From a virus, in IMG/VR virus record IMGVR_UViG_3300042465_001922, positions 1 to 60,059 of that record: 60,059 bases of DNA. The stretch is one strand, 5' to 3'. Positions 1-60,059 of the stretch are shown here, in pieces; the stretch's first letter is position 1, and the number at the start of each line of letters is the position of its first letter. The translations under genes and the position numbers were made by a program. Below the pieces are notes generated by a model. The model searched no databases. It was not told the origin of the DNA and was given only the letters and a program-made list of their open reading frames with translations.

Positions 1-733
1 TCGTATCCGTCAGATAGTGGTTAACGGTATAACCCTCTGGGATAGAACCATTGTTCTTGATGGCGTTGATGTCGTTGTCAGCCGTAGCTACGCGAAGCTC
101 AGTCTCAAGCAGACGGGTCGCCACGAACATCAGTGCGGGCGGAACAATCAGCTTCTTGGGCTTAGCGGCGATCAGCAGACCACGCTCATCCGTCCATGCA
201 GCGATCTGAATAACAGCGGCCTCAAGGGAGGTCTCATTCAGGTCAGCAGGCGTGGCCGGCTCGTTGGAGTTAACTCCACCAGACACCAGGGGGTGATCGG
301 TAGCAAACAGAGGTTTGCCATCACCGCCCGGGAAGTTAGCGGAGAAACCATTGTTAAGCACGTTGGCGGCTTTAACTTGTTTGGTATAAGCCATAGCACG
401 AGCCAGTGCTTTGGTGTACCGGGACGACAGGCTGTCGTACAGGTTGTCCTCGATTGCCTCTTCGGTAATCGAGAAACCCAGGGCGATGGTTTCGTGGTTG
501 TAACGTGCAGTGAAAGCTTCCTGCGCATTGTCATAAGCAATGGCAGCGCCCTCGTTCTTCACCGGAGCGGCGGAGAATCCGGACAGCTTGGTTTCTTCTT
601 CGAAAGAACGCTCAGAGGTCTCAGTCTCATAGATCTCTTTATGCTCTTCCCCGTAGGTTGCGTACTGAAGACCAAACAGTGCGTTCAGGCCCGGGAGCAA
701 CTCTTTCAGTAGTTGTGCGCGTGAAATAGCCAT
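1..733 (-). CDS. Major capsid protein (gpT-like), 3' end cut by window
   Basis: Forms the icosahedral head shell. The reading frame starts at an ATG at 733 (AAGGAG eleven bases upstream) and is still open at base 1, giving 244 residues. It begins MAISRAQLLKELLPGLNAL and contains NHETIALGFSITEEAIEDN, the stretch LSSRYTKALARAMAYTKQVK, and a GDGKPLFATDHPLVSGG segment, the pattern seen in Mu gpT-like HK97-fold capsid proteins. Roughly the last 60-100 residues must lie outside the window. It is the last gene of the leftward head operon after scaffold and decoration-like genes. Family assignment is from remembered motifs; the place in the operon supports it strongly. Confidence 0.85.
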   Translation of the reverse strand, partial: MAISRAQLLKELLPGLNALFGLQYATYGEEHKEIYETETSERSFEEETKLSGFSAAPVKNEGAAIAYDNAQEAFTARYNHETIALGFSITEEAIEDNLYDSLSSRYTKALARAMAYTKQVKAANVLNNGFSANFPGGDGKPLFATDHPLVSGGVNSNEPATPADLNETSLEAAVIQIAAWTDERGLLIAAKPKKLIVPPALMFVATRLLETELRVATADNDINAIKNNGSIPEGYTVNHYLTDT

Positions 734-745
734 TTAATTAGCTCC

Positions 746-1372
746 TTATGCCGAAACTGCGGAAGCAGCAGCATTGTAGTACTGATGGATTCCGAAGTTG
801 AACTTAACAATTACCTCGGTATAGGAACCGGGGAAACCAGCGATGGCTGTGTCAGGCACTACGTCAACAATACGGAACGGCAGGGCCGTCTCGGTGTCGG
901 TAGTAGCGGAAACAGCAGCAGCCGAGTCGCCAGTCGTGGTCGAGCCACTAGCAGCGTTCGGAACATAAGCTGTGTTCTGACCAACAGCTGCCTGGGTGAG
1001 GAAAGAAACAGTTGTTGTACCAGCGGTAACAACTGCAACTTTGAAGAGTGCATCCGGATCATCCAGGACGAAAGCCTTGATGTCGGTAGCACTTACGCCA
1101 CCAGGGTAATACTGTTGCTGGAGCAATTGCTTGGTTGTGGGATTGGTGTACTGGCAACCAAGGAAAATGCCAACAGCTTCTACGCTAGAAGCGGTTGCCG
1201 AGACCTTGGTGATCGTACCGCCCGTGTTAATAGCAACAACGTCACCATAATAAATGGCGGTGCCGGAGCTAGAAGCAATGGGCAGCAGACGGGTCGAGCC
1301 AGCAAACACCTGACCGCCGATCAAATTGATCGGACGTAGCCCGTAGGGGCTTGAAACAGCAGGATATGCCAT
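746..1372 (-). CDS. Head protein, possible capsid decoration/stabilising subunit
   Basis: A 208-residue protein rich in Ala, Thr and Ser with alternating beta-type segments. It starts MAYPAVSSPYGLRPINLIGG, an opening often seen in phage structural proteins lying between scaffold and capsid genes. GAGG is spaced well before the ATG at 1372. It ends 12 bases before the major capsid start, so the two are probably made together. No enzyme motif is visible. Decoration or head-stabilising function is an inference from position and composition. Confidence 0.6.
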   Translation of the reverse strand: MAYPAVSSPYGLRPINLIGGQVFAGSTRLLPIASSSGTAIYYGDVVAINTGGTITKVSATASSVEAVGIFLGCQYTNPTTKQLLQQQYYPGGVSATDIKAFVLDDPDALFKVAVVTAGTTTVSFLTQAAVGQNTAYVPNAASGSTTTGDSAAAVSATTDTETALPFRIVDVVPDTAIAGFPGSYTEVIVKFNFGIHQYYNAAASAVSA

Positions 1373-1392
1373 GTTAAACCTCGTTCAAAAAG

Positions 1393-1845
1393 TTATGAGC
1401 CTTTACCGAAACTAACCGACGACTTCCGCTCTCTATAAAGCGGCATCCGTGGGTCAGATTCGCGCATGAAGTTGTTATCAACAGATTCAGTCTGGCTTTC
1501 GGTGATCTTTTGAAAATGAGCATTCCGTTGCTCGACTAATTCTGTCGGGGTCTTGCAGAGAATCAGTCCACCAATAACTACGTTGTCTTTGAACTTTTCA
1601 TTAATGTCAGTCCCATGCAACATCAGTTCTGGGTGGTCGGACGCCCTGACGGGTTCCCATCCCTCGCGAAGCTTGGCAGACAAGTTGGTCGGGTCAGATT
1701 GATTCAGAGTTGATAAACGAATCCAACGGAATTTATACCCGTCCTGCGGCGCAGGCTCAGGCAAAAGAGTAGGAGGTGTCCAGCTCTTTACACGCTCGGT
1801 GGTTTCACGTTTTTCAATCTCACGACTATTTCTGTTCTCAGCCAT
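1393..1845 (-). CDS. Conserved head-operon protein of unknown function
   Basis: A 150-residue charged protein. The N-terminal third is disordered and Lys/Glu rich; the middle has a folded-looking segment with FRWIRLSTLN and LREGWEPVRASDHPE, a pattern seen in proteins encoded between scaffold and capsid genes of other podovirus-like phages. The C-terminus ends in a basic PRMPLYRERKSSVSFGKGS tail. Its start overlaps the end of the scaffold gene by 8 bases, implying translational coupling. I do not know its function; an internal head or assembly factor is plausible. Confidence 0.55.
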   Translation of the reverse strand: MAENRNSREIEKRETTERVKSWTPPTLLPEPAPQDGYKFRWIRLSTLNQSDPTNLSAKLREGWEPVRASDHPELMLHGTDINEKFKDNVVIGGLILCKTPTELVEQRNAHFQKITESQTESVDNNFMRESDPRMPLYRERKSSVSFGKGS

Positions 1846-2824
1846 TTTGTTTCCTCACTTCTTCTGCAACCTTTTTGGCATAGAGTTCCAAAGGAACGCC
1901 AAGCCGCTTGGCGATGTTAACCTGCGTTTGTGTTAACACGATCTTCTTAGAGGCCGTGCTGCGGGTCGCAGGCGCTACCACGCTTTTTGTGGCACGAGCA
2001 GGTTTTTCAACCTTCTCGGTAACATCTTCCGGAGAATCAAAGGCATCCGGAAAAACTTGTCGCATACGAGAGTCAATGCGCTCGTAGTACTCTTCACTTC
2101 TCGGGTCGATGCCCGACTTGACTAGCTTCTGGTGCAATCCAAGCGCAAAACTAGTCATTTCCTCGTCCTGTCCAAACCACCGATTTTCTTGTTGCCAGGC
2201 AAGTGCTTTGGTGTCAGCTTGAGGCGCTTGAACGAATTGTTGAGTTTCTACTCCCTTTTCTTCCTCCTGTAAAGGGGTAGGTTTAAAAGAAGCAATCCGC
2301 TCGGCTTTTAGCTTGGCCGTAGTCAGAGCTTCTTGAGCTTCGGTTAGAGCTTCAGAATCGCCAGCGTCATAGGCTTCCTTGAACTTGCGCTTGGCTTTTT
2401 CCATCTCCAAGTCAACAGCTGCCTTGGCCTGGTTGATCAAAGCCTCTTGCCCTTTATTCAGGGAACCTTTTAGCTTCTTGTTCTCCTCAATAATGGCTTG
2501 AGCTAGCCGAATGGCCTCCTCTTTTTCGCGCATGGCGGCTTCCTTAGCCCGGCGCTCGTCGTGGTAGCCCTTGGTAAATTTCTCAATCCGCTTGCGGACG
2601 TTTTCCGAGTACTGGGCAAGCTCGTCCTCAGACGGCTCTTCCGGTGCTGCTTCCAATGGCTTTCGGCCACGGTCTTGTTCCGGGGTGTCGTCTACAACCT
2701 CGATCTCAGAGTCGTTAGCCTTAGCTTCTTTCTCTAGAGGAAGCTCCTTCTGGGCCTTTTCTTTGGCCTCTCGCTCCTCTTTTTCGTCCGGAAACTCGTA
2801 TTCAACCTTCTCAAATTCAGCCAT
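1838..2824 (-). CDS. Capsid assembly scaffolding protein
   Basis: A 328-residue, highly charged protein dominated by Glu, Lys, Ala and Gln, with long predicted coiled-coil helices (about residues 70-190) and a basic C-terminal end after VVAPATRSTASKKIVLTQ. This composition, and the place between portal and major capsid genes, is typical of phage scaffolds, which guide procapsid assembly and bind capsid subunits through a basic C-terminal helix. No protease domain is seen. Start ATG at 2824 follows a clear AAGGAG. Confidence 0.75.
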   Translation of the reverse strand: MAEFEKVEYEFPDEKEEREAKEKAQKELPLEKEAKANDSEIEVVDDTPEQDRGRKPLEAAPEEPSEDELAQYSENVRKRIEKFTKGYHDERRAKEAAMREKEEAIRLAQAIIEENKKLKGSLNKGQEALINQAKAAVDLEMEKAKRKFKEAYDAGDSEALTEAQEALTTAKLKAERIASFKPTPLQEEEKGVETQQFVQAPQADTKALAWQQENRWFGQDEEMTSFALGLHQKLVKSGIDPRSEEYYERIDSRMRQVFPDAFDSPEDVTEKVEKPARATKSVVAPATRSTASKKIVLTQTQVNIAKRLGVPLELYAKKVAEEVRKQNG

Positions 2825-2834
2825 TTTCTACTCC

Positions 2835-3245
2835 TTAAGCACGGGAAATTCCCCGGGGATCTTCAACCACGGCCTCGACAGAATCGTCGTTTATCAGCCT
2901 AAATTCCCGGCCATGAATCTTGACTCGGGTACCAGTGTTAGCCCTGACCAACACGAAATCACCCTTCTTGCACCACGGGCCGTGGGGGAAACGGTCTTTG
3001 TCTTTGTAGCAGTCCGGACCAAGCTCAACTACGAAAAGAACATTGGTAAGCAGTTCTTCATACCGAATGATCTGGTCAGCCTTAAGAATGCCGCTTTCGT
3101 ACTTTTCCTCGATCTCGGGGATACAAACAAGGATCTTGTATCCCATAGGCTTAGGCAGCTGCCTTGCCTTTTCCTCGGGAGTCTCGGGCAGAACCGTTGC
3201 CTCCTCCGGGTTATCAGGGTTTACCCCTATTAAAATTTCACTCAT
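2835..3245 (-). CDS. GroES-like co-chaperonin (Cpn10 fold)
   Basis: A 136-residue protein whose residues about 32-130 follow GroES order. PMGYKILVCIPEIEE matches the first barrel strands, YESGILKADQ around residues 49-58 sits where GroES has its mobile loop with the GIVL contact to GroEL, VLFVVELGP matches the GEVLAVG strand, and KKGDFVLVRANTGTRVKI with INDDSVEAVVE matches the GDIVIFNDGYG and ILAIVE ends. An acidic N-terminal extension of 30 residues is extra. Lying between scaffold and portal, it would work with host GroEL in folding the capsid protein, as T4 gp31 does. Divergence from GroES is large, so homology needs a profile search. Confidence 0.8.
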   Translation of the reverse strand: MSEILIGVNPDNPEEATVLPETPEEKARQLPKPMGYKILVCIPEIEEKYESGILKADQIIRYEELLTNVLFVVELGPDCYKDKDRFPHGPWCKKGDFVLVRANTGTRVKIHGREFRLINDDSVEAVVEDPRGISRA

Positions 3246-3432
3246 CAGAGTTCTCCAAATTGCGCACGAGGTCTTCTACTAGTTGTTTTGCGGCGAGCAG
3301 CCCTCGGATCTTGCCGCAACTTTCTCGGTACTCGGCGTAGTCTTTCGGCTGGCCGCTACCTAGAAATTCTTGTGTCTGTGCAATTTGGTCGTCTAATTGA
3401 GAGGAAATTACTTCTAGCACTCTCGTTTCCAT
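3238..3432 (-). CDS. Small helical protein between portal and GroES-like genes
   Basis: A 64-residue, all-helical looking protein (METRVLEVISSQLDDQIAQ start) with YAEYRESCGKIRGLLAAK in the middle, a motif recalled from similarly placed small phage genes. It overlaps the GroES-like gene by 8 bases and follows portal by 3 bases, so it is part of one coupled run. Function unknown; the size and position would suit a small assembly factor, but nothing in the sequence proves that. Confidence 0.55.
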   Translation of the reverse strand: METRVLEVISSQLDDQIAQTQEFLGSGQPKDYAEYRESCGKIRGLLAAKQLVEDLVRNLENSDE

Positions 3433-3435
3433 TCA

Positions 3436-5814
3436 TTATCCTTTTGGTTTGAGTGTCTCTTTCAATATTGCGGTTTGGGCTTTCTTGTCTTCGCCGCGCT
3501 CTTTTGCTGCCAGTCTCATAGCCTCGCGTTTGTTCTCGGACATGATCCGCTCGCGCTCGATCTCCTGCTGCTGGGCCTTGAGAGTAAGTTCGGCCTGGTC
3601 CTTCTGGGCTTGCATCTGAAGTTTCTGAGCCTGAAGCTGGAGTTCCTGTTGCTGCATTTGGATAACAGGATCTTGCGCCTGGGCCTGAGCCTGCTGTTGA
3701 GCTGCTTCTGCCTGGTTCTTCTGGAGAAGCTGAGCCGAGGCTTGAGCCACGAGCTGAGACAGGTTGACTTCCACATCCTCTGGCAGGTTTTTGTCCGGCG
3801 GAGGCAGCGGAACACCCAACGTATTTTCAATATCGCGGCGATATTTGAAGCCAAGGTGTTCTGCGATGTGGGCCATGAGCGAAGCCTGAATCTGTTGAGC
3901 CATCGGGTTCTGGCCAATCGCTCCCATGATCTTGGGATCTTGCATCATCGTCTGGTGAACCGCGATGTGTGCGTCGTGATCTTGGTAAATAAATGCCTTG
4001 AGAGGTTTGCCCTTCAGAGCATTCATGTTTTCCGAGACCGGATCTACAGGCTTTTGATCGTCGATGGTCGGTACGAGCTTGGCTGCATCCTTAATGCCAA
4101 GGACGTCAAGCATCTGGCGGTGTAAAGCAGGAAGATCATAAATCTGAGGCGCGGATTGAGCCAGTTGAATAACCGCCTGATACTGGACAACTCGCTGCGC
4201 CATAGTGGCGGCGTTTGGATCAGAGACTGGGATGACTTCAACAAGGTCGTAATCACTTTTCTTTGCGCGGGGTGGTGCGTTCTGCGGTTCGTAAGCATAC
4301 GAGTCCTCCGTATAGTCACGGATGATGTTCTTCAGGAGTTTGAACTCCTGTTTCATCGCGTGATGGACCCTCGCCTGCACGGCACTCATGGTCTTCAGCT
4401 GTCTTTCAAGTAAAGCCAGAGTTGTGCCGACCGGAGCTTGTGCGCTCATATCGGACACTTTCATGTCTGCGACTGAGGCAAGCCGACGCGCTTCGTCGTT
4501 TACTTGATTGAGCAGCTGAAGAAGGGTCTGACTCGGCTCTTTATAAGGCAGAGTCATTATGTTGTCTTTAATCGCTCCACCGGGAATGTCCACATCTCTA
4601 AATTCACCTGGAGCAATCGGCGTGTCGTCTCCCTTTACTCGGAGACCTCGGGCTTTAAGCCCTCCTGGAAGGTTAGCCAGGGATCCTGCGTCAATAAGTT
4701 GACGTATAAGCGTCGTGCCTCCGCGAGCATACCCACCGATAATATGAATGAGGCCAAGGTTGTAAAAGCCAAAGCCGGGAATATAGCCATAGTGAACGAA
4801 ATGGGTCCGTTTAAGCTTAAGGGGGTCATCGGGATTCCAGTTTCTACGAATGGCGAGGACTGTTGAGGTCCCTTTATCAATCGTAACGATGTACGGGAGT
4901 GCGATTCCATCTTTATCCTCGTATCCTGGCAGGTCAAGGTCAGCTTGAATCTCAAGCAATGTATATCTGTCATCCGAAGTTAGCGTGAAGCCTGCCTCTT
5001 CCGCCTTCTTCCTTTCAATATCCGTCTGAATAAAAACCGGATCTCCAAGATCTACGTCGCGATAAAAGCCGGCGACCATCAGTCGCTTTAGTTCATTCTT
5101 TGTTTTACGCATTACATGTGTAATGCGCGGTGCTGTCTCTAAGTTAGAGGCGCCATAAGGAACAATCACATCTTCTGCGGTTACAAATAAAGAAACCTGG
5201 CGTCCAAGACTCGGATCGTAGTAAACCTTTTTAAATGCTGACCCCTGAAGGCCGAGAGAGTAGAGCAGACGCTCATGCTCGGGGCGGTATTCAACCATTA
5301 CTTCAGTCAGCTGGTAATTCATATCCTGCTGAACTCGCTCGGAGGCCTCTTCCTTAAACTTGTTAGGCTGACCTATGATCTTCGTTTTGACCGGTCCCTT
5401 GGCCGGGAAGGTCTCCATGATCGTCTCGGACTGGAACCTAATGGCTGCCTCAGAAAGCAGGGTGGAAAAAATCCCGCAGGCTCCGTTCCAGGGTTCGGTT
5501 CGTTCTTCGTATTTGATTCCAAGGACTTCGAGTCCTTTGACCAACATGTCCGCCCAGTCTTTTCGGGAGTTTTCGTCATTCTCTACATCTGATGTAAGCT
5601 CAGAGCCGAACTGGGTTAGCTCGGACTCATTCATAAATTCAGCTAGGTTGGCATCAAAGTCCGTCTCACCAAGCTCGCGAGGTTCAATATCAATCTCTAC
5701 CCCGTCCATCTTGATGGACATTGACTCCGGGTCTACAACCTCGATCTCAATTTCCTCGGCTGACTCTTCGTCGATCCCAATTGGGGCTTGGTATAGGGCT
5801 TTTTCAATCGCCAT
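3436..5814 (-). CDS. Portal protein (P22-like)
   Basis: A 792-residue protein that would form the dodecameric portal through which DNA is packed and ejected. After an acidic N-terminus it has the P22-like portal signature NSRKDWADMLVKGLEVLGIKYEERTEPWNGA region (about residues 82-112), then LSEAAIRFQSETIMETFPAKGP, YLEYRP-type VEYRPEHERLLYSLGLQG and FKKVYYDP. The last 130 residues are Gln/Ala-rich coiled coil (the barrel). Length is close to P22 gp1 (725). It lies directly downstream of the large terminase, the usual order. Confidence 0.9.
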   Translation of the reverse strand: MAIEKALYQAPIGIDEESAEEIEIEVVDPESMSIKMDGVEIDIEPRELGETDFDANLAEFMNESELTQFGSELTSDVENDENSRKDWADMLVKGLEVLGIKYEERTEPWNGACGIFSTLLSEAAIRFQSETIMETFPAKGPVKTKIIGQPNKFKEEASERVQQDMNYQLTEVMVEYRPEHERLLYSLGLQGSAFKKVYYDPSLGRQVSLFVTAEDVIVPYGASNLETAPRITHVMRKTKNELKRLMVAGFYRDVDLGDPVFIQTDIERKKAEEAGFTLTSDDRYTLLEIQADLDLPGYEDKDGIALPYIVTIDKGTSTVLAIRRNWNPDDPLKLKRTHFVHYGYIPGFGFYNLGLIHIIGGYARGGTTLIRQLIDAGSLANLPGGLKARGLRVKGDDTPIAPGEFRDVDIPGGAIKDNIMTLPYKEPSQTLLQLLNQVNDEARRLASVADMKVSDMSAQAPVGTTLALLERQLKTMSAVQARVHHAMKQEFKLLKNIIRDYTEDSYAYEPQNAPPRAKKSDYDLVEVIPVSDPNAATMAQRVVQYQAVIQLAQSAPQIYDLPALHRQMLDVLGIKDAAKLVPTIDDQKPVDPVSENMNALKGKPLKAFIYQDHDAHIAVHQTMMQDPKIMGAIGQNPMAQQIQASLMAHIAEHLGFKYRRDIENTLGVPLPPPDKNLPEDVEVNLSQLVAQASAQLLQKNQAEAAQQQAQAQAQDPVIQMQQQELQLQAQKLQMQAQKDQAELTLKAQQQEIERERIMSENKREAMRLAAKERGEDKKAQTAILKETLKPKG

Positions 5815-5823
5815 AATTCATCC

Positions 5824-7323
5824 TTAGTAATAAGCAGCCCGGCGCTGCTTGAAGTATTGAATGTCGTCCTCTTCGTCAAGAGTAGTACGTACATAACCAC
5901 CCTGCCTAAATCGCATTAAGGCAAGGGAGACCGAGTCCACATAGTCATCATGGTCCCCATTAGGGAAACTTGCAACTTCCTCCACCACTTCCTCGGCCCA
6001 GTTAGTGTTTGGAACCCATATACGACTTGAAGCAAATAGATCAGATACAGCATTTAATCGCGTGATCTTATCGTTGCCTTTGGTTGGGGTAAACTCCTGA
6101 ACGGGAACGCCCATAGATCTAAGCTCATAGATGAGGGGAGCGCCAGAGGCCTTCTTTTCTATGATGAGTCCGTCGGGGTTCCATTCCTTGTACTGTTCTA
6201 ACACCCGTTTTTTCAATTCCGGGAACTCAAGCCGGTCCCGAAAGGCGTTTAACAGTATTAAATTTGCCTGTTCTTTGCCCGTATCGTCCGGGTGGTAGAA
6301 GACCCCCCAGGTAGTACAGGCCGAATAGTCGGCTCGGGTGTTCTTTTCGAACGCTGTATCCCAGGCTTGGATGATCATATCGACCGGAGGCGGGGAATCG
6401 TTCTCCCAAATCTGCCACCACTCCCGTTTTACGATGGCTGAACCCTCTGAGGTAGGGTCTTGTTGGTACTGAGCCTGCCATTTTGGGTGGGGAAGTTCCT
6501 CTTTTAGGGACGATAACTCACTCAAACTCCAAAATTCCGGCCATAAAGGCTTTCCAGAGGGCAAAATTGCTGGAAATTCAACAACATCCCACTCATCCCC
6601 GCCCCGCTGAGCGCTGGCTTTAAGGACTTGGCCAGTTAAATCGCGCTTTCCCCACCGGGTCATCACGATAACAATTGACCCACCCGGCTGAAGACGCTGC
6701 CTTGGGCCAGAGGAGTACCACTCGTAGACCTTATCAAAGACCCCGGGGTCTCCGGCGGCTAGGGCTGCTTCTTGTTCTGAGTGCGGGTCGTCGATAATAA
6801 GGAGGTCAGCTCCCTTACCAGTGACGGTACCGCCAACGCCAATAGCAAAATACTCACCATTAGCATTAGTAGACCACCGCCCAGCAGCCTTAGAGTCGTG
6901 TCGCAGGGATACGTTCGGAAATACTTTTGCATAAGTCTCCCCATCTACTAGGTTACGGACCTTCCGGCCAAAGCCGACCGCTAGTTCGGCGGTATTAGAG
7001 GTCTGGATAATCTTCTTCCCAGGATACTTCCCCAGGAACCAGGCCGGCAATAAGTAAGAAGCAAACTCCGACTTGGTGTGCCGGGGTGGCATATTGATAA
7101 TAAGTCTCTTTAGCTTTCCGGCAGCTATGTCCTCAAACTTCTTGGCCATGACCGCATGATGGCGGCCGTGGATAAAGCTGGGCCACATGGCCTTAACAAA
7201 GTTCATAAAAGAGTTCTGCGCTTTTTCCCGCATCAGGGCGTCCTGATACTGCTGAGCCATAGACAGTATCTCGTCTCGCTGGGCGTCCGGCAGATTGGAA
7301 ATAAAGTCTAAAACCTTACTCAA
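5824..7323 (-). CDS. terL: Terminase large subunit (ATPase/nuclease)
   Basis: A 499-residue DNA-packaging motor. The ATPase has a Walker A-like PPRHTKS at residues 79-85 (after LKRLIINM), Walker B LLIIDDPHSE near residue 175, and a coupling VMTRWGKRDLTG segment. The C-terminal RNase H-like nuclease begins MIIQAWDTAFEKN with its first Asp. Start is a TTG at 7323, eight bases inside the preceding wHTH gene, with GAGGG upstream; a coupled start is the reason for choosing it. All key motifs are intact. Confidence 0.93.
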   Translation of the reverse strand: MSKVLDFISNLPDAQRDEILSMAQQYQDALMREKAQNSFMNFVKAMWPSFIHGRHHAVMAKKFEDIAAGKLKRLIINMPPRHTKSEFASYLLPAWFLGKYPGKKIIQTSNTAELAVGFGRKVRNLVDGETYAKVFPNVSLRHDSKAAGRWSTNANGEYFAIGVGGTVTGKGADLLIIDDPHSEQEAALAAGDPGVFDKVYEWYSSGPRQRLQPGGSIVIVMTRWGKRDLTGQVLKASAQRGGDEWDVVEFPAILPSGKPLWPEFWSLSELSSLKEELPHPKWQAQYQQDPTSEGSAIVKREWWQIWENDSPPPVDMIIQAWDTAFEKNTRADYSACTTWGVFYHPDDTGKEQANLILLNAFRDRLEFPELKKRVLEQYKEWNPDGLIIEKKASGAPLIYELRSMGVPVQEFTPTKGNDKITRLNAVSDLFASSRIWVPNTNWAEEVVEEVASFPNGDHDDYVDSVSLALMRFRQGGYVRTTLDEEDDIQYFKQRRAAYY

Positions 7324-7561
7324 TCTTATGAACCCTCATATAAGACGGACGCACTGTCCTCGCCCGGCCGGGGATTCCTTTACACACCCCCAGGCGGATC
7401 AGCATCTGGATCTTCCTAGATACATTCCCCCTACCTCTTTCACCAGTGATAAACATAATCTCGTCTATAGACGGGGCGTAGCCATACTTCTTCCACCACT
7501 CATCTATCACCATGTAGGTCTGCTTTAAGGCCGGAGTCATTTCAGGAACTTTTGTACCCAT
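7316..7561 (-). CDS. LexA-type winged-helix DNA-binding protein, no protease domain
   Basis: An 81-residue protein that matches only the DNA-binding half of LexA: TPALKQTYMVIDEWWKKYG, YAPSIDEIMFITG (helix 2), then GNVSRKIQMLIRLGVCKGIPG leading into a basic wing. The self-cleavage and dimerisation domain of LexA is absent. It overlaps the terL start by 8 bases, so it may regulate the packaging/head operon, or act as a DNA-recognition partner of the terminase. A palindromic operator lies 195 bases upstream (7756-7779). Start ATG 7561; only a weak SD is visible. Confidence 0.7.
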   Translation of the reverse strand: MGTKVPEMTPALKQTYMVIDEWWKKYGYAPSIDEIMFITGERGRGNVSRKIQMLIRLGVCKGIPGRARTVRPSYMRVHKIE

Positions 7562-7570
7562 CTCGTAAAT

Positions 7571-7605
7571 TTATATATATACCCCCCACCCCTCTCTGAA
7601 TCCAA
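7571..7605 (-). promoter_or_regulatory. Candidate sigma70-type promoter for packaging/head operon
   Basis: On the minus strand TTGGAT (7600-7605) is followed after about 18 bases by the AT-rich TATATATATAAAT, which gives good -10 hexamers ending near 7571. The predicted transcript would begin within a few bases of the wHTH start codon. G6 and C6 runs on either side of it (7613-7618 and 7582-7587) could pair. Judged by eye only. Confidence 0.45.
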
Positions 7606-7682
7606 AACTGTAGGGGGGTGATTGCAGTAATTAACTCCCCCAGATAACTCGCCATTTTTCACTAGCCCCCACCCCTTGTTTG

Positions 7683-7698
7683 TTAACAAATTTGTTAA
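7683..7698. repeat. 16-bp perfect AT-rich palindrome
   Basis: TTAACAAATTTGTTAA reads the same on both strands. It lies in the 286-base non-coding gap between the wHTH gene and the small terminase gene, among further GTTAA-rich sequence, and shares the TTAACA core with the larger operator at 7756. Possible operator or start of an origin-like region; no gene is seen on either strand in this gap. Confidence 0.45.
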
Positions 7699-7755
7699 TT
7701 TTCTGTTAAGTTAGTGAGTACTTAAGTTATAAGTGCTTGATTTCATTGAGAAAGT

Positions 7756-7779
7756 ACACCTTAACAGCTGTTAAGGTGT
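7756..7779. promoter_or_regulatory. Type B operator: 24-bp perfect palindrome
   Basis: Arms ACACCTTAACA and TGTTAAGGTGT separated by GC form a perfect palindrome. The same two 11-base arms occur once more in the window, at 27013-27035 in the rusA leader, there separated by one base. Such an exact recurrence 19 kb away marks a protein-binding site, most likely for a phage regulator controlling the leftward packaging/head transcript. Confidence 0.7.
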
Positions 7780-7847
7780 GATGTATGGGACAGGTTTGGG
7801 ACATAGTTGAATGAGTGGATTAGTATGCGTAGTTAACTCCGGCACCG

Positions 7848-8486
7848 TCAAACCGTCTCGGGGGGGTGCGGGTGCGGTGGGGTCTCGGCCGGCGCGTTTT
7901 CAGTGGCCTCGGGGGCAGGAAGCGCGGACAGCTCAGCCAGCAGGGATTCGGCGTCTATCGTGTTCGCGTCCTGCGCGTCAGACTTGGCCACGGCCCGGAG
8001 CGATTCGAGTAGTCGCTCTTTGATATCCACAGAGGCGGAGAGCTTCAAGACCTCCCGCCGCTCAGTAAAGGCGGCCACCTCGGTCACCTTCCCCAATAGC
8101 TCCAGCGCTTTGATCTGCTGGGCGTCCTTAACGCTGGGGTCGGTTGCCTTCTTTGTCAGCTCGCTTATCACTAAGGCTCTTAGCTGGGCAGGGGTTCGTA
8201 ATCGCTCCAGCTCAAACGCCCGCTCGAAGGCTTCCTTCAGCGATATTATCGCGGCATCCTTAGCAAGGGCCTGCCCTCGGCGGCTTGCGGATTGGGGCTT
8301 GGCCTTCGTCTCCCTGCTCTTGCGGTATGCCCCAGCCTTACTCTCTCCGAGTGCTAGCTGGCGGGCGAATTCAATATCCTTGCGACTCAGCTTCTTTTCC
8401 TTCGTTGCTGTCGCGCCCACTAAAAGCACCTCTACGGGAACCTGATCCAGCCCTTCCCTGATCTGCTCTCTAGTCAATTTTCCCAT
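7848..8486 (-). CDS. terS: Terminase small subunit
   Basis: A 212-residue protein if started at the ATG at 8486; an upstream in-frame GTG at 8537 would add 17 residues, and neither start has a clear SD. SRKDIEFARQLALGESKAGAYRKS near the N-terminus matches the DNA-binding helix-turn-helix of small terminases (normally F..L...G....AY..AG). A central long helical region suits ring assembly, and the C-terminus is a Pro/His-rich tail. It recognises phage DNA for the large subunit. It lies upstream of terL but separated by a 286-base regulatory gap and the wHTH gene, which is unusual. Confidence 0.75.
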   Translation of the reverse strand: MGKLTREQIREGLDQVPVEVLLVGATATKEKKLSRKDIEFARQLALGESKAGAYRKSRETKAKPQSASRRGQALAKDAAIISLKEAFERAFELERLRTPAQLRALVISELTKKATDPSVKDAQQIKALELLGKVTEVAAFTERREVLKLSASVDIKERLLESLRAVAKSDAQDANTIDAESLLAELSALPAPEATENAPAETPPHPHPPETV

Positions 8487-8645
8487 GGGTACATTTTCGG
8501 AATCGGCTATCAATTGGGCGGAGTGTATAGCTTCCACTTATTGAGCGCAAGCTGAGCTGTTTCGCTTCGCTCTTTTCCCCCGCGCCTTCGATTGATTCGG
8601 GCTATCAATTTCTGATTTCGATTAGAAAATAAAATGGCACCATTC

Positions 8646-8660
8646 GGTTGATAGTCAACC
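8646..8660. promoter_or_regulatory. Small inverted repeat ahead of rightward early genes
   Basis: GGTTGA-TAG-TCAACC is a perfect inverted repeat in the divergent gap between terS (minus) and the rightward small genes. It overlaps a possible -35 (TTGATA). No strong -10 follows, so a promoter is only suspected; an operator is the simpler reading. Confidence 0.4.
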
Positions 8661-8694
8661 AAAGCATGAGATGATTCGTTTTATCAGTAACCGC

Positions 8695-8724
8695 CCCGGA
8701 CGGTTTCCGGGATACCGCTAGGAG
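8695..8724 (+). repeat. Hairpin-CGCTAGGAG module 1
   Basis: CCCGGA and TCCGGG pair around a CGGTT loop (8695-8711), followed by ACCGCTAGGAG ending six bases before the ATG at 8730. GGAG is the ribosome-binding site. The same arrangement precedes several other genes to the right, so this is one copy of a repeated leader element. Confidence 0.7.
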
Positions 8725-8729
8725 ATTTT

Positions 8730-8933
8730 ATGACCAAACACATCAACCTTGATGATTTATTCGAAGAGTGCCTTCAGGATACCCGCGAAGCTCTCCGCAG
8801 AGGGGAGATCAGCGATTACAAGGCGAACATTGATCGGCTGGAGATATTCCTTCAGAGCAACCCCGGCGACCCTTATACGCTCGCTTGGTCTGCTGATGGC
8901 TTTATGACCCCCGCTGAGAATTTCATTGACTAA
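8730..8933 (+). CDS. Small early-region protein, unknown
   Basis: A 67-residue acidic protein (MTKHINLDDLFEECLQDT start), mainly helical, with no recognised domain. It is the first of a rightward run of small genes and is preceded by the hairpin-CGCTAGGAG leader, which fixes the start. Position and size suggest an early host-takeover or regulatory protein; that is a guess from context. Confidence 0.6.
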   Translation: MTKHINLDDLFEECLQDTREALRRGEISDYKANIDRLEIFLQSNPGDPYTLAWSADGFMTPAENFID

Positions 8934-8940
8934 CCCGCCG

Positions 8941-8972
8941 CCGGGGCGGTTCCCCGGTTCAACCGCTAGGAG
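8941..8972 (+). repeat. Hairpin-CGCTAGGAG module 2
   Basis: CCGGGG and CCCCGG pair around the same CGGTT loop seen in module 1, then AACCGCTAGGAG precedes the ATG at 8982. The arms differ from module 1 but compensate each other, while loop and SD element are kept, which argues for selection on RNA structure. Confidence 0.7.
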
Positions 8973-8981
8973 ATCAAAACC

Positions 8982-9173
8982 ATGAATTATCTAATCACCC
9001 ACAGCAAAGGCCCTCAGGGTTGGTCAGAGGCCCGAATTGCACCCGTATCGAGTAAACGTCTTAGCCCCTTCGAACGCGAATGGCTGGACTGGATGCTCGC
9101 CAACGGTTCGACCGTAGTCACCATAGGCGACACCATGCTAGAGATCAAGACGCCCCAAGAAGTGAACGACTAA
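8982..9173 (+). CDS. Small early-region protein, unknown
   Basis: A 63-residue protein (MNYLITHSKGPQGWSEARIA start) with a central SPFEREWLDWMLANGS helix. No known domain. It sits between hairpin modules 2 and 3, so its mRNA segment is bounded by stable stems on both sides. Start set by the CGCTAGGAG leader nine bases upstream. Confidence 0.6.
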   Translation: MNYLITHSKGPQGWSEARIAPVSSKRLSPFEREWLDWMLANGSTVVTIGDTMLEIKTPQEVND

Positions 9174-9180
9174 CTAACCG

Positions 9181-9217
9181 CCGGGGGTTCGCCCCCGGTT
9201 TTTCTCACCGCTAGGAG
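9181..9217 (+). repeat. Hairpin-CGCTAGGAG module 3
   Basis: CCGGGGG-TTCG-CCCCCGG is a perfect seven-pair stem with a stable TTCG tetraloop, followed by TTTTTCTC and CACCGCTAGGAG before the ATG at 9227. The T-run after the stem also resembles an intrinsic terminator, so the element could attenuate transcription as well as set translation. Confidence 0.7.
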
Positions 9218-9226
9218 AACCACACC

Positions 9227-9658
9227 ATGTCAACATTTATCGAATTTGAAGGCGGCCTTGTAATCGAGACCGACAACCCTGAATTTCACCCCGAGGGGAA
9301 AAGACTCACCCGGAAAGCGGGCCAGCAAAAACGCCGGGAATACTGCCGCGCCCAATTGCTAAAGATTCTCAAACCCGGCGACACCGTTTACACCGTCCTG
9401 CGCCATGTATCCGCCTCGGGTATGTCTCGCCGCATTGACCTTTACACGATCAAAGACGGACGGATGCAGTATCTCTCCGGGTATGCCGCCGGACTGATGG
9501 ACCGGAAACTATCCGACAAGCCGGGAATCGTGGTCGGCGGGTGCGGTATGGATATGGGCTTCCACCTTGTTTACTGCCTGTCCTATTCCCTTTTCAAAGA
9601 CTCCCCGCCGGAGGGCCACAGGGACGGAGGGTATGCCCTGCGGCATGAGTGGATTTAA
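9227..9658 (+). CDS. Conserved phage protein with GMSRRIDLY and GGCGMDMGFH motifs
   Basis: A 143-residue protein. LKPGDTVYTVLRHVSASGMS, RRIDLYTI and VVGGCGMDMGFHLVY are well-kept motifs that I recall from many unrelated phages, always in early or accessory regions, and with no assigned function. The N-terminus is a charged helix. The many Gly, His and Cys residues suggest an enzyme or metal site but I cannot name a reaction. Start fixed by module 3. Confidence 0.65.
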   Translation: MSTFIEFEGGLVIETDNPEFHPEGKRLTRKAGQQKRREYCRAQLLKILKPGDTVYTVLRHVSASGMSRRIDLYTIKDGRMQYLSGYAAGLMDRKLSDKPGIVVGGCGMDMGFHLVYCLSYSLFKDSPPEGHRDGGYALRHEWI

Positions 9659-9666
9659 GCCCTTGA

Positions 9667-9725
9667 CCTGATGCCCTGCGGGTCAGGGTATCGGGGCGCG
9701 GACTTCGCGTCTCAACCGCTAGGAG
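9667..9725 (+). repeat. Hairpin-CGCTAGGAG module 4
   Basis: CCTGA-TG-CCC-TGC-GGG-TCAGG (9667-9687) forms an eight-pair stem with a two-base bulge; a second short GCG/CGC stem follows, then CAACCGCTAGGAGG ahead of a GTG start at 9734. Same order of parts as modules 1-3, but with a different stem. Confidence 0.6.
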
Positions 9726-9733
9726 GTAAACAA

Positions 9734-9922
9734 GTGAACAGGGTCAAGGTTTTTGACAAGGGTTCCGCAAGTATTGAACGGATATTCCCCTCGGGGATGT
9801 ATCTCGTCCAATGCTACACGGGCCACGAGCTGCACGACAAAATCCGCTGCGACACATACCGCGCCGCAATGGATTATTTCCGGGCATTTTGCCGGATTGC
9901 TAAAAATGGGGGTGCGCGATGA
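9734..9922 (+). CDS. Small protein, unknown, GTG start
   Basis: A 62-residue protein beginning VNRVKVFDKGSASIERIFPS. The GTG is chosen because it lies eight bases after CTAGGAGG, whereas an upstream in-frame ATG at 9671 lies inside the hairpin module. The fold looks like a small beta sheet followed by a helix (TYRAAMDYFRAFCRIAKN). It overlaps the next gene by ATGA. Function unknown. Confidence 0.55.
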   Translation: MNRVKVFDKGSASIERIFPSGMYLVQCYTGHELHDKIRCDTYRAAMDYFRAFCRIAKNGGAR

Positions 9923-10101
9923 TTTACCAATACAAGCCACAACCGAACGACCCGCAAGCCCAGACTCTCCCCTACGGTCTGCGCTTGAAGGTCATCCCGG
10001 GAACCCGCGAGGGCTACCCGCAAAGCACCGTGCAGGTGAAGGATACCGCCGGGAATCCCCTCGGCCGGGTGCTGTTTTCCTCGTTGGAGGTGCTGAGATG
10101 A
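9919..10101 (+). CDS. Small protein, unknown
   Basis: A 60-residue protein (MIYQYKPQPNDPQAQTLPYG start) with a beta-rich look and no recognised domain. It overlaps both neighbours by four bases (ATGA), so it is translated by re-initiation in a four-gene coupled run from 9734 to 10405. Function unknown. Confidence 0.5.
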   Translation: MIYQYKPQPNDPQAQTLPYGLRLKVIPGTREGYPQSTVQVKDTAGNPLGRVLFSSLEVLR

Positions 10102-10271
10102 AGAGCGGCGCGAAATATCAAATAGTCGAGCTTCCCGATGAGGTTTCGATAGTGGACACCGAGAGCAATCGGCCCGTGGTTTCTTACCCTTACGAGGACA
10201 CCGCCGAGCTGTTTCATCAAACTATGAACGCCACCCGCGAATGCTCACGACTTAACGGGGGCCAGCCATGA
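10098..10271 (+). CDS. Small protein, unknown
   Basis: A 57-residue acidic protein beginning MKSGAKYQIVELPDEVSIVD. The ATG at 10098 overlaps the previous stop (GAGATGA), and its own stop overlaps the next start, which sets both ends. A beta hairpin followed by a helix (DTAELFHQTMNATRE) is likely. No domain recognised. Confidence 0.5.
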   Translation: MKSGAKYQIVELPDEVSIVDTESNRPVVSYPYEDTAELFHQTMNATRECSRLNGGQP

Positions 10272-10405
10272 ACCGACGAGACCTTGAGGAAATGCGCCGC
10301 CGATTGGCAGAGAGACAAGCCGCAGAGGCCGCCGACCATCCGGCGATGCTGATCGTGAGCGCAGTCGCGTTCATTTTTTTAATCGTTGTCATGAGTGCAA
10401 TTTGA
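10268..10405 (+). CDS. Small single-pass membrane protein (45 aa)
   Basis: A 45-residue protein too short for most gene finders. A charged N-terminal helix (RRDLEEMRRRLAERQAAEAA) is followed by a hydrophobic segment LIVSAVAFIFLIVVMSAI at the very C-terminus, giving a tail-anchored topology. ATGA overlap with the gene before supports translation. It could be a toxin-like or lysis-timing peptide, or an early membrane protein; nothing decides this. Confidence 0.5.
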   Translation: MNRRDLEEMRRRLAERQAAEAADHPAMLIVSAVAFIFLIVVMSAI

Positions 10406-10416
10406 CGGAGAGAGAA

Positions 10417-10902
10417 ATGGAAATTTTAGAAATTACGGTTTATTCGTTTGATGAGCTGGAGGACAAGGCCAAAGAGAAAGCCCGGGAATGGTTGCGAAGA
10501 GACCTCGATTATCCGTGGTTCGATGAGGCCATCGGTTCGATTCGGGCCTTCGTTCGACACTTCGGGGCCGAGGTTACGGATTGGTCACTGGGGTCAGGAT
10601 CGGGCAGAGACTATATCAAAACTGATATAACCCCGGCGCATTTCCGAGGCGTAAAGCTCAAGGACATCCACCGCGACTATATGCCCACGGGCTACGCCTT
10701 AGACGCCGATTTGTGGGGCGAATTCTATCGGGTGTTCGAGAAAACCGGGGACGCGAAGTATGCCTTCGAGCAAGCCCTCGAAGAAGCCATCATCGGGATA
10801 CAGAGAGATATCGACTATCAGTATTCGGACGAGTGTGTAGATGAGACCCTGAGAATCAATGAGTATCGGTTCACCGAAACCGGAAAATTTTTTAACCGCT
10901 AG
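10417..10902 (+). CDS. Conserved phage protein with FDEL-KAKEKAREW motif
   Basis: A 161-residue protein with the opening ITVYSFDELEDKAKEKAREW, a motif I know from many phage proteins of unknown function that are sometimes labelled antitoxin-like without proof. The ATG at 10417 follows GGAGAGA; an in-frame TTG at 10402 is less likely. Its TAG stop lies inside the CCGCTAGGAGG element that serves the next gene, so termination and initiation are joined. Confidence 0.6.
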   Translation: MEILEITVYSFDELEDKAKEKAREWLRRDLDYPWFDEAIGSIRAFVRHFGAEVTDWSLGSGSGRDYIKTDITPAHFRGVKLKDIHRDYMPTGYALDADLWGEFYRVFEKTGDAKYAFEQALEEAIIGIQRDIDYQYSDECVDETLRINEYRFTETGKFFNR

Positions 10903-10905
10903 GAG
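10896..10905 (+). repeat. CCGCTAGGAG element without hairpin
   Basis: This copy has no upstream stem because its TAG is the stop codon of the gene before it. It shows that the ten-base element itself, not just the hairpin, is what is conserved. ATG of the next gene follows at 10912. Confidence 0.65.
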
Positions 10906-10911
10906 GAAATT

Positions 10912-11265
10912 ATGGGATTGTGCGTATCTGTTTATAGATGGAGTTTGGGTGACTGCACCAATGGCGGGATTTCCGCCGGGGTCTCTGATCTGTGCGTGGT
11001 GAATGTTCCGGGGCCGTTTTCGCCATCCGAGGATTGTCCGGCTGCGGAGCTAGTGCCTGGACCCGTTAAAGGGCAGGCGATTATCAAGCCGATCGGAGAC
11101 CAACCCGGAATGATCGGGCCTATGTTCGGCGGTAATTACGCCAGCAGCAGCGATTCACGATTCAATGAGGCTGTTCGCAAGATAACGGGCCAGCTCACTT
11201 ACGGAGCTGTTGCAATTCACGATCGGTTTGAGACCCAGGAAGAGTATGACGCACTAAGCCGCTGA
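10912..11265 (+). CDS. Small protein, unknown
   Basis: A 117-residue protein (MGLCVSVYRWSLGDCTNGGIS start), rich in Gly, Pro, Ser and Asp, with several Cys in the first 45 residues. The C-terminal part has a helix (DSRFNEAVRKITGQL) and ends FETQEEYDALSR. No domain recognised; start fixed by CTAGGAGG five bases upstream. It is followed by a strong hairpin module. Confidence 0.55.
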   Translation: MGLCVSVYRWSLGDCTNGGISAGVSDLCVVNVPGPFSPSEDCPAAELVPGPVKGQAIIKPIGDQPGMIGPMFGGNYASSSDSRFNEAVRKITGQLTYGAVAIHDRFETQEEYDALSR

Positions 11266-11269
11266 CCTT

Positions 11270-11326
11270 CTGCCCCTGGGAGACCGGGGGCAGCGGGGCG
11301 GGGGCTTCCCGTCTTATCGCTAGGAG
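11270..11326 (+). repeat. Hairpin-CGCTAGGAG module 5
   Basis: CTGCCCC (11270-11276) pairs with GGGGCAG (11287-11293), a second CGGG/CCCG stem follows, then ATCGCTAGGAGG precedes the ATG at 11333. Here the module leads an HNH endonuclease gene, which suggests the mobile gene was inserted into, or picked up, the module. Confidence 0.65.
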
Positions 11327-11332
11327 GTTTTT

Positions 11333-11908
11333 ATGAGAAGAGAAGATCTAACCGGAAAACGGTTTGGCAAATTAACTGCGTTGGAATACTCGGGGTCTAC
11401 ACCGGATGGGAGATCCCTTTGGAAGTGTCTTTGCGATTGTGGAATGACCACGATTAAAAGGGCCGGAACCATGAAGCGCGGGGGGACCCAGTCTTGCGGG
11501 TGCATCGTTCGGAATATGCGAGGAGAGAATAATCCCAGAAACATAAAACGATTCCGGGAAAGAGGGGTTTATTTCCACTCAAAACGGGACGACTGGTATG
11601 TAAGGGCAAAGACCATCCTTGCCGGGGCTAAGAAAAACAATACTCCCTTTGGGTTCAAAGATGCGTTGGACTTTACCATCTATCTGAAAAGTATCGCTCC
11701 CGAAGTCTGCCCAGTATTTGGCGTTCCCATGACCACGGGCAAAAGAGTGCTTCACGATTGGAGTCCAAGCGTGGACAAAATCGACAAGAAAAAGGGATAT
11801 GTGCGAGGAAACATTCAGATTATTAGTTACCTTGCCAATGCCATGAAACGGGATGCTAGTCCCGAGCGGCTAAATCAATTCGCCCGATGGGTATTAGCAA
11901 ACAATTAA
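11333..11908 (+). CDS. HNH-type homing endonuclease
   Basis: A 191-residue protein. The N-terminus DLTGKRFGKLTALEYSG followed by WKCLCDCG and TQSCGC forms a small Cys-rich zinc-binding region found at the front of many phage HNH/AP2 endonucleases. The C-terminal half has SPSVDKIDKKKGYVRGNIQI and SYLANAMKRDA, the SLDRID...GYV.GN pattern of His-Me finger nucleases. It is a free-standing selfish nuclease that probably cuts related phage genomes lacking it. Start ATG after CTAGGAGG. Confidence 0.78.
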   Translation: MRREDLTGKRFGKLTALEYSGSTPDGRSLWKCLCDCGMTTIKRAGTMKRGGTQSCGCIVRNMRGENNPRNIKRFRERGVYFHSKRDDWYVRAKTILAGAKKNNTPFGFKDALDFTIYLKSIAPEVCPVFGVPMTTGKRVLHDWSPSVDKIDKKKGYVRGNIQIISYLANAMKRDASPERLNQFARWVLANN

Positions 11909-11918
11909 AAGGAAAACT

Positions 11919-12098
11919 ATGCGAGTAATTATTTCAGCTGAGGACATGATTACCGCCTTTGAGATCGTGAGGCTAACCCTTGAAAATAGGGATACCTATG
12001 ACTCGATAGCGAGACAGATGGATGTATCCGATGAGGAACTATCCCGGCTTTATAACCGGATCATGGGGTTCCTCGATGGTGATCTGAGGTCTGCCTGA
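11919..12098 (+). CDS. Small helix-turn-helix-like protein (59 aa)
   Basis: A 59-residue all-helical protein beginning MRVIISAEDMITAFEIVRL. YDSIARQMDVSDEELSRLYN has the spacing of a helix-turn-helix. AAAAGGA precedes the ATG, and its TGA overlaps the next ATG by one base. A small regulator is the most likely role, paired with the sigma-like protein that follows. Confidence 0.5.
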   Translation: MRVIISAEDMITAFEIVRLTLENRDTYDSIARQMDVSDEELSRLYNRIMGFLDGDLRSA

Positions 12099-12388
12099 TG
12101 AATCTCAAAGACGGAAACGGGAAGGTGCCAGTGTATATGGGGGGAGACTCCCCCTATATCCTGGTGGACTTCCCAAGCAAAGAGGCATTCTTCCAGCTCT
12201 TCAAACGGACGCATCACCCCGGGAGTAAGGAGAAATTCTGGGAGGTTCTGACAAAGAGAGCGGCCGGGGCTACACTCTCCCAGGCAGGTGAGCCATACAT
12301 GACCAAGGAGGGAGTCCGGCGGATCGAAGCCCGGTTCCTCCGCTTGGTCAGAGAGGCTTACCAAGCAAAACTTTTTTCAGAGAGATAG
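12098..12388 (+). CDS. Protein with sigma region 4-like helix-turn-helix
   Basis: A 96-residue protein. Its C-terminal segment AGATLSQAGEPYMTKEGVRR followed by IEARFLRLVREA lines up with sigma70 region 4 (TLEEIG...VTRERIRQIEAKALRKL), the part that reads the -35 box. The N-terminus is unlike sigma factors. It could recruit or redirect host RNA polymerase as T4 AsiA/MotA-type or T7-type factors do, but the match is short. Its 3' end overlaps the convergent primase gene by 41 bases. Confidence 0.5.
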   Translation: MNLKDGNGKVPVYMGGDSPYILVDFPSKEAFFQLFKRTHHPGSKEKFWEVLTKRAAGATLSQAGEPYMTKEGVRRIEARFLRLVREAYQAKLFSER

Positions 12389-13190
12389 ACGCTTGGAACA
12401 GACCGTGCCTGAGATGGTAGTCGTTGAAGTCCTCCCCGATTGTTGGGGAGATCCAGTAAGGCTTGCCTGCGTTCCTCGCGGCCTTTTCGCCCACTCCATT
12501 GGGATCGTTGTCGGCGACAATGAAACACTCCGAAATGCCCCGCGCTACCTCCTCCAGGTTCGATGCCGAGAAACATACACGAATCGCATACGGGAGCTTT
12601 ATAGCGTTCATGGCGGCCTTGATGCTGAGCGCCGTGGCGTAACCCTCGCAGAGCAATGTGATCCCCTTTGCTCCCATGTTGTAGGTTGCCCCCTTAGTAA
12701 TCTGTCCGTAGAGGAACTTCTTAGTCCCCTCTTCATTGATGAGCTGCGCCCCTACAAGGTCCCGATTACGGCGCATGGGGATAACTAAGAGCCGCACGGG
12801 TTCTGACTTATTGGGATCGTGGATCGTCCAGATCTTGCTTGCCTCGTCCGGGAATCCCTTGCGATCCAGGTATGGGTGAGGTGCATTGAGGCATTCGTCT
12901 AAGATCTTCTGCGCCTTGACTGCCGCCCGGTCTGCATCCTTCTGCCTCTGCTGATCGACCTCCACCCTCTGCTTGCGTAGCTCCGGAGTGAAATGGAATT
13001 GTTTATCTGCCTTCCAGAGGGCGACCTTCTGCATCGTGGCCCAGTTCTGAACGAACCCGTGGTCTCCCATGAATTTATAGCGGCCGTTCTTTTTCCTCGG
13101 GTGATCCACCGTGGGAGTAGCGATCCACCGAAACGGAATAACACTGTCGATAATTAGCCCGTGATCCCGGGCGAAGTCCTCGAACCTCAT
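12348..13190 (-). CDS. TOPRIM-domain primase-like protein
   Basis: A 280-residue protein. The TOPRIM fold is marked by TLLCEGYATALSIKAA (the E motif) and CFIVADNDPNGVGEKAA (the DxD-type motif), followed by GEDFNDYH. The N-terminal 100 residues hold a basic, Trp-rich region (NWATMQKVALWKADKQFH) but no clear zinc finger. This looks like the phage/plasmid primase group with a TOPRIM core, acting with the helicase gene it overlaps by four bases. The lack of a zinc finger and of a fused helicase suggests that template recognition comes from a partner. Confidence 0.75.
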   Translation of the reverse strand: MRFEDFARDHGLIIDSVIPFRWIATPTVDHPRKKNGRYKFMGDHGFVQNWATMQKVALWKADKQFHFTPELRKQRVEVDQQRQKDADRAAVKAQKILDECLNAPHPYLDRKGFPDEASKIWTIHDPNKSEPVRLLVIPMRRNRDLVGAQLINEEGTKKFLYGQITKGATYNMGAKGITLLCEGYATALSIKAAMNAIKLPYAIRVCFSASNLEEVARGISECFIVADNDPNGVGEKAARNAGKPYWISPTIGEDFNDYHLRHGLFQASISLKKVLLGKPL

Positions 13191-14671
13191 GCTCTTACCC
13201 CCTTAATTCTTCTAGCCCAGGCGATGTTCCTGCTCTTAACCCAGTTAACCGTCTTCAATGTCGGCGGGATGCCGATCTCTGTCATGTTCTTCGGCCAGAC
13301 TCCGAACTTCTCCTTGAACTTGTTACTCGCCCAGCCCTTTTTGTAATTCTTTTCATTGGCGATATAGACCAGCTCGGAATAGAAAGTCTGCTTCTCATCT
13401 CTGAGATGTTTCGTGGTGCCGAATAGCTCGTGCATCTCCCCTGCCACCGAGTCAACATGATTGCGCTTGCGTCTGACATAGCCGCAGTTGGTACAGATGT
13501 CTGATCTGCTGGGCCACAGATGACCGCAGGCTGGACACTTGGATTCTTTCTTAACCTTCTCTGTCGGTTCCCGCTTTGCCCGCTCGCCCTCGTTGCTCAG
13601 CTCCTTGACTCCCGACTCGAAGATGTTGTCCCAGTCCTCACGGAACCGCAGGTAATTGCCTGAGTGATCCAGCCACAATGCAAAGTCTTTTCCCTCAAAG
13701 CTCCGCATGACCCGGCCCATCTGCTGAACATGAGATGAGATTGACTTTGAGAATGGCCTGGCTGATACGCCTATCTTTACATCGGGAACATCGAAGCCCC
13801 GGGTCAAGATGTCAGTAGCGATAAGCCCGTGGATCTGGGTGTCGGGCTTGGCGAAGTCCTCGATGGCCGCCTTCTTAAACTCATCATTATCCTTGTAGCT
13901 GATCGACACGAAGTTGTATCCCTTCCTGGCGAACTGCTCCACCAGGTCTGCGCCGTGTGCTACGCCGGCACAGAACACGATGGTCTTCTCCGGCTTACCG
14001 AATACCTCGTGGGTCTTTTTCTCCCACTCGTTAACGATGTCTCCGGTGATCTTCATGCCGCGCTCAGTGACCTCATCGGGCGACCATTCGCCGGCCACCT
14101 TCTTGGCACCCGACATGTCGATCTCTTTAGCGATGAATACTTTGAGCGGGGTTAGCCACCTCTCATCGACCAGCCACTTTGTTGTCGCGCCGTTCACCAC
14201 ATTGGTATAGATCTCTCCGAGTCCCTTGGTAAACGGGGTTGCAGTCAGTCCGATCACTCGGATGCCTGGGTTCTCTTTAATAAAGTCGGATGTCTGCTTG
14301 CGGGTGATGTGACACTCGTCCACGATCATCAGATCAATGTTCGGGAATCCCTTGCGCCGCTCCATCGTCTGAGCTGAGCAGACTTGCAGTCTCTCGGCCA
14401 GGTTCCACTTCCAATGATCGGCCTGGAAAACTCCGTGCGGGATAGCGTACTTGGTCAGTCGGTTGCTAGTCTGATCGACCAGCACCAGGCGATCCAGGAC
14501 AATCGCCGCTCTGTTGTACTTCTCGATGGTGGCCTTCATCAGATAGATCGCCACCTCTGTCTTGCCGAACCCTGTTGGCGCGTATAAGAGCTGCGCCCTG
14601 TGTCCCTTCCTGAATCCTTCTCTTAACTTCTCAATCACCTGCATCTGATGGTCTCTCAGATGTAATTCCAT
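13187..14671 (-). CDS. SF2 DNA/RNA helicase (DECH) with zinc ribbon
   Basis: A 494-residue superfamily 2 helicase. Walker A APTGFGKT at residues 31-38, DECH box at 118-121, ATPFTKG motif III region, and HVQQMGRVMRS as motif VI. A four-Cys zinc ribbon CPACG..CTNCG lies near residue 390. It resembles UvsW/XPB-like helicases used for origin melting or recombination-dependent replication. With the TOPRIM protein it is likely the phage's replication core, since no DNA polymerase is encoded here. Confidence 0.85.
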   Translation of the reverse strand: MELHLRDHQMQVIEKLREGFRKGHRAQLLYAPTGFGKTEVAIYLMKATIEKYNRAAIVLDRLVLVDQTSNRLTKYAIPHGVFQADHWKWNLAERLQVCSAQTMERRKGFPNIDLMIVDECHITRKQTSDFIKENPGIRVIGLTATPFTKGLGEIYTNVVNGATTKWLVDERWLTPLKVFIAKEIDMSGAKKVAGEWSPDEVTERGMKITGDIVNEWEKKTHEVFGKPEKTIVFCAGVAHGADLVEQFARKGYNFVSISYKDNDEFKKAAIEDFAKPDTQIHGLIATDILTRGFDVPDVKIGVSARPFSKSISSHVQQMGRVMRSFEGKDFALWLDHSGNYLRFREDWDNIFESGVKELSNEGERAKREPTEKVKKESKCPACGHLWPSRSDICTNCGYVRRKRNHVDSVAGEMHELFGTTKHLRDEKQTFYSELVYIANEKNYKKGWASNKFKEKFGVWPKNMTEIGIPPTLKTVNWVKSRNIAWARRIKGVRA

Positions 14672-14673
14672 TC

Positions 14674-14865
14674 TTAGCCCCTTTGTTTGCGGTCTTCTCT
14701 TTCGATTGCATCACGCATCATATTTGCAGTGATGCCAAGCTCGTGTGCCATAAACTTTGCTACATCGTAATTCCGTTTATTGCACTCACGCCCGATATTC
14801 ATTATCAACATTTTGCAACGAATCAAAAACTCGGAATAATCCTGAGCCAGTTCAACCCGCTTCAT
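14674..14865 (-). CDS. Small helical protein, unknown
   Basis: A 63-residue helical protein (MKRVELAQDYSEFLIRCKML start) with NYDVAKFMAHELGITANMMRD, which looks like a short helix-turn-helix. It overlaps the ParB-like gene by four bases and precedes the helicase by two, so it is part of the replication operon. Function unknown; DNA binding is possible. Confidence 0.5.
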   Translation of the reverse strand: MKRVELAQDYSEFLIRCKMLIMNIGRECNKRNYDVAKFMAHELGITANMMRDAIEREDRKQRG

Positions 14866-15731
14866 TCGACCCCCGCTTTCTTAAGTTTGTTTTGTAGTGT
14901 CTTAACTGTCCGCATAAGTTCGGAGTTCCTGTTCTGGAACATGTCCCGACTATCTCTGAGCGACTTGTTCTCCATCTCTAAGATCTTGATTTGATTGCGA
15001 AGATCGGTGACCGTGTCCTGGATGTCGATCTTCTCGATCTCACTGGCATCCCACTGGCCAATGGCGATCTTGTCCTTGAGCAGGATGTTCTCTTCGTGGA
15101 GCTGGGTGATGGTGTCCGTTAGCTCCGCGATCTTGTCATCGAAGTCTGAACTGGGTGCCTTGGGGCTTTCTTCCGCACTCTCAACCGCACTATCTGGAGT
15201 ACTCTTCTCCCGTTTTTTCTTGCTCTTCTCAGTGTTCATTTCGGTGGTGTTACCGTGACGATCCACATACTTGCTCTGGACTTTCTTGGCTACCTTGCCG
15301 GCCTCTTCCATAGCATGGCGCACCCTGCCCACGGTCATGCTGGAGACGCCAATATGCTTGGCGATCTGGACGTCCGACCACTTGCTCCATTCCTTGTCCA
15401 ATAGCATCAGGCCAATGATCTGCCGGATGTCTGCGCTGGTCAGCTTCAGGCCGCGCTTGCCGTTGGCCCCGTAGGCGTACAGCTTGGCTTCCCGTTGGGT
15501 TCCCTCGTGGACATCAAACTCTGCCTCCAGTTCGCCGTTGGCCTTGCGGGCAAAGTACCTGTGAAACCCGTCGGCCAGCCAGTAGTCAGACCCATCGTGG
15601 AAAACCACCATAGGGGGGAATTTGTCCCCCTCCTTGAGGCTGTCCGAGTACTCCATGACTACGTCTTGGTCTAGGCCAACACGGGCTTGTGTGCCTCCGT
15701 CTATGCGGATGGCAGATAGTTCCAGCTTCAT
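14862..15731 (-). CDS. ParB-like protein with C-terminal coiled coil
   Basis: A 289-residue protein. Residues 1-80 resemble the ParB/Srx N-terminal domain (GTQARVGLDQDVVMEYSDSL, then YWLADGFHRYFARKANG, where ADGFHRY stands for the GERR-type nucleotide motif). Residues about 100-140 are a helix-turn-helix (DVQIAKHIGVSSMTVGRVRH). After a Lys/Ser/Glu linker the last 90 residues are a heptad coiled coil. Similar phage proteins are thought to organise replication or regulate transcription. Start is set by ACGCTAGGAGAGAAG before the ATG. Confidence 0.75.
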   Translation of the reverse strand: MKLELSAIRIDGGTQARVGLDQDVVMEYSDSLKEGDKFPPMVVFHDGSDYWLADGFHRYFARKANGELEAEFDVHEGTQREAKLYAYGANGKRGLKLTSADIRQIIGLMLLDKEWSKWSDVQIAKHIGVSSMTVGRVRHAMEEAGKVAKKVQSKYVDRHGNTTEMNTEKSKKKREKSTPDSAVESAEESPKAPSSDFDDKIAELTDTITQLHEENILLKDKIAIGQWDASEIEKIDIQDTVTDLRNQIKILEMENKSLRDSRDMFQNRNSELMRTVKTLQNKLKKAGVE

Positions 15732-15736
15732 CTTCT

Positions 15737-15745
15737 CTCCTAGCG
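15737..15745 (-). promoter_or_regulatory. CGCTAGGAG ribosome-binding element for parB-like gene
   Basis: Minus-strand CGCTAGGAG ending five bases before the ATG at 15731. It is the same nine bases as the rightward modules at 8.7-11.3 kb but here without an obvious hairpin, showing the element is used on both strands. Confidence 0.6.
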
Positions 15746-15749
15746 TTTG

Positions 15750-15953
15750 TCAGTCTTTTAACTTATGTAGCTTCACACTTCCCTGCTGGACCACATCCGT
15801 GTATCCCTTCTCATGCAGGAACTTAAGTATAGTCGTGGCCCTGCTTTCACTGAGGATAAATCTCTTGGCTACGGCCTTAGATGTAACCGGCTTTTTTAGC
15901 CCCAGTAAATACTCCAAAACCCTATCCTCCAGCTCACTCAATATCCTTGGCAC
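15750..15953 (-). CDS. Small winged-helix regulator
   Basis: A 67-residue winged-helix protein, GTG start preceded by AGGAGGAGC. LSELEDRVLEYLLGLKKPVT, SKAVAKRFILSESRATTILK (recognition helix) and GYTDVVQQGSVKLHKLKD (wing) give a complete MarR/LysR-free wHTH. It is the first gene of the ParB-helicase-primase operon, and a 35-base inverted repeat (15969-16003) sits right upstream. The simplest model is an autoregulated repressor that also acts at the matching site at 26970. Confidence 0.65.
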   Translation of the reverse strand: MPRILSELEDRVLEYLLGLKKPVTSKAVAKRFILSESRATTILKFLHEKGYTDVVQQGSVKLHKLKD

Positions 15954-15968
15954 CGCTCCTCCTGTCTC

Positions 15969-16003
15969 TCAACACATGAAACCCACCCTCTCTCATGTGT
16001 TGA
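15969..16003. promoter_or_regulatory. Type A operator: TCAACACATGA-N13-TCATGTGTTGA
   Basis: Two perfect 11-base inverted arms separated by 13 bases. The same arms with the same spacing (one mismatch) occur at 26970-27004. It lies 15 bases upstream of the winged-helix gene's SD. TTGACA boxes overlap its right end on the plus strand (16000-16005 and 16011-16016) without a good -10. Confidence 0.7.
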
Positions 16004-16016
16004 CATGGTGTTGACA

Positions 16017-16200
16017 ATCTCCCCAAGGGGTGGAAGCCGAGGCTCTTACCCTGCCCGGAGGGCCACTCAAGGGGCCAACCCAGCAAACCCAGGGGGCAGC
16101 GATTCATTCACCAGGAGTCTTGTCCCACCACTTTCCTCCTGGCTACACCAGTCCCTCGCTGACAGGCTGGTACCTAAACGGGGGGTGTAACCGCTAGGTG
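16017..16200. other. GC-rich non-coding stretch with stems
   Basis: Part of a 281-base gap between the winged-helix gene and the 76-residue gene. It holds CCCCAAGGGG (palindrome near 16021), CCAGGAG (16111-16117) pairing with CTCCTGG (16136-16142), and AACCGCTAGGTG near 16190, a degenerate copy of the CGCTAGGAG element with no gene after it. An open frame on the plus strand here looks like composition noise. It may be a leader RNA or a decayed gene. Confidence 0.35.
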
Positions 16201-16234
16201 TCTTTCTTGCGATTCAGCCGATTCAAGCCATCAA

Positions 16235-16465
16235 CTACCGTGTCGCGGACGCACCGGAAAACCACATCCGAATGAGATTCTTGGTCTTAGTGGCTGATCT
16301 TTGCTGGGACTCTGGGTTGGCTACCAGATAAGACTCCAGCTCCTTCAAACACCATTCCACCTCACATCCGGGGAATTTTTTAGCCAGGTCATGTTGCTCT
16401 TGGTTAGTCACGCAGTAGAACCGGCCATTCATTGGCAGGTATTTGCGGGAATAAACAATCGGCAT
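16235..16465 (-). CDS. Small protein resembling the C-terminal tail of phage replication proteins
   Basis: A 76-residue protein, ATG after GGAGCCTAGTC. FYCVTNQEQHDLAKKFPGCE is followed by a helix and LKELESYLVANPESQQRSAT-KTKNLIRMWFSGA, which recalls the helical tail (LANP.RRKT...RF.N.WL) found at the end of many phage replication-initiator proteins. Here it stands alone, so it is either a remnant or a minimal partner protein. Weak assignment. Confidence 0.45.
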   Translation of the reverse strand: MPIVYSRKYLPMNGRFYCVTNQEQHDLAKKFPGCEVEWCLKELESYLVANPESQQRSATKTKNLIRMWFSGASATR

Positions 16466-16530
16466 GACTAGGCTCCGATGATTCAGCAGGAACCGCCCAC
16501 CTACGGGTCAGATCCAGGCCCACAAAAGAA

Positions 16531-16633
16531 AACCCTTTAGTGGAGACTTGGGCTTGACAGGCCAGCATCGGGCGGACACCAACGATGACTACAAGCCCCC
16601 ACTAAAGGGTTCTGAACAACGTGTGTGTCCGCC
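16531..16633. ncRNA. Possible pseudoknotted structured RNA or DNA element
   Basis: AACCCTTTAGTGG (16531-16543) plus GGGCTTG (16550-16556) pair with the unbroken CAAGCCC-CCACTAAAGGGTT block at 16592-16611: 20 pairs with one six-base bulge. Inside its loop GGCGGACAC (16571-16579) pairs perfectly with GTGTCCGCC downstream at 16625-16633, outside the stem. Interleaved perfect arms of this length make a pseudoknot fold likely. It lies in the 341-base gap between a minus gene and the rightward HslV-like gene. Role (leader RNA, regulator, replication structure) and strand are not known. Confidence 0.5.
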
Positions 16634-16740
16634 AAACGCCGGGATGTCAACTCCGACAAACGAGAGACTATCACAGTCCAGGAAAGTTCCGCAAGATATT
16701 TTTTACCTGGCCTAACTATGTACGCCTGGCGTTATTAGTG

Positions 16741-16765
16741 ATAACCCTAATATACATTAGGTTAT
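16741..16765. promoter_or_regulatory. Inverted repeat ahead of HslV-like gene
   Basis: ATAACCCTAAT-ATAC-ATTAGGTTAT is an inverted repeat with one extra C, 42 bases before the ATG at 16807. The AT-rich stretch that follows includes TTGTTATAACGAAC just before the start codon, so transcription may begin close to or at the ATG. Candidate operator/promoter. Confidence 0.45.
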
Positions 16766-16806
16766 TTCTACTTAATTCGTACAAGTATTTTTGTTATAAC
16801 GAACAT

Positions 16807-17301
16807 ATGACTACCATTGCAGCCAAATTTTCTACCATGGAGATAGCCGCCGATAGTATGGTTAGCGGGGAGGATTCCTTCTACATGGTGTCAAAATTGC
16901 GGCATGGCAAAAATTCTATCTACGGCGCATGTGGTGACTGGGACAAAGTACTGAAGGCGTTCCAGCTGATTGAGACAGGCGGCAAAGAATGGGAGTCAGA
17001 CTTAGACGTAACCATCCTTGAGCTGAGGACAGACGGGATATGGATCTACGAATCCACGATCATTCCTGTCAGGCTGAAGAATGATTACTGGGCAGTGGGG
17101 ACGGGGGCAAACTTTGCAATAACCGCGATGAGGCTGGGTAACAGTCCAGCTACAGCGGTATCAATAGCGGCGGAGTTTGATCCTTTTACGCGCCATCCAA
17201 TCGAATCATACAAACTAGAGGTCAATGATGGTAAGAAGAGTACCCGAAGAGGAATTCATCCGGGTGTGGCAAAGGTTAGAAAGCCCAACGCTAGTAGCTA
17301 A
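16807..17301 (+). CDS. HslV/proteasome beta-like Ntn-hydrolase
   Basis: A 164-residue protein with the proteasome-beta/HslV layout. It begins M-TTIAAKF, so Thr2 would become the N-terminal nucleophile after Met removal, as in mature HslV (TTIVSV). Asp16 in EIAADSMVS and Lys30 in MVSKLRHG sit where the catalytic Asp17 and Lys33 fall. IYGACGDWDKVLKA matches the GFAGGTAD strand, and WAVGTGANFAITAMRLGNSP with ATAVSIAAEFDPFTR matches HslV's IGSGG..AA.AL...A..IA. No HslU-like ATPase is nearby. An in-frame ATG at 16621 would add a hydrophobic, non-homologous extension and is rejected. The end overlaps the next gene by 77 bases. Confidence 0.72.
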   Translation: MTTIAAKFSTMEIAADSMVSGEDSFYMVSKLRHGKNSIYGACGDWDKVLKAFQLIETGGKEWESDLDVTILELRTDGIWIYESTIIPVRLKNDYWAVGTGANFAITAMRLGNSPATAVSIAAEFDPFTRHPIESYKLEVNDGKKSTRRGIHPGVAKVRKPNASS

Positions 17302-18166
17302 AACTTTTGGAATGTCTGTCAGGGGAGCGCAGAAAAGACGAAAAGAATTAGAAGAAAAAGGAGTTGTGCTTAACACGCTAGACCCCAGAGCTAAGCTAGA
17401 TAAGTTTCCAAGAACCTTTGTACCAGAAGACCGTAGAGTAATTAAGCACGAAGTAAAGAACGGTCATATCTTTATAGCTTCAGACGCTCACTACTGGCCC
17501 AACGAGGAAACGGTAGCTCATAAGGCTTTTGTCAAGCTTATCAGTGAGATGAAGCCGCTAACCGTGTGCCTCAATGGTGACGTTTTCGATGGGGCCAGGA
17601 TCTCCAGGCACGAACCACTGATGGGGACAAACCCACCCACCGCTAAGCAAGAGATCGAGGCATGCGTTGACCGGCTGCATGAAATCAAAAACGCATCCAA
17701 GAACGCACGGACATTCTGGACGTTCGGTAACCATGATGTGCGGCTCCATAGGTATATCGCCATGAATGCCCCGGAGCTGACCGATGCTATGAATCTTTTT
17801 GATTACTTCCCAGGCTGGCTTACCTGCTGGCGACTTGATGTGAATGATGTGATCATCAAGCATCGCTGGCATAACGGCATCCACGCCAACTACAACAACA
17901 CTCTGAAGTCCGGCCGAAGCATTGTGACCGGGCATCTACACAAGCTCATGGCCACCCCTTGGGCGGACTATAACGGCCGGCGCTGGGGCATAGACTCCGG
18001 CACCTTGTCAGAACCGGAGAGCGAGAAATTTTCGTACACCGAAATGAATCCGGTACCGTGGGCAAGCGGCTTTGTGGTCCTCACGATACTAGATGGCAAG
18101 CTGATCACGCCAGAGTTTTGTGAGGTGCTTGACGGGGTTGCGTACTTCCGAGGCAAGCCGGTATGA
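17225..18166 (+). CDS. Calcineurin-like metallophosphoesterase with N-terminal HTH
   Basis: A 313-residue protein. All metal-binding blocks are present: SDAHYWP (standing for DxH), LNGDVFDG (GDxxD), FGNHDVR (GNHD), a late H (IKHRWHNGIHANYN) and GHLHKLM (GHxH). The first 50 residues form a helix-turn-helix (TLVAKTFGMSVRGAQKRRKE), so it may act on DNA or be tethered to it. Such phage enzymes are often proposed to be nucleases or phosphatases. Its start lies 77 bases inside the HslV-like gene in another frame. Confidence 0.82.
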   Translation: MMVRRVPEEEFIRVWQRLESPTLVAKTFGMSVRGAQKRRKELEEKGVVLNTLDPRAKLDKFPRTFVPEDRRVIKHEVKNGHIFIASDAHYWPNEETVAHKAFVKLISEMKPLTVCLNGDVFDGARISRHEPLMGTNPPTAKQEIEACVDRLHEIKNASKNARTFWTFGNHDVRLHRYIAMNAPELTDAMNLFDYFPGWLTCWRLDVNDVIIKHRWHNGIHANYNNTLKSGRSIVTGHLHKLMATPWADYNGRRWGIDSGTLSEPESEKFSYTEMNPVPWASGFVVLTILDGKLITPEFCEVLDGVAYFRGKPV

Positions 18167-18306
18167 GTTCATGGCTCATCATTGCGGTGGGTCTGGTGTA
18201 TGCCTATATAGCGGTGGATAACTTTCTGAAGGGCAACATATCTATGGGGGTAGTGTTTGCCGGATACGCCTTTAGCAACTACGGGCTGTACAGATTATCA
18301 GTGTGA
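18163..18306 (+). CDS. Small two-helix membrane protein (47 aa)
   Basis: A 47-residue protein: WLIIAVGLVYAYIAVDNFL, a short KGN turn, then ISMGVVFAGYAFSNYGLYRL. Two hydrophobic helices with a polar turn give a hairpin topology. The ATG overlaps the previous stop (ATGA). I recall closely similar small membrane proteins in other phages; their function is unknown. A holin-like role cannot be excluded, though a better lysis cassette lies at 43.5-45 kb. Confidence 0.6.
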   Translation: MSSWLIIAVGLVYAYIAVDNFLKGNISMGVVFAGYAFSNYGLYRLSV

Positions 18307-18394
18307 GGTGGGGCAGGGGTGTGTCAACAACCGAACCCCACGTTGCAGGAATCCTGTTATTCCCTGCCCCAAGAAAAGATAACACGGGATAAAA

Positions 18395-18425
18395 AAACCC
18401 CCAGAGTTTTTGACCCTGGGGGTTT
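18395..18425. terminator. Bidirectional intrinsic terminator
   Basis: AAACCCCCAG (18395-18404) and CTGGGGGTTT (18416-18425) form a strong stem with A-runs before it, so it can end transcription from both sides. It lies between the rightward HslV-phosphoesterase unit and the leftward 18.5-26.9 kb operon. A second stem, GGGGCAGGG (18310-18318) with CCCTGCCCC (18362-18370), lies just to the left. Confidence 0.75.
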
Positions 18426-18452
18426 CACCAAAGAGGTGTGTCCATACATCGG

Positions 18453-18462
18453 CCGCTAGGAG
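18453..18462 (+). repeat. Orphan CCGCTAGGAG element
   Basis: Perfect copy of the ten-base element but with no start codon in the usual place. It lies between sequences that can pair (CATACATCGGC before; GCCGGTGTGTATG after), followed by TGCCGG/CCGGCA. Either a gene was lost here or the element has a role other than translation. Confidence 0.5.
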
Positions 18463-18518
18463 ACTTTTGGACTGCCGGTGTGTATGCCGGCAAAGGGTTT
18501 ATACCACCCCCAAAACTG

Positions 18519-18770
18519 TTACGTCAAGGGCCTGTAAAGGGGTATTGTGAAGTAGCACTCAGACAGCCAGGAATCTTCCGGCTCAGTGAGGCTTAGCTTG
18601 ACCGGCTGCCCGGTGGTCCGATCCAAGATCATCCAGGCATCTGGGAACCGCTTAAAAAATAGCTGAGCTGCCCGGTTCTCCACCAGACAGGCGAAGTCCA
18701 GGAGTTCATCCTGGGACACCCCTTGTATCCCTACGGATACAGCCATATCTAGGACTTCGTCTTCGGTCAT
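18519..18770 (-). CDS. Small protein, unknown
   Basis: An 83-residue acidic protein (MTEDEVLDMAVSVGIQGVSQ start). A helical N-terminus is followed by FKRFPDAWMILDRTTGQPVK and a beta-type end with two Trp/Tyr-rich turns. It overlaps the gene before it by ATGA and is the last gene of the leftward operon before the terminator. No domain recognised. Confidence 0.5.
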   Translation of the reverse strand: MTEDEVLDMAVSVGIQGVSQDELLDFACLVENRAAQLFFKRFPDAWMILDRTTGQPVKLSLTEPEDSWLSECYFTIPLYRPLT

Positions 18771-19405
18771 TCAGATCTTCCGTCGTAATCAAAGGTGCTT
18801 GTATCTCCCAGCCGCCACTTGGCAAACTGCTCAACCCGGTACTTTCTTTTGGCCACTATGAAATCTGGTTTCTTCATAACCTCTGGGTTAAAAGCAGGTT
18901 CAAAAAATCGGCAGCGGTTATTAGGCTGCAAGGCAAACTGGCCGTTGTCAAGCTTTAAAAGATTGTAGCTCTTATGCTCATCGACGGTCTCGGACAGGGT
19001 GAAGTCCGGGATCCTGGGGTCTGGGTTACAGGTGTCCAGGGTAAACATGTATTCCCCCGCATGAGCCTGGCGATCCTTGCCAAAGAACTCAGCCCGTAGT
19101 CCCTTGAGGAACGGTTTATCAACCACGGTTACGTAGTAGCTCAGCGCATCCCAGATCTCTAATACATCCAGCGGCAGCGGCTTATCGTAGACCGGCATCC
19201 AAGAAAAGGCATGGATCGGCAGCTTGTCATACAAAGCGCCGTACTCAGGAAGATAAGTCTCAAACCTGAACGCCTCGCCACGAATGGCTTTAACGCTGAC
19301 CCAGATCCCGGGGATCAGTGGCGTGTCAGCCGTGCAAGTAAAGTCGTACAAATACTCAGGCCGAACCCAGACTTTAACCGGGGGGAGTGGGCAGACAAAG
19401 TTCAA
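18767..19405 (-). CDS. Conserved phage protein of unknown function, TTG start
   Basis: A 212-residue protein beginning (TTG) LNFVCPLPPVKVWVRPEYLY. The TTG overlaps the TGA of the gene before and has AAAGGAG upstream, which is a better start than one 22 codons further out inside that gene. The protein is rich in aromatic residues and Pro and looks all-beta; near the end DFIVAKRKYRVEQFAKWRLG is basic. I do not recognise a family. Confidence 0.55.
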   Translation of the reverse strand: MNFVCPLPPVKVWVRPEYLYDFTCTADTPLIPGIWVSVKAIRGEAFRFETYLPEYGALYDKLPIHAFSWMPVYDKPLPLDVLEIWDALSYYVTVVDKPFLKGLRAEFFGKDRQAHAGEYMFTLDTCNPDPRIPDFTLSETVDEHKSYNLLKLDNGQFALQPNNRCRFFEPAFNPEVMKKPDFIVAKRKYRVEQFAKWRLGDTSTFDYDGRSE

Positions 19406-19653
19406 CTGTTCTTCTCCTTTAGTTTGGCTTCGATGGCACGAAAATACTTGTAGGTATTTACCGTATTGCATGATTTCACAGCGACATCTATTTCCTCATC
19501 CGTCAGCCCAACCCATTCACGCTCAGGCTGCGCTAGTCGGTCACGCAGGGCAGTTTCTGCTTGTAGGTGTCGTTCCATCATTTTCATTGGGATAAATGAA
19601 TAAGCATTTTTAAGCGCTCTCAACGCCATTTGCATTAGTTCACGGTCTGTCAT
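19402..19653 (-). CDS. Small phage protein with ALRDRLAQPEREWVGLTDEE motif
   Basis: An 83-residue protein of a very common phage type: a helix (MTDRELMQMALRALKNAYSF) followed by ETALRDRLAQPEREWVGLTD and a helical end. Proteins with this layout are often found as a leader-like domain in phages of Proteobacteria; no function is assigned. Coupled on both sides by four-base overlaps. Confidence 0.6.
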   Translation of the reverse strand: MTDRELMQMALRALKNAYSFIPMKMMERHLQAETALRDRLAQPEREWVGLTDEEIDVAVKSCNTVNTYKYFRAIEAKLKEKNS

Positions 19654-19940
19654 TTCACCTCCAGGTGTTCGTTATCAAAGAGCCACCCGACTGTCTTACG
19701 GTGGGCCATCTCCCAAATATCAACCCGGTCTTCCTTGCTCATCTTGGACCCCTGATCTAAGTCGAAATGGCACCGATAGCACAGGGCTGCGATCCGATAG
19801 TCATGCGCCTTGATCGAGCGGCCCTTACCATCCCGCAACTGATTGGAATGGGCGGCCACCACGGTCCCGTCGCTAGCGCCACAAAGCTGGCACGGAGATT
19901 CCCGGACTATCTCCAAGAGCTTCTTGTTTCGGTAATTCAT
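19650..19940 (-). CDS. HNH-like nuclease, DUF1364 type
   Basis: A 96-residue protein with a CQLCG (residues 17-21) and CYRCH (residues 54-58) pair around AAHSNQLRDGKGRSIKAHDY. This order (C..C, H, GKG...KA.D, C..CH) matches the DUF1364/Ref-like group of small HNH nucleases from phage ninB-ninG type regions. It could act in recombination or DNA processing, in keeping with the recombination genes upstream in the same operon. Confidence 0.65.
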   Translation of the reverse strand: MNYRNKKLLEIVRESPCQLCGASDGTVVAAHSNQLRDGKGRSIKAHDYRIAALCYRCHFDLDQGSKMSKEDRVDIWEMAHRKTVGWLFDNEHLEVK

Positions 19941-20127
19941 TTATCAATCCCCTGACTTCAGACAATGTTTGATGGGCTTTGTATAAAGTCTCTAGGCTGG
20001 CGATCCTGTCGTCTTCTAACATCTGTAGCATCTGAGCAGCCTTGAGCATCTCAATCCGCTCTTCCTCAAACTTCATGTGCTTAGCGTTGGCCTTGAGCCA
20101 GACCGCTAGTCTGTACGCCTCATTCAT
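19873..20127 (-). CDS. Small helical protein, unknown
   Basis: An 84-residue, entirely helical protein: NEAYRLAVWLKANAKHMKFE, then a heptad-like stretch with many Met, Leu and Glu. ATG at 20127 follows GGAG by eight bases; a GTG three codons earlier is possible. Its 3' end overlaps the HNH gene by 68 bases in another frame, a long overlap that is unusual here. Function unknown. Confidence 0.5.
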   Translation of the reverse strand: MNEAYRLAVWLKANAKHMKFEEERIEMLKAAQMLQMLEDDRIASLETLYKAHQTLSEVRGLINELPKQEALGDSPGISVPALWR

Positions 20128-20212
20128 GTTTAGCACTCCACCACAGCAAAATTGTTATGTACGCCATCATGGCTATGTAAAACTTAGCCGGCCCCAAGCT
20201 ATTCCACTCCAC
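20120..20212 (-). CDS. Micro-protein with one membrane helix (30 aa)
   Basis: A 30-codon frame from a GTG, reading (M/V)EWNSLGPAKFYIAMMAYIT then ILLWWSAKHE. It has one hydrophobic helix with Trp-rich ends, starts inside the end of the previous gene and ends 8 bases inside the next, just like its neighbours. These overlaps make chance less likely, but the start codon is weak and there is no clear SD. Confidence 0.4.
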   Translation of the reverse strand: MEWNSLGPAKFYIAMMAYITILLWWSAKHE

Positions 20213-20402
20213 AACCAGGACTGTTAAGTTCATTTATCTCCTCCATCTGTTCTTTAGTTAGAACGTCTCCGTCGCAGCACTCCGATACCAGGTGCCAGTT
20301 CTCATGGCTGGATACATTTCCCCAGTATTCGGTGCGGCCATATCCAAAGTCACGCTTAACCTCCCGGCAAAGCTTTCTGCATTCGCTACAGATCCCGTCC
20401 AT
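20199..20402 (-). CDS. Small Cys-rich protein, possible zinc binding
   Basis: A 67-residue protein beginning MDGICSECRKLCREVKRDFG, with C-x2-C-x3-C and a second CC pair in LVSECCDGDVLTKE plus His residues between, suggesting a small zinc site. The ATG at 20402 (AGGGGA upstream) overlaps the stop of the gene before by one base; a much longer frame in the same phase is rejected. Function unknown. Confidence 0.55.
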   Translation of the reverse strand: MDGICSECRKLCREVKRDFGYGRTEYWGNVSSHENWHLVSECCDGDVLTKEQMEEINELNSPGCGVE

Positions 20403-20605
20403 CAGTTCCCCTTTAATTTTTTTTGTTGTTCTCCCAGCCACAGACCAGCACATGTCATCTCTAGCTCGTCTGATGGGGGATTGGTTTTCAATGCTGCCTT
20501 CATGCCGGCCTTGTAGCCATCGTCCCAGTATTCCTTTGGGGCGGGGCGGGTAGAAATTAGTATGCCAAGAATGACAGCTAAAAACGCACCAATGATGTAG
20601 TTCAA
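20402..20605 (-). CDS. Small membrane-anchored protein
   Basis: A 67-residue protein with an N-terminal membrane anchor or signal (MNYIIGAFLAVILGILISTR) followed by a hydrophilic part with PKEYWDDGYKAGMKAALKTN. One-base and four-base overlaps join it to both neighbours. Function unknown. Confidence 0.5.
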   Translation of the reverse strand: MNYIIGAFLAVILGILISTRPAPKEYWDDGYKAGMKAALKTNPPSDELEMTCAGLWLGEQQKKLKGN

Positions 20606-20838
20606 TCTGCTTCCTCCTCAAGATCACACTTTGCACCAGCCTCAAACCCCTTGGTCCAAGCCCTCTGCCAGCAAAGACACCACAGATCGTAATAGCCACC
20701 ACCGAGAGGAAACTTAAACTCTGGATCGTTGTGCATTTCAAACAAAGACTTAACATCTTTGCGTTTAATAAACGCCTCCCAAGATTTGTCTCGGTCTATG
20801 TTTTTTAGAGGAATGTCATCAAATAGTCCTTTAGGCAT
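20602..20838 (-). CDS. Small protein, unknown
   Basis: A 78-residue acidic protein (MPKGLFDDIPLKNIDRDKSW start) with a YDLWCLCWQRAWTKGFEAGA segment; the W...A...G..AG pattern recurs in small phage proteins. ATG follows AAGGAGAAGAAC. Function unknown. Confidence 0.5.
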   Translation of the reverse strand: MPKGLFDDIPLKNIDRDKSWEAFIKRKDVKSLFEMHNDPEFKFPLGGGYYDLWCLCWQRAWTKGFEAGAKCDLEEEAD

Positions 20839-20914
20839 TGTTCTTCTCCTTTAAGTTTTCTTTAATAAGAATTTTTATATTTAAGCAATCTTTAATAAGT
20901 TTGCGTTTTTTCAT
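20831..20914 (-). CDS. Basic micro-protein (27 aa)
   Basis: A 27-codon frame, MKKRKLIKDCLNIKILIKEN then LKEKNNA, whose ATG overlaps the glycosyltransferase stop (ATGA) and whose TAA lies inside the next gene. Very AT-rich, with CTTATTAAAGA repeated twice. The coupled position supports it; the composition makes chance possible. Confidence 0.4.
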   Translation of the reverse strand: MKKRKLIKDCLNIKILIKENLKEKNNA

Positions 20915-21627
20915 AGCCCCGTTAACCTTCCTTCAAATGTGTATGTTCCGGTATGGTTCAGCATGATCCAGGGTGCTAGGTAGACCTTGCCACCGTGCTG
21001 CCGCCACAGCTTGCAAAATGAGTTGTCCTCTGAGTACAGCTTGGTGTTCTCTACCAATAGCCTGAAGAAGTTCTTGATCGGGCGGTCCTTGTGATCTGGG
21101 TGCCAGTACTCATCCACCAAAGGGGCCAGCTCCTCAAACACCCGGCGCTTGATCAGCATGAACCCGGTGGCTACGGTCTCCACCTCCAAGGGGTTCTCAA
21201 ACTTATGCTCTCCCTCTGTACCGGGGATGATGGCAAACGTCGGACGACCAGTGTGGTATTTCAACTGATCCACTGGGACGCCTGCCTTGACCGCCTTCTG
21301 AACCTCCTCCCAATCAATCATCTTCTTGGGATAGTTACCCGCGATCAGATCCTTGTTCTCCTCGATGAGGCTGAACACATGCTCCGGCTTAAACGATACG
21401 TCTGCGTCAATGAACATAAGGTGGGTGCAGTCCGTCTCAGCCAAGAAGTAATGAGCTAGCAGGTTACGGGCATTCACAATCAGGGCATCGTTGTTGACCA
21501 CCCGGATCTTGAGCGGCACGTTGTAATTCCGGCAGGCCACAGACAGATCAGACAGAGCCAGGGCGTAGGGTGAATAACACATCCCGCCGTACATCGGTGT
21601 AGCTACAAACAGTTTAGTACCTTTCAT
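20911..21627 (-). CDS. GT-A type glycosyltransferase
   Basis: A 238-residue protein with the GT-A fold: FVATPMYGGMC start, VNARNLLAHYFLAETDCTHL leading to MFIDADVSF with the metal-binding DAD at residues 74-76, then AGNYPKK and VETVATGFMLIKRRVFEEL. Similar phage proteins transfer sugars, perhaps to DNA bases, virion proteins or the host surface. It overlaps the methyltransferase by four bases, so the pair likely modifies the same target. A second protein of this kind lies at 57952-58692. Confidence 0.75.
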   Translation of the reverse strand: MKGTKLFVATPMYGGMCYSPYALALSDLSVACRNYNVPLKIRVVNNDALIVNARNLLAHYFLAETDCTHLMFIDADVSFKPEHVFSLIEENKDLIAGNYPKKMIDWEEVQKAVKAGVPVDQLKYHTGRPTFAIIPGTEGEHKFENPLEVETVATGFMLIKRRVFEELAPLVDEYWHPDHKDRPIKNFFRLLVENTKLYSEDNSFCKLWRQHGGKVYLAPWIMLNHTGTYTFEGRLTGL

Positions 21628-22187
21628 CTTTTCCTCACAATGGTTTGCGCTCCCCAGCCGACTAGCTGGGCTTCCTCTGCGAAGATGTTGACAAAAGCAT
21701 CAATGGCCATCTTGGGGCGATGCAGGATATCTCGTGAGTCTCCCCACATATAGTCATCAAAGACCATCAGACCACCTTGACGCAGCAGCGGCCACGCCAT
21801 ACAAGCATCGGTCAGAACATCCTTCGCCACATGAGAGCCGTCGATGTAGATGAAATCCATCTCCGGAGCGCCTGTAATAATGGTGGCAAGCGCTCGGTAA
21901 GACTCATCTTTTAACTTGTAAATTTTTTGCTCACTACGCTTGGCCTTTTTTACGTTGGTTTCAAACCTAGTTTCAACCTGATCAAAGTCTATGCCTTGGT
22001 GATCTTCGCCGCCGGCCCAGGTATCCACGCAGTACAAGATTCCATCATCGGTCAGCATGTTCTCAATGATCCACACAGCTGACTGACCTTCATATGATCC
22101 AATCTCCAAGACCCTGCCAGCCCTAGGGAACTGGGACCAGCCGTGGGCGGTACGTTTGAACCAGTCGTTAGTGAACTCGTAGCTCAT
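21624..22187 (-). CDS. Class I SAM-dependent methyltransferase
   Basis: A 187-residue protein. VLEIGSYEGQSAVWIIENML is motif I, CVDTWAG motif II, MDFIYIDGSHVAKDVLTDAC the acid motif with following helix, and GGLMVFDDYMWG the next strand. This is the sugar/macrocin O-methyltransferase-like (Methyltransf_24) type rather than a DNA methylase: no NPPY or DPPY motif. It would suit methylation of a sugar placed by the neighbouring glycosyltransferase. Confidence 0.75.
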   Translation of the reverse strand: MSYEFTNDWFKRTAHGWSQFPRAGRVLEIGSYEGQSAVWIIENMLTDDGILYCVDTWAGGEDHQGIDFDQVETRFETNVKKAKRSEQKIYKLKDESYRALATIITGAPEMDFIYIDGSHVAKDVLTDACMAWPLLRQGGLMVFDDYMWGDSRDILHRPKMAIDAFVNIFAEEAQLVGWGAQTIVRKR

Positions 22188-22525
22188 ACAGAGCCTCTGT
22201 TATTGTTGTTTCTGTTCGCGCATGGCCATACTGCCTGAAGCGATTCTCTGACCAACGTATATCCCTGCATGTGTCGCCTAGAAGGATTGGAATTTAGGTA
22301 CTGTTTAACTATGTCGTTAATCTGTCCAGCAGTAATCCCAGACTCTGTCTTTGGACAGAAAGCAACATGCACGTAAGCATCATAAATACCGATGACGTAT
22401 CCAAGACCGTACATTCTTTCCATAACATCCGTCGAGGTCAGTCTTTGATGCAAATCATTTCCTGACCAGAACTCCGCCCTAGCTAAAGCCGGAATCATTA
22501 GTAGTGCAATCAGTATCTTTCTCAT
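22184..22525 (-). CDS. Secreted Rap1a/Tai-like protein
   Basis: A 113-residue protein with a signal peptide (MRKILIALLMIPALARA-EF) and a mature part matching the Rap1a/Tai immunity family: GYVIGIYDAYVHVAFCPKTE, SGITAGQINDIVKQYLNSNP, SRRHMQGYTLVRESLQAVWP-C, with two Cys likely bonded. Family members sit in the periplasm and protect against T6SS amidase effectors or bind peptidoglycan-active enzymes. In a phage it could guard the cell wall of the infected cell. Role is inferred. Confidence 0.65.
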   Translation of the reverse strand: MRKILIALLMIPALARAEFWSGNDLHQRLTSTDVMERMYGLGYVIGIYDAYVHVAFCPKTESGITAGQINDIVKQYLNSNPSRRHMQGYTLVRESLQAVWPCANRNNNNRGSV

Positions 22526-22728
22526 ATCTTCCTCTGGCAGTTATACGCCTGGGCATGAACCCTAAATGAACCGGAATACTTGCAGTCCTCCATGATGTCT
22601 TCTTGCTTGTAAACAATTCCAAGCATGATTCCAATAATGAGGGCGATGATTGCCCCCATCATGTTGGCCCATGTCGCCCTGATTCCACGTTGAATCTTTT
22701 GCCACTCAATTAAAGACGGATGGCTCAT
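22522..22728 (-). CDS. Small single-pass membrane protein
   Basis: A 68-residue protein with a hydrophilic N-terminus and one hydrophobic helix (MMGAIIALIIGIMLGIVY, residues about 23-40), then a short tail with two Cys. It overlaps the Rap1a-like gene by four bases, so both may act at the envelope. No family recognised. Confidence 0.5.
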   Translation of the reverse strand: MSHPSLIEWQKIQRGIRATWANMMGAIIALIIGIMLGIVYKQEDIMEDCKYSGSFRVHAQAYNCQRKI

Positions 22729-22730
22729 GG

Positions 22731-23351
22731 TTAGTCCTGTGATAGTTCAAAGTTGTTAACAACGAATCTGCCATAGGTTGGACGAAAATCCCCAATCCCA
22801 ATCAGCCGACCGCTCGTGTCAATCACATCCCGCAGTAGCACCGGATCAATGTACTCGGGCAGCAGAACCTGGAGGCTAAAGTCAGCAGTCCACCCCTGCT
22901 TCATAGCCGGACGGGTGCGATTGATACCGGCCCGCTGAATAGTTACGCGACACGTATGTAGGTAGTCCCAGTTGTCAACGCCCAGTGTGGACAAGTTGGT
23001 CAGCGGTACGATGCCGGCTTTAAACAGATCCATAGCTGATTTGCGTGGGCTGCGCGGGTCTTGTTTAAACTTGGCCGCATGAATGATCGCCTGGCGTAGA
23101 TACTCACCAGGTACGCATAGCTCCCCGTCACTGTTACGCCAGACATAAGACTCAATGTCATCGGTCTTCTTGGCTGCGCTGTTCTTGGATGCCTTGGACT
23201 TAGCCTCAACCGCCTCGCAGTTCCAGCGATGAAACAACATGTCCGATGTTCCCTCAAGTCTTATGTGTACCGCATACGGAAGGCTTGCTTCAATTGCCTG
23301 CTTTGCACCGTTTGTCTTTTCCGACACTACCTTTAAAGCTGTCTTACCCAT
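22731..23351 (-). CDS. Conserved phage protein with GIGDFRPTYGRF motif
   Basis: A 206-residue protein: VHIRLEGTSDMLFHRWN, GELCVPGEYLRQAIIHAAKF, INRTRPAMKQGWTADFSLQV and, near the end, GRLIGIGDFRPTYGRFVVNN. The order beta-strand, conserved helix, R-rich strand and late Gly-rich G.GD.RP..GRF loop recalls RAMP (Cas5/Cas7-like) nucleic-acid-binding folds, but this is only a visual resemblance. It is the gene directly behind the pentamer-periodic leader. Probably nucleic-acid binding; not assigned. Confidence 0.5.
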   Translation of the reverse strand: MGKTALKVVSEKTNGAKQAIEASLPYAVHIRLEGTSDMLFHRWNCEAVEAKSKASKNSAAKKTDDIESYVWRNSDGELCVPGEYLRQAIIHAAKFKQDPRSPRKSAMDLFKAGIVPLTNLSTLGVDNWDYLHTCRVTIQRAGINRTRPAMKQGWTADFSLQVLLPEYIDPVLLRDVIDTSGRLIGIGDFRPTYGRFVVNNFELSQD

Positions 23352-23383
23352 TTTTAATTCTCCTTGTTAAGTAAAAAACCACA

Positions 23384-23645
23384 CCACACACTTCCCTACC
23401 TGACCGCGACCAGCCTTACCTTAAAGTCTCATTGGAAAAACCAAACCTCACCCCACCTTGACCCACCTGGCCGGACCGGGCCTTACTTCGGCTCGCCGTG
23501 CCTCACCTTACTTAGTTTTTCCAATGAAACCTTGCCACACCAAACACGTGCCATGCCATTCCCAGCCCGACCGATCCAAACCAAACCGGGTAAAAAATCC
23601 ATGCCATGCCCCAGCTCACCATGTCCGACCGGACCATGCCGAGAC
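23384..23645 (-). repeat. Pentamer-periodic GNNNG array with internal inverted repeat
   Basis: A 294-base gap between two minus-strand genes. Cut into fives from 23442, 12 of 14 consecutive pentamers up to 23511 fit CNNNC on the plus strand (GNNNG on the transcribed strand); 23552-23586 gives seven of seven and 23600-23639 six of eight. The bases between are free, so it is not a simple tandem repeat. It is interrupted by TCATTGGAAAAAC (23429-23441) and its complement GTTTTTCCAATGA (23515-23527), which would bring two blocks together. Function unknown. Confidence 0.75.
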
Positions 23646-23873
23646 TTAGTCTTGCGTTAACTCCTTTATTCTGTTTTGCAGATGGTTGATATGAGCGGAC
23701 TGCTGCTCAATCCTTTCTTGATATCTACGCATCTGCATTCCTACGTCCTCAATCAGATGACCCAGCTTTATTGCAAACTCTCGGAAGTCTGCTGCATTTG
23801 ATTCTGGATCTGCACTAGGGGTATGCCCCCGTGCATACATATCTTCTGCAAGCTGAATCATGTCTCGGATCAT
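23646..23873 (-). CDS. Small coiled-coil protein, unknown
   Basis: A 75-residue helical protein. MIRDMIQLAEDMYARGHTPS is followed by a long amphipathic helix ending QQSAHINHLQNRIKELTQD. It overlaps the RHH gene by four bases and ends at the edge of the pentamer array. Function unknown; it might partner the RHH protein. Confidence 0.5.
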   Translation of the reverse strand: MIRDMIQLAEDMYARGHTPSADPESNAADFREFAIKLGHLIEDVGMQMRRYQERIEQQSAHINHLQNRIKELTQD

Positions 23874-24157
23874 CTTGTCCTCAGTAGTTCATTTATTTGA
23901 TCTGACAATATCGCTCCGACATCCCGACCATGAACTGCAACCATCTGAGCTTCTTTGCAGTCGTAAACAACCTTGGCAGCATCTCGGACCCCTTGGTTAT
24001 ATCCAGCAACAAACTGATCAGTGCTTCCATCTAAAAGCATTGCAATAGCATCCCGCACAAGCGTCGATGCCTTGCGTTCTTTGGCCAGCTCCTTGAGCTT
24101 CAAGTGCTGATCCCGTGGCAAGTAAAACGAAAACGGGACTAACTTACGCTCTTCCAT
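23870..24157 (-). CDS. Ribbon-helix-helix (CopG-like) DNA-binding protein
   Basis: A 95-residue protein. KLVPFSFYLPRDQHLKLKEL followed by AKERKASTLVRDAIAMLL is a ribbon-helix-helix: beta strand, helix, turn, helix. The remaining 45 residues are a helical oligomerisation region. Such proteins repress phage operons or act in toxin-antitoxin pairs; here it lies in the recombination operon and may control it. Its start overlaps the gene before by 19 bases. Confidence 0.65.
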   Translation of the reverse strand: MEERKLVPFSFYLPRDQHLKLKELAKERKASTLVRDAIAMLLDGSTDQFVAGYNQGVRDAAKVVYDCKEAQMVAVHGRDVGAILSDQINELLRTR

Positions 24158-24579
24158 GTTTGAAATTCCCTGTTAACTCTCTCCAAAAGCTTTCTTGCTT
24201 CAGGATTGGTTTTAAGTTCTGACCGTGATGTGACGTTGCAATACGACCGCAGCCACTCTGTTGCTTCCTTTTCTTCTGCATCAAAGATCTGGTTCTCGCT
24301 ATGCAAGTACTCCCAGAATTCTTTGTCCCTGCATAACAACCCAGCAAGACGGACAGCTTTGTCACCCTCGAACTCGCGGTCCCGATCAAGCGGCATCTCA
24401 TCAGAGCTGAGTCTGACCATGACCACCTGATACCGGGAGCCAACGAAATCCCGAAGCAGATCCTCCGGAATCTCGTCTGGGTGCATAGACAAGGTCAGCA
24501 CGTAGCCGGTCTTGTCTTGTTTGAGGGCAACCTTGACCGCCTCAAACTGAAGTGTTTTGACCTCAGAATGGTACGTCAC
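24139..24579 (-). CDS. Conserved recombination-operon protein, GTG start
   Basis: A 146-residue protein. The GTG at 24579 follows GAGGACGACA and gives MTYHSEVKTLQFEAVKVALK; the upstream in-frame extension reads through the neighbour gene and is rejected. Middle: HPDEIPEDLLRDFVGSRYQV then VMVRLSSDEMPLDR, and a helical end KEFWEYLHSENQIFDAEEKE. I recall such proteins next to ERF/SSB genes in other phages, function unknown; the DFVGSRY.V..VRL region may be an OB-like or cyclase-like sheet. Confidence 0.55.
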   Translation of the reverse strand: MTYHSEVKTLQFEAVKVALKQDKTGYVLTLSMHPDEIPEDLLRDFVGSRYQVVMVRLSSDEMPLDRDREFEGDKAVRLAGLLCRDKEFWEYLHSENQIFDAEEKEATEWLRSYCNVTSRSELKTNPEARKLLERVNREFQTWKSVS

Positions 24580-24865
24580 TGTCGTCCTCGGCAGAGTTGT
24601 CGTGAGCTGCCTTCTGCTGCTGGTCAGCTTTGGGTTGTGGAATAAACGGCTCGGATACTGATAGCGACATGTAGTCACGCCCAGCTAAAGATGTTCGGTT
24701 CCATGCCGATATGGACAGCTTGACTGGGTTCTCACCCTTGCCGATCTGATCCATCAGCAACTGCTTATCAACAACAATCTCTCCCCGCATATCGGGGTGA
24801 TTGTCTGAAGACTTCTTGTCGTTGTGCCACAACGATCCGGTGTTTGGCTTCGGTACAAAACTCAT
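24563..24865 (-). CDS. SSB-like protein with acidic DSDVPF tail
   Basis: A 100-residue protein. The body (PNTGSLWHNDKKSSDNHPDM, RGEIVV, KLSISAWNR, YMSLSVSEPF) looks like a short five-strand sheet, and the last residues AEDDSDVPF match the acidic tip of bacterial and phage SSBs (DDDIPF) that recruits partner proteins. A Gln/Ala/Asp-rich linker joins them. It lies between the ERF gene and a conserved partner gene. ssDNA binding is inferred from tail, size and place. Confidence 0.55.
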   Translation of the reverse strand: MSFVPKPNTGSLWHNDKKSSDNHPDMRGEIVVDKQLLMDQIGKGENPVKLSISAWNRTSLAGRDYMSLSVSEPFIPQPKADQQQKAAHDNSAEDDSDVPF

Positions 24866-25572
24866 GCTGCCTCCTTAAATTTGTTACGGGCTTGGGTAAA
24901 TTTGTCCATCAGGTCTTTAAAGAACGTAGCGTCTTGAGCTTTAACCTCCTCAAAGAGTTGCTTGTTCTTTTTGTAGATCGCCATCACATCATCCTCGCTG
25001 GTTGTAATGCTCAGCATTGAGGTGGCGGCGGTCTCAATAATCTCCATCCAGTCTGCTGATCCTGGGGTGCCAGACACAACCATCTGCCAATCACCAGGTT
25101 TACCTGCGATAGTTGTCTCAGTCTTGGGTGGCGGCGCGGGCGGAGCTGCAACAGGCTTTGGCACGGGCTTTGGCGCTACAGCCGGAGCAGAGTCCTTATC
25201 AGTCGTTGCATCTAATGCGTCATGCTCAACAATCTCCAGGGCATTCACATACAGATAGCGGCGCAGATAGGAGATCGACGCACCAAGGTTCTGGATAGGG
25301 TGACATCCCTTGAGTTCAGCCGCAGCCATCGGGGCCGTGAACAGCACGTACTCTTCCGGCTTGTCGGTGTTGTAGACCGTCAAAGTAGCGTCGCTAGAGC
25401 CAACCCTAAACACACCACAAAGGCCAGTATCACTAAAGATGGTTTGAACAGCTGGTAAAAAATCTTGAAGTTCGAAATATTCATAGCCTGCAAACTTGTT
25501 CTTGCCAGACTTATTGAGCTTCTTTTCCTGAAGCACTAGCCTAGCGGTTTGTAATTTCTGATATACGTTCAT
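24862..25572 (-). CDS. erf: ERF-family ssDNA annealing protein
   Basis: A 236-residue recombinase that anneals complementary single strands. The ERF core (residues 1-125) has KFAGYEYFELQDFLPAVQTI, FTAPMAAAELKGCHPIQNLG and ASISYLRRYLYVNALEIVEH with the typical YxRRY motif. Then comes a Pro/Ala linker (VAPKPVPKPVAAPPAPPP) and a helical C-terminal domain. Works with the neighbouring nuclease and SSB-like protein for DNA repair, circularisation or concatemer formation. Confidence 0.85.
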   Translation of the reverse strand: MNVYQKLQTARLVLQEKKLNKSGKNKFAGYEYFELQDFLPAVQTIFSDTGLCGVFRVGSSDATLTVYNTDKPEEYVLFTAPMAAAELKGCHPIQNLGASISYLRRYLYVNALEIVEHDALDATTDKDSAPAVAPKPVPKPVAAPPAPPPKTETTIAGKPGDWQMVVSGTPGSADWMEIIETAATSMLSITTSEDDVMAIYKKNKQLFEEVKAQDATFFKDLMDKFTQARNKFKEAA

Positions 25573-25575
25573 TGT

Positions 25576-26460
25576 TTATGCCTCACTAGTTTTTTTCTCC
25601 TGATGGTTACGCCATTGCTGGCAGTAAACAGAAACTGGGCAGAAGTTTTCACATCGGGTGCGACTGCCCGGACGCACTTCGATCTCGTAAGCTTTTCCTA
25701 TCTTGGCAAGCACCTCCAAGGCTTCTTGCCGTGTGTCGTGAACCGACCTAGCCCGCGCACCGCCAATCTTTTTGACGGCATAGACCGTTGGTCTCTCCCA
25801 CATTTCCTCTGAGGTGCAGTCCGGCAGATCCCCATCGGTCTCTAACTCAAACTCGCAATTTGCATGTAAATGGATTCTTTCCTTGATAAATTCCTCGGCA
25901 TAGGATTTCTCCCAAATTGGGATACCAATCTCTTTGACCGGAGCCTGGGGGTAGTCAGGGTTCCTGCCCGCCTCCCTGCGATTCCAGTCCCGGATGATGG
26001 CTACTATGCCTAGGGAGCTGACCGGGGTTTTCTTGACCGTCTCTACAAGCCAGGCGTAGATGTTGAGCTGCTGCTCCCACTCGATCTTCTCGTTCATCAC
26101 TGACCAGGCCGATACGGTCTTGTAGTCTCGGACGGCGATACTATCGCCGCTCAATATCTGTAGATCTATGGCGCCGGAGATCTTCCAGCCATCGACCTCG
26201 GTATGCAGCCGCTCCTCAACAATGTGATTCTCATCCTGGCCATGCTCCAGAACCTTATGGACAGCCGAGCCAAAGATCGACCAGACCATGTCGGCCACAT
26301 CCTGTTCTAGCTCGTCTTCAAACTTCTTGGTCAGGGCTACGATCTTGGGGCTGTTGATCAGCTGGGTCACGGATAGGTTGGCCTTCCCCTTGCTGTAGGT
26401 GGGCCGGTCCAGCACGTTCACAAACGTCTGGGGGATGTTGTGCTTGTTGGTAAATTTCAT
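25576..26460 (-). CDS. RecB/Cas4-like PD-(D/E)XK exonuclease, probable Fe-S cluster
   Basis: A 294-residue nuclease. His68 (GSAVHKVLEHG), Asp99 (ISGAIDLQI), Asp112 and Lys114 (VRDYKTVSAW) and Gln131-Tyr135 (EQQLNIYAW) are the RecB-type catalytic set. Cys215 together with Cys270, Cys274 and Cys280 (RTRCENFCPVSVYC) is the pattern of Cas4/AddB 4Fe-4S clusters. It would resect DNA ends for the ERF protein. Four-base overlap with the next nuclease gene. Confidence 0.85.
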   Translation of the reverse strand: MKFTNKHNIPQTFVNVLDRPTYSKGKANLSVTQLINSPKIVALTKKFEDELEQDVADMVWSIFGSAVHKVLEHGQDENHIVEERLHTEVDGWKISGAIDLQILSGDSIAVRDYKTVSAWSVMNEKIEWEQQLNIYAWLVETVKKTPVSSLGIVAIIRDWNRREAGRNPDYPQAPVKEIGIPIWEKSYAEEFIKERIHLHANCEFELETDGDLPDCTSEEMWERPTVYAVKKIGGARARSVHDTRQEALEVLAKIGKAYEIEVRPGSRTRCENFCPVSVYCQQWRNHQEKKTSEA

Positions 26461-26921
26461 ATCGCTGTCAGCCTGTGTTGGTCCAGCGCATAGCCGTCGC
26501 CATGGCCGAGGTCAGAAATGTTTTCCGGGGCGAAGAGTTGATCCTTGGTGGCATAACCAATGATGTTTCCCCCCTTGTCATCGACTATCACCAGGATGTA
26601 GATGTCGCAGGGATCTTCAGCCTTCTCCAGGGTGGCCAGCAGGCGGCCGTCACGGACTCGGGTGGTCTTGACATCTATCTGTTGATTCTTCCGGCTGATT
26701 AGATCAGCGCCACCTTTGCGGGGGCCAACCGTCAGATCTGGGCAGACATTCAGGGCTTTAGCTACGCAGTACTCCCCAACCATCCCATCAATGTCAATCG
26801 ACCACGTATCGTCCTTGCCGACCTGGCGATCCTTGACTACGTTCATTGCTGAGGACCTGCGCATCACGCCGAGCATGCGGCAGATAAACAATTCCTCTGT
26901 AGTGAGGTTAATTCTTCTCAA
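26457..26921 (-). CDS. PD-(D/E)XK nuclease, resolvase-like, TTG start
   Basis: A 154-residue protein. DGMVGEYCVAKALNVCPDLT supplies the Glu on the first helix, GGADLISRKNQQIDVKTTRV gives the D...DxK active site, and a strand-rich end follows (DIYILVIVDD). This is the small endonuclease/Holliday-junction resolvase-like fold. The TTG at 26921 is fixed by CGCTAGGAG six bases upstream. First gene of the leftward recombination operon, just behind a good promoter. Confidence 0.7.
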   Translation of the reverse strand: MRRINLTTEELFICRMLGVMRRSSAMNVVKDRQVGKDDTWSIDIDGMVGEYCVAKALNVCPDLTVGPRKGGADLISRKNQQIDVKTTRVRDGRLLATLEKAEDPCDIYILVIVDDKGGNIIGYATKDQLFAPENISDLGHGDGYALDQHRLTAI

Positions 26922-26927
26922 GTTTTA

Positions 26928-26936
26928 CTCCTAGCG
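26928..26936 (-). promoter_or_regulatory. CGCTAGGAG ribosome-binding element
   Basis: Minus-strand CGCTAGGAG before the TTG start of the first recombination gene. It shows that the element marks the first genes of operons (also ParB-like) and the scattered early genes, but is not seen before late virion genes. Confidence 0.6.
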
Positions 26937-26944
26937 ATGGCGTC

Positions 26945-26973
26945 AATTTAAACCAGCTTTTTCTGGATGTCAA
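26945..26973 (-). promoter_or_regulatory. Sigma70 promoter for recombination operon
   Basis: On the minus strand TTGACA (26968-26973), exactly 17 bases, then TAAATT (26945-26950). This is the best promoter seen in the window. Its -35 box is part of the type A inverted repeat (26970-27004), so a protein bound there would block RNA polymerase. Confidence 0.7.
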
Positions 26974-27004
26974 CACATGGTTCCCATATTCTTTCATGTG
27001 TTGA
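26970..27004. promoter_or_regulatory. Type A operator, second copy
   Basis: TCAACACATGG, 13 bases, TCATGTGTTGA: same arms and same spacing as 15969-16003 with one mismatch. It covers the -35 of the leftward recombination promoter and a TTGATA box facing rusA. Likely bound by the product of the small winged-helix gene at 15750-15953. Confidence 0.7.
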
Positions 27005-27012
27005 TAGAATTC

Positions 27013-27035
27013 ACACCTTAACAGTGTTAAGGTGT
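27013..27035. promoter_or_regulatory. Type B operator, second copy, over the rusA SD
   Basis: Arms ACACCTTAACA and TGTTAAGGTGT around a single G, ending six bases before the rusA ATG. The SD-like AAGGTG is part of the right arm, so the site could act on DNA as an operator or on RNA by hiding the ribosome-binding site. The other copy is at 7756-7779. Confidence 0.7.
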
Positions 27036-27041
27036 AAACCC

Positions 27042-27389
27042 ATGATCCAGCTTGAGCTACCGTACCCGCCGACCATCAACCACTATTGGGGGCAGTACGG
27101 CAACCGCCGTTTCATAGGGAAGAAAGGCAAGCAGTTCAGGATAGATGTGGCAGAGGCATGCCTTGAGGCTGGAATACAGACCCTAGAAGGCCGTCTTTCG
27201 GTACACGTAGCCCTCTGGCCCCCGGATAGGCGGGCAAGGGACGTAGACAATGTTTTAAAGCCTTTGCTTGACGCTTGTGAGCATGCCGGCTGCTTTGTGA
27301 ACGACAGCCAGATCGACGAGCTTCACATCATTCGGCAGGAGGTCCGTAAGGGCGGGGCCTGCACGATAGTAATCCTACCTATTTCCTGA
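27042..27389 (+). CDS. rusA: RusA-type Holliday junction resolvase
   Basis: A 115-residue RusA-family nuclease. LPYPPTINHYWGQYGNRRFI is the usual opening, and DRRARDVDNVLKPLLDACEH carries the paired Asp residues (D-x-DN) that bind Mg2+; GCFVNDSQIDELHIIRQEVR completes the core. It resolves four-way junctions made during recombination or replication before packaging. The ATG lies directly behind the type B palindrome. Its 3' end overlaps the convergent giant protein gene by 15 bases. Confidence 0.9.
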   Translation: MIQLELPYPPTINHYWGQYGNRRFIGKKGKQFRIDVAEACLEAGIQTLEGRLSVHVALWPPDRRARDVDNVLKPLLDACEHAGCFVNDSQIDELHIIRQEVRKGGACTIVILPIS

Positions 27390-30300
27390 TTCCTTGGCCT
27401 GACCAACCCGCTCATTGAACCGGGTCATGATGTCCGTGATCCGCTTATCAATGGCCTTGATGTCCTCTTTGGGGGCGTCCTTCTTGATCATCTCAGACTT
27501 CCGCCTGCGCAAAGCTTGAACCGTGCGCTCAACATTGTTGGCTGCGCCATACAGTCTGGCCTCGGGGTTTTCCCTAATATATTCATCCACGGGTTCCCGG
27601 TTCTTACGACGGCCCTTGATCTCGTTCTCATGCTCATTGATGAGTTTGATGTTGTCGTAGAACTTAGCGCTTTGAGCGGCCTGTCCTTTAGTCTCGCCAA
27701 CAAATCGGCCAACCAGAGGGATCTTATAGGTGGGCAGCTCTTCCCCTGTAACAGCAGCTGCTGCTGTTTGCTGGGCTTTTATAGCCTCCCGCCCAATACC
27801 ACCAAACGCTTGGCCGATTAGGTAATCAATCTGATCCGGAGTAGGACTGAACTTACCGGGCCGGAATTCGGTTCCACCGCTAGCATAGTTAAAGAATTCG
27901 GAAAGCTTCTTGCTAACCCAGCTTGCTGTGTCCTTAGCCCTGGTGTATCCAGGCGTTGGATCAAGACTGGAAATATCTTCCTTGGCGATTGTTTTCCCTG
28001 TCCAATCTTTGTTCTCAAGCAAAGCTACGGCTGGATCAAAAGGCGTTGGAGCAAAAGTTTGCCAAGACCAACCGGCGTTACCCAGCGGGTTAAACATCTC
28101 TAAAGCTGCACCGGTTATCTGAGCCACACGCTTTCCTGGATCTCTGAAATCATTCAATGCCCACTCGGTTCCAATCCTGGAAACAGTAGGAATGATGTTG
28201 AATCCAAGCGGCATGGGAATGGTGATGTATTTTCCATCTCCAATTGGGATAACAATGTTTCTATCCTTGATGAAATCGGGCGGCTCATCCTCATCAAACC
28301 CAGCAGCGGCCAGCAACATGGCTTGAGCTGATCCAAGAATCAAACCACCGTAGACAATCTTTTTACCAGCCGGACCACGAAGGGTCTGATACATCCTGGC
28401 CGTGCCTTGTACTGAAGCGTTAAAGAACGCATATAAAGCACCAACTTGCCGAGCTACCTGACCCTTGCGGTTAAAGTTAACCGTCAAGTTCTTTGCTACG
28501 GAAGCGGCCTGCTGCTTGCTTAATCCCTGATCCAGCGCTGCCTTGTAAGCGGCCAGGCGGACTGCATTCTCCATCGTCTCGTTGTAATCAGACAGCCAGT
28601 CAAAAATTGCCCGAGCAGACTTTTTGGCTTTACCCTCGGAAAGTTTTTTCAGCTCACTTGCCAGTGCATCACGACGCTCATCAGCTCGACTGAACTGATC
28701 ACGGAATCCCGTTTGGCCACCTTCTTTTTGGAACTCATCCCACAAGCTAGACCACTTCCCAGATGGAGGAGCTTTTCCGTCCCGTCGCGCCCGCAAATCA
28801 GCATAGATTCCGCGCAAGGCCGGCAACGTGTCAGCCATAACTTGCTTGGTTTTTCCTCTGATCGGAGTGTTTGTCAGATTAAGAGCTGCGCCTTGATAGT
28901 CACGTAAGAAGTTGATAGCACCAAAGATTGGGTTGTACTGCGTGTTAACCCTAGCAAAGTATCTGGTAACCACACCAAAAAACTCTAACGCTTTACTGAG
29001 CTGATCAGCATCCAGATTCTTAAGTGCAGTCGCCATGCGAATTGCACGGGGATCTTTTGTGTTAAAGAAAACAAACTTATCTTCGCCATTTACGCGAACG
29101 GATAAAACATTCTCTGCGCCACGTAATGTTGGATTGATTCCATGAATAACCGAATTGGTCGTTGGATCAACGTACGACCGAGTCGGCTCTTTCATAATGT
29201 TGGCCGCATCAGCCGGATTAATTCCCATCGACTGTAACTGTTGAACCGTCTTGAGAGGATCTTTGATGGCCTTGGGGTCTACCGCAAACCAGAAGTCAGT
29301 GTTTGGGTGTTGAACAGCTAAGCCATAAATTGCCTGAGATACACGGTTTTTTTCTGAACGGACAATTGCCCGCTCTCTTTGCATAGCGATATTGGCAAGG
29401 ATGTCTACTACCTGGCGACTAGAGCCAGCAGCCCTCTTGCTGGTAGGGCCACGGACACTGAAGCCCTGGCCAATACCGCGACCGATATTGCTAAGCTCGT
29501 AGTCCATCTCTTCTCGGGCAAGAGGTATGTAGTTCTTGTAAGAATTTTCCCAAGCCTGAATTGTTGCCGGATCTTCAATGCCGTTTTGAATCAATGTCTG
29601 CCGTGTCTTGGCTGTAATGGCGTCAACCTTTTTGGCTATTGACTCTAAGTCCTTGCGCTTTTGAGGAGACAAAGCATCTAAATATTTATTAGCATCGTCA
29701 GTAAAAATCCCTGACCCGCCGTCTGGCATAGCTGGATTTACTTTGGCGACTTGAATGTTCCGTTCTTTAGCATGACGGTTGTGCAGATACTCTTCGACAT
29801 CGGCAATTGTAAATTTTTTAGCATTAATTTCTTTAAGCAGCGGAGTAAGTTCTTTTTGTATAAAGTCATTTGTCTGCTTAGCTGTACGCCCGTGGTATAA
29901 CTCCTCTTGGAGATACGCATTCCAGCGATCCTGAAGCTTGCCTCTTGCCTCTTCAATATTAGCAATGACCCGCTTAGTATCAACCATCTTGTCTTGCAAC
30001 CGATAGATGACGTTATCGGTCTTGGTGTCATCTGGACGACCCCAAGTAGACTGTGATGCAGGTTGACCAAAAATATTTGTTCTAGCAAATAACGCTATCT
30101 GAGCTTCTTCATTGCTTGTTATTGGGGCGCCAGGAGAGGTTGCAACATTTTTAACCTCCATAATTGGCATGGTAAATAGCTCATTTGATAAGCCAAGAAC
30201 CTCTGAAAGGGTAGTTTCTTTAGATTTTGGAAGGCCAAGAAACTGTCTAATTGTTTCTACAAACTTGTCCCATACGCTTGTATTTTTGTATGGGATTGCT

Positions 30301-32864
30301 TCCATGTATTTTTGCATCTCTCGGCTGGTCATACTCCAGGCCAAGACTTCATCAGCATCATCTAAATAGTTTGCGCCTTTGTATATGCGAAGTTCAAAAT
30401 CATTCAGCTCGCCTTTGCCTTCTTTAAAAGCTTTTACCCGCGAGTTGTAGTGTTTGATAATTGTATTGCTTACGTCATTAAGACGTTTAGCAAGATCAGC
30501 AGCTTGAGTTCCAGCAAGTTGTTTTGTTCTTCCAAGAAAAAGCGATCCCTGAGTTACCGAATGAATTAACTCATGAAGTACTGTGTCGTATGTGGTTCCA
30601 ACTAATTTTGGGTCGCTATTGTCATTCAACCAAATTGTCAGGCTTTTTAAATTGCCAGTCTTGGTATCTACTCGTGACACTGAAATGCCATTAGAAGACA
30701 ACAAACGAACTGGTACTCGGTCACCAATTTTTGCAATCTTTAAATCAAAAGTAACACCAGAGTCCATCAATTTTTCCATGCGATCAACAACACGCTTGGC
30801 AATCATTTGATAGTCTTGGGTTGGAGCGTTAGATGCCATCCATTTGGCCGCCTCTAACGGAGTCTTTCCATCTAGCGCTTTTTGAATCTTCTCGGTTTCG
30901 TCTTTTAGGTCACCTTCAACCAATGGTTCTGCTCCAGCAGCAGATTTTTCAACGGTTTCTGTGTCGCTGTTAAAAAGTTTTAATTGATCGGCTCTTTCGG
31001 CCACGCTTGGAGTGCGCTTCGGAGTGATCTGGGATATGCCCTCGGCACCAAATAAATCTCCTGTAACAGCGGCTTCACGCTCAGGAACCTGTTGCTGTAG
31101 TTGAAAAAGATCGCGCTCTCGGTCAGCAATTGCCTTTTCTTCTGGAGAAGGTGCTGCCTGGCGAGTGATTATTTGCTCCGACGGCTCTCCCTCCGGAGTA
31201 ATACGTTCTGTAATACCTCCAGCTGTGACGATTTCGGGAGCTGTCTCAGCAACTCTAGGGCCTTCTTCTGCTGCGATTTCGGCTGCGATGGCATTGGCTT
31301 CTTGTCTGATTTGTTCATCCGTCATTTCCCTCGCAAGTAATTCTTCAATTTGCGCTAAATCCGTATTGAGTTTGCGCAGGCTTATATCGGTCTCAAATGT
31401 CAGATAGTTCTGATTCCGAATCTTGTCTTTGATGTACTCAACCGCTTCGGTTTCACGCCCAGGCGCCTTGAGTTCTGGATCAAGAAAGTCGTCTAGCTGG
31501 TTAGTGTTTGCTAACACATCAGCGATGTTCTCTCCCTCGCCACGCTTAGGCGACATACGGAAGACCCTGGCAACGCCCGGCTCCGGGGAGATGTCAAATA
31601 CTTCTGACTCACTAAGCCTGTTGCGCAACACGGTGGCCAGGCTTGGGCCTTTATCCCGCATGGCACGGCTAATATCTTTTTCTGCTGCCGCCTTCTCAGC
31701 TTTAAGTCCAGCAATTTCTTCCGGCTCTGGGGGCAGCTCTTCAGAAATGTATGGCCGAGTCTCGGTGGGAATTTCTGGTGCGGCTTCAAGTTCGGCTGAG
31801 GCTTCTGCCATCCGGCGTTGAGCTTCAGGCAAGCCTGGTACAGCCTCTGCTGCCGTGGGTTCTGGCATCAAGCCTAGCGCTTTGAGAGCCTCTTCTTCTG
31901 GGGCCATGCCCGGCTCAGTCGCCTCAATAGCCTGCTCTCTAGCAAGACGCTCCGGTGCAGACTCCGCAGCCTGTTGCTTGAGATCTTCTTCTTTCTCTGG
32001 GGACGGAGTTTCTTTACGGCCGCTTAGAACCTCTCTAGTAGCCTGAACGCCACCACCTAATCCGCCACCAACGATGGCGCCTTCCAGCATCCGTTCACCA
32101 AGTTCTTTTGGATCAACTCCTTTGATCGTGCCAGCTGTCTCACCCAGGTATGCGGCACCTTCTTCAACGGCCTCAGTTCCTCCCTGAACGCCTGTTTCTT
32201 TCGCCAACCTGCCGGTGCGGGTTTGTGATTCAGCGCCTTTACCAAAGCGTTTTGTAGCAAATCTTTCTAATGTTGCCTCTGTTATGGCCGCACCAGCTGC
32301 CGCTGTTACATCACCAACAGTAGCGTCATTTAGTGTCTTGTTGTCATTCTTAACCCGTTCATCCAGGATTTCTTTAGTCCTTGCACCTATGTACGGGGCA
32401 AACGCATACACCGCTGCTGCCATGTCTGGGGTGGATGTAATAACACGCTCAGCAATAAACGGTACTGCATTTAATGGATTGTCAGCTAAATCGCTTAGCT
32501 TGGTGCTGGGGCTGTAACCAATATTCTTTTCAACATCCCGCAACGACCCAGCCAGGTTAAACAGGGGTTGAAGCTGTTTTTCGCTTTTAATCTGTTCGGG
32601 TGGAATGTTACTTAAAGGAATCTTAGATTCCATAAAGTCACCAGCCCGTTCGGCCACTTCAGCAACCGCCTCTACACCCGATGCAGCAAGACCAGCTGCC
32701 CTTCCCAATGCTCCCATTAAGGGATTTTTTGTCCCGCCTGGTGGGGCGCCTAGCCCAGGCATTTGTTGTATGACCGCCTGGTAAGCCTGAGTGTCATCTA
32801 ACTCTACTGGAGACTCAACGCGAAAGGTCCCCTGTCCTGGGATGTCAATCCGGTAAACCGGCAT
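27375..32864 (-). CDS. Giant LPD38 polyvalent/ejection protein with HELIH motif
   Basis: An 1829-residue protein, the largest in the window. The N-terminus (MPVYRIDIPGQGTFRVESPV) and first 300 residues are Ala/Gly-rich membrane-active looking sequence (IVGGGLGGGVQA). Residues about 300-640 are Glu/Pro-rich linker. HELIH at residues 764-768 (TVLHELIHSVTQG) is a zinc-metallopeptidase motif. Residues about 1430-1560 match the LPD38 domain (NAVRLAAYKAALDQGLSKQQ, then FNASVQGTARMYQ). Such proteins are carried in the virion and injected with the DNA. The peptidase could process the host wall or host proteins. Confidence 0.75.
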   Translation of the reverse strand: MPVYRIDIPGQGTFRVESPVELDDTQAYQAVIQQMPGLGAPPGGTKNPLMGALGRAAGLAASGVEAVAEVAERAGDFMESKIPLSNIPPEQIKSEKQLQPLFNLAGSLRDVEKNIGYSPSTKLSDLADNPLNAVPFIAERVITSTPDMAAAVYAFAPYIGARTKEILDERVKNDNKTLNDATVGDVTAAAGAAITEATLERFATKRFGKGAESQTRTGRLAKETGVQGGTEAVEEGAAYLGETAGTIKGVDPKELGERMLEGAIVGGGLGGGVQATREVLSGRKETPSPEKEEDLKQQAAESAPERLAREQAIEATEPGMAPEEEALKALGLMPEPTAAEAVPGLPEAQRRMAEASAELEAAPEIPTETRPYISEELPPEPEEIAGLKAEKAAAEKDISRAMRDKGPSLATVLRNRLSESEVFDISPEPGVARVFRMSPKRGEGENIADVLANTNQLDDFLDPELKAPGRETEAVEYIKDKIRNQNYLTFETDISLRKLNTDLAQIEELLAREMTDEQIRQEANAIAAEIAAEEGPRVAETAPEIVTAGGITERITPEGEPSEQIITRQAAPSPEEKAIADRERDLFQLQQQVPEREAAVTGDLFGAEGISQITPKRTPSVAERADQLKLFNSDTETVEKSAAGAEPLVEGDLKDETEKIQKALDGKTPLEAAKWMASNAPTQDYQMIAKRVVDRMEKLMDSGVTFDLKIAKIGDRVPVRLLSSNGISVSRVDTKTGNLKSLTIWLNDNSDPKLVGTTYDTVLHELIHSVTQGSLFLGRTKQLAGTQAADLAKRLNDVSNTIIKHYNSRVKAFKEGKGELNDFELRIYKGANYLDDADEVLAWSMTSREMQKYMEAIPYKNTSVWDKFVETIRQFLGLPKSKETTLSEVLGLSNELFTMPIMEVKNVATSPGAPITSNEEAQIALFARTNIFGQPASQSTWGRPDDTKTDNVIYRLQDKMVDTKRVIANIEEARGKLQDRWNAYLQEELYHGRTAKQTNDFIQKELTPLLKEINAKKFTIADVEEYLHNRHAKERNIQVAKVNPAMPDGGSGIFTDDANKYLDALSPQKRKDLESIAKKVDAITAKTRQTLIQNGIEDPATIQAWENSYKNYIPLAREEMDYELSNIGRGIGQGFSVRGPTSKRAAGSSRQVVDILANIAMQRERAIVRSEKNRVSQAIYGLAVQHPNTDFWFAVDPKAIKDPLKTVQQLQSMGINPADAANIMKEPTRSYVDPTTNSVIHGINPTLRGAENVLSVRVNGEDKFVFFNTKDPRAIRMATALKNLDADQLSKALEFFGVVTRYFARVNTQYNPIFGAINFLRDYQGAALNLTNTPIRGKTKQVMADTLPALRGIYADLRARRDGKAPPSGKWSSLWDEFQKEGGQTGFRDQFSRADERRDALASELKKLSEGKAKKSARAIFDWLSDYNETMENAVRLAAYKAALDQGLSKQQAASVAKNLTVNFNRKGQVARQVGALYAFFNASVQGTARMYQTLRGPAGKKIVYGGLILGSAQAMLLAAAGFDEDEPPDFIKDRNIVIPIGDGKYITIPMPLGFNIIPTVSRIGTEWALNDFRDPGKRVAQITGAALEMFNPLGNAGWSWQTFAPTPFDPAVALLENKDWTGKTIAKEDISSLDPTPGYTRAKDTASWVSKKLSEFFNYASGGTEFRPGKFSPTPDQIDYLIGQAFGGIGREAIKAQQTAAAAVTGEELPTYKIPLVGRFVGETKGQAAQSAKFYDNIKLINEHENEIKGRRKNREPVDEYIRENPEARLYGAANNVERTVQALRRRKSEMIKKDAPKEDIKAIDKRITDIMTRFNERVGQAKESGNR

Positions 32865-32865
32865 G

Positions 32866-34530
32866 TTATTTCTCTCTGGTTACTTTGACGCCAGACGGGA
32901 CCGTTACAGATGGCCCACCGCTTGCACCACCAAGCCTCATCAACTCCTCAGCTCTTGAACGAATTTCATCCATTGATGCGCCCGGGCCAAGACTTTGTAT
33001 GGCCCTAGCGATTGCATCTTCCCTGGTCATAACCATACTAGCTTTGCCGCCAAGAAGGATTCGGTTTCTAAACTCTAAGTATCCCTCAACCGAAGGCGTC
33101 AAACCCTTATCTTGAACATATCTGCGGTACAACGCTTGAATCTGTTCATCCGATGTGGGCTTGCCAACCTGACGGGCATAAGACTCAGCTTGAACCCCTT
33201 GTGTCTCAGCAGTTGCCTGAGACTTAAGCAAGTTTGCCCGATCTTCTGCAACCTTACGACGAGCGTCTTCTTCGCGCTGGGTAGCAGCCTCGATGTCCTT
33301 AAGGTCACCGCGACGGATCGCATCACGCTTAGACGCAGAAGCAAACTTAAGCTCTTCCATATCCAGGTCTTGCTTATCCTTCAGCGCACGTTGCTCCTCA
33401 CGATACTTGGTTGAGGCAGCTACACCGGAAGCACCTTGCGTTCCAAACGTACCGCCACGGGGGCCAGCTGCAACGCCCTGGAGGAATCTGGTCAGCTCAT
33501 TCATGGGCTGATCTGCCCGCTCAGATTCGCGTCGAGCCTGTAGTGCTGCCAGACGGCGATCACGCTCATCCAAATATTCTTCGCTGATTCCTAATTGACG
33601 TTGGCGTTGTTGGCGCTGGGCCATCATGTCTTCAAAAGATCTCTCCGGACGATCCGGGTAGACATCCTCTGGCTTAACCTTTAAGAATTTAGACAAGGCA
33701 CCAAGACCACGAGCCTGGCCAGGCGCGCCCCGACCACCGAACAGTTCATCTAAATTGACAGGAGGTTGCGCAGGAGTTCTAGCTGCCGGCTGAGTTCTAA
33801 TTCCGCGATTCTGCTCTTCCGGGTATTGAGTTGGGTCTACAAAGCCGGGGTCAGCTGGAGAGTTATTAAACTGCTCTCTAGCCCGATTGATTGCATCAAT
33901 CTTTTCCTGCTCTGTCATTTGTGTGTTGGCTTTTAGTGAATCCGCCACCGATGCTAGGTACTCAGACAAAGTTTTGCCGCTAACTCTTTTAACCGCGCCG
34001 CCACGCTCAAATGCCACAATCCCACCGCCTGCGTAGTCGCTGCGTTTAAACATGTTTTGCATTGGAATGCCAGCTATTCCCGGACGACGCTTTTGCATCA
34101 TCTTCAGCATCATCAACTTCTTCATCATCTCAGGATTAACCTGACCACCGGCTTGATAGTCACGAGGCACCACGATGTCATCAATGAATCCACCGCCCGC
34201 TAACTGGGCTGGCTCAGAGGTTGTCGTATTAGGTGCGGCCATAGGCATATTTGCTTGAATGCCTTGCTGCTGTTGAGCGGCTTGCCGCTGACGGCTACCC
34301 TGAAGCGCCATGAGTCCAGTGGCCTGCTCGATCTGCTGCTTAACCGTAGGCGCCCCTTCCATCTCTTGGGCTTGATCGGCAGCTGCTGACTCTTGCATCT
34401 TCTTGCGACGGTTCAGTTCGCCTAACGCAAGGAACGGGGGAACCTGTGGGTTTGACCCGTTGGCGTACTGCATCAGTGCCTGCATCGGTACATCTTTAAG
34501 GCGTTCTTGAAGTTGGACTAAGTTAAGCAT
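32866..34530 (-). CDS. Virion protein, possible internal/ejection protein
   Basis: A 554-residue protein. It opens LQERLKDVPMQALMQYANGS with FLALGELNRRKKMQ, has a Gln-rich stretch, the motif YAGGGIVAFERGGAVKR (Gly-rich tag common in such phages' virion proteins) near residue 165, and a long Arg/Glu/Gln-rich coiled coil (residues 270-470). Two bases separate it from the giant protein gene, so both likely form the internal core. Function is inferred from neighbours. Confidence 0.55.
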   Translation of the reverse strand: MLNLVQLQERLKDVPMQALMQYANGSNPQVPPFLALGELNRRKKMQESAAADQAQEMEGAPTVKQQIEQATGLMALQGSRQRQAAQQQQGIQANMPMAAPNTTTSEPAQLAGGGFIDDIVVPRDYQAGGQVNPEMMKKLMMLKMMQKRRPGIAGIPMQNMFKRSDYAGGGIVAFERGGAVKRVSGKTLSEYLASVADSLKANTQMTEQEKIDAINRAREQFNNSPADPGFVDPTQYPEEQNRGIRTQPAARTPAQPPVNLDELFGGRGAPGQARGLGALSKFLKVKPEDVYPDRPERSFEDMMAQRQQRQRQLGISEEYLDERDRRLAALQARRESERADQPMNELTRFLQGVAAGPRGGTFGTQGASGVAASTKYREEQRALKDKQDLDMEELKFASASKRDAIRRGDLKDIEAATQREEDARRKVAEDRANLLKSQATAETQGVQAESYARQVGKPTSDEQIQALYRRYVQDKGLTPSVEGYLEFRNRILLGGKASMVMTREDAIARAIQSLGPGASMDEIRSRAEELMRLGGASGGPSVTVPSGVKVTREK

Positions 34531-34532
34531 GT

Positions 34533-35477
34533 TTATTTTCCAATTTGTCCAAGAATTTTGAGAAGTTCTAAAGTGGTTCCAGCACCGCCTGCGGCAGACT
34601 GGAATGCGCTTGGTGCAGGCTGATAGAAGCTAGATGATGCGATGCCCGGGATTCCAGAGATCATTTGACGCTGGAACTCAAGCTGCTGCTGCGGATACTG
34701 CTCCTCACGCAAGAACTGGTTGTAAGCTGCGGTTAGTCCAGCCTGCTCGATGTCACGCTCCGTCTGACCTGCTGACAACATCTGCTGGAGATTACGTAAT
34801 CCATACTCACCCTGCTGACTTCCAGCCTGGGTCAAAGCTTGGGTCGCGGCAGTCTGGGCGGCAAGCCCACGAAGCCCTGCATCAATATCTGCCTGACGCT
34901 GTTTCTGTGCGGCTTCAAATGCGCCGGCATATCCTTTGCCAGTGATGTCTCCCAAAAGAGTCTGGAGGTTGCGCTGAGCTTCAGCTTCCATGATTGCCTG
35001 ACGAGAACCGCCATAAGCCCCGGCCTTGGCCATACGGCTTTGCATTTCGTTACGGGCCATTTCTGCCTGACGATTGGCTTCCCGGCGCTGCGGCTCCAGG
35101 ACTGCCTCAAGGTACGGATTCATGTAGGACTGAACCGTGCCGACCGTAGGCATATATTGTTGGGATGCACCGTAAGTGCCGACTGCCTGTGTCCCGGCGG
35201 TAGTCAATGCAGTTGGTACGGTTAATGAGCCAATCCCTGTGAATGCTTTGGTTTGTAAGTTTGACTCAGGCGCTACAAGCCTACCAGCTACATCCTGCGC
35301 AGCGGTAAATTGTTCAGCCCCATAAGGTTGGAACTTTCGTCCAAACTCTTGCCCCTCAGGAGTAACGCCATACGGTCCAAGAGCCTCGGCCTGACCTAGC
35401 ATTCTTGTGACATACGGACCAGCCCACGTAGATAGTGTGCCTTCGGTGCCGCCTGTGGTTTCCATTCCTGTAGCCAT
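34533..35477 (-). CDS. Virion protein with MNPYLEAVLEPQRREANRQ helix
   Basis: A 314-residue Ala/Gln-rich protein. QSYMNPYLEAVLEPQRREAN and KAGAYGGSRQAIMEAEAQRN are highly characteristic of a virion protein family that I recall from many marine and freshwater podovirus-like genomes, located beside LPD38 genes. The rest is helical. Likely part of the tail hub or internal ejection complex. Confidence 0.55.
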   Translation of the reverse strand: MATGMETTGGTEGTLSTWAGPYVTRMLGQAEALGPYGVTPEGQEFGRKFQPYGAEQFTAAQDVAGRLVAPESNLQTKAFTGIGSLTVPTALTTAGTQAVGTYGASQQYMPTVGTVQSYMNPYLEAVLEPQRREANRQAEMARNEMQSRMAKAGAYGGSRQAIMEAEAQRNLQTLLGDITGKGYAGAFEAAQKQRQADIDAGLRGLAAQTAATQALTQAGSQQGEYGLRNLQQMLSAGQTERDIEQAGLTAAYNQFLREEQYPQQQLEFQRQMISGIPGIASSSFYQPAPSAFQSAAGGAGTTLELLKILGQIGK

Positions 35478-35486
35478 GTTAGTTCC

Positions 35487-36572
35487 TTATACCCGAGTAT
35501 ATTTCTGAGGGTTAATTTGCTTGCCTTGTTTGGTTGTACCAGTCCGAGCTTTTCGAACCTTATCCATCATGTCGTAAAGCACATCTGCGCCTGCGTCTGA
35601 GTTGCCATTACCTAAATGAGACACCACATCTGCCGGAATTACAAACTCTCCGTGCGATAGACGGGCGGGCTGTTTGCCATCAATGTCGGTCTTAATCTTG
35701 TCGGCCATTCCGTCCGTGCCGCCACGGAGATAACGAGCTGCACGACCACCCTGGGCAAGATCCATCAAACCACCGCCTGCTGCTTGAATAAACTTGGTAC
35801 CCTCGCCGGGTTTACCACGGACTGCTGTGAATTTAGGAATCTCTCCCTTGTAGCCAACCGGACCTTTAGCAGCAGAACCTTTGCCCAACAATCCCATAAG
35901 TCCACCAAGCAGTGCTGCTAGTAGCGCATCTTGTTTGTTGGGGCCGGTGGTGGTCAGTCGATTAATAACATCTGTTATTTTTTGAGTGATGGTGTTGGTT
36001 CCGCCAGGAGTTGGCGGCCCTTGAATAGTGCGAGTGCTTCCATCTGGATTGCGAATTGTCGTTGTGTTTGTCTTGGGGTCATAGATAGCATTTTTGGTAT
36101 TTCCGTAGAAACCACCCTCTTGAGCTTCGGCATCTCCACCTCGGCCCCCTGTACCGTATGGATACAACTCTTTGTATAAGTCTTCCCCGAGCTGTTGTTT
36201 TACATACTCATCGCTTTGCTCTGGACCTGAGTATGTTCCTTCTTGTAATTCTTTTATATCCTGTGCTGAGTAACCAAGACCGGCATATGGATCTGATTCC
36301 ACATCTGGAAGCATTCCACTTAGATCGCCTAAGTCAAGTCCGTACAAACTCATATCTGGGCTTATGTCGGACAGATCAAAACCAAAACTGTCTCCTAGAC
36401 TGCTTAGATCAATTCCCAACCCGCCATATGAATCGCCACCAAAATCTACGTTTGACCAATCAAAACCACCTAAGTCAACACTAGGAATATCAAAGCTAGA
36501 TGGGAATCCTTCGAACCCACCTCCAGGTAGATACGAATCGTAGTTTTCATCAAAAAAACTGTAATCGGCCAT
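35487..36572 (-). CDS. Virion protein with LSHGEFVIPADVVSHLGNGN tail
   Basis: A 361-residue protein; ATG at 36572 is preferred to one 14 codons upstream that has no SD. The first 130 residues are Asp/Gly/Ser/Phe-rich and disordered (many DLGGFDWSN-like repeats). Then comes a hydrophobic patch (LLAALLGGLMGLLGKG) and a well-kept end, ARLSHGEFVIPADVVSHLGN and ADVLYDMMDKVRKARTG, seen in a large family of phage virion proteins. The hydrophobic patch might insert in the host membrane. Confidence 0.55.
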   Translation of the reverse strand: MADYSFFDENYDSYLPGGGFEGFPSSFDIPSVDLGGFDWSNVDFGGDSYGGLGIDLSSLGDSFGFDLSDISPDMSLYGLDLGDLSGMLPDVESDPYAGLGYSAQDIKELQEGTYSGPEQSDEYVKQQLGEDLYKELYPYGTGGRGGDAEAQEGGFYGNTKNAIYDPKTNTTTIRNPDGSTRTIQGPPTPGGTNTITQKITDVINRLTTTGPNKQDALLAALLGGLMGLLGKGSAAKGPVGYKGEIPKFTAVRGKPGEGTKFIQAAGGGLMDLAQGGRAARYLRGGTDGMADKIKTDIDGKQPARLSHGEFVIPADVVSHLGNGNSDAGADVLYDMMDKVRKARTGTTKQGKQINPQKYTRV

Positions 36573-36579
36573 ATTTATC

Positions 36580-38967
36580 TCATTTCTTTGGTGGCGGATT
36601 TGTTGCTTGAGCAATCCGCATTAAATCTGCTGGAGTAAGTCTTCCACTCAAAATTGAAGGTGCAAAAGCTGCGAGTAAATTTCTATCAAAGCCACCGGTT
36701 GGGGCATTTTGTAACAACGCACCAATTCCCTCAGATGTTGCTAATCGTGTAATCGCATCCACTACATCACGATCTGAAAGCGCAGCGGTCGTTGCTGTTC
36801 CAAGCCCTTTAGAGACTATTGATGGAAGACCAATCCCTTGACCACCAAGTTGTACAGCTTGACCCGCTAAGTTAGTTCCAAATGATTTTAAATAATCATC
36901 AAGACCACGAGTTCCAGCAGGTAATGCTCCAATGCCAGAACTAATAATTGACCTTGCAATCATTTCCGGAGTAATAGATGCTGGAAGAATACTTGTTAAC
37001 CCGCTTGGTAATAAGTTTGCCACTGAACTAGTTGCAGTTGACAACGGCGCAGGTGTTGCGGCTCCAGTTATTGCATCAATTCCAGGGGTAGTTAAATACG
37101 CACCAAGCGCCATAGCAATTGGCGGTACAGAAAGGATCTCCATGATGTTGTTAAAGAGATCACCAAAGAATCCGCTACTTGTATTGGGATCTTCAAAGTC
37201 ATACACACGCTGAACTTTGACCGGTACCAGCTTATCGTTTGCTGATGTGTACAAAATTGATGCGTGTTTGGAGTTTTCTTTAACGTCGTCAATACCTAGC
37301 GTCTTGGCTGCTGCTGGATCTAGGGTATCGGTACGGCCCTGCCAAAGATAAAGATCTTTGTACTTGTTGTTTAGATCGTCATAAACATCTTTGATGTCTT
37401 TGTATTGCGGTGCTTTGGATGGGTCTTTGTATGTATCCTTAGCAATTTCATCAAGCCTGGCTTTGGTGTTTTTGTAATAGTCGTATGCCGATGTTGACTC
37501 AAAGTTTCTGGTGTATCTGGCTACGCTTGCTGGATCTTCGGCACCGTAATACTGATCTCCAGCCAACTGCATAGCAAAGAATTGTTCGGCTGTAACCGGT
37601 ATCTTATAAGTGCGATTCTGATTTTCCGGATCTTGTCGTTCTACATAAACAACATCCATCTCAGACCCAGTTTCTGGGTCAATCTGCTTCTGAACACCAC
37701 CAAGCCTGTTTAGTTCTTTTTCAATTCGTGCAAAGTCAGATATATCTTTTTTGTCAGCGGTTACACCAAAAACACCGGTTCCTCTGGCTAAAGCACCCTG
37801 CCATTTACTGTGTGGGTCTGCTCCAACATATTGATGACGAATGTTGTCCGTCATATCCTGCATTCCACCAATAAAGACTTCACCGTCTTTGTCAAGAATG
37901 TCGTCAAATGCTTTCTTGTGGAGGATTGGCAGGTTCGTGCGCGGATCAACACCGTAAGTGTTGGATGTTTCTTCACCCCGTTTTATTTCACCAATTGGGG
38001 TGTTGATAACTTTTTGGAATGGATTGGCTTGAAAGAAAGGAGAATCCGGTGCCTTAGTAGCAGCATCTTGAACTAGCTTTTGTTGTAACTCTTCGTTTGG
38101 CTTGCCAGTTAAATAAGATTGATAAATTTCTTTCAACAATGGATCTGTTGATTTACCGCTAATCAAATCTTTTTCTAACTTTGTTGTTTGCTCATCAGTT
38201 AAACCGTAAAGGTTTTTAGCAATCCCACTAACACGATCTGCTTCTTGGAATTTATTAAATCCTGATGTTTGCAAGATGCTTTGGAGTTCTTGCAAGTTTT
38301 TGGTTGCTAGATCGGAAGACTTAACTGTTGGCGTTAATGTTCCCGGATCAAGACCAAGCTTTTGCTCTAAAGCTGTTGCATATCGTGGGTTCTCTAACGC
38401 TTGATAAATCCCTGAGCTACCTAAAATGTCATAAGCCTGAGCGGGCAGGATATCTGTACCAGTCGCTCCAGATACCAAAGCAGATCGTAAAGTTTGGGGA
38501 GTCAATGCCCCAGACCGAAGCTGTTCAGTGTAATAAGATGGCCCAGTATCCGTTGCAGGAATGTCCCGACCAAGCACGGTCTTGTATGCTGAGCTAATCA
38601 GTTCCGGTATGCCAGCCTCATAAAATCTTTTGTACTCGTCTGCGGTTATGCCATCTGATCCAATTTCTTTTTGCCAGTAATTAAACCCAGTCGTATCTGG
38701 TTGTTGTCCGGCTAACGGGTCACGGCCAAGCACCGATGTGTACAAACCAGCAACATCAGTTGGAAGATTTGTTGGTACTGCGATGTTTAAAGGGGTTGCA
38801 GATGGTAATGCGGCAATACCGGCAGGGGTTGTGGCTGGTGCTGTTGGAGTTGCGGCTGGCGCAAAGTAAGCTTGCTGTTGACCTTGGTTGTACGCAGCCA
38901 AGGCATCCATAATGTTGGAATAGCCTTGTGCTTGTAACCCCGGTAATGCTTCTTCAAATGACGCCAT
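36580..38967 (-). CDS. Large virion protein with DUF4214-like repeats
   Basis: A 795-residue protein (ATG at 38967 behind GGGAT; an upstream TTG is less likely). After a Pro/Thr/Ala linker there are two DUF4214-type units, VAGLYTSVLGRDPLAGQQPD...FNYWQ and ISSAYKTVLGRDIPATDTGP..YYTEQL, normally found in secreted and surface proteins. The middle is a globular 350-residue region rich in Asp/Tyr/Lys, the end is hydrophobic Gly/Ala/Leu-rich. Likely tail or ejection component. Confidence 0.55.
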   Translation of the reverse strand: MASFEEALPGLQAQGYSNIMDALAAYNQGQQQAYFAPAATPTAPATTPAGIAALPSATPLNIAVPTNLPTDVAGLYTSVLGRDPLAGQQPDTTGFNYWQKEIGSDGITADEYKRFYEAGIPELISSAYKTVLGRDIPATDTGPSYYTEQLRSGALTPQTLRSALVSGATGTDILPAQAYDILGSSGIYQALENPRYATALEQKLGLDPGTLTPTVKSSDLATKNLQELQSILQTSGFNKFQEADRVSGIAKNLYGLTDEQTTKLEKDLISGKSTDPLLKEIYQSYLTGKPNEELQQKLVQDAATKAPDSPFFQANPFQKVINTPIGEIKRGEETSNTYGVDPRTNLPILHKKAFDDILDKDGEVFIGGMQDMTDNIRHQYVGADPHSKWQGALARGTGVFGVTADKKDISDFARIEKELNRLGGVQKQIDPETGSEMDVVYVERQDPENQNRTYKIPVTAEQFFAMQLAGDQYYGAEDPASVARYTRNFESTSAYDYYKNTKARLDEIAKDTYKDPSKAPQYKDIKDVYDDLNNKYKDLYLWQGRTDTLDPAAAKTLGIDDVKENSKHASILYTSANDKLVPVKVQRVYDFEDPNTSSGFFGDLFNNIMEILSVPPIAMALGAYLTTPGIDAITGAATPAPLSTATSSVANLLPSGLTSILPASITPEMIARSIISSGIGALPAGTRGLDDYLKSFGTNLAGQAVQLGGQGIGLPSIVSKGLGTATTAALSDRDVVDAITRLATSEGIGALLQNAPTGGFDRNLLAAFAPSILSGRLTPADLMRIAQATNPPPKK

Positions 38968-39071
38968 GCTCAATCCCAAAGATTGGTTTCACTACGGAAT
39001 GCGCACGGCTAGGGGAGGCCGGAATTAACCCTAGAAATTGGTCGGGATTATAGCTCTGTGTCATGTCCGAG

Positions 39072-40028
39072 TCAATAGACCAATATGGATACAGAACCGA
39101 CAGCGCCGACTCCAGCTACCCCTACCAGAGCCACCTGAGTTTTCGGCGGGAATGGTGCGGATACATAGGAAATATCGCCAATTGAAGCCGGAACAGCTGG
39201 ATGTGCGTATGGAGTGGTTTGAGCTGGGAGATATTCTATGTAGACCCCATCTACCGGGCCAGTCGTGCTGTATGCCTTATCGGTTGCCCACCACAAACCG
39301 ACAGACTGCCCAGCCTGAATATCAAAAACAATTGTTGATCCCGCCAAGAGATAAGACGGAACTCCTGCGCTTTTCCTGGCTGGCAAGGTGTACTTGACCG
39401 CCGACTTGACTACATCCGTTCCATTAACTCTTATCCAAATAACTACATCGTGAGCAGCGTTGTCAGTATTAGCAAACTGAAGACCGTAAGTAATCTTGTA
39501 CACCCCGTTGTAAGTAGGGGTGGCTGTATAGTCATTGTTAAGGGTAAACCCTAATATTTCGTCTGCGGTATCCCACTGAACGATGGTCGGCGTGTCATCT
39601 GCCGTGGCGTACTGATCAGCGTTGCCACTAGCGCCAATATGGGGGAAATTTAGCTGTCTGCCAGATCCGGTAAACAAGCTGGCATTTACGTTTGAGCCGG
39701 TTACATTATTAGCCAATACGTCTTGGGCCTGGACTCCCCCGGCGTACAAGGTTTGCAGGTAGGCAAGAGCCGCCACTACTTGCCCGGCGTTGACCAGGTC
39801 TAGGTTAGCCGTATCACCGTTAAAGTTACCCCCATTGAACTCCCCGGCGTTAAGCTCTGGGAAGTAGCCGCCGTTATTGAGCAGCTCCAGGATCTGGTCG
39901 ATTAGGTTGTCATTGAGGTTGAAGTACAGGCGCAGGATACGGCTGTACCCGTCCATGAATGTGGCATTGAACTCCGTAACTGGTGCATACGGTAGCGCTG
40001 GTGCAACATAGGTCTTCTCGATTGTCAT
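39072..40028 (-). CDS. Tail protein with C1q/TNF-like beta domain and GVAGVGAVGSV end
   Basis: A 318-residue protein. A helical N-terminus binds it to the particle, then NAGEFNGGNFNGDTANLDLV forms a short repeat, and residues about 120-270 are an all-beta jelly-roll-like domain (GVYKITYGLQFANTDNAAHD, VVIWIRVNGT, IQAGQSVGLWWAT), of the C1q/TNF kind used for receptor binding. The last 15 residues (VGVAGVGAVGSVSI) share the motif repeated in the gene at 51735-52802, pointing to a common docking strand. Confidence 0.6.
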   Translation of the reverse strand: MTIEKTYVAPALPYAPVTEFNATFMDGYSRILRLYFNLNDNLIDQILELLNNGGYFPELNAGEFNGGNFNGDTANLDLVNAGQVVAALAYLQTLYAGGVQAQDVLANNVTGSNVNASLFTGSGRQLNFPHIGASGNADQYATADDTPTIVQWDTADEILGFTLNNDYTATPTYNGVYKITYGLQFANTDNAAHDVVIWIRVNGTDVVKSAVKYTLPARKSAGVPSYLLAGSTIVFDIQAGQSVGLWWATDKAYSTTGPVDGVYIEYLPAQTTPYAHPAVPASIGDISYVSAPFPPKTQVALVGVAGVGAVGSVSILVY

Positions 40029-40645
40029 CTACTACCCCAGTGCAATCGCTCTAGCTCTTTGCGGGCCTGGGCAGCTTCTTCTGCTGTGTTGCACAATTTT
40101 GAATAGTAAGATTTTTTGTTTACCGTTATTTTGGCTAAAAATCTTTTACCAACAGCCGACACCCCAATATATCCGGTAGTGCTGTTAGCGCGAAGCCTTA
40201 CGTTTCTATTTTGGGTTTGAACGCCAGCCCACCGGCAATTTCCAGGCTCATAGTTTCCATAAGTATCAATTCGATCCAAAGTTTCGTCGCCATTTGGCTC
40301 GCCCATATCAGCAACAAATTTCTTGTAATCCATCCATTCCTGACAAACAGAAACTCCCTTGCCACCATAGCGCGGATAATCTTTATCTGTTGGAACTGTG
40401 CATCGTCTAATCATTGCTCGCCACGTATTGTAAGAACCTTTTCCTGTACCACCATGTTTAAGGTTTGGGACAACACAACCACAAGATGTTGTATTGCCAG
40501 TAACCAAACTCCCTGAAACTACAACAGTTTCATTTCCGCATTCACAACGACACCGCCATAAAACCTTTTTTAACCTATCACGACCTGCCTGCTCAATTAC
40601 GATTAACTTCCCAAACACCTGCCCAGTTCTATCTATGAGTTTCAT
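40025..40645 (-). CDS. HNH/AP2 homing endonuclease
   Basis: A 206-residue nuclease. The N-terminal Cys-rich region (WRCRCECGNETVV and TTSCGC), the His-Me finger type core (ETLDRIDTYGNYEPGNCRWA with TQNRNVR) and a C-terminal AP2 DNA-binding domain (TGYIGVSAVGKRFLAKITVN) are all visible. It has its own AAAGGAG before the ATG and ends in a four-base overlap with the next virion gene, so it was inserted neatly into the late operon. Confidence 0.85.
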   Translation of the reverse strand: MKLIDRTGQVFGKLIVIEQAGRDRLKKVLWRCRCECGNETVVVSGSLVTGNTTSCGCVVPNLKHGGTGKGSYNTWRAMIRRCTVPTDKDYPRYGGKGVSVCQEWMDYKKFVADMGEPNGDETLDRIDTYGNYEPGNCRWAGVQTQNRNVRLRANSTTGYIGVSAVGKRFLAKITVNKKSYYSKLCNTAEEAAQARKELERLHWGSR

Positions 40646-40699
40646 AAAAGGCTCCTTTAAAGAAGCCCTTAGTATATCACCATAAGTTAGGATGGGATG

Positions 40700-42601
40700 T
40701 CATCTCCTCCCATCAGGACGAATATCGATTCGGGGTGCGCCAAGCTGCCAGGTGGTATTCAGATCACTGGAAGATACTTTGAAGATCATCTGCCGGGCGC
40801 GGACCCGGGTGTAGATGATGTTAGTGAACGCTTCAATTGGCACCGTAGCCGTCCTGGTTACCGTGGCAAAGTTGGTGCCTCCGGCGGATGCTGGGCTGGT
40901 AAAGCCTGATCCTGAACCCTTCATAGGCTGGAGCGTGAATACCGCCTGTGGGTTGGAGGCACTAGACCCTTCAAAGGTGATGTCCGGCAGCATCCTCCAG
41001 ATAAAGCCAAAGTTATGGCCATCGTCAATGTCAAACTCTGAGGAGGAGATATAGGCCTCGATAGCCGCCGGTGTACCGGTTTCGTTGTCATTAACACCAA
41101 ACTCGTGATAGACCAGGTTATTAGTGTAAGTGGCCGCTATCGGGTAGTCCTGTAGGCCGCTATCTAGCCATGCCGTCCTGGCCAGAGTTCCGTAGTACCA
41201 GGCTTTTTCAAGGTAGTTATAGATCACATACTGGTCAATGGTGCTAGATCCAGCGGTGGGGTAGAACCACCAAACCTCTGTAAATCCCTCACTTGTCCCA
41301 GCAAAAATTTGATCAGTCTGCTGAAGGTTAATGTCATTAAAGATGAACCGGCGCAGATCGCATGGCAGAGTCTGAACCCGGCCATCGTAGTAGTAGAACT
41401 TGTCGATACCCATCCAGTAAACAATACCGGAGGCAAAAGCCACGGCATTTGGGCTTTGGATGGAGATGTTATCTGCCAGAAGCGTGGCTCCCCAAACACC
41501 GCCTTGTGGGCCAAGGTATTGAAGAGAGTAAAAAGCAGAGTCAGTAATTACGATGATCTCTTGCCGGGACTGGATTACGGCAACAATTGTTGATCCACTG
41601 GAAAGTCTTAGACTGCCAGCCTGATTGGTAGCACTTGGCGTCCAATTTACCGCCGACTCCTGATCTGACCACCGAATCAGCATTGGGTCTAGGGTTCCAG
41701 AGCCGATGTCGTTTGCTCCAAAAGCCATAGCAAATCGGTAAACGTCGGATACAAATACCTTATTTACCGTAGTCGGAACCCCAGAAGCCCCTCCAAGACT
41801 GGACAAAAGCACACCCCGATTGCTAGTTCCAGAGGATGAATCCCAGTAATAAATCTGGCTTCCACGGTTAGCAAAAATTAGATCTTCACCAAAGTTAGCC
41901 TGACTCCAGAGACGGATCAGCTCGGGCGTCGTGCCGCCTTGACCCCAGTTTCCTTGGCCCCATGAGCCTGCGCCCCACCCTGTAAACGGAACCTGTGTTG
42001 CAGCGCCCACATGAATTTCATAAGCACCAACCACAGATGCCCCACCGTTTCCAGAATCATTCGCATTCGCAGTTACAGCCGCTCCTGTCGTTGGGTTCTT
42101 GGCTACGATGGTGTAGGTATTGGCAGTCAGAACCTGGGCAATCTGGTAGTTCTGCTCAAGGACTGCCTCGGTGATATTTCCCCCGACCCCAAGGCCGTTG
42201 GCATCTACCCCAGAGAAAGTCACAAAATCGCCTGTATAGGCTCCGTGGTTGTTGTCCGTAACTGTGATGGTCGAGCTGCCATTAGAGGCTGCAAAGGTCA
42301 CCTCGCCAGCCGCAGTAGTGGATCGAATGGGGGTGATGTCATAGTAGGCAGCGCCTTGCTCTATGTAGAACTTAAGGTTAGTACCCACTCCGATCAGGTT
42401 TGCCCCTCCCAGGGTCACCCAGTTCCACAGCGACCGGCACACCCCCAGGAATCGGCTACTGGAGATCTGCGCCCACCCACCAATCTTCTCAGGGCTACCC
42501 TGACGGAAACGGACTTTGTCGCATTCGTACCAGCCACCTTCGGTGGTATACCGGGTGTTTTCTTTGTTCACACCTGGTTTAAACAGTATCTTTTTTAACA
42601 T
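40700..42601 (-). CDS. Tail accessory/DNA stabilisation protein (P22 gp10-like)
   Basis: A 633-residue, all-beta protein. The opening FKPGVNKENTRYTTEGGWYE and VRFRQGSPEKIGGW, followed by WNWVTLGGANLIGVGTNLKF, is the pattern of phage stabilisation proteins that plug the portal below the adaptors (P22 gp10-like, beta-propeller). Repeating YYWDSSSG, VYRFAMAFG and IVYWMGIDKFYYYDG blocks fit propeller blades. Flanked on both sides by endonuclease genes. Confidence 0.65.
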   Translation of the reverse strand: MLKKILFKPGVNKENTRYTTEGGWYECDKVRFRQGSPEKIGGWAQISSSRFLGVCRSLWNWVTLGGANLIGVGTNLKFYIEQGAAYYDITPIRSTTAAGEVTFAASNGSSTITVTDNNHGAYTGDFVTFSGVDANGLGVGGNITEAVLEQNYQIAQVLTANTYTIVAKNPTTGAAVTANANDSGNGGASVVGAYEIHVGAATQVPFTGWGAGSWGQGNWGQGGTTPELIRLWSQANFGEDLIFANRGSQIYYWDSSSGTSNRGVLLSSLGGASGVPTTVNKVFVSDVYRFAMAFGANDIGSGTLDPMLIRWSDQESAVNWTPSATNQAGSLRLSSGSTIVAVIQSRQEIIVITDSAFYSLQYLGPQGGVWGATLLADNISIQSPNAVAFASGIVYWMGIDKFYYYDGRVQTLPCDLRRFIFNDINLQQTDQIFAGTSEGFTEVWWFYPTAGSSTIDQYVIYNYLEKAWYYGTLARTAWLDSGLQDYPIAATYTNNLVYHEFGVNDNETGTPAAIEAYISSSEFDIDDGHNFGFIWRMLPDITFEGSSASNPQAVFTLQPMKGSGSGFTSPASAGGTNFATVTRTATVPIEAFTNIIYTRVRARQMIFKVSSSDLNTTWQLGAPRIDIRPDGRR

Positions 42602-42633
42602 GTTATCATCCTGCCATTAACAAGGAGATCACT

Positions 42634-43482
42634 ATGTATGTTTATATTTGGAAAACACCAGACGCAATTCCGTTTTACGTTGGATTTTCTAAAAGCCGTC
42701 ACCGCACCAATCCCAATAATGGCGGCGGAAGAAATTGGCTTACCAAACAAAAACTTAGTGAAATTGGGTGTCATAACGTAATTGTTGAAATTCGTCCAGT
42801 TGAGTCAATTGTGGCCGGGAGAGCGCTAGAGCGCAATCTCATAGCAGAACTTGGTCGAATACAGACGGGAACTGGCACTTTAACCAATCTTCGTGAAGGC
42901 GGAGAAGGCACCTCATCGCCGTCCCCAGAGCATCGTGAAAAGTTGCGCCAACTTCTTTTTGACCCATCACATCCTGCGCACAGTCCAGAATCCCGTGCCA
43001 AACTTAAAAAACGTATGCAAGATCCTGATGTCAAAGCAAAATTTACGGGGGATGCAAATCCATCAAAGCGCCCAGAAGTGCGAGCCAAGCTCAAAGCCAA
43101 GTGGGCAAATCCTGATTTTAGAGCCGCAATGAAACTTGCAAGGACTGGGGTTAAACGAACTTTGTCTGAAGAAAATAAACAAAAATTACGAGACAGGTTA
43201 GCGGCCAATCCAAACATGTCAGGATGGTCAAGTCGCAATGGAAAAGACCTAGACTTTGAGGCTAAAAGAATAGATGGGATTCGTAAGGCCCAAGCAAAAA
43301 GAGTTGAAAAAATGTCTGATCCAGTTGCCTTGGCCCAGCGCAAAGAACGCCTTAAACAAACAATGAACTCTGAAGAATTTAAATCCAAACGATCCCAGTG
43401 GGATACCCCAGAATACCGAGCCAAGTTATCAGCGGCAAAGAAAGCATACTGGGAAAAAAGACGATCCATGATCAGCTCATAA
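42634..43482 (+). CDS. GIY-YIG homing endonuclease with NUMOD3-like repeats
   Basis: A 282-residue nuclease on the plus strand inside the leftward late region. YVYIWKTPDAIPFYVGFSKS is the GIY-YIG pair, and RALERNLIAELGRI has the metal-binding Glu. The remaining 190 residues hold repeated helix-turn modules (SPEHREKLRQLL, SPESRAKLKKRM, RPEVRAKLKAKW, SEENKQKLRDRL), NUMOD3-type DNA-binding units. A self-mobilising gene. AAGGAG precedes the ATG. Its 3' end overlaps the lysozyme gene by 11 bases. Confidence 0.85.
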   Translation: MYVYIWKTPDAIPFYVGFSKSRHRTNPNNGGGRNWLTKQKLSEIGCHNVIVEIRPVESIVAGRALERNLIAELGRIQTGTGTLTNLREGGEGTSSPSPEHREKLRQLLFDPSHPAHSPESRAKLKKRMQDPDVKAKFTGDANPSKRPEVRAKLKAKWANPDFRAAMKLARTGVKRTLSEENKQKLRDRLAANPNMSGWSSRNGKDLDFEAKRIDGIRKAQAKRVEKMSDPVALAQRKERLKQTMNSEEFKSKRSQWDTPEYRAKLSAAKKAYWEKRRSMISS

Positions 43483-43978
43483 ATAAAGCAATTTCGGCCC
43501 TGCGGCGGCGCGTCAATCCCTTTTCAAAAGCACTGCCCGGATTTACGTACATCATAAACCCCTCGGCAATTCTTTCCAACGGCTCATCCCTGACTATTCG
43601 CTGGCGAAGGGTAGACCTCTGAAACCCACCTACACCGATGTTGTAGCTAAGAGCGACACAAGCGTCAAACAAGCCTTGACGCCCAGATAAATTAGGGGCA
43701 AGTCGAAGAACACCGCGCTCAAAACTGACGAGGAGATTCTTGAAACGTTCCTCCAGTTCTGGCTTTGACCATAGACGATTGTGTTCTGGTGCAAGGGGGA
43801 ACTCCTTTCTGATCATTCCGGTATAGCCTTCTTTGCGAATCACTGGCAGGCGAATCTGTTCCTGATGCAGCACCTCACCCCAGCCCACAGTCCATATTGA
43901 TGCAGGACACAAATAGGGCCGGTCACGATACCCCTCAAACTGGTGCATTACGTGGATGCCTGCCTCGGATGTTTTCAT
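43472..43978 (-). CDS. Endolysin, T4-type lysozyme (GH24), Asp replaced by Cys
   Basis: A 168-residue muramidase that cuts peptidoglycan for lysis. Glu15 (HQFEGYRDRPYLCPASIWTV) is the catalytic acid, with Thr30 at the expected spacing; the middle residue, Asp20 in T4 lysozyme, is Cys24 here, a variant known in some phage GH24 enzymes. ALSYNIGVGGFQRSTLRQRI and a basic end RRRRAEIALFMS complete the fold. No signal peptide. It overlaps the holin-like gene by four bases. Confidence 0.85.
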   Translation of the reverse strand: MKTSEAGIHVMHQFEGYRDRPYLCPASIWTVGWGEVLHQEQIRLPVIRKEGYTGMIRKEFPLAPEHNRLWSKPELEERFKNLLVSFERGVLRLAPNLSGRQGLFDACVALSYNIGVGGFQRSTLRQRIVRDEPLERIAEGFMMYVNPGSAFEKGLTRRRRAEIALFMS

Positions 43979-44457
43979 TTCTTAAAGGACTGGCTTCCAA
44001 ACCAAAACGCAATCACGCTTGAAAAGATGATGGCCGAGTCCTCATCCCAGAGGATTGCCATAGCCTGATCAAACGGCACCCCGGTCTTCCAGGCGTAGAA
44101 GAAGCCAAAGATGTTCACAAATAAGAGCATGGAGAACATGCCGTAGGTAATGACCGGACGGACAGAAGCTCGCATATTGACCACCCACTGGGACGCACCC
44201 TTACCGATCTCGATGTCGTGGGCATACAAAGCCTGGCGCTCCTGAACGGCGGTCTGCATGGCGACCTGGTCAGTCCGTATCTCCTCAACCCGGGCCTGGG
44301 CGGCAAAGCCTTTCTCCAGCATCTGAAGCTCCCGCTCCGTCTGCATCTTGGCAAGCTCTAGCTCATGGGCCTTATCCGACCGATCCTGGAAGAAGTCCAA
44401 GACCTTGGGCAGACCGCCCATCAGGAATGAAACGAGGGTAGAAAGCAGGGTAATCAT
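43975..44457 (-). CDS. Putative holin (GTA-type, coiled coil plus membrane helices)
   Basis: A 160-residue protein. A weak N-terminal membrane segment (LLSTLVSFLMGGLPKVLDFF), a charged coiled coil (residues 28-95), then two strong helices (VITYGMFSMLLFVNIFGFFY and SAIIFSSVIAFWFGSQSF). This matches the 3TM holin family used by gene-transfer agents and many phages. It lies between the lysozyme and two spanin-like genes. Confidence 0.7.
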   Translation of the reverse strand: MITLLSTLVSFLMGGLPKVLDFFQDRSDKAHELELAKMQTERELQMLEKGFAAQARVEEIRTDQVAMQTAVQERQALYAHDIEIGKGASQWVVNMRASVRPVITYGMFSMLLFVNIFGFFYAWKTGVPFDQAMAILWDEDSAIIFSSVIAFWFGSQSFKK

Positions 44458-44714
44458 CGCTTAGACCTTTCTTCAAGGAGTTTTAAACGGACCTGAAGGT
44501 CGTGAATATCTTTGTAAATCTCTTCTTTGAGCTTGTGCCGGGCTTCGGCTGAAATTGGGGAATCAGTTGGGGTGCCGCTGGGGGTAATCAGGGCTGGCAT
44601 CTTAGACTTGATGTCTACCAGATCGTGTTGGATGTTAGTTACGGCGCTGATCATCCAAGTAATTGCAGCCACAATCACCGGAAACGCCATCTGAATTACT
44701 TTTGTCCAGTCCAT
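44454..44714 (-). CDS. Small membrane protein of the lysis cassette
   Basis: An 86-residue protein with an N-terminal membrane helix (VIQMAFPVIVAAITWMISAV) and a C-terminal coiled coil (ARHKLKEEIYKDIHDLQVRL). The ATG at 44714 overlaps the TGA of the gene before. The N-in, coiled-coil layout would suit an inner-membrane spanin or a holin partner, but no outer-membrane lipoprotein partner is seen. Confidence 0.5.
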   Translation of the reverse strand: MDWTKVIQMAFPVIVAAITWMISAVTNIQHDLVDIKSKMPALITPSGTPTDSPISAEARHKLKEEIYKDIHDLQVRLKLLEERSKR

Positions 44715-45169
44715 CACCACACCTTTGTCATCTTAAGAACCGCATAAATAATCAAAGACAAAACCCCCAGCACCAGCCATTCGTTCCGTGTTGCCTGTCG
44801 GTCAGAGTCGTACTCCTTTTGCAACTCCTTGCGCTCCTTCCGAAGCTTGACTTCTAATGCCTGAACCTCATCTATTGCCCGTTTGCCAAACTCTTTCTCA
44901 ATCTGTTTAAAGGCGTCCTCTTTGTTGCGCCGCAGGTTGTACAGCACCCGATATTCGTTGATGGCGTCCACATACATCATGTCGCCCCGGCGTTGAACTT
45001 CCTGTTGTTTCCTGCGCCACGCCACACGGGCGCGAGCTTCTTCGTCCAGAAAAGCATTGACTTCTTTGGCTGTCTCTTTGATGTCCCGTCCGGCTTTGAT
45101 CGCCTCGCGGATTCCACCTAAAGCGGTTTGAACGACCTTGGATGGGTCGGCTGGATCTGGCAATGACAT
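44714..45169 (-). CDS. Coiled-coil protein with C-terminal membrane anchor
   Basis: A 151-residue, very charged coiled coil (Arg/Lys/Glu-rich, about residues 30-125) followed by a tail anchor LVLGVLSLIIYAVLKMTKVW. Proteins of this layout are common next to holin genes of podovirus-like phages; possibly part of the lysis or internal membrane machinery. Function not known. Confidence 0.5.
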   Translation of the reverse strand: MSLPDPADPSKVVQTALGGIREAIKAGRDIKETAKEVNAFLDEEARARVAWRRKQQEVQRRGDMMYVDAINEYRVLYNLRRNKEDAFKQIEKEFGKRAIDEVQALEVKLRKERKELQKEYDSDRQATRNEWLVLGVLSLIIYAVLKMTKVW

Positions 45170-45243
45170 CTACTGCCCCCATGCGACTATTAGCAAGGAA
45201 CATACCAGAGACACCCCAAAAAGCAATAGCCCGAAGGTTGGGG

Positions 45244-45513
45244 CTATTTGAGCTTTGACAGGGTCTGAGCTAGCCGCGCTCTTTGTCCTAATTTGCCTGG
45301 TTTCTTGGCTGCGGCTGCGAGCTTTTTTGCGGGGATCTTTTCCCCTTTCTTTACACCAAGCGAGCTTCGTAAAGCGCCTGGCTTTTTGATGGCTGACTGA
45401 ATCCATTTCTCACCTACCTTGCCACCCTTTTTTGCAATGACGCCACGACCTTTAAGCACATCAGCTTTGGTCACTTGGCCGTCGCCTGTTAAATCTGGAA
45501 AGTCTTTAGCCAT
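45244..45513 (-). CDS. Basic virion protein with DLTGDGQVTKADVL calcium-loop motif
   Basis: An 89-residue, Lys-rich protein; ATG at 45513 is nine bases after GGAAGG. DLTGDGQVTKADVLKGRG near the start is an EF-hand/dockerin-like loop, and the rest is a basic repeat-like segment (IKKPGALRSSLGVKKGEKIP, AKKLAAAAKKPGKL). I recall this family in virions of related phages. Possibly DNA-binding cargo. Confidence 0.6.
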   Translation of the reverse strand: MAKDFPDLTGDGQVTKADVLKGRGVIAKKGGKVGEKWIQSAIKKPGALRSSLGVKKGEKIPAKKLAAAAKKPGKLGQRARLAQTLSKLK

Positions 45514-45515
45514 GA

Positions 45516-45752
45516 CTACCATCCTTCCACTCTATTAATTTCAACAATGTCCACACCGGGGTGAAACGTCATTTGACCTATACATGCAATGTTCCAGTCT
45601 GGCCCGGTCTGCTCACTCCAGCTATAGGTATTAATTCGCACATGCCTGGCTAATATCTCGTTACCGTTTTCAAACACTCGCCACACATGTTCTTCACTTC
45701 CTCGGCCCGGCTCGCCTTTTGATTTATTAAACCGGATTAGATATTTGTTCAT
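45516..45752 (-). CDS. Small protein, unknown
   Basis: A 78-residue protein (MNKYLIRFNKSKGEPGRGSE start) that looks like a small beta sheet, with EEHVWRVFENGNEILARHVR and TFHPGVDIVEINRVEGW. It overlaps the assembly-protein gene by four bases. No family recognised. Confidence 0.5.
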   Translation of the reverse strand: MNKYLIRFNKSKGEPGRGSEEHVWRVFENGNEILARHVRINTYSWSEQTGPDWNIACIGQMTFHPGVDIVEINRVEGW

Positions 45753-46120
45753 TCAGGTCGGGTCGGCCATAACACTTCATTTGGATAGTTAGGTTGTAGC
45801 GGGATGTTTTGCAATTTCTTTTGATATTCAACCCACGCCTGCCACTGAGCTTTGCTTAATGTTGCCGTGTTTGCAATTGCTGCACTTGCTTCATCAAACC
45901 GAACTTTAATTTGTTCATCAACATTGTTTTGTAACGCACTTGACGGGTCTGGCGCGTCTACTTCAACCCAACAGCGATCCGTAATACCCAGCCATGACAA
46001 ATCTCCCAAACGATCTTTTACACCTTCCATGCCAAATATTGGACCCCAGTTTTCCGGTAGTGGTTGTAGGCCACCAATATTTTCACCGGTTTGCGGATTT
46101 TTTAGTTGCCACAGTTTCAT
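45749..46120 (-). CDS. Putative tail fibre assembly chaperone
   Basis: A 123-residue protein. The C-terminal half, TLSKAQWQAWVEYQKKLQNI followed by PLQPNYPNEVLWPTRPE, has the W..Y...L..IP....YP..V.WP.P pattern of phage tail fibre assembly chaperones. The N-terminus has GLQPLPENWGPIFGMEG. Located just downstream of the collagen-like tail tip gene, the usual place for a chaperone that helps fold the fibre. Confidence 0.6.
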   Translation of the reverse strand: MKLWQLKNPQTGENIGGLQPLPENWGPIFGMEGVKDRLGDLSWLGITDRCWVEVDAPDPSSALQNNVDEQIKVRFDEASAAIANTATLSKAQWQAWVEYQKKLQNIPLQPNYPNEVLWPTRPE

Positions 46121-46808
46121 TTGATACCTCGTTGTCTGCTTGTTGTTTCAGTTTCTCTTGACGTTTTATCTCTCGTTCACCGCTTCCTCCGGTGCCACCC
46201 GCCATATAAATTATGTTTTGATCTTCATCTAATGCTAATTTGTTGTGCAGAAGTCCATCTTCTTTGCCAACCATTAAATTTGGTGCGCCCTCTAAAAAAT
46301 CTTTCTGAGTAGTTATTTCACTTAAATCATCTTCATTTGCATAATTTTTTGTATTGGCAAGTATTTCCATAATACGTTTTGCTTCTTCATCGTCATACCC
46401 AGATGCACCAAGTTGTTGAAACACTGCCATATCATTTGGAAACGGAGGATGCCCATTAAGATGATTTTTTTCAGCTTCTGATACACGCCAGTCTCGCCAA
46501 CTAGAAAAATCTTTACGGGGTGTTATTTGAGCATTGCAACCAACATTAGCAGCTAATTGATGTATTAACTCAATAACTTCTACTGGCTGCATAAGACACC
46601 ACAAATGTCGCCCACCATCCCCACGCATCATAAGTTCTGTGGTTCCACCAAACGCTGTACCAACCATCATAGATCTAGCTCGGTTGTAATTACTTTCCCG
46701 GTTTTCTAAATCCATTTTGGCTTCAAATTCACGCAACTGCTCAGCATGCTTTACTGCTATTGCATTTTCAGTAGCTTGAATTTTTTTAACAGCTTCACGT
46801 TTTTTCAT
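46083..46808 (-). CDS. Tail-region protein, unknown
   Basis: A 241-residue protein starting at the ATG at 46808, which overlaps the stop of the tail tip gene (ATGA). N-terminal coiled coil (KIQATENAIAVKHAEQLREF), then a folded region with GRHLWCLMQPVEVIELIHQL and a C-terminal Gly/Lys/Gln-rich end (IYMAGGTGGSGEREIKRQEK). Overlaps the next gene by 38 bases. Perhaps a fibre-associated or assembly factor. Confidence 0.5.
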   Translation of the reverse strand: MKKREAVKKIQATENAIAVKHAEQLREFEAKMDLENRESNYNRARSMMVGTAFGGTTELMMRGDGGRHLWCLMQPVEVIELIHQLAANVGCNAQITPRKDFSSWRDWRVSEAEKNHLNGHPPFPNDMAVFQQLGASGYDDEEAKRIMEILANTKNYANEDDLSEITTQKDFLEGAPNLMVGKEDGLLHNKLALDEDQNIIYMAGGTGGSGEREIKRQEKLKQQADNEVSNETVATKKSANR

Positions 46809-48127
46809 TGCGGGTTCCATGAAATAACAATTTGACCACCAGGCGATGCAACTGTAATTGGGTATGAACCACCAGGAGTTACTGGTAGGCAATTAACTGT
46901 CGATGGTGTAGCAGCAGATCCTGAAGGTGTTGGCGATGTTCCACCAGCTCCACCAGCTCCTCCTCTTCCACCTCCTCCTCCCCCGCCAGACACGGTCCAT
47001 GAATTAAACGGGGCAGGAGTGCAAGGGAAAGAATATCCACTACCACCAGCTCCACCGGATCTATAAATTTGAGGAAAAGTTGGATTTCCTGGAGCTGGAT
47101 TTCCTCCATATGGGTTAAACGAAAACGGTCCTGGCCTACGACAATTGTACGGAGGGGCAAATGGAAATATACAATAAGACACAACATTTATAGATCTACC
47201 GGCTTGTGTGTTAAGTGCAGGCCACGGACCGTTTACATTGCTACCTATGCTTGATCCTCCAGTAGTGTTTACTGGAAACGCTGGTGTATATGCAGGAAGC
47301 AATGGCGCGCTACTGCAAGACCATGTACCACCTGCGGCACCTAAATAATTATTACACGGTGCAGCTGGAGGAAAATTCGATGCTGATGGTCCACTTGTTC
47401 CATCATTTGTAACTCCTGCGCCTCCACCGCCTGTACCACCTTTTACCCTCCAACAAGTCATATTAGGGTACGAAGTGCGTTGAAAATTGGCGCCGGATCC
47501 ACCATTTCCTCCGCCACTTCCACCCGATCCACCACTACTCGCTCCAGCACTAGATCCCGCACCGCCACCACCGCTATTTCCAGCATTTCCAGCCGCTCCA
47601 GCAACTCCAGCGTTTCCTCCAGCACCCCCATTAAATGTTTGAGATAAACCACTTGATGCGTTTCCAGTATTACCTGGATTGCCAGCATTTCCAGCATTGC
47701 CAGCATTTCCCGAAGCTCCTGAGCTTCCAGGATTTCCGGCGGTTTGGCATGGTCCATTCCCCTGATTACCACCAACAGTAAAATATGGTGCAGAAGGAGG
47801 AGGACTCCCTCCAAATACAGTTATATAACCTCCACACGGATCTGTGCCTTTCCAAGCACCACCACCACGATTTCCACATCTAAATTGATTAGTATTTCCG
47901 TCTTGCCGTGCTGCTCCTGAACCGCCTCCACCTCCACCAGTTCCAGGATTTCCTGGATTTCCAGAATTCCCAGCGTTACCAGGATTACCGGTTCCGCCTT
48001 TGCCGGTAATGCTTACTTTCTTAACTCCAGGGGGAACAGTAAATGTACCACTCGCATTAAAGGTTTGCGTACCGCCAGGAACTAACCCAGCCCCAAGAAC
48101 ACCAATTTTTGCTGATCCAATAGGCAT
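46805..48127 (-). CDS. Collagen-like glycine-rich tail tip/adhesin
   Basis: A 440-residue protein, over a third Gly. It begins with the usual fibre entry (GTQTFNASGTFTVPPGVKKV), followed by blocks of Gly-Asn-Pro/Ala/Ser repeats (GNPGNAGNSGNPGNPGTGG; GNAGNAGNAGNPGNTGN) and poly-Gly runs, mixed with aromatic loops holding ten Cys. This fits a polyglycine-II sandwich, as in the receptor-binding tip of phage S16 (gp38), with variable loops contacting the receptor. It lies directly downstream of four 2OG/Fe(II) oxygenase genes. Confidence 0.75.
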   Translation of the reverse strand: MPIGSAKIGVLGAGLVPGGTQTFNASGTFTVPPGVKKVSITGKGGTGNPGNAGNSGNPGNPGTGGGGGGSGAARQDGNTNQFRCGNRGGGAWKGTDPCGGYITVFGGSPPPSAPYFTVGGNQGNGPCQTAGNPGSSGASGNAGNAGNAGNPGNTGNASSGLSQTFNGGAGGNAGVAGAAGNAGNSGGGGAGSSAGASSGGSGGSGGGNGGSGANFQRTSYPNMTCWRVKGGTGGGGAGVTNDGTSGPSASNFPPAAPCNNYLGAAGGTWSCSSAPLLPAYTPAFPVNTTGGSSIGSNVNGPWPALNTQAGRSINVVSYCIFPFAPPYNCRRPGPFSFNPYGGNPAPGNPTFPQIYRSGGAGGSGYSFPCTPAPFNSWTVSGGGGGGGRGGAGGAGGTSPTPSGSAATPSTVNCLPVTPGGSYPITVASPGGQIVISWNPQ

Positions 48128-48129
48128 TT

Positions 48130-48711
48130 TTACCTCCTACTTTTAAGCCCCAAGCTTGGGCGCTTATCAAATTTATGGTCGGCGTTGGGGCCGTCCTGTT
48201 TAACGTAATGCAACATAAACTGCACATTTACTTCTGTTTCTGTAGCCGGTGTACGCCAGTGTTTAATTTGGCACCCATGATAAATACAAGCATCGCCAGG
48301 TTCAAGAACATGTTCCGATGGCTCTGACCCAGGAGCTTGCATCCAAATAGGCCAAGGCTTTCCAACAGTTGCTATATGACAAGTTACTGAAATTTCACAT
48401 GCCGGTCGGTCAGTATGCGGTTTAAGCTCGTCACCTTTGGTGTAGACCCTGGTAAATGAATATGACGGGAATAGCTTATACCCAGTAATTTCTTCCATCT
48501 CAGAAAGAGAGTTAACCAAAACCGTTTCAATTAGCGGATCTGCGTACCACGAAATCTTGCTGCTATCACCATCTCGACCACCTTGATTGTTTTCAGGATA
48601 ACGCTTTAATGAGTTTTCAAGATACCGGGAAATAGTTGATACCGATTGTGGATCAATAAACCCACGGACAATTGTGTAACCTTTGTTTTGAAACTCTTCA
48701 GTTCTAGTCAT
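48130..48711 (-). CDS. 2OG/Fe(II)-dependent oxygenase 1 (phytanoyl/PHM-like)
   Basis: A 193-residue protein (ATG 48711, AGGATGG upstream). The metal set is His99-x-Asp101 (KPHTDRPACE), His151 (GCQIKHWR) with an Arg soon after, and a core strand SFTRVYTKGDE. LEPGDACIYHGCQIKHW is the typical second half of the double-stranded beta helix. Oxidises a C-H bond using O2 and 2-oxoglutarate. First downstream of three more oxygenase genes, next to the tail tip gene. Confidence 0.75.
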   Translation of the reverse strand: MTRTEEFQNKGYTIVRGFIDPQSVSTISRYLENSLKRYPENNQGGRDGDSSKISWYADPLIETVLVNSLSEMEEITGYKLFPSYSFTRVYTKGDELKPHTDRPACEISVTCHIATVGKPWPIWMQAPGSEPSEHVLEPGDACIYHGCQIKHWRTPATETEVNVQFMLHYVKQDGPNADHKFDKRPSLGLKSRR

Positions 48712-49345
48712 AATAAAACCATCCTGTAACAATGTATTTGTATTTATCTGTTAACACAGGGTTTCCGCGATGCGCATGTGTATATGAAGCAGGCCACAAC
48801 AACATCAAGTTCTCTTCTGGTTTAACTCTGGTTCTTTGATACAAAAATTCAGTTTCCCCACCGTCATTATCTTCAAATGAGTTTAAATACACCATATAAA
48901 CCAAAACTCGATTAGCTTGTGTACCCGGACCTTGTTCTCCGTGCCAAACATGATAACCACCTCCGGGGCTGGTACGTTGCATCTTCATAACTGAAGCACG
49001 AATTTTTCCGTTATCCCGAAGTATTGAATATTTAGCTGTGTAATTGTCGTAGCAAGCTTGCAAACCATCAAAAAATAAATCACACGAATCTTTTTGAAAA
49101 TCTTTGGTTAACCCGTTCTCATCAACTTCATTCCATTTAAATGGTTGAAGATTGTGATTACGCAGCTCTATTCCTATTTGATAATCATCTTTAATGTGCT
49201 TATTTGCATTCTCTGATTTCTGACGATTGGCGCCAACACCACCTTCTTCAAGGCGATTGAATTCAGCAATCAAATGCTCACAGTATCCAGATGGATACAG
49301 GTTTCGGTAATAACCAATAAAGTCTTTGTGTTCTACGTCGTTCAT
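48704..49345 (-). CDS. 2OG/Fe(II)-dependent oxygenase 2 (prolyl hydroxylase-like)
   Basis: A 213-residue protein. YHVWHGEQG (residues 131-139) holds the first metal ligands, as H-x-E rather than H-x-D; VLVYMVYLNSFEDNDGGETE is the very typical P4H-like strand plus GGET loop; and LLWPASYTHAHRGNPV supplies the second His, followed by Lys in KYKYIVTGWF for 2-oxoglutarate. This is the P4H-like group common in cyanophages. Eight-base overlap with its neighbour. Confidence 0.75.
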   Translation of the reverse strand: MNDVEHKDFIGYYRNLYPSGYCEHLIAEFNRLEEGGVGANRQKSENANKHIKDDYQIGIELRNHNLQPFKWNEVDENGLTKDFQKDSCDLFFDGLQACYDNYTAKYSILRDNGKIRASVMKMQRTSPGGGYHVWHGEQGPGTQANRVLVYMVYLNSFEDNDGGETEFLYQRTRVKPEENLMLLWPASYTHAHRGNPVLTDKYKYIVTGWFYYD

Positions 49346-49935
49346 TTAAATGGTGGCCCCGATATCCATGCGACTAACGATTGACGACTTCCTTGCGTTA
49401 CAGGAGTTACTTGATGCAAGGTCCAAGATGGAAAAGCAACAATAAGACCGCGTTGCTTTCTCATTTTTAATACGTCCTTTCCATGAGTTTGAAGCTCTAA
49501 TACGCCACCCTCGTATTCAACAGGATCGGACAATTGCATTACCAAAGACAATTTTCTGCATGGAGCATTCGTATGCGGACCCATATCCACATGCCATCCA
49601 TACATTCCATTTTCAGATTCGTCATAATGAGTCAATTGAATTTGCTCACCAAACCCCGTTAAGTTAAATCTAAAAAATTGCGAGTTTAAATTTGAAACAA
49701 CGTGTGCCAATGTTTCAAATACCCAAACTGTTTCAGGAGTATTAGATAACCAGTGCAAACCCGATCTACGCACATTTTCATTAACCGAACCATTCCCACC
49801 GCCGCCAACCTCTGCTTTTACTTGAACATTACGAGCTTGTTGTTGCAACCAGTTCAATTGCTGGTCATTAAAAGCACCTTCCCACCAAGCATACGGTTCT
49901 TGCGCTTGATTATATGGGGTTAACAAATATTGCAT
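49342..49935 (-). CDS. 2OG/Fe(II)-dependent oxygenase 3 (PKHD type)
   Basis: A 197-residue protein with a complete active site: His115-x-Asp117 (YGWHVDMGP), His174 (FPSWTLHQVTPV) and Arg184 (GSRQSLVAWISGP). EGGVLELQTHGKD is the loop between. This is the PKHD-type hydroxylase pattern. Four-base overlap with oxygenase 2. Confidence 0.8.
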   Translation of the reverse strand: MQYLLTPYNQAQEPYAWWEGAFNDQQLNWLQQQARNVQVKAEVGGGGNGSVNENVRRSGLHWLSNTPETVWVFETLAHVVSNLNSQFFRFNLTGFGEQIQLTHYDESENGMYGWHVDMGPHTNAPCRKLSLVMQLSDPVEYEGGVLELQTHGKDVLKMRKQRGLIVAFPSWTLHQVTPVTQGSRQSLVAWISGPPFK

Positions 49936-50535
49936 TTAATTTTGTCTTTCTTTGCAACTTAATGTGAAATGAATAAATTTTGTTGATTCGGGAACTTGAT
50001 TAAAAGCAAACTGATGAGGAAGCCAGGCATTAAAAAACATAAATGTGCCTGGCGCCATGTTATTAAAATAAATCTTTGGGGTTCCAACTCTTAATTCATT
50101 ATCAGCCATCATAAAATCAGTCATGGCTTTGCTAGTTCTTGGATCTGAAAATATTGGAAACGATCCGCCTTCTGGAGCTTCTAAAAAAAACAAGCCACAC
50201 ATTTGCGTATTAGCATGAACGTGCGGCTCGTGCATTCCTCCCTGCCCTATTTCCTGCCCCCACATACCAGATGTGTAAAACTCAAATGGGTCGATAAAAT
50301 AACCCTGTTGCTTTAAAAGATCAGTAGCAGTCTTCGCAAAATAGTCAGATAAGAAAAATAATTCTGGATCATTGCCCATGTGACCAGTCTGTGTCACCGG
50401 CCAAGTCATGTTTCTTTCTTGGTCTATTTTCTTTTGCTCTGCGTAATACCTTTCTGAGTTTTTTAAAACATGATCGACCCACTCGGGCTTTTCTTCCCGA
50501 TACACGGCAGAAGGAAAATAGTGAAACTCATTCAC
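49936..50535 (-). CDS. 2OG/Fe(II)-dependent oxygenase 4 (TIGR02466-like)
   Basis: A 199-residue protein of the putative 2OG-Fe(II) oxygenase type with His105 and His107 (HEPHVHANTQMCGLFFLEAP), a GGSFPIFSDPR loop, and a late PGTFMFFNAWLPHQFAFNQV with His174. The acidic ligand between the His residues is not obvious, so the chemistry may differ. Completes a run of four related enzymes. Confidence 0.7.
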   Translation of the reverse strand: MNEFHYFPSAVYREEKPEWVDHVLKNSERYYAEQKKIDQERNMTWPVTQTGHMGNDPELFFLSDYFAKTATDLLKQQGYFIDPFEFYTSGMWGQEIGQGGMHEPHVHANTQMCGLFFLEAPEGGSFPIFSDPRTSKAMTDFMMADNELRVGTPKIYFNNMAPGTFMFFNAWLPHQFAFNQVPESTKFIHFTLSCKERQN

Positions 50536-50732
50536 TGGTTGACGTATTGCTCAATCGTCTGGGCAAATGCAGTAATGTCAGCAGCAGTAATGCCACGATC
50601 ACCAACCGGCTTATTGCGATCATTTTCCATGATCACATCGCGAGCAATACGCACTGCTTCCATTTTGTTATTAAGAGCCTGTTGAGCTTTTTGAAACTCA
50701 ATAGTGTCAATTTGTTCTTGGGTAAGAGCCAT
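50532..50732 (-). CDS. Small helical protein, unknown
   Basis: A 66-residue helical protein (ALTQEQIDTIEFQKAQQALN) with a second helix after PVGDRGITAADITAFAQTIE. It overlaps oxygenase 4 by four bases and follows the fibre gene. No family recognised; possibly a partner of the oxygenases or fibre. Confidence 0.5.
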   Translation of the reverse strand: MALTQEQIDTIEFQKAQQALNNKMEAVRIARDVIMENDRNKPVGDRGITAADITAFAQTIEQYVNQ

Positions 50733-50747
50733 TTTGTTACTCCTTAA

Positions 50748-51725
50748 TTAAGAAAGGTTTTTCATTGGGATTGAAACGTAATAAGTGGTTCCACCGTCAG
50801 GTGTCATAAAGAACCAAATATCTGTTGCATTAGCGGTCGTAGTCCGTGTGACCGATCCATCGGGATACTTGAATGTACCACCGGCAAGTGTCACCGTCCG
50901 ACCTGGTGTTGCATCATTGGTAAGAATCAACACGAATGATGATGCTCCTGATGACACGGGATACCGAAGCGTAAAGGTGCAGCTACCGGTAAGGGTTGCC
51001 GTAAAGACTCCGCCACTTGTTACGTCTACGTTGATAGCCGTGCCTGTGTTGCCAAGGGCCGTGACCGTGTCGGCATATCCAGCTGCCTTAACAAAGTTAC
51101 CGGTAGTAACCGCTGCTGACAGGGCCAGCAAACTCGTGCTTGAAGGGGCCACGCCTGCGCCGCCACCGATCACAAAGTTATTTGCTGCAAGCGCACCAGA
51201 GGAGGCTAAGACTCCAGAAGCAGTGTAAGCCAGCACACCGCCGGAGGTTCCAGATGTTAGTCCGGTTCCGCCGTTTGCTACCGGCAGAGTTCCGCTAACC
51301 CCAGTGGTCAGGCTGACTGCCTCGTTAGAAGCAATCTTGACAAAGTCTGATCCATCCCAGGCTACGCAAGCATTTTTACCAGCTGCAATCGTCACACCGG
51401 TTGTGGCCGATCCTTTGACCACTACTGCTGCGTCTGACTGATTGATAACAAAGTAAGCCTTGCTTGAAGACGGGGCGATGATGTTTCGGCTGACCCCAGG
51501 AGACCCGGTCGGCTTGAGAATTGCGCATCGAGCCTGGTTAGCTGACCCAGATCCGGTGGTTGATAGCGTCCAGTCACCACCAGCTACGCTGGCTGTGGCC
51601 GTCTGAGCGACAGAATCCTCGACCAGCTGAGTAATACTGTCGTTAACTGTGGTACCCCACGTACCGGATAACTCCCCGGTGGTAGGTAGGGCAAACCCTA
51701 ATAGGGTGGTGTAATTAGTTGCCAT
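50748..51725 (-). CDS. Tail fibre-like virion protein
   Basis: A 325-residue beta-rich protein. TLLGFALPTTGELSGTWGTT at the N-terminus is a particle-anchoring motif seen in many phage fibres, and GTLPVANGGTGLTSG is a widespread fibre repeat. The rest is Thr/Ser/Ala/Gly-rich beta. It precedes the oxygenase run in transcription order. Likely attaches to the tail and carries or supports the tip. Confidence 0.65.
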   Translation of the reverse strand: MATNYTTLLGFALPTTGELSGTWGTTVNDSITQLVEDSVAQTATASVAGGDWTLSTTGSGSANQARCAILKPTGSPGVSRNIIAPSSSKAYFVINQSDAAVVVKGSATTGVTIAAGKNACVAWDGSDFVKIASNEAVSLTTGVSGTLPVANGGTGLTSGTSGGVLAYTASGVLASSGALAANNFVIGGGAGVAPSSTSLLALSAAVTTGNFVKAAGYADTVTALGNTGTAINVDVTSGGVFTATLTGSCTFTLRYPVSSGASSFVLILTNDATPGRTVTLAGGTFKYPDGSVTRTTTANATDIWFFMTPDGGTTYYVSIPMKNLS

Positions 51726-51734
51726 GTTTGATCC

Positions 51735-52802
51735 TTATGCTGCTGTGTTGATTTGTTCCCAGTTTGCTGCCTGAGCGTCATTAATAATCGTCCAACCTCT
51801 AATCAAAACTGTTCCGACAGCGCCGGTTCCGGCAACTCCGGTTACAAGTTTACTATCGTCTATCTCAATTTCAACCGTTCCGATAGCCCCAGTCCCAGAT
51901 ACTCCGGTGGGTTTGCCTGCCGCAAGCGGTGTCGTGGTTCCAACGGCCCCTGTGCCTTCCACCCCGGTTGGGATGACGGTCTCGTCGAATTGAGGCGTTA
52001 CCGTTCCAACAGCTCCGGTAGCCCCAACGCCATCTACAAGCACCTCAAATACAAAGATGCCGGCAGATACCGCACCGGTTCCTTGTACTCCAGTTGGTGT
52101 GTATGAAATTGCCGGGGTGGTGGTTCCTACCTGACCAGTTCCCTGTACCCCAGTCGGAATGACGTTTTCCCCAACGCTGAAGGAAACCGTACCGATGGCA
52201 CCTGTACCCTGAACACCGTCTGGGATGTAAGCATCATTGGTCTGGAAAGTGACCGATCCAATATCTCCGGTTCCGGCCACCGATATAGAGCCGTTACCCC
52301 AGCCTCCGCCACCCCAGTTGATTGATCCCCAACCATCAAAGTACACGGTCCGGTCAAACACCTCGACCATCTGGGCATCGCCCACGGCTCCGGTACCCTG
52401 GACGCCATTGACGATCAGAGCGTCATCAATCTTGATCAGTACATCTCCAACCGCCCCTGTGCCGCTGGCCCCGTTTGGAGTTTCGGTTAAGAGATAGTTG
52501 GCCGGAGCTGCTACTGATCCAGTTCCCTCGACTCCGGTGACTTCTACAAGCTTAAGAACCTGTGTCGCAACATTGTTAACTGCACCTGTTGCGCTGACGC
52601 CGGACTGGGTATAAGAAACAAGCGGGGTCTCATCACCAACCGCACCTGTTCCGACAACCCCGGTGACATTAGATGTTATTTGGAAGGACACGGAGCCTAC
52701 GGCCCCGGATCCTGAGACGCCGGTTACCTGGTAATAGGAAAGGTCAAGTCCCCAGGTGCCTTCACTCCAAGGGACTTCACCCCAGCCAGCGTAGACCGGC
52801 AT
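51735..52802 (-). CDS. Repetitive virion protein with about 12 GV-GTGAVG-V repeats
   Basis: A 355-residue protein built mostly of about 20-25-residue repeats ending in GVxGTGAVGxV, with DNA-level repeats (GGAGTACAGGTTCC-like) underlying them. Two WGxxxWGxGxWG patches lie near residues 5-15 and 155-165. Repeats suggest a beta solenoid. The motif is also found at the end of the tail protein at 39072-40028, so the two may stack or dock. Confidence 0.7.
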   Translation of the reverse strand: MPVYAGWGEVPWSEGTWGLDLSYYQVTGVSGSGAVGSVSFQITSNVTGVVGTGAVGDETPLVSYTQSGVSATGAVNNVATQVLKLVEVTGVEGTGSVAAPANYLLTETPNGASGTGAVGDVLIKIDDALIVNGVQGTGAVGDAQMVEVFDRTVYFDGWGSINWGGGGWGNGSISVAGTGDIGSVTFQTNDAYIPDGVQGTGAIGTVSFSVGENVIPTGVQGTGQVGTTTPAISYTPTGVQGTGAVSAGIFVFEVLVDGVGATGAVGTVTPQFDETVIPTGVEGTGAVGTTTPLAAGKPTGVSGTGAIGTVEIEIDDSKLVTGVAGTGAVGTVLIRGWTIINDAQAANWEQINTAA

Positions 52803-52811
52803 GTCTTACTC

Positions 52812-53273
52812 TTAGGCGATACGAATGATCGCGGTAGCGGCAGCTGCTGCGGGGAACTGAATCTGGAAGTCGCCCGAAGAAACCTGCTGATCGCCACCGA
52901 AGCTCAGAATTGCGCAAGCCGGATTGCCAGTAGCGGTATCGTTATAAATGATGCCGCCAGAGGTTGTGAAGGTTGCGGAAGTCCAAGTGTAGTTATCAAA
53001 GTCGCAGACTGCGGTAGTGCCATCAGCAACCGGGGTAACCGAGGTCAGCGTAGCGCCACCCGTGGTGTAGCCGTTACCGTTGGCCAGCTCGTCAGAGTTT
53101 GACGACAGGGTGTCATAGCTGGTCGTGGCAGCGTTGTATGTGCCAGTAACAGTAGCAGTTGACTTGCCCAGAGCAATCTTGAAAGTATTGCCGGTCGAAG
53201 CGGTAAAGTTGTGAACAGCCTTCAGGATTTCCACCTTGAAGGAAGTCGGCATAGCAGTAGTAAATCCAGCCAT
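52812..53273 (-). CDS. Virion protein, tail/head-tail beta protein
   Basis: A 153-residue beta-rich protein. AMPTSFKVEILKAVHNFTAS, FKIALGKSTATVTGTYNAAT and the end GGDQQVSSGDFQIQFPA are well known from a family of phage virion proteins next to adaptor genes. Probably a tail or fibre-attachment subunit. Confidence 0.6.
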   Translation of the reverse strand: MAGFTTAMPTSFKVEILKAVHNFTASTGNTFKIALGKSTATVTGTYNAATTSYDTLSSNSDELANGNGYTTGGATLTSVTPVADGTTAVCDFDNYTWTSATFTTSGGIIYNDTATGNPACAILSFGGDQQVSSGDFQIQFPAAAAATAIIRIA

Positions 53274-53274
53274 T

Positions 53275-53562
53275 TTAGTTCTCCAAAAGTTTAGTTAATT
53301 CAGAATGTCCCGCATCGCGGAGACGGTTAGAAATCGTGGTGTGATTTGATCTGACGCACTGATTGCCATAGCTCACCAGCACCATACGAATGTGATCGCG
53401 AAACGCTTCAGCCTGTTGACGAATCACAGGATCTGCGGTTGCGCTAATAGAAATAATCCGATCTACGGCGTTTTCGGCCAATTCCTCTGGAGTAAATCCC
53501 CGACCGGAGACCCCCTTGGCTGTGATTTGACCTAAAAGTGCGCCACCAGATGTAGAAAACAT
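53275..53562 (-). CDS. Small protein with GRGFTPEELAENAVDRI motif
   Basis: A 95-residue helical protein. SGRGFTPEELAENAVDRIIS and QAEAFRDHIRMVLVSYGNQC followed by a helix-turn-helix-like SNHTTISNRLRDAGHSELTK recur in phages beside adaptor genes. Function unknown. One-base overlap with the adaptor gene. Confidence 0.6.
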   Translation of the reverse strand: MFSTSGGALLGQITAKGVSGRGFTPEELAENAVDRIISISATADPVIRQQAEAFRDHIRMVLVSYGNQCVRSNHTTISNRLRDAGHSELTKLLEN

Positions 53563-54194
53563 TAAGCCACCCTAACCTTAACTTGCCCATCACGATAGGC
53601 ATCTTCACGCAGTTTGCCGTCTGCCATGTTCTTCAACAGTGCAATCGACTGGATATACCGTTCCTCGTACAACTTAACCAGGTCCGGCTCTCCCTTCATA
53701 AAGGTGATCGCCTCGACCATAGCGCCGTTAAATAGCGCAGAGTCAAAGTTATCACCTAGCCACGAGGTCCCAGCCGTAACGATACTCGCTGGGTAATAGC
53801 CATAGTGCAGCTCCATCGTGTACGTTGCGTTCGGGGTTGGGCCAAGAATAAACGTGTTTTCGTCAAAGTAAGCGTAATGCGTGGGCTTACCAGTTACAGC
53901 CGGAAAAGGAAACGCCTGGCGGATGTAGTTAACATCTTTGTTAAGTAGGTACTCATACGCCCCGGTTGTCGGATCAATGACCGCTAGTGAATAGGTGTAC
54001 AAGAAATCCGAAGGCTGCTCCAGATACTTATTGTTAGCCGTGGTCTGACCGGTCACATTCTTACGAATGGCCGGAGGCTGGCAGCTGTTGTAGATCCGCT
54101 GCTCGGCTAACTGGGTAAACGTAGCAAACTCGTCCTCTGTGAACGTGTTTTCACAGTAGTCGGCTATGTTGGCTTTTAACTGGGTGTAGTTCAT
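53562..54194 (-). CDS. Head-to-tail adaptor (SU10-type)
   Basis: A 210-residue protein: YTQLKANIADYCENTFTEDE and FTQLAEQRIYNSCQPPAIRK at the start, SDFLYTYSLAVIDPTTGAYE in the middle and FLKG-type ITFMKGEPDLVKLYEERYIQ at the end. This is the adaptor family that docks beneath the portal ring in podoviruses. It fits the P22-like portal at 3436-5814. Confidence 0.7.
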   Translation of the reverse strand: MNYTQLKANIADYCENTFTEDEFATFTQLAEQRIYNSCQPPAIRKNVTGQTTANNKYLEQPSDFLYTYSLAVIDPTTGAYEYLLNKDVNYIRQAFPFPAVTGKPTHYAYFDENTFILGPTPNATYTMELHYGYYPASIVTAGTSWLGDNFDSALFNGAMVEAITFMKGEPDLVKLYEERYIQSIALLKNMADGKLREDAYRDGQVKVRVA

Positions 54195-54392
54195 TTAGCC
54201 CATCTTTGTGCTGTGCTTGGTCGCCTTGGTTGCTGCTCCAGTACCGCGAGTCTTTTGAGTCTGGGTGCTGGGAATAGCATTGGGGTAACCATTGTTGCCA
54301 GTATCGGCCTGAGCGTAGTCCTTTGGCTGGGTGTACTTGCCAATAGGATCTTTGGTCTCAGGCGAGAAGTAGTTGAACTTATCGGTATCCAT
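54195..54392 (-). CDS. Small basic virion-region protein
   Basis: A 65-residue, low-complexity protein (MDTDKFNYFSPETKDPIGKY start; TQTQKTRGTGAATKATKHST end), ATG at 54392 after GGGGAT. Polar, likely disordered, with a basic C-terminus. Part of the series of tiny basic genes in this region. Confidence 0.5.
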   Translation of the reverse strand: MDTDKFNYFSPETKDPIGKYTQPKDYAQADTGNNGYPNAIPSTQTQKTRGTGAATKATKHSTKMG

Positions 54393-54393
54393 G

Positions 54394-54579
54394 TTAGATC
54401 CCCGTTGCGCGGACTTTACGAACAGGCGACATCTGGTTGGCAACCTTTGCCAGACCACGCCCGAGCTTCTTCATTTCCAGATTGGTCTTTCCGCCAGCGC
54501 GGTAACCTTTACCGTGCATGCGCTTTTCATGGCCCTTTACTTCGGCCTTGGCGACCTTTTTCATTGCTGATTTATCCAT
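54394..54579 (-). CDS. Small basic protein
   Basis: A 61-residue protein, about a third Lys/Arg (MDKSAMKKVAKAEVKGHEKR start, GYRAGGKTNLEMKKLGRGLA). GHEKRMHG is shared with similar short proteins in related phages. A DNA-binding or packaged protein is likely from its charge. Confidence 0.55.
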   Translation of the reverse strand: MDKSAMKKVAKAEVKGHEKRMHGKGYRAGGKTNLEMKKLGRGLAKVANQMSPVRKVRATGI

Positions 54580-54588
54580 TTCCTACTC

Positions 54589-54939
54589 CTACGTAATGTT
54601 GATCGTTACCTGTCCTACACCACCAAACCCTATAACCTGGCCTATTGCAAAAGTATCTCCAGGCTCTATCGGTCCAATCTGCAACTGTAAGGTCAAAGAA
54701 CGGCTCTGGGGGTAACCGGTGAAGTCTGGACGGGGATTGCGCAGCGCCTGGGGGTCATCAACCGGGTACATTCCCAGCTGGAGCTGCGGCTGATCCGGGT
54801 TCCAACACTCCGGGCAGGCCAGGATATTTACGTTCTTTGTCTTAATTACGAGCTGCGCTAACTCCTTTAGTTTGTACCGGAAGCCACAAATGTCGCATTC
54901 CGATATTGCCCATTTACCACTAGCGAACCTGTTACCCAT
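54589..54939 (-). CDS. Zinc-ribbon virion protein
   Basis: A 116-residue protein. SECDICGFRYKLKELAQLV and LACPECWNPDQPQLQLGMYP give a four-Cys zinc ribbon (CxxC...CxxC), followed by PVDDPQALRNPRPDFTGYPQ and a beta-rich end. A small, well-kept member of the head-tail region in similar phages; likely structural rather than regulatory. Confidence 0.6.
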   Translation of the reverse strand: MGNRFASGKWAISECDICGFRYKLKELAQLVIKTKNVNILACPECWNPDQPQLQLGMYPVDDPQALRNPRPDFTGYPQSRSLTLQLQIGPIEPGDTFAIGQVIGFGGVGQVTINIT

Positions 54940-54940
54940 A

Positions 54941-55699
54941 TCACGATGCCGATCCTATGAAGTACTGTCTCGGCACGAACCGGTCCGCTGCTTTCTCCCT
55001 GTCTTCTCCCGCCGCTAAATTCCAAGCCTCGTCGTAGGACGCCTTAAGCATTTCCAGCCTTGGTGTCCCTTCCGGTATTTTCATGGCAATGTAGTACGCA
55101 AGTCCAGCGACAAAACAGTTAAGAAACCGCCAGGGGATGTCAAACGTGTTAATCCCGTTTCCGGCATCCTGCATCCGGCGCAGTCTCCAATAAACAAACT
55201 GGTAATACGGGTTGCCTAAAGTCCCCTGATTGGGGGTGGGCCACACCGTAATCCTGGGATAGGCCACAGCGCCCGGAGCATAGTCACTGGTGGCTGGATA
55301 GGTCTGTCCGGTAAGGCGTTGTACCCAGACCTGAATCGGCCTTGCCTGGGTCAATTTATTGGGGATTGTGGCGTATGTAGAGGAGCTGATCCGGGTAATG
55401 GTCAGGTCGGACTGTGTAGTTGGGTTGTTTTGCCCGGTCCGGATCACATGATCCAAGAGGTCCACGGTATCAACGGGCAGGTCGTAAGTATTGACGCCCT
55501 GCAACAAATTAATGGTCCCCTGCTCGATGGTCCAGAGATTGATCCCACGGTTACCCCAGTCGGCCAGCATAAGGTTGATGCTTCGACGAGCTGTACGGAG
55601 GTCATAGCCTGAGCGCATCTCACGCCCAGCCCGCTCAAAGGCTTCCTCAGCCATCTCGTTTAGATCTGGATTAAATAGGTTCGTGCCGGATGTCGTCAT
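54941..55699 (-). CDS. Head-tail connector/adaptor-like protein
   Basis: A 252-residue protein. EEAFERAGREMRSGYDLRTA, RRSINLMLADWGNRGINLWT and VNTYDLPVDTVDLLDHVIRT are shared by a large family of phage connector proteins, followed by a core with FVYWRLRRMQDAGNGINTFD and an end AADRFVPRQYF. It likely forms a ring between the portal/adaptor and the tail. Confidence 0.65.
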   Translation of the reverse strand: MTTSGTNLFNPDLNEMAEEAFERAGREMRSGYDLRTARRSINLMLADWGNRGINLWTIEQGTINLLQGVNTYDLPVDTVDLLDHVIRTGQNNPTTQSDLTITRISSSTYATIPNKLTQARPIQVWVQRLTGQTYPATSDYAPGAVAYPRITVWPTPNQGTLGNPYYQFVYWRLRRMQDAGNGINTFDIPWRFLNCFVAGLAYYIAMKIPEGTPRLEMLKASYDEAWNLAAGEDREKAADRFVPRQYFIGSAS

Positions 55700-55956
55700 G
55701 TCACTTTCCTGTGTCTGGCGGTTTTGGCAGCGATGGATTTAGGTTGGGAGACGAATTGCTTTCCAGCAGCTCGTCCAGCCCTTTTAGCCCGGGTAGTGGC
55801 CGCATATTCGGACGAGGAGAGCGCTTTGATGGCGGAGGAAGGGAGGTATCTTTCCCCTGTCGCCTGCGATCCTTGCGTAGAAGGTTTGCCACTCTTAGTC
55901 CGCCACTTTTGCTCCGTCCAGGACTTTAGGCTTCTCTGAGATTTTTTTAAGCTCAT
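55696..55956 (-). CDS. Small basic protein, DUF5872-like
   Basis: An 86-residue basic protein that begins MSLKKSQRSLKSWTEQKWRT and includes GERYLPSSAIKALSSSEYAA and QPKSIAAKTARHRK. The block KSGKPSTQG..A.GERYLP..AI is that of DUF5872 proteins, seen in bacteria, giant viruses and phages, thought to bind nucleic acid. Four-base overlap with the connector gene. Confidence 0.65.
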   Translation of the reverse strand: MSLKKSQRSLKSWTEQKWRTKSGKPSTQGSQATGERYLPSSAIKALSSSEYAATTRAKRAGRAAGKQFVSQPKSIAAKTARHRKVT

Positions 55957-56059
55957 TCCATCTCTCTCGCTGTTTTATCTTCCTAAAGTCTTCTGATGTT
56001 GCAATCAGCCATTTAAATACATTTCCGTCAGTTTCCTGGTTAAAGACGGGCCGCCTAAT
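55895..56059 (-). CDS. Possible 54-aa protein with non-ATG start
   Basis: A frame reading RRPVFNQETDGNVFKWLIAT, then SEDFRKIKQRERWNELKKIS, looks like real protein but has no ATG, GTG or TTG in the right place. An ATT at 56059 overlapping the TAG of the gene before is the only coupled option; an ATG at 56212 would put half of it out of frame inside the neighbour gene. It overlaps the DUF5872-like gene by 62 bases. Confidence 0.3.
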   Translation of the reverse strand: MRRPVFNQETDGNVFKWLIATSEDFRKIKQRERWNELKKISEKPKVLDGAKVAD

Positions 56060-56336
56060 CTTTGTATCCGCCTCCAGCCTTCTTGTACTCGGCTGCCAGT
56101 AACTGAGCTTTTCTAGCCGACCACTGGCCAGGCGAACCTCCTTTTCCACCAGCCTTAATACTTTCAAAGAGCCGCTTTCGCATTCCTGGTTTGGTGTAGT
56201 TTCCGGCTTCATTTACCTTGCTAACCTTTCCACCCTCAGCGTACTCTGTAAAGTCAGTATCATCCCGGCGGGACTTAATTTTAGCCCTCGGCATCTTAGA
56301 TGGGAGGATTGCTCCCATACCCCGGCTGGCTCTCAT
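56055..56336 (-). CDS. Small basic virion protein with AGNYTKPGMRKRLF motif
   Basis: A 93-residue basic protein: RASRGMGAILPSKMPRAKIK, YAEGGKVSKVNEAGNYTKPG, then MRKRLFESIKAGGKGGSPGQ and WSARKAQLLAAEYKKAGGGY. The second half is a well-kept family found in many aquatic phages and some bacteria. The GGKV tag also occurs in the next two groups of genes. Likely a packaged DNA-binding protein. Confidence 0.65.
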   Translation of the reverse strand: MRASRGMGAILPSKMPRAKIKSRRDDTDFTEYAEGGKVSKVNEAGNYTKPGMRKRLFESIKAGGKGGSPGQWSARKAQLLAAEYKKAGGGYKD

Positions 56337-56337
56337 A

Positions 56338-56640
56338 TCAGCAAGCCTTGCCGCCGCCCATCATCTTGACCATCGTGCCACGGGTCTTGCCCTTCTTGGC
56401 GATGCCATCAGCTGAACGGGTATAGCCACCAGCGGACATTTTCTTAGCTTTTCCGCCATGCTTCATACCGGCCTCGGCCATCTCGTGTTTGATCATCGAC
56501 TTGGGAGCGCCTTTTTTCTTCATAAAGGAAACTTCCTTAGCCATCATTTTCTTTGACTCTTTCATTTCGCCACCTTTTTTCATGCCCATGTTGCCCATTT
56601 GCTCAGAGGTTGGGAGAACCTTTTTAATTCCGTAATTCAT
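56338..56640 (-). CDS. Small Met/Lys-rich protein with ADGIAKKGKTRG tag
   Basis: A 100-residue protein, very rich in Met, Lys and Gly (KKGGEMKESKKMMAKEVSF; MKKKGAPKSMIKHEMAEAGM). Near its end SAGGYTRSADGIAKKGKTRG matches the tag shared with the genes at 56879 and 57140. A disordered, basic protein, probably carried in the head. Confidence 0.6.
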   Translation of the reverse strand: MNYGIKKVLPTSEQMGNMGMKKGGEMKESKKMMAKEVSFMKKKGAPKSMIKHEMAEAGMKHGGKAKKMSAGGYTRSADGIAKKGKTRGTMVKMMGGGKAC

Positions 56641-56879
56641 TTCTTGCCTCGCTTCTTTGACATACCAGCCTCACTCAGGCCAATAGCAATAGCCTGCTTG
56701 GGATTGGTAACCTTTTGCCCCGAGGAAGACTTAAGCTTCCCCGCCTTAAATTCGCGCATAACCGTGGCCACCTTCTTCTGGCCTTTAATTGCGCCACCTT
56801 TTTTAACCATTACTTCTTTTGGTTTGGAGGGAGGCTTTGGGGGCCGATAGATCAGATCTTTGGATTCTGGCTTGTTCAT
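56637..56879 (-). CDS. DUF6496 basic protein
   Basis: An 80-residue basic protein with KKVATVMREFKAGKLKSSSG and QKVTNPKQAIAIGLSEAGMS, the core of DUF6496, found in many bacteria and phages and possibly a DNA- or RNA-associated small protein. Four-base overlap on one side, single-base overlap on the other. Confidence 0.7.
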   Translation of the reverse strand: MNKPESKDLIYRPPKPPSKPKEVMVKKGGAIKGQKKVATVMREFKAGKLKSSSGQKVTNPKQAIAIGLSEAGMSKKRGKK

Positions 56880-57139
56880 TAGACCATCCGTCCACGAGTC
56901 TTGCCGCGCTGAGCGATTCCATCAGCTCGCTTTGAAGCAGAAGAAACCTTGCCACCCTTAGCTTTCTTAACAGTAGTAGGAGCCTCAGCAGGCTTCATGC
57001 CAAGCTTATCGCGGATGTAATCCTCTATCGTTGCCGCACCGGTCATGGCTTTTTTAACCATTCCAGGAATACCAAACCGGCCCTCGTCTGCTACAGGTGC
57101 AGACTCAATTGCCTTGGTCTTTTCTGATTTCTCGGCCAT
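56879..57139 (-). CDS. Small protein with ADGIAQRGKTRGRMV tag, copy 2
   Basis: An 86-residue protein. After an acidic start, GIPGMVKKAMTGAATIEDYI and RDKLGMKPAEAPTTVKKAKG lead into the shared tag GGKVSSASKRADGIAQRGKT-RGRMV at the exact C-terminus. Its N-terminal part differs from copies 1 and 3, so only the tag is conserved. Confidence 0.6.
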   Translation of the reverse strand: MAEKSEKTKAIESAPVADEGRFGIPGMVKKAMTGAATIEDYIRDKLGMKPAEAPTTVKKAKGGKVSSASKRADGIAQRGKTRGRMV

Positions 57140-57412
57140 TTAAACCATCCTTCCACGGGTTTTACCACGCTGAGCAATGCCATCAGCACGAGAAGAGGCA
57201 GAAGATACTTTACCGCCTGCTTTCATGCCCTTCATTCTTTGCTTTGCTTTTTTAGCAAATTCATTTAATTCATCTTCTTCTTGCGATTGGCTTGATTGCA
57301 TTTTTTTATCAAATTCTTCAGACTCCTGCTGCATTTTTTTAGTTGCAGCATCATATTGTTCTTTGGTAACAGGTTTCCCAAGAACATAATAATTTTGCTG
57401 AGAATCCGCCAT
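57140..57412 (-). CDS. Small protein with ADGIAQRGKTRGRMV tag, copy 3
   Basis: A 90-residue protein (ATG 57412 after GGGGTAAGTG). Helical, charged body (KEQYDAATKKMQQESEEFDK; EEDELNEFAKKAKQRMKGMK) and the C-terminal tag GGKVSSASSRADGIAQRGKT-RGRMV, nearly identical to copy 2. The tag could be a capsid- or portal-targeting signal. Confidence 0.6.
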   Translation of the reverse strand: MADSQQNYYVLGKPVTKEQYDAATKKMQQESEEFDKKMQSSQSQEEDELNEFAKKAKQRMKGMKAGGKVSSASSRADGIAQRGKTRGRMV

Positions 57413-57415
57413 CAC

Positions 57416-57664
57416 TTACCCCTTGCCAATAAGTCGGTCAATTTTTTCTTCAAGGCGGTTAAACCTTGCATCAATGTGTTCAGTAATTCGCTGAACTTCT
57501 TCTTTAGTAACGTGATCACGGGCTACCTCCACACGTGTTTCATTAAGTTTCTGTTCAATCTGGTCTATTTTCCTAAACTTTTCTTGTGCCATATATGCCA
57601 CCAGAGCAAAAAAAGCTGCGGCTAGGGTAAGAAGACCATTCCAAATAAGACCTACCGAGTCCAT
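57416..57664 (-). CDS. Small membrane-anchored coiled-coil protein
   Basis: An 82-residue protein with an N-terminal membrane helix (GLIWNGLLTLAAAFFALVAY) and a coiled coil with heptads (EKFRKIDQIEQKLNETRVEV; HIDARFNRLEEKIDRLIG). Layout similar to several small phage proteins of unknown role; a membrane-bound assembly or lysis helper is possible. Confidence 0.55.
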   Translation of the reverse strand: MDSVGLIWNGLLTLAAAFFALVAYMAQEKFRKIDQIEQKLNETRVEVARDHVTKEEVQRITEHIDARFNRLEEKIDRLIGKG

Positions 57665-57952
57665 TTAACCGCATCTCCATCGTTTCAAAGATTGATTTAA
57701 CCGGCTGTTTGGATCACGTTTGGTTTCCGGATTGGCTAATTTTTTCATGCCTTCCATCCTTGCGCAAAACGATTTCCGTCGAGCTGCACGTTTGCCGGTA
57801 GGGCTTGATTCAGTAACAGCAGTTTGTAACTTTGAGCCAGGGTTGGCTTTCCGATAGGCGGCAACGCCCTTGGCGGTCATGCCAGCACCCTGCTTGGTGG
57901 GACGAAAGTTACCCGACTTCACCGAAGTTTTGATGCCCATTCCCTTGGCCAT
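57665..57952 (-). CDS. DUF6321 basic protein
   Basis: A 95-residue basic protein. GMTAKGVAAYRKANPGSKLQ, TGKRAARRKSFCARMEGMKK and KRDPNSRLNQSLKRWRC match the DUF6321 family, short proteins with a conserved RRKSFCARM..MK block and a terminal W.C, found in phages and bacteria. Probably nucleic-acid binding. One-base overlap with the glycosyltransferase gene. Confidence 0.75.
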   Translation of the reverse strand: MAKGMGIKTSVKSGNFRPTKQGAGMTAKGVAAYRKANPGSKLQTAVTESSPTGKRAARRKSFCARMEGMKKLANPETKRDPNSRLNQSLKRWRCG

Positions 57953-58692
57953 TACGCTGCCTCCTTAGCGGCATCTACCGGGCGCAGCCGGGGATAGAGA
58001 TAGTCTTCTCCAAAGTTCCCTTCAAACTCATGTACGCCCATGTGACCAAGCTTAATTGTTGGGTCAATCCAGACGGTAAATCCAGCCTGTTTTGCCCGCT
58101 CACAGAACACAAAATCCTCACCCATGTAGCCTTCTTCCTGATTTAACAGGAAGTCAAAGTAGGCATACATATCGCAATCGTGGTTCTGATCGTAATATTT
58201 CCACTCTGGATGCTTTTCTTTCAGAGTCTCGAATACAGTCCGCTGGATCATAATGAACCCCGTGCCAACGCGCTTGGCTCGGACAAGGCCCATCGAGTCC
58301 ATCATTATGTTTCCGTCTTCGTCTTGATCCAGCATGGAGAAGTAAACCTTCTCCTTTTTCCTGGCGCATCCAACACCGGCCACAATCGGACGGGTCTTAT
58401 TAAATGCCAGAAGTCGGAAGATGTCATCGGCATTAATGACCATATCTGAGTCCACCATAAGCAGGTGGTCGCAGTCGGATTCCAAGAACAATTTAGCGAT
58501 ACTGTTACGTACACGGGAGACCACGGAGCATCCAGAAATATTAGCCAACTGGACTCCAACTCCGTGTGCCTGCGCCTTAACGCAGAACTCCGCTAACGAA
58601 ATGGCTAGCTTTACGCTTATCTTAAAGTCATAAGCAGGTAGGCCAATAAAGACCTTGCTGCCAACCAGATCGTAGGATTGTTCTTGTTTCAT
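57952..58692 (-). CDS. GT-A type glycosyltransferase, second copy
   Basis: A 246-residue protein related in layout to the one at 20911-21627: KVFIGLPAYDFKISVKLAIS, VRNSIAKLFLESDCDHLLMV leading to DSDMV with the DSD metal motif at residues 81-83, AGVGCARK, and AKRVGTGFIMIQRTVFETL, then EDFVFCERAKQAGFTVWIDP. It lies among virion genes, so it might decorate a capsid or tail protein, while the other copy sits with a methyltransferase. Confidence 0.75.
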   Translation of the reverse strand: MKQEQSYDLVGSKVFIGLPAYDFKISVKLAISLAEFCVKAQAHGVGVQLANISGCSVVSRVRNSIAKLFLESDCDHLLMVDSDMVINADDIFRLLAFNKTRPIVAGVGCARKKEKVYFSMLDQDEDGNIMMDSMGLVRAKRVGTGFIMIQRTVFETLKEKHPEWKYYDQNHDCDMYAYFDFLLNQEEGYMGEDFVFCERAKQAGFTVWIDPTIKLGHMGVHEFEGNFGEDYLYPRLRPVDAAKEAA

Positions 58693-58694
58693 TT

Positions 58695-59186
58695 TTATCC
58701 GTAGTAGATGGTTGCGGTAACACTGTTTTCCAGATAAATCCGGATACCTTTCCGTGCAAGGATGCCCTCGCCAGGAATGATATTGAATACATCATTTGCC
58801 GTGGTGACCTTGCTGATTACCATTACGTCGTTATAAACCAGCGCATTACCGGAAGCGTCTCCAGCGTCTGCTACGGTTACGGTAAAAGTATTTGCATCGG
58901 CTACTGTAACAACTTTATAAAAGTTGTCTGTTGGGTTTGTACCGCCTGACCAATCTATGAATGTATATTCACCAACAACCAAACCGTGATTCTGAGCAGT
59001 TACCGTGGCGGTTGTTGTTGAACGGGTATACGTTCCAGATATAGACGTATCGTCATACATTCCCACAATACCAGGACTGGTTGTGGCCGACCCAAACAGA
59101 AATGCTTTCAGTCGGGTACGGTATGGGATGATTAGGCCAGACGCAGTCGCATATTGCGATTTAACGTCATACTGCATTGATGGCAT
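58695..59186 (-). CDS. Virion protein, unknown
   Basis: A 163-residue beta-rich protein (MQYDVKSQYATASGLIIPYR start) with the segment TATVTAQNHGLVVGEYTFID and ANTFTVTVADAGDASGN, a Tyr/Val/Thr pattern shared with part of the stabilisation protein at 40700. Ends in YLENSVTATIYYG. Likely head-completion or tail structural protein. Confidence 0.55.
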   Translation of the reverse strand: MPSMQYDVKSQYATASGLIIPYRTRLKAFLFGSATTSPGIVGMYDDTSISGTYTRSTTTATVTAQNHGLVVGEYTFIDWSGGTNPTDNFYKVVTVADANTFTVTVADAGDASGNALVYNDVMVISKVTTANDVFNIIPGEGILARKGIRIYLENSVTATIYYG

Positions 59187-59340
59187 CTTGTTTCTCCTGT
59201 TCGGGTGCGTCTAACCGGTTTATTAGCATTTTGTACGCTGCGATAGTGGCTTGGGCTTGAACTTGAAAGACTTGCGCCTTATTTATTTCCTGCTCCAGAG
59301 CCGCTATCTCAGTTTCCAAAAATTCCTTGGTTATTTGCAT
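59167..59340 (-). CDS. Small helical protein (57 aa)
   Basis: A 57-residue helical protein, MQITKEFLETEIAALEQEIN then KAQVFQVQAQATIAAYKMLI. Its ATG overlaps the TAA of the gene before by one base, and its stop lies 20 bases inside the next gene. Similar short coiled-coil proteins occur in this position in related phages. Function unknown. Confidence 0.55.
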   Translation of the reverse strand: MQITKEFLETEIAALEQEINKAQVFQVQAQATIAAYKMLINRLDAPEQEKQDAINAV

Positions 59341-59939
59341 TACGGAGTTACAGATGTACCAATGGAAATGTAGTGAGCAACGCCGCCAATTAAAATCTTA
59401 ATTGCTTTGGCAGTGCCACCAACAGTACCAGTCGAGACAATCGTTGCTGCGGGACCGCTCTCAATGTTGAACAGGTTCTGAACCTCACCAGTCTGGGTTC
59501 CGCTGTCCGTAACACGAATGAACGAAGAGGCTGAACCAAGAGTTACGTTGGTGCCGTAGTCGGTGTCCAGCTGAAGAACAGCCAGCGTACCGCCCGGGGT
59601 AGTTGCAGTGCCGCCCAGAGTTGCGCGGATTGCGTTAGCAGCGCCAGAAATCGTGCCGGTCGTGTTGATCGACGTAGAAATGTGTGCGCCGTTGATGGTG
59701 CCTGCGGTTGCGGCATTTGCACCGGTCACAACTGAGAAAGCACGAAGAGTCTCGCCAGAACCGGTAGAGGTAAAGGCTAAACGCTGATAAGAAAGACGGG
59801 TATCACCAGTGGTCGCAGATGTAGATCCGTATGAGCTGGAAATGTTTTGTGCGGTGGTTACTGTGATGGGGGAAGAGGCGGTGCCTCCAATGAAGCCGTT
59901 GTCAGACGCGACTGGGCCTGAAAAGGTAGTACGAGCCAT
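59340..59939 (-). CDS. Virion protein, capsid-stabilising or fibre-like
   Basis: A 199-residue, Thr/Gly/Ser/Ala-rich beta protein. ATG at 59939 has GAGG upstream and gives MARTTFSGPVASDNGFIGGT, an opening frequent in phage virion proteins encoded soon after the capsid gene. The rest (ATAGTINGAHISTSINTTGT, LGSASSFIRVTDSGTQTGEV) is repetitive beta. First gene of the leftward block at the right end of the window. Confidence 0.55.
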   Translation of the reverse strand: MARTTFSGPVASDNGFIGGTASSPITVTTAQNISSSYGSTSATTGDTRLSYQRLAFTSTGSGETLRAFSVVTGANAATAGTINGAHISTSINTTGTISGAANAIRATLGGTATTPGGTLAVLQLDTDYGTNVTLGSASSFIRVTDSGTQTGEVQNLFNIESGPAATIVSTGTVGGTAKAIKILIGGVAHYISIGTSVTP

Positions 59940-60059
59940 GTTGTCCTCGTGTAGTAGCACATCCCCGCACCGTCTCTACTAAGTCTGCTAGGCCAGTCGG
60001 TACAGGTAAAAATCCTAGACTTAAACGACAGAATACAGAAAAAAGGGGGTTTTGCAACC
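59940..60059. other. Leader with probable terminator remnant at window end
   Basis: No gene in 120 bases. On the minus strand the end reads GGTTGCAAAACCCCCTTTTT-T, a C-run followed by a T-run like the second half of an intrinsic terminator whose first arm lies outside the window. CTAGGATTTTTACC and GGCCTAGCAGACTTAG follow. A terminator here fits the end of the head operon, whose last gene is cut at base 1. Confidence 0.45.

Follow-up and report, generated by a model that had tools for sequence, protein, structure and literature searches.

The gene at 16807-17301 of a freshwater phage raises the question of what a peptidase related to the proteasome would do in a virus, and whether it would need an ATPase to do it. 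The window analysed here is the whole of a single virus record of 60,059 bases, and the original prediction for this gene was a phage-encoded HslV/proteasome beta-like peptidase with a complete catalytic set, which could hijack host HslU or act alone. Our best overall reading, to which we give a probability of roughly two in three, is that of an ATPase-free threonine peptidase in a late, lysis-linked module with a metallophosphoesterase.

Table 1 Features of the window discussed in the text
Feature	Position	Strand	Description	Basis
Structured, probably pseudoknotted RNA element	16530-16664	+	In the gap before PPH, at the strand switch	
PPH-type proteasome-like threonine peptidase	16807..17301	+	164 aa; Thr2, Asp16, Lys30	PHROG, alignments, profile, model
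Ribosome-binding-like stretch	17215..17227	+	5' of the phosphoesterase ATG	Read by eye
HTH + calcineurin-like metallophosphoesterase	17225..18166	+	313 aa; begins in the PPH 3' end in another frame, 77-nt overlap	
GH24 lysozyme (endolysin)	43472..43978	-	26 kb from PPH	Pfam Phage_lysozyme, E=6e-21
Holin-like membrane protein of the window lysis cassette	43975..44457	-	phrog_6637, no assigned function	
151-aa protein	44714..45169	-	Hydrophobic C-terminal end	No PHROG match

Identity and conservation of the peptidase

The reading frame of the gene runs from an ATG over 164 codons to a stop and stays open in the 5' direction as far as a GTG at 16621. Conservation begins at the ATG at 16807, and a [M/V]-T-T-[I/V] start is present in all 80 related proteins compared (two further loci, cut at the N-terminus, were excluded). 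Among 51 distinct near-full-length clade sequences, which include the proteins of the window and of Phage DSL-LC04 and exclude two truncated ones, T2, T3, D16, K30, G43, G98, T99, G100 and D125 are invariant. Across 15 members of far greater diversity, from phages of Salmonella, E. coli, Klebsiella, Pseudomonas, Aeromonas, Vibrio, Erwinia, Rhizobium and Caulobacter, the invariant set is M1, T2, D16, K30, G98, G100, A104 and A107, with G43 kept in at least 90% of them. The N-terminal M-TTI, Asp16 and Lys30 singled out by the original prediction are all present, its GTG..A..A block is found as G98-T99-G100...A104...A107, and its contention that the catalytic set is complete holds for Thr2, Asp16, Lys30 and the conserved Gly43 position; this pattern of conservation marks the gene as a kept enzyme rather than a relic. 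The "catalytic spacing of HslV" proved approximate rather than exact, as the steps from Thr to Asp and from Asp to Lys measure 14 and 14 residues compared with 16 and 16 in HslV, two residues shorter in each case. Near the C-terminal end many relatives carry D-x-x-[S/T]-G-G, as in the beta-subunit site, and the window protein reads D-P-F-T-R. The core of the protein (residues 1-140) is followed by a basic, low-confidence tail (residues 143-164).

PHROG_1040 ("peptidase HslV family") matches residues 1-140 of the window protein with E=1.3e-21 and is assigned to all ten distant members scanned. As a single sequence, the window protein matches no Pfam or NCBIfam model at E<=1, and a PDB search with it returned nothing meaningful. 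A profile of 38 relatives retrieves 193 PDB sequences at E<=10, headed by a 20S proteasome beta5i chain (E=7.9e-12) and including HslV (E=2.6e-6) and BPH (beta-proteobacteria proteasome homolog; E=2.8e-6). Alignment of the family with E. coli HslV by hhalign (E=6.1e-7, probability 92) places M1-T2 at the HslV start and pairs D16 and K30 with D17 and K33 of the mature protein. The AlphaFold2 model computed from 38 sequences (pLDDT 83.4, pTM 0.77; residues 143-161 below 50) contains a single helix at 45-57, strands, and then helices at 101-109 and 114-124. The second helix (hereinafter H2) of the H1/H2 pair is absent from the model, and the hhalign deletion falls at the same place. Foldseek ranks HslV first for this model (E=2e-9), and VIA-align superimposes it on E. 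coli HslV with Z=19.2 and an rmsd of 2.3 over 139 residues, placing residue 2 on HslV residue 1. Profile, hhalign and model agree on the predicted proteasome-beta/HslV-type Ntn fold.

Proteins of this kind have been described as PPH, a phage subfamily of proteasome homologs (Fuchs, Alva and Lupas 2021, PMC8665760). Judged from its sequence, the window gene is a further member of that type, as every PPH trait examined is present: a proteasome-like fold with Thr directly after the start Met in alignments and model, D16, K30 and G43 as equivalents of Asp17, Lys33 and Gly47, loss of H2 from the first helix pair, and a phage-borne core of about 140 residues. The assignment is made through these traits and PHROG_1040 membership, which stand in for the published PPH sequence cluster. 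The relation in profile and fold to proteasome beta, HslV and BPH places the protein in the 20S proteasome superfamily as a putative Ntn threonine peptidase. The full H1-H2 pair of HslV is found neither in the model nor by hhalign, the curated HslV and Proteasome models of Pfam and NCBIfam are not matched by the single sequence at E<=1, and the early strands of the model carry no helical insertion such as the two-helix S3/S4 insertion above the active site of connectase. The original prediction was right about the fold and the catalytic residues and missed that the protein's subfamily had already been described, as well as the partner gene and the lysis context of the relatives. We found no experiments on phage PPH or HslV-like proteins in the open-licence literature beyond PMC8665760 and PMC7823757; the latter, a genome paper, remarks on HslV without HslU.

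Relatives, the overlapping gene and the lysis cassette

The PPH gene itself is ordinary as far as databases go, since hundreds of phage records hold relatives. A tblastn search of 50,697 phage records gave 279 matches at E<=0.01, of which 268 cover at least 80% of the query and all lie below 60% identity; the closest is Phage DSL-LC04 (54%), and 248 of the matching records are Salmonella phages, with about 30% identity among the matches listed. Two IMG/VR searches, one with PPH (the best 80 of 81 stretches encoding a relative) and one with a family profile (the best 80 of 185), together yield at least 108 distinct loci in the window's clade, whose best segments are 57-95% identical to the window protein. 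These loci fall into about 18 rough clusters at 90% PPH identity (104 of the 108 were clustered) and belong to related viruses, so that their shared gene order partly reflects common history. Scanning a bacterial genome collection with the clade alignment produced 114 pattern matches, among which tblastn found no relative, and these matches thus tie no bacterial host or prophage to the clade. Aeromonas phage 4L372XY carries a tandem pair of PHROG_1040 peptidase genes (2147-3540 of its locus), one with a long C-terminal extension, and a hetero-oligomer is possible there.

The gene that overlaps the 3' end of PPH encodes a calcineurin-like metallophosphoesterase (Pfam Metallophos, E=6.6e-6; PHROG_221, E=3.7e-27). 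Ten of its residues, D87, H89, D119, D122, N169, H170, D171, H213, H237 and H239, are invariant in 19 sequences and make up what we take to be the metal motifs DxH, GDxxD, GNHD, H and GHxH. Its model (pLDDT 81) begins with three helices, which together with the sequence suggest an N-terminal HTH, although no HTH model matched. The fold matches LpxH, Rv0805, archaeal PolD, Mre11/SbcD and phage phosphoesterases, and a PDB sequence profile search with the protein found nothing. The ribosome-binding-like stretch before its ATG suggests that translation of PPH and the phosphoesterase may be coupled. The surroundings of the two genes show no conspicuous sigma-70-type promoter or terminator.

By tblastn, the phosphoesterase gene follows PPH directly on the same strand in 100 of the 108 clade loci, and the pair is present in 16 of the 18 clusters. 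Seven of the eight exceptions are contigs that end 4-133 bp past the PPH match; the eighth (L092) continues for 1,984 bp after PPH without a phosphoesterase. With start codons in the relatives set by rule, the phosphoesterase starts inside PPH and out of frame, overlapping it by 20-50 nt in nearly all relatives compared with 77 nt in the window. Because only PPH peptides were used to retrieve the loci, selection does not account for the linkage. Among the neighbours at 11-24.5 kb of the window, most recur only in a sister virus (L003) and the others in 11 loci at most, with the exception of the widely recurring phosphoesterase gene and its antisense shadows. The partner is confined to the window's clade, being found beside PPH in none of 118 other loci, DSL-LC04 and Guernseyvirinae included. 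A reverse search with the phosphoesterase serves as a consistency check rather than independent proof because its contigs overlap the PPH set: of 30 newly labelled loci, 20 have PPH upstream, five begin inside the gene, and five, the most distant (36-46% identity), lack PPH despite room for it.

HTH-phosphoesterase genes without PPH upstream, at 36-46% identity, were seen at L252-L254, L256 and L257, in Microcystis phage Mvi-Yong1342-1 and at L260. In the Microcystis phage the gene lies one small ORF ahead of a lysin gene, and at L260 it is preceded by holin and M15 peptidase genes. More distant relatives of the phosphoesterase are actinobacteriophage proteins, mostly from mycobacteriophages, with about 27% identity, which in the mycobacteriophage proteins extends over about 70% of the length.

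Downstream of the pair, the relatives encode on the same strand a membrane protein, a holin or holin-like protein, and an endolysin. The endolysin lies 1.5-2.6 kb downstream of PPH in 64 of the 65 clade loci that have at least 3 kb of sequence there. The best matches of these endolysins are GH24 lysozyme in 48 cases and peptidase M15 in 16, two unrelated types, so the pair has held its place while the endolysin differs. Even the locus that lacks the phosphoesterase (L092) has PPH ahead of a 153-aa protein, a holin-like protein and a lysozyme. The window retains the pair, with its own lysis genes at 43.5-44.5 kb on the opposite strand, and PPH is likewise apart from lysis genes in DSL-LC04 and, as far as its locus extends, in L003. 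A relative of the window's holin-like protein in L024 has a weak holin match, and homologues of the 151-aa protein occur near the pair in 51 of the 108 relatives.

Outside the clade, PPH directly precedes a holin-holin-endolysin block in both annotated Guernseyvirinae genomes examined, AG11 and Bas73 (the latter placed in this group on our own reading). Bas73 is a BASEL phage of E. coli, and its PPH gene is Bas73_0068. A T4-lysozyme-like gene lies about 1.3 kb upstream of PPH in EF1-1, and a holin-endolysin-spanin block about 1-2 kb upstream in HHBS14_1. No lysis genes were found near PPH in the loci of the Rhizobium, Caulobacter Colossus (CcrColossus), Pseudomonas CHA_P1, Erwinia Machina and Vibrio K43b phages. 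In 10 mostly prophage-type and 11 Vibrio-type loci, scanned over 72 of 90 and 84 of 116 listed ORFs, respectively (short or doubtful ORFs excluded), the neighbours belong to terminase, holin, Q-like antiterminator, HNH and head families, with terminase, holin and Q-type genes near PPH in the prophage-type relatives. Given these mixed neighbours, we rejected lysis linkage as a general rule for PPH; they fit a "late region", and the "lysis cassette" setting is shown only for the window's clade, Guernseyvirinae and, more loosely, HHBS14_1 and EF1-1. A small upstream gene as a common partner was also rejected, as three of ten upstream proteins have no PHROG match and the rest belong to unrelated families, agreeing only within the two Guernseyvirinae and within two Stephanstirmvirinae-type phages.

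The RNA element upstream of PPH is a separate finding and is not tied to the peptidase. Its stem counts 13 + 7 pairs and carries a 6-nt bulge; inside lies a hairpin whose loop pairs with downstream sequence to form a pseudoknot stem. It was found in 29 IMG/VR contigs with one pattern and 43 with another, one copy per virus, and by exact pattern was absent from the bacterial genome collection. The alignment analysed comprises 29 distinct copies (exact duplicates counted once); two truncated at contig ends were dropped, and four from the first set, which either escape the second pattern or run differently, were excluded. In these, 98.1% of 986 cells pair, and changes on both sides occur in 100 cells, as against 29 for shuffled alignments and no more than 11 for slid ones; compensatory changes are strong in the outer stem and the pseudoknot stem. 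Further pair types show no excess (17 compared with 20.4 in shuffles), and the invariance of the element is partly a product of the search patterns. No Rfam family reaches its gathering score, and matches below it are at chance level. Within the examined stretches of the first 29 contigs, PPH accompanies the element only in the sister virus; PPH is also present on two further contigs with the element, L307 and L308, whose PPH loci are L050 and L108.

Elsewhere in the window, all on the minus strand, four adjacent genes and a glycine-rich collagen-like protein of 440 aa lie at 48130-50535 and 46805-48127. Three of the four match 2OG-Fe(II) oxygenase families in Pfam and PHROGs, and the fourth has matches in PHROGs only, to families named ferrochelatase; together they might hydroxylate a virion protein. 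A protein of 1,829 aa (27375-32864), perhaps injected with the DNA, contains an LPD38 "large polyvalent protein" domain, and a 355-aa protein of repeated GVxGTGAVG-type units (51735-52802) has no match in Pfam or PHROGs.

Possible roles of the peptidase

By family chemistry, host methionine aminopeptidase would remove Met1 and leave Thr2 as the nucleophile, which Lys30 and Asp16 would assist, and Gly43 would lie at the oxyanion site; having no propeptide, the protein should be competent once folded or assembled. Its working form would probably be a ring or a smaller oligomer, and its targets unfolded proteins or particular flexible ones. Both H2 and a phage ATPase partner are absent, which makes it most likely that PPH works without HslU: a scan that was positive in 14 of 14 control genomes detected no Clp/HslU-type AAA_2 ATPase, either in the window record or among 11 records of related viruses, which may be partial. 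Proteobacteria commonly possess HslU, the closest solved folds are HslV chains (Z 18-19) and phage annotators name such genes HslV, all of which would suit a working HslV surrogate that docks host HslU, so that a hybrid HslUV-like protease redirects ATP-driven degradation to host or phage proteins. We nevertheless consider such a surrogate very unlikely, and with it the originally proposed hijack of host HslU goes unsupported, as H2 is missing, the single sequence does not match the HslV or Proteasome models, the family profile ranks proteasome beta5 over HslV, and the published survey reports no co-occurrence with AAA+ proteins (PMC8665760).

The fold need not imply general proteolysis. PPH could be a site-specific processing enzyme, a connectase-like transpeptidase or an amidase: the protein ligase connectase is among the relatives without helices of the first pair (PMC8665760), and a small subunit on its own, with no unfoldase, would be suited to a single specific target. 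The connectase-type S3/S4 insertion is absent, however, that region being short in the model, and the Thr/Asp/Lys and D...S/T of a beta-type site are retained, so we judge this unlikely. A virion maturation or scaffold-processing protease would agree with the late position and with the location of some distant relatives near terminase and head genes, but the conserved neighbours in the clade are lysis genes rather than scaffold or capsid genes and PPH lies about 17 kb from the major capsid gene in DSL-LC04, leaving this the most improbable of the alternatives.

The preferred reading of an ATPase-free peptidase in a lysis-linked module draws on gene order. The peptidase and the putatively DNA-binding metallophosphoesterase would be produced together from their overlapping genes in this virus group, and since the pair heads the lysis cassette in most relatives, late action in host takeover or lysis timing is most likely; both joint action and late expression are read from this arrangement. 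We tentatively go one step further and propose, as a possibility that we ourselves doubt, that PPH and the phosphoesterase form a single late module of two enzymes attached to the lysis cassette. The peptidase would clear away a protein, from host or phage, that would otherwise delay or block lysis or late replication, and the target cut by the phosphoesterase would be host DNA or a nucleotide signal. If true, this would give a proteasome-family protein from a virus a functional setting for the first time.

We weigh a further reading about as seriously as the lysis role, and hold it to be quite possible if short of an even chance: the two genes would be passengers (morons) inserted in a late slot next to the lysis genes, serving counter-defence or takeover independently of lysis. 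In its favour, the genes upstream differ greatly between loci while the pair persists, PPH occupies many other positions in other phages, and a distantly related mycobacteriophage phosphoesterase is a counter-defence, DNA-damaging protein according to PMC12287305. On the other side, the pair holds its position although the endolysin switches between unrelated types, and PPH alone keeps its holin-adjacent position in Guernseyvirinae. The passenger and lysis-linked readings share the identity of the enzymes and differ in purpose only.

What appears to be new here is the genomic context of PPH. The earlier survey reported no genomic context, co-occurrence or AAA+ partner that hinted at the function of the homologs it described (PMC8665760). 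A fixed partner in one clade together with repeated holin/endolysin adjacency, seen also in phages of Salmonella and E. coli, provides a first testable hint of PPH function and brings the question within direct reach of a knock-out experiment.

Comparison with known systems

For the partner gene, the closest described systems are the metallophosphoesterases of Cluster A mycobacteriophages (such as Bxb1 gp47 and A10ZJ24 gp48), which are likewise calcineurin-like. In PMC12287305, one such protein damages host DNA and counters host defence and another is an excision factor; these proteins are thus described as an excision factor or an early counter-defence protein, and the match spans the phosphoesterase domain only, excluding the N-terminal HTH of the window's partner. 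We take these roles as a lead for the partner gene, with no transfer of function.

BPH and 20S beta5 resemble PPH as sequence-profile matches, that to 20S beta5 spanning the whole core including the D..S/T-GG site of many PPH relatives. Both are larger subunits with H2 and known double rings, and the window protein has DPFTR in place of DxxSGG. HslV (ClpQ) is the best structural match and shares the M/V-TTI start, the D17 and K33 positions and the GxG-A-A block, but it owns H2 with about 30-35 extra residues there, an HslU partner and a longer Thr-Asp-Lys spacing. The published PPH proteins agree most closely, with a core of about 140 residues, the proteasome fold, the Thr/Asp/Lys/Gly site, no propeptide, no H2 and an origin in tailed phages. 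Compared with them, the window's clade adds the basic, low-confidence C-terminal tail, a fixed overlapping phosphoesterase partner and a mostly lysis-cassette setting, where PMC8665760 saw no informative context.

Follow-up and report, generated by a model that had tools for sequence, protein, structure and literature searches.

What does a stretch of phage DNA with a strict five-base beat encode? In the window, the whole 60,059-base stretch of viral DNA analysed here, such a segment fills the gap between a 75-aa ORF (23646-23873) and a 206-aa ORF (22731-23351). An earlier reading made from the sequence alone took it for a leader in which G recurs every five bases, with free bases between, and proposed that a protein binds along it. 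The segment is more than a leader. It is very probably a set of about four VIPR guide RNAs arrayed on the strand of vipr, with that gene on one side and an upstream phage operon on the other, and its "free" bases would be guide letters, which in relatives match targets with a 1 nt skip. Support for this identity comes from the array itself, from its strict association with Vipr, from the family and fold of the protein, and from the relatives' target matches at a 1 nt skip. By its sequence, the locus is a further phage carrier of this recently described system.

The first report of VIPR is a preprint of April 2026 (PMC13142463). The system consists of a phage-encoded ancestral RAMP protein, Vipr, and vrRNAs of 9–16 YNNGG repeats; through their NN letters these RNAs read double-stranded DNA, passing over one target base in each repeat. 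Further traits are a glycine-rich loop, a Thumb domain and a conserved 3' tail, and a vap gene is typical but not universal (PMC13142463). Published carriers are Escherichia phage SUSP1 and a Pseudomonas fulva prophage (PMC13142463; PDB 36pp), and the systems are divided into seven types (PMC13142463). The preprint presents VIPR as an RNA-guided system that predates CRISPR and uses a new gapped code, and phages are believed to silence their competitors with it; its natural targets are satellites and prophages, with lysogeny regulators frequent among them (PMC13142463).

The five-base rhythm follows a GGYNN consensus

Comparison with shuffled controls, the check proposed for the rhythm, showed it to be real. 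On the minus strand, GG pairs recur at a lag of five 26 times, against 8.0±2.6 and at most 18 in 5000 dinucleotide shuffles (z≈7), and letter identity at lag 5 in the leader reaches 126, against 76±7 in dinucleotide shuffles. A pentamer-chain search found a single array in the whole window (23376-23640, minus strand; score 76.7), while the top chain among 20 shuffled windows scored 18.6. The strand that carries the array is also the sense strand of the 206-aa gene. Four units, A to D, hold 43 pentamers, 41 of which begin with G, 36 with GG and 32 with GGY. The pattern had been noted as GNNNG; the rhythm stands, with the stricter consensus GGYNN, where Y is C or T. Along the minus strand, the features run as follows.

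23596..23640, minus strand: predicted vrRNA unit A, 9 pentamers (GGCAT GGTCC GGTCG GACAT GGTGA GCTGG GGCAT GGCAT GGATT), starting 5 nt past the stop codon of the upstream ORF 23646-23873
23527..23587, minus strand: predicted vrRNA unit B, 8 pentamers (23548-23587), one 6-nt slip, then 3 pentamers (23527-23541)
23515..23527, minus strand: inverted-repeat arm TCATTGGAAAAAC, after unit B; predicted RNA folding pairs it with the second arm
23438..23507, minus strand: predicted vrRNA unit C, 14 pentamers, with the inverted repeat on both sides
23429..23441, minus strand: inverted-repeat arm GTTTTTCCAATGA, after unit C; predicted to pair with the first arm when the RNA folds
23376..23420, minus strand: predicted vrRNA unit D, 9 pentamers, then TTTACTTAACAAGGAG, then the vipr start codon
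22731..23351, minus strand: vipr gene, predicted from profile match and model fold to encode a 206-aa RAMP protein with the C-terminal glycine-rich loop GRLIGIGDFRPTYGRF

The guide letters of unit A read AT CC CG AT GA GG AT AT (TT). Repeat numbers agree with the published 9–16 beside vipr, although the repeats are imperfect: 9 in A, 8+3 in B, 14 in C and 9 in D. Because several pentamers are off-motif (GACAT, GCTGG, AGTAA, GTCAA, TGTGT) and unit B contains a 1-nt slip, some of the window's units may be decayed.

The perfect 13-base inverted repeat described earlier is present (23515-23527 / 23429-23441) and flanks unit C; it is formed by the short tails that follow the repeat tracts. The predicted fold of the leader RNA has a z of only -1.6. 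The window leader had no match in Rfam. Among nine related loci none reached the Rfam gathering threshold, so these nine contain no hammerhead of a known family. Separately, the Alicyclobacillus Vipr loci L189 (7937-9129) and L190 (9593-10736) each carry three very regular guides, followed by a clearly conserved, structured-looking tail.

A G-rich array could also be a structural element. The motif GGNNNGGNNNGGNNNGG formally fits a two-layer G-quadruplex, and such runs are present in the window. Quadruplexes can form with loops other than three bases and without a pyrimidine at position 3, and a quadruplex or other G-rich structure would leave the tie to Vipr and the target matches unexplained, which makes this reading extremely unlikely.

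The adjoining gene encodes a Vipr-family protein

Profile and fold together identify the 206-aa protein as a RAMP of the Vipr family. A PDB profile search with its family returned a single match, 36pp_D ("SUSP1 Vipr protein"; E 9.8e-12, 171 positions). The alignment runs through the glycine-rich loop, placing the loop of the window family against GVGDWRPRFGRF of SUSP1 Vipr, so that the protein shares both the RAMP homology and the glycine-rich loop of published Vipr. Residues G181, G185, D188, R190, P191, G194 and R195 are invariant across 26 relatives. An AlphaFold2 model of the protein has a pLDDT of 83, and its best Foldseek matches are all Cas7-type CRISPR proteins; the SUSP1 Vipr structure 36pp is absent among the matches listed. 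Pfam holds no family for the protein, and PHROGs places it in a family of unknown function.

The suggestion that a ring-shaped protein or multimer reads every fifth base survives in one form. The RAMP-like 206-aa protein, as a multimer, fits this role, since it belongs to the Vipr family, and GGY/NN RNAs have been co-purified with Vipr proteins (PMC13142463). The TRAP ring and the neighbouring RHH and SSB-like proteins are not supported.

Beside vipr no accessory (vap) gene conserved in this clade was seen, and none of the genes next to the window's vipr is kept across the family. Elsewhere in the window, a 1829-aa ORF (27375-32864, minus strand) is related to giant phage proteins that include a DarB-like antirestriction family.

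GGYNN arrays accompany vipr across phages and bacteria

Relatives of the 206-aa protein were gathered from 35 viral loci and 34 loci from bacterial assemblies, giving 69 loci that include some near-duplicates. GGYNN arrays lie within 1.5 kb of the vipr-family gene in 68 of the 69, and the lone array-less locus (L188) is a contig that starts inside that gene. Array strand follows the gene: 116 arrays share its strand and 1 is opposite. Over 3664 pentamers from these relatives, position frequencies are G.89, G.81, C+T.88, then N and N; all 16 dinucleotides are used at NN, and all are common. Unbroken runs reach up to 34 pentamers. The rhythm is thus kept while the letters vary, the outcome that the sequence-only reading had called decisive. 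Very long arrays of about 143–147 pentamers also occur near vipr, in L279 (minus strand, 3309-4019) and L014 (2455-3192).

These data bear on three other readings of the segment. One holds that it is a decayed simple-sequence repeat or the iterons of a replication origin, and the array does sit in a recombination module (with ERF, SSB-like and exonuclease genes). Against this, in phages and bacteria of many kinds GGY is fixed and every one of the 16 NN dinucleotides is common, which upholds the earlier argument against simple slippage; the origin role, raised earlier as possible, is not supported, as the arrays are bound to the vipr strand and their NN letters match genes of other phages. We put the chance of a repeat or origin close to negligible. 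The second reading, a leader bound by TRAP, was rejected: it calls for NAG triplets with 2–3-base spacing, whereas the consensus here is GGY-NN, and the arrays follow the vipr gene and its strand.

In the third reading, translation is regulated as by TRAP, through Vipr (or another ring or multimer) attaching to GGYNN repeats in the leader of its own mRNA. Such a cis-acting leader would suit the window, where unit D ends near the vipr start codon and the units lie upstream of the gene. But across the 69 loci arrays lie downstream of vipr (53) as well as upstream (62), and the NN letters are kept between near twins and match genes of other phages, for which a leader has no need. We regard a cis-acting leader as very unlikely in place of guide RNAs; autoregulation by Vipr might still arise as a side effect of the array.

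Guides of relatives match phage genes with a 1 nt skip

Long matches to phage genes indicate that the 1 nt skip code holds in the window's Vipr family. The first comes from the phage of locus L038, whose Vipr is about 72% identical to that of the window. Its guide, written in codon pairs, reads I D G (H/Q)(H/Q) P A A L (S/R)(S/R) G E F V. When IMG/VR was scanned for 9 of the guide's 15 NN, only two phage contigs came up, and both match the guide with a 1 nt skip at 29/30 bases over all 15 NN; of the 12 bases outside the search pattern, 11 agree in both. Controls on the fetched DNA (skips of 0, 2 and 3; shuffled order) reached at most 22/30, the guide's own array at skip 3 set aside. The window has a homologue of the targeted gene at 35490-36572 (minus strand). 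Of the two target phages, one has many proteins in common with the window phage (a head protein is 84% identical) and yielded no Vipr gene. At the corresponding site, the window itself agrees with the guide at 23/30 bases, and a near twin of the window phage at 25/30.

Two prophage guides converge on one small gene of a third contig.

L186 2116-2334, minus strand: 73-aa HTH_17/AlpA-like gene, on a Phycisphaerales prophage contig that itself bears Vipr

Without pattern selection, the L171 guide matches this gene at 28/30 bases, and the L175 guide matches it at 19/20 bases about 60 bp away; shuffled guides reached maxima of 23/30 and 17/20 in the respective tests. The encoded HTH_17 domain scores above the Pfam cut-off and the protein also passes for AlpA, in agreement with the frequent lysogeny-regulator targets of the preprint (PMC13142463). 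In the L038 and the L171/L175 target matches alike, the skipped base is the codon wobble position.

The evidence for the 1 nt skip sits in these few long matches rather than in a whole-set count. Collapsed near-perfect matches of all guide windows numbered 32 at skip 1 versus 31 at skip 0, with 16–29 for shuffled guides. Local target searches covered fetched DNA of about 2 Mb and 0.8 Mb, and skip 1 gave no overall excess over controls. Allowing ≤3 mismatches, no match to an Alicyclobacillus guide turned up in 15 Alicyclobacillus genomes.

One window guide has a candidate target

The window's own guides were searched by an exact 8-NN scan of IMG/VR, which matched 56 stretches for guide A, 24 for B, 7 for C, 2 for D and 3 for guide E of the near twin. 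Most guide A matches fall, in many IMG/VR contigs, on the antisense strand of one conserved motif, IMPSMRGM, with the skip at the wobble base. Pfam and PHROGs identify the protein, from one member tested, as a B12-dependent (class II) ribonucleotide reductase. This phage enzyme is a candidate target of guide A, with perhaps an even chance of being the true one, because the next NN on either side do not fully extend the matches and a conserved motif in an abundant family may multiply one coincidence. Matches of guides B, C, D and E in IMG/VR look like chance, with no clear family and no extension.

Near twins differ by a two-unit module

The near twin, L004, carries a Vipr 99.5% identical to that of the window and two extra units, 140 bases in all, inserted at a unit boundary (L004 3530-4000 compared with window 23349-23660). 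The tails of the extra units match the flanking inverted-repeat tails. Between the shared arrays, pentamer position 3 changed in 5 of 43 cases and the other four positions in 3 of 171 (Fisher p 0.009), so that NN is held about as tightly as GG. These counts show that the supposedly free NN letters are conserved over the short time separating the two phages, as expected of guide letters.

The 140-base difference suggests a way for guide sets to evolve. In this Vipr clade, guides could be traded as cassettes, in which paired units with reverse-complement tails (CATTGGAAA / TTTCCAATG) form a hairpin-bracketed module gained or lost whole. We consider this possible but doubtful. If true, guide repertoires would change without a CRISPR-like acquisition machine. 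Near-twin phages that differ by a whole two-guide module make the question of guide acquisition testable.

Proposed mechanism and significance

By analogy with published VIPR (PMC13142463), the array transcript would yield vrRNAs, along each of which Vipr subunits would line up, one per GGYNN pentamer. Each subunit would hold GGY and present NN, and the NN letters would base-pair to double-stranded DNA in the pattern NNxNNxNN, where x is a skipped target base. The bound Vipr-vrRNA complex would then repress the target gene of a competing phage. The matches reported here add independent sequence evidence for the 1 nt skip code in Vipr relatives far from SUSP1.

Comparison with known systems

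The window locus resembles published VIPR in its RAMP protein of about 200 aa with a G-rich loop, in the adjoining GGY/NN pentamer arrays, and in relatives' guides that match phage genes with a 1 nt skip at the wobble position. It differs in that its Vipr family is remote in sequence from SUSP1 Vipr (profile E 1e-11), its clade shows no conserved vap gene, and its guide tails, judged from the window alone, form an inverted repeat around unit C. Class 1 CRISPR effectors (Cas7/Csm3, type VII Cas7, Cas7-11) share the fold of the window's Vipr model, but they have a 6-nt period where the array has 5 nt, and the window has one small protein; neither CRISPR repeats nor further cas genes were noticed. 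The TRAP leader RNA, (K/N)AG-NN, likewise has repeats paced by a protein, at intervals of about five bases, in the RNA upstream of a gene. Unlike it, the window array is built on GGY rather than NAG and goes with a RAMP rather than a TRAP fold, its NN letters are informative, and Vipr arrays have many units and also occur downstream of the gene.

Follow-up and report, generated by a model that had tools for sequence, protein, structure and literature searches.

Why would a virus carry four consecutive genes for 2OG/Fe(II) oxygenases next to a gene for a glycine-rich protein? Marine phages often encode 2OG oxygenases, whose function has been called cryptic (PMC9301287) and for which DNA repair, nitrogen control and iron metabolism have been guessed as roles. 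The locus analysed here belongs to an uncultivated, water-borne virus of bacteria (IMGVR_UViG_3300042465_001922); the window is the whole 60,059-nt stretch of this record, and the oxygenase block occupies positions 46805-50535 on its minus strand.

The oxygenase block and its four enzymes

In order of transcription the block reads OxyA, OxyB, OxyC, OxyD and the Gly-rich gene. With its neighbours, it comprises the following features:

50748-51725, minus strand: gene upstream of the oxygenase cluster, a conserved neighbour by synteny in relatives; PHROG_31104, a label without function
49936-50535, minus strand: OxyA, GTG start, 199 aa; 2OG-Fe(II) oxygenase of the PF13759/TIGR02466 type with an HxH...H site
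49342-49935, minus strand: OxyB, 197 aa; PF13640 2OG oxygenase, PiuC/PKHD-like, H115xD117/H174/R184
48704-49345, minus strand: OxyC, 213 aa; PF13640, prolyl-4-hydroxylase-like, H135xE137/H192/K203
48130-48711, minus strand: OxyD, ATG start, alternative TTG at 48732; 2OG-oxygenase fold, PHROG_2954
46805-48127, minus strand: Gly-rich putative adhesin, 440 aa, the proposed substrate; conserved caps, triplet core, loops
46083-46820, minus strand: gene 3' of the adhesin gene, ATG at 46820; conserved, co-varies with the adhesin
45749-46120, minus strand: tail fibre assembly chaperone-like protein, 123 aa; PF16778 (4.9e-6), PHROGs 4628 and 8746

The preceding ORF overlaps OxyA by 4 bases, OxyA and OxyB abut, OxyB overlaps OxyC by 4 bases and OxyC overlaps OxyD by 8; a gap of 2 bases separates OxyD from the Gly-rich gene, which shares 16 bases with the gene at 46083-46820. 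The latter, found behind the Gly-rich gene in nearly all close relatives, had no family match in the Pfam search or in a further family search. The original prediction of four distinct genes of 2OG/Fe(II)-oxygenase fold, in a tight run before a 440-residue Gly-rich gene, agrees with these ORFs and coordinates.

Profile searches, which the prediction had proposed as a check, place OxyA, OxyB and OxyC among the 2OG oxygenases of Pfam, PHROGs and NCBIfam. OxyA matches PF13759 (7e-10, above cut-off), PHROG_81 and TIGR02466 (1e-15, yet under that family's own cut-off), and its site, H105xH107/H174, invariant in 11/11 homologues, has HxH/H in place of HxD/E. OxyB matches PF13640 (4e-15, above cut-off) and, in PDB profile searches, 3dkq and PiuC (1e-12 to 1e-11); its facial triad and Arg are complete in all 12 homologues. 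OxyC also belongs to PF13640 (9e-13, above cut-off). Its PDB profile matches are exclusively prolyl-4-hydroxylases (P4Hs), at marginal E-values: 2.5e-4 to 8e-4 for 5c5t and about 0.01 for 3itq and 5hv0, with the span reaching 0.02. The best of these matches are 2OG oxygenases that we take to be the P4Hs of chlorella virus PBCV-1 (5c5t) and Bacillus anthracis (3itq, 5hv0). OxyC thus looks prolyl-4-hydroxylase-like at the sequence level, collagen-type P4Hs being its closest solved relatives, albeit marginally. It differs from them by its weak similarity, by HxE in place of HxD, by its usual company of other oxygenases and by its strict coupling to one phage adhesin family. H135xE137/H192/K203 is present in 58/58 homologues, but the motif is atypical in its HxE and doubled His: H132 and H190 are likewise invariant, leaving the exact proximal and distal His ambiguous. 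Among the matches listed from cultured phages, OxyC homologues are at most about 37% identical.

OxyD had no Pfam match, and the Pfam search assigned none of the four proteins to an AlkB family. Structure prediction, another of the proposed checks, was run for OxyD and returned a 2OG-enzyme fold: the AlphaFold model is a double-stranded beta-helix (pLDDT 93.1, pTM 0.89) whose Foldseek matches in the PDB are SnoN, the P. putida P4H and PHD2 (E about 1e-8 to 1e-7). H106xD108/H158, numbered from the TTG, is present in 60/60 homologues; these residues are 99/101/151 from the ATG, as numbered originally. The near-complete ligand sets first claimed for OxyB, OxyC and OxyD are therefore invariant, and no conventional 2OG-binding Arg/Lys was found about 10 residues past H158 in OxyD homologues.

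Coupling of OxyC to the Gly-rich gene

Co-occurrence of the block with the Gly-rich gene across related phages, also named in advance as a check, proved real, specific and reciprocal. OxyC is the enzyme most strictly coupled to this gene: in 73 of 75 non-redundant loci of its subfamily, the Gly-rich gene lies at most three genes downstream, against 130 of 1332 (9.8%) other ORFs of the same contigs. This adjacency is not due to chance (Fisher p 2e-64, with shared ancestry ignored). In the reverse direction, 94 of 96 non-redundant Gly caps have OxyC no more than 3.2 kb upstream, the first reciprocal cap set having been seeded from OxyC-linked members; the two exceptions are a case truncated where its contig stops and a second paralogue. 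Of the divergent caps that were collected irrespective of enzymes, most also adjoin 2OG oxygenases. One locus (L282) had appeared to be free of oxygenases, a reading overturned by OxyB- and OxyA-like genes and, by eye, a likely further oxygenase just beyond the first locus end.

Where gene order is rearranged, OxyC and the Gly-rich gene stay together and OxyB-OxyD are relocated. OxyA, OxyB and OxyD are each absent from some relatives, OxyD being found in about half of the clusters. A case named at the outset as refuting, oxygenases kept without a Gly-rich gene, is absent from OxyC-subfamily loci with context, bar two borderline loci at 202 bits, but does occur for distant cyanomyovirus homologues of OxyC.

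Comparison of the window with a related locus (L102) adds a pattern of co-divergence. The flanking virion genes share, for the most part, 95-100% identity, against 45% for the body of the adhesin. OxyA (88%), OxyB (85%) and OxyC (78%) diverge along with the adhesin and the chaperone (73%); OxyD does not, remaining 96% conserved though the adhesin diverges. The gene at 46083-46820 is 67% identical to its counterpart, with flanks conserved on both sides.

A probable polyglycine-type adhesin

The Gly-rich product was first described as a Gly-Asn/Pro repeat protein. Its length of 440 residues and its composition (26% Gly, 9% Asn, 11% Pro) bear this out, but the repeats cover only part of the length, with 19 triplets in total in strict Gly-X-Y runs and no run longer than 9 triplets. 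Conserved caps at the N terminus (about residues 1-60) and C terminus (about 400-440) enclose a core of Gly-Asn-Pro/Ala triplets, broken by GG-rich segments and by hypervariable loops rich in Pro, Asn and Cys. Across 58 such proteins, Pro is strongly biased to the Y position (Y:X = 310:17) and Asn to X (X:Y = 529:38); in the window, Pro occupies X in 0/19 strict triplets. This is the reverse of the Pro placement in phage and bacterial collagens (PMC3368898, PMC8968730), and of that in the collagen-like proteins of two related contigs, L159 and L217 (Pro X:Y about 57:13). A collagen triple helix is rejected in view of the short triplet runs and this placement of Pro and Asn, and the earlier label "collagen-like" was too loose for a protein that, from its sequence anatomy, looks like a gp38/Pam3-type polyglycine adhesin.

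As in polyglycine-II (gp38-like) proteins, a Gly-rich core is combined with hypervariable loops between conserved motifs. The same core, conserved motifs and hypervariable receptor loops are shared by gp38 of phages S16 and PP01 and by the glycine-rich domain of the Pam3 fibre gp24, which requires a tail-fibre assembly chaperone, as may be compared with the chaperone-like gene near the block; the descriptions consulted make no mention of an oxygenase. Compared with gp38 and gp24, the window protein has longer Gly-Asn-Pro/Ala runs and no significant sequence or fold match: the structure model is confident for the caps and part of the core but not for the loops, its top Foldseek match in the PDB is the Pam3 fibre at E 1.2, and a PDB sequence search with the Gly-rich profile returned only low-complexity noise. 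No member of the cap family was found among cultured phages, nor any relative in the bacterial genome collection.

The Y position, where Pro concentrates, is the site used by collagen hydroxylases, which is consistent with P4H-type action. As proof of hydroxylation, however, the bias was downgraded after L271, a Gly-rich member with the same bias in which no oxygenase was found on a contig that stops 1.7 kb past the gene; because of this case, the way polyglycine helices pack may account for the bias instead of hydroxylation. The composition of the Gly-rich protein barely differs with and without OxyD, with small uncorrected differences only.

Proposed substrates of the oxygenases

OxyC adjoins the Gly-rich gene in nearly all related viruses, which makes it probable that the virus hydroxylates the tip with which it binds its receptor. 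We infer catalysis, substrate, residue, timing and effect from what is observed, namely the 2OG fold, conserved ligands, coupling, co-divergence and Pro/Asn bias. The Gly-rich product would be a polyglycine-type adhesin at the tail-fibre tip, and OxyC, translated just ahead of it, would hydroxylate the nascent adhesin, most likely at the Y-position Pro of Gly-Asn-Pro triplets, prior to chaperone-assisted folding. Further residues of the adhesin (Pro or Asn in triplets or in hypervariable loops), or else neighbouring tail proteins, could be the targets of OxyA, OxyB and the optional OxyD. As an effect of hydroxylation, the triplet bundle might become more stable or the receptor-touching loops might be tuned. 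We consider it reasonably probable that the adhesin is a main oxygenase substrate, and equally so that the block is a maturation cassette for a receptor-binding protein; the choice of Pro as the hydroxylated residue is more tentative. The Bacillus P4H prefers Y-position Pro in Pro-Pro-Gly peptides (PMC8968730), and PBCV-1 is cited in PMC9301287 as a virus carrying a P4H.

Were this reading true, bacteriophages would hydroxylate a virion protein of their own, against what has been published on Gly-X-Y proteins of bacteria and phages, namely that they lack prolyl hydroxylation (PMC3368898); phage infectivity would be tied to the host supply of 2OG, Fe(II) and O2, and enzymes until now classed as viral "metabolism" genes would gain a role. 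Since a P4H-like enzyme and a hypervariable adhesin are paired almost one to one, a specific and cheap test is feasible, with (Gly-Asn-Pro)n, (Gly-Asn-Ala)n and GNTPPVSPPQGN as candidate substrate peptides for OxyC, OxyB and OxyD. More speculatively, aquatic tailed phages could run a dedicated hydroxylation system for receptor-binding tips, in which OxyC and accessory oxygenases make hydroxylated polyglycine bundles and many phage AMG oxygenases are tail-fibre maturation enzymes. In the open-access literature we found no paper linking a 2OG oxygenase or prolyl hydroxylation to a glycine-rich phage tail fibre.

The oxygenases could instead hydroxylate several tail or virion proteins, the adhesin being a neighbour and not the main substrate. 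The cyanomyovirus T4-like GC240 oxygenase (S-PM2 p225, Syn1 039), an OxyC homologue of 34-37% identity, points this way: it stands alone at its junction, directly after a gp12 short tail fibre without Gly-X-Y runs, although this place behind a tail-fibre gene suits the cassette reading as well. In relatives, the block is also bordered by other genes that are probably structural (50748, 51735), of which the one at 50748-51725 encodes a possible alternative substrate. We regard this explanation as unlikely, since the OxyC-subfamily gene keeps to the Gly-rich gene when all else moves.

Still less probable is an auxiliary role in which host metabolites, nitrogen/2OG signalling or damaged DNA (AlkB-like) are the targets and the position among tail genes is incidental. 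Such roles have been proposed for marine phage oxygenases, in DNA repair near uvsX/uvsY (PMC2984593), in nitrogen metabolism (PMC4164917) or as partner AMGs (PMC9599517); the 73/75 adjacency, the co-divergence with the adhesin and enzyme matches to P4H/PiuC rather than AlkB argue against such a role here. It is slightly more doubtful again that the enzymes act in series on a decorated side chain, perhaps followed by glycosyltransferases encoded elsewhere, the mini-pathway also raised by the original prediction. Four non-identical enzymes in fixed order would suit it, as would a gene at 20911 with weak glycosyltransferase matches and its relative at 57952, but OxyA, OxyB and OxyD can each be missing and the block itself contains no glycosyltransferase.

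HTVC023P-type pelagiphages also count in favour of self-hydroxylation of the tip, since they carry a run of OxyB, OxyA and OxyD homologues close to Gly-rich (PF21722) proteins. Their order is Gly-x-x-B-A-D, the oxygenases coming soon after Gly_rich_2 proteins of another type (GNTPPVSPPQG motif), and the three annotated genomes contain no OxyC of the window's subfamily. These clusters of oxygenases and "ferrochelatases" have been read as AMGs, and their co-location has been remarked upon (PMC9599517). That OxyD homologues are ferrochelatases serving the oxygenases, as proposed for these phages, is very improbable: PHROG_2954/3531 and GenBank homologue names do say "ferrochelatase", but the beta-helix fold, the invariant HxD...H and the lack of any ferrochelatase match in Pfam or among the listed PDB matches argue against it for OxyD. 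In PHROGs, "alkylated DNA repair" matched OxyD only at E 0.09. If the tip is indeed hydroxylated, many phage "metabolic" genes and "ferrochelatases" would be reclassified; the latter name is probably a misannotation on OxyD homologues, so that the published iron-metabolism reading needs revisiting.

Four oxygenases and a probable Gly-rich adhesin

The window (the whole 60,059-base virus record) contains portal, terminase, lysozyme and virion genes, together with four genes of the 2OG/Fe(II)-oxygenase type, OxyA to OxyD:

50535-46805, - strand, four consecutive oxygenase genes, then the gene for a 440-aa Gly-rich protein
OxyA, - strand, Pfam match PF13759
OxyB and OxyC, - strand, both with Pfam match PF13640
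48130-48732, - strand, OxyD, filed in PHROG_2954 as 'ferrochelatase'
Directly downstream of the Gly-rich gene, a conserved gene
Downstream of the Gly-rich gene, a tail-fibre assembly chaperone-like gene, PF16778 match

The Pfam search matched OxyD to no family; its AlphaFold model is a double-stranded beta-helix (mean pLDDT 93.1), and the solved structures that it matches best belong to 2OG enzymes, PHD2 and a bacterial prolyl hydroxylase among them. These Pfam matches and the OxyD model bear out the original observation of four different oxygenases in one run before the Gly-rich gene. Alignments revealed metal-ligand residues invariant among homologues for each enzyme, and profile matches of OxyC to the collagen prolyl 4-hydroxylase (P4H) family were weak.

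The label 'ferrochelatase' is attached to OxyD homologues in PHROG_2954/3531 and in many GenBank records; homologues occur in HTVC023P-type pelagiphages (L003:8998-9618, L004:8983-9639, L005:8995-9639). The OxyD fold and the HxD...H motif indicate that they are 2OG oxygenases. Because of this, the oxygenase-'ferrochelatase' partnership proposed in pelagiphages as an iron-partner story (PMC9599517) probably rests on misannotated OxyD-type oxygenases.

Aligned relatives of the Gly-rich protein share an N cap (MPIG..K.G.LG....PGG..TFN.SGTFTVP.GV..V.ITG.GG) and a C cap (TFNCV.VTPG.SYPITV..PGGQ.VISWNPQ), with stretches of Gly at every third residue and loops highly variable in sequence and length; in the AlphaFold model, confidence is high for the caps and for some of the triplet core, but not for the loops. 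The collagen label originally proposed for this protein did not hold. In its anatomy it resembles polyglycine-type adhesins, for example gp38 and Pam3 gp24, in which the variable loops are believed to contact receptors. Structure comparison of the model gave no significant match, and the N cap aligned with that of pelagiphage Gly_rich_2 (PF21722) at an hhalign probability of 72% (E 3e-5) over only 30 columns.

Coupling of OxyC to Gly-rich genes

The order A-B-C-D-Gly is kept in close relatives (L006-L021), with the block cut in some contigs and, in two, C and D separated by an additional ORF. In a wider scan on OxyC alone, C or the C-D pair was almost always followed directly by a Gly-rich gene: among the best 80 matches per scan, 73 of the 75 non-redundant loci whose context was usable had one downstream (arbitrary threshold of 19% Gly and 120 aa or more; redundancy reduced by a simple 5-mer rule), against a background of 130/1332 other ORFs in the same loci, with p-values that ignore shared ancestry. 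The two exceptions score barely over the 200-bit line, below which none of 23 OxyC homologues has a downstream Gly-rich gene, so the coupling is particular to this OxyC subfamily. In several contigs B-D are located apart from C, which still precedes the Gly-rich gene.

Conversely, OxyC lies at most 3.2 kb upstream of 94/96 non-redundant proteins bearing the conserved caps (best 80 matches per scan, the first reciprocal scan being seeded from OxyC-linked proteins). More divergent cap proteins, found regardless of enzymes, are in most cases preceded by C or followed immediately by enzymes of the B/C type; where there is no such neighbour, a contig end cuts the locus close to the gene, IMG/VR contigs being mostly fragments. 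Co-occurrence of OxyC and the Gly-rich gene across relatives was recovered in both directions.

HTVC023P-type pelagiphages display another arrangement of the same association, one to four Gly-rich proteins being followed at a short distance by B-A-D, and in cyanomyoviruses an OxyC homologue directly follows the gp12 short tail fibre. In most HTVC023P-type loci, including L003:938-6634, L004:2016-6223 and L005:3386-7458, the Gly_rich_2 proteins have a conserved GNTPPVSPPQGN-like motif in common, which may be a site of hydroxylation close to the oxygenases. A PHROG_7084-type protein with an LKRCPPxLDAM motif (L271:6774-7463; L290:1494-2210, the latter judged by eye) adjoins divergent Gly-rich adhesins and in L290 sits inside a run of oxygenases.

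Proline and asparagine positions and the proposed role

Collagen prolyl hydroxylases act at the Y position of Gly-X-Y triplets. In strict triplets of 58 non-redundant adhesins, Pro occupied Y over X at 310:17 and Asn X over Y at 529:38, Gly-Asn-Pro being the commonest triplet. In the collagen-like proteins of L159 and L217, contigs that also carry cap-family proteins, Pro is found in X. The same placement has been described in collagens of phages and bacteria, where it is attributed to the absence of prolyl hydroxylases (PMC3368898, PMC8968730). Any inference of hydroxylation from the Pro-Y bias is tempered by L271, which shares the Pro/Asn bias with no oxygenase visible in its 20-kb fragment; the bias could arise from the way polyglycine helices pack.

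Gene coupling, folds and ligands are observations; substrate, residue and consequence we infer. Our best reading casts the block as a maturation cassette: OxyC would hydroxylate the Gly-rich adhesin, with OxyA, OxyB and OxyD as putative accessory modifiers.

Long Gly-[Tyr/Ile/Phe]-Ser triplet repeats make up other proteins (L159:469-7392, L244:7942-10131, L217:3-854), the L159 one comprising 619 triplets with tail-fibre PHROGs.

Divergence between near relatives

In a gene-by-gene comparison with L102 (which is the contig also numbered L007), virion genes flanking the adhesin on both sides are mostly 95-100% identical, lysozyme excepted, whereas identity is 45% for the adhesin body, 67% for the next gene and 73% for the chaperone, the pattern that a host-range hot spot would be expected to leave. 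The lysozyme (43472-43978) is only 39% identical to the L102 copy between genes at 98-99%, and was apparently swapped. The 51735-52802 protein, with repeated GVxGTGAVG units, diverges more than its neighbours (67-68% identity to L009 and L011, 95% to L102). Between lysozyme and structural gene 40700, a + strand ORF (42634-43482, start MYVYIWKTPDAIPFYVGFSK), GIY-YIG-endonuclease-like by eye, opposes the local gene direction and is without counterpart in L007. Two window genes, 20911-21627 and 57952-58692, are both similar to one HTVC023P protein, gp78; the former has weak glycosyltransferase matches and adjoins a methyltransferase gene (21624-22187).
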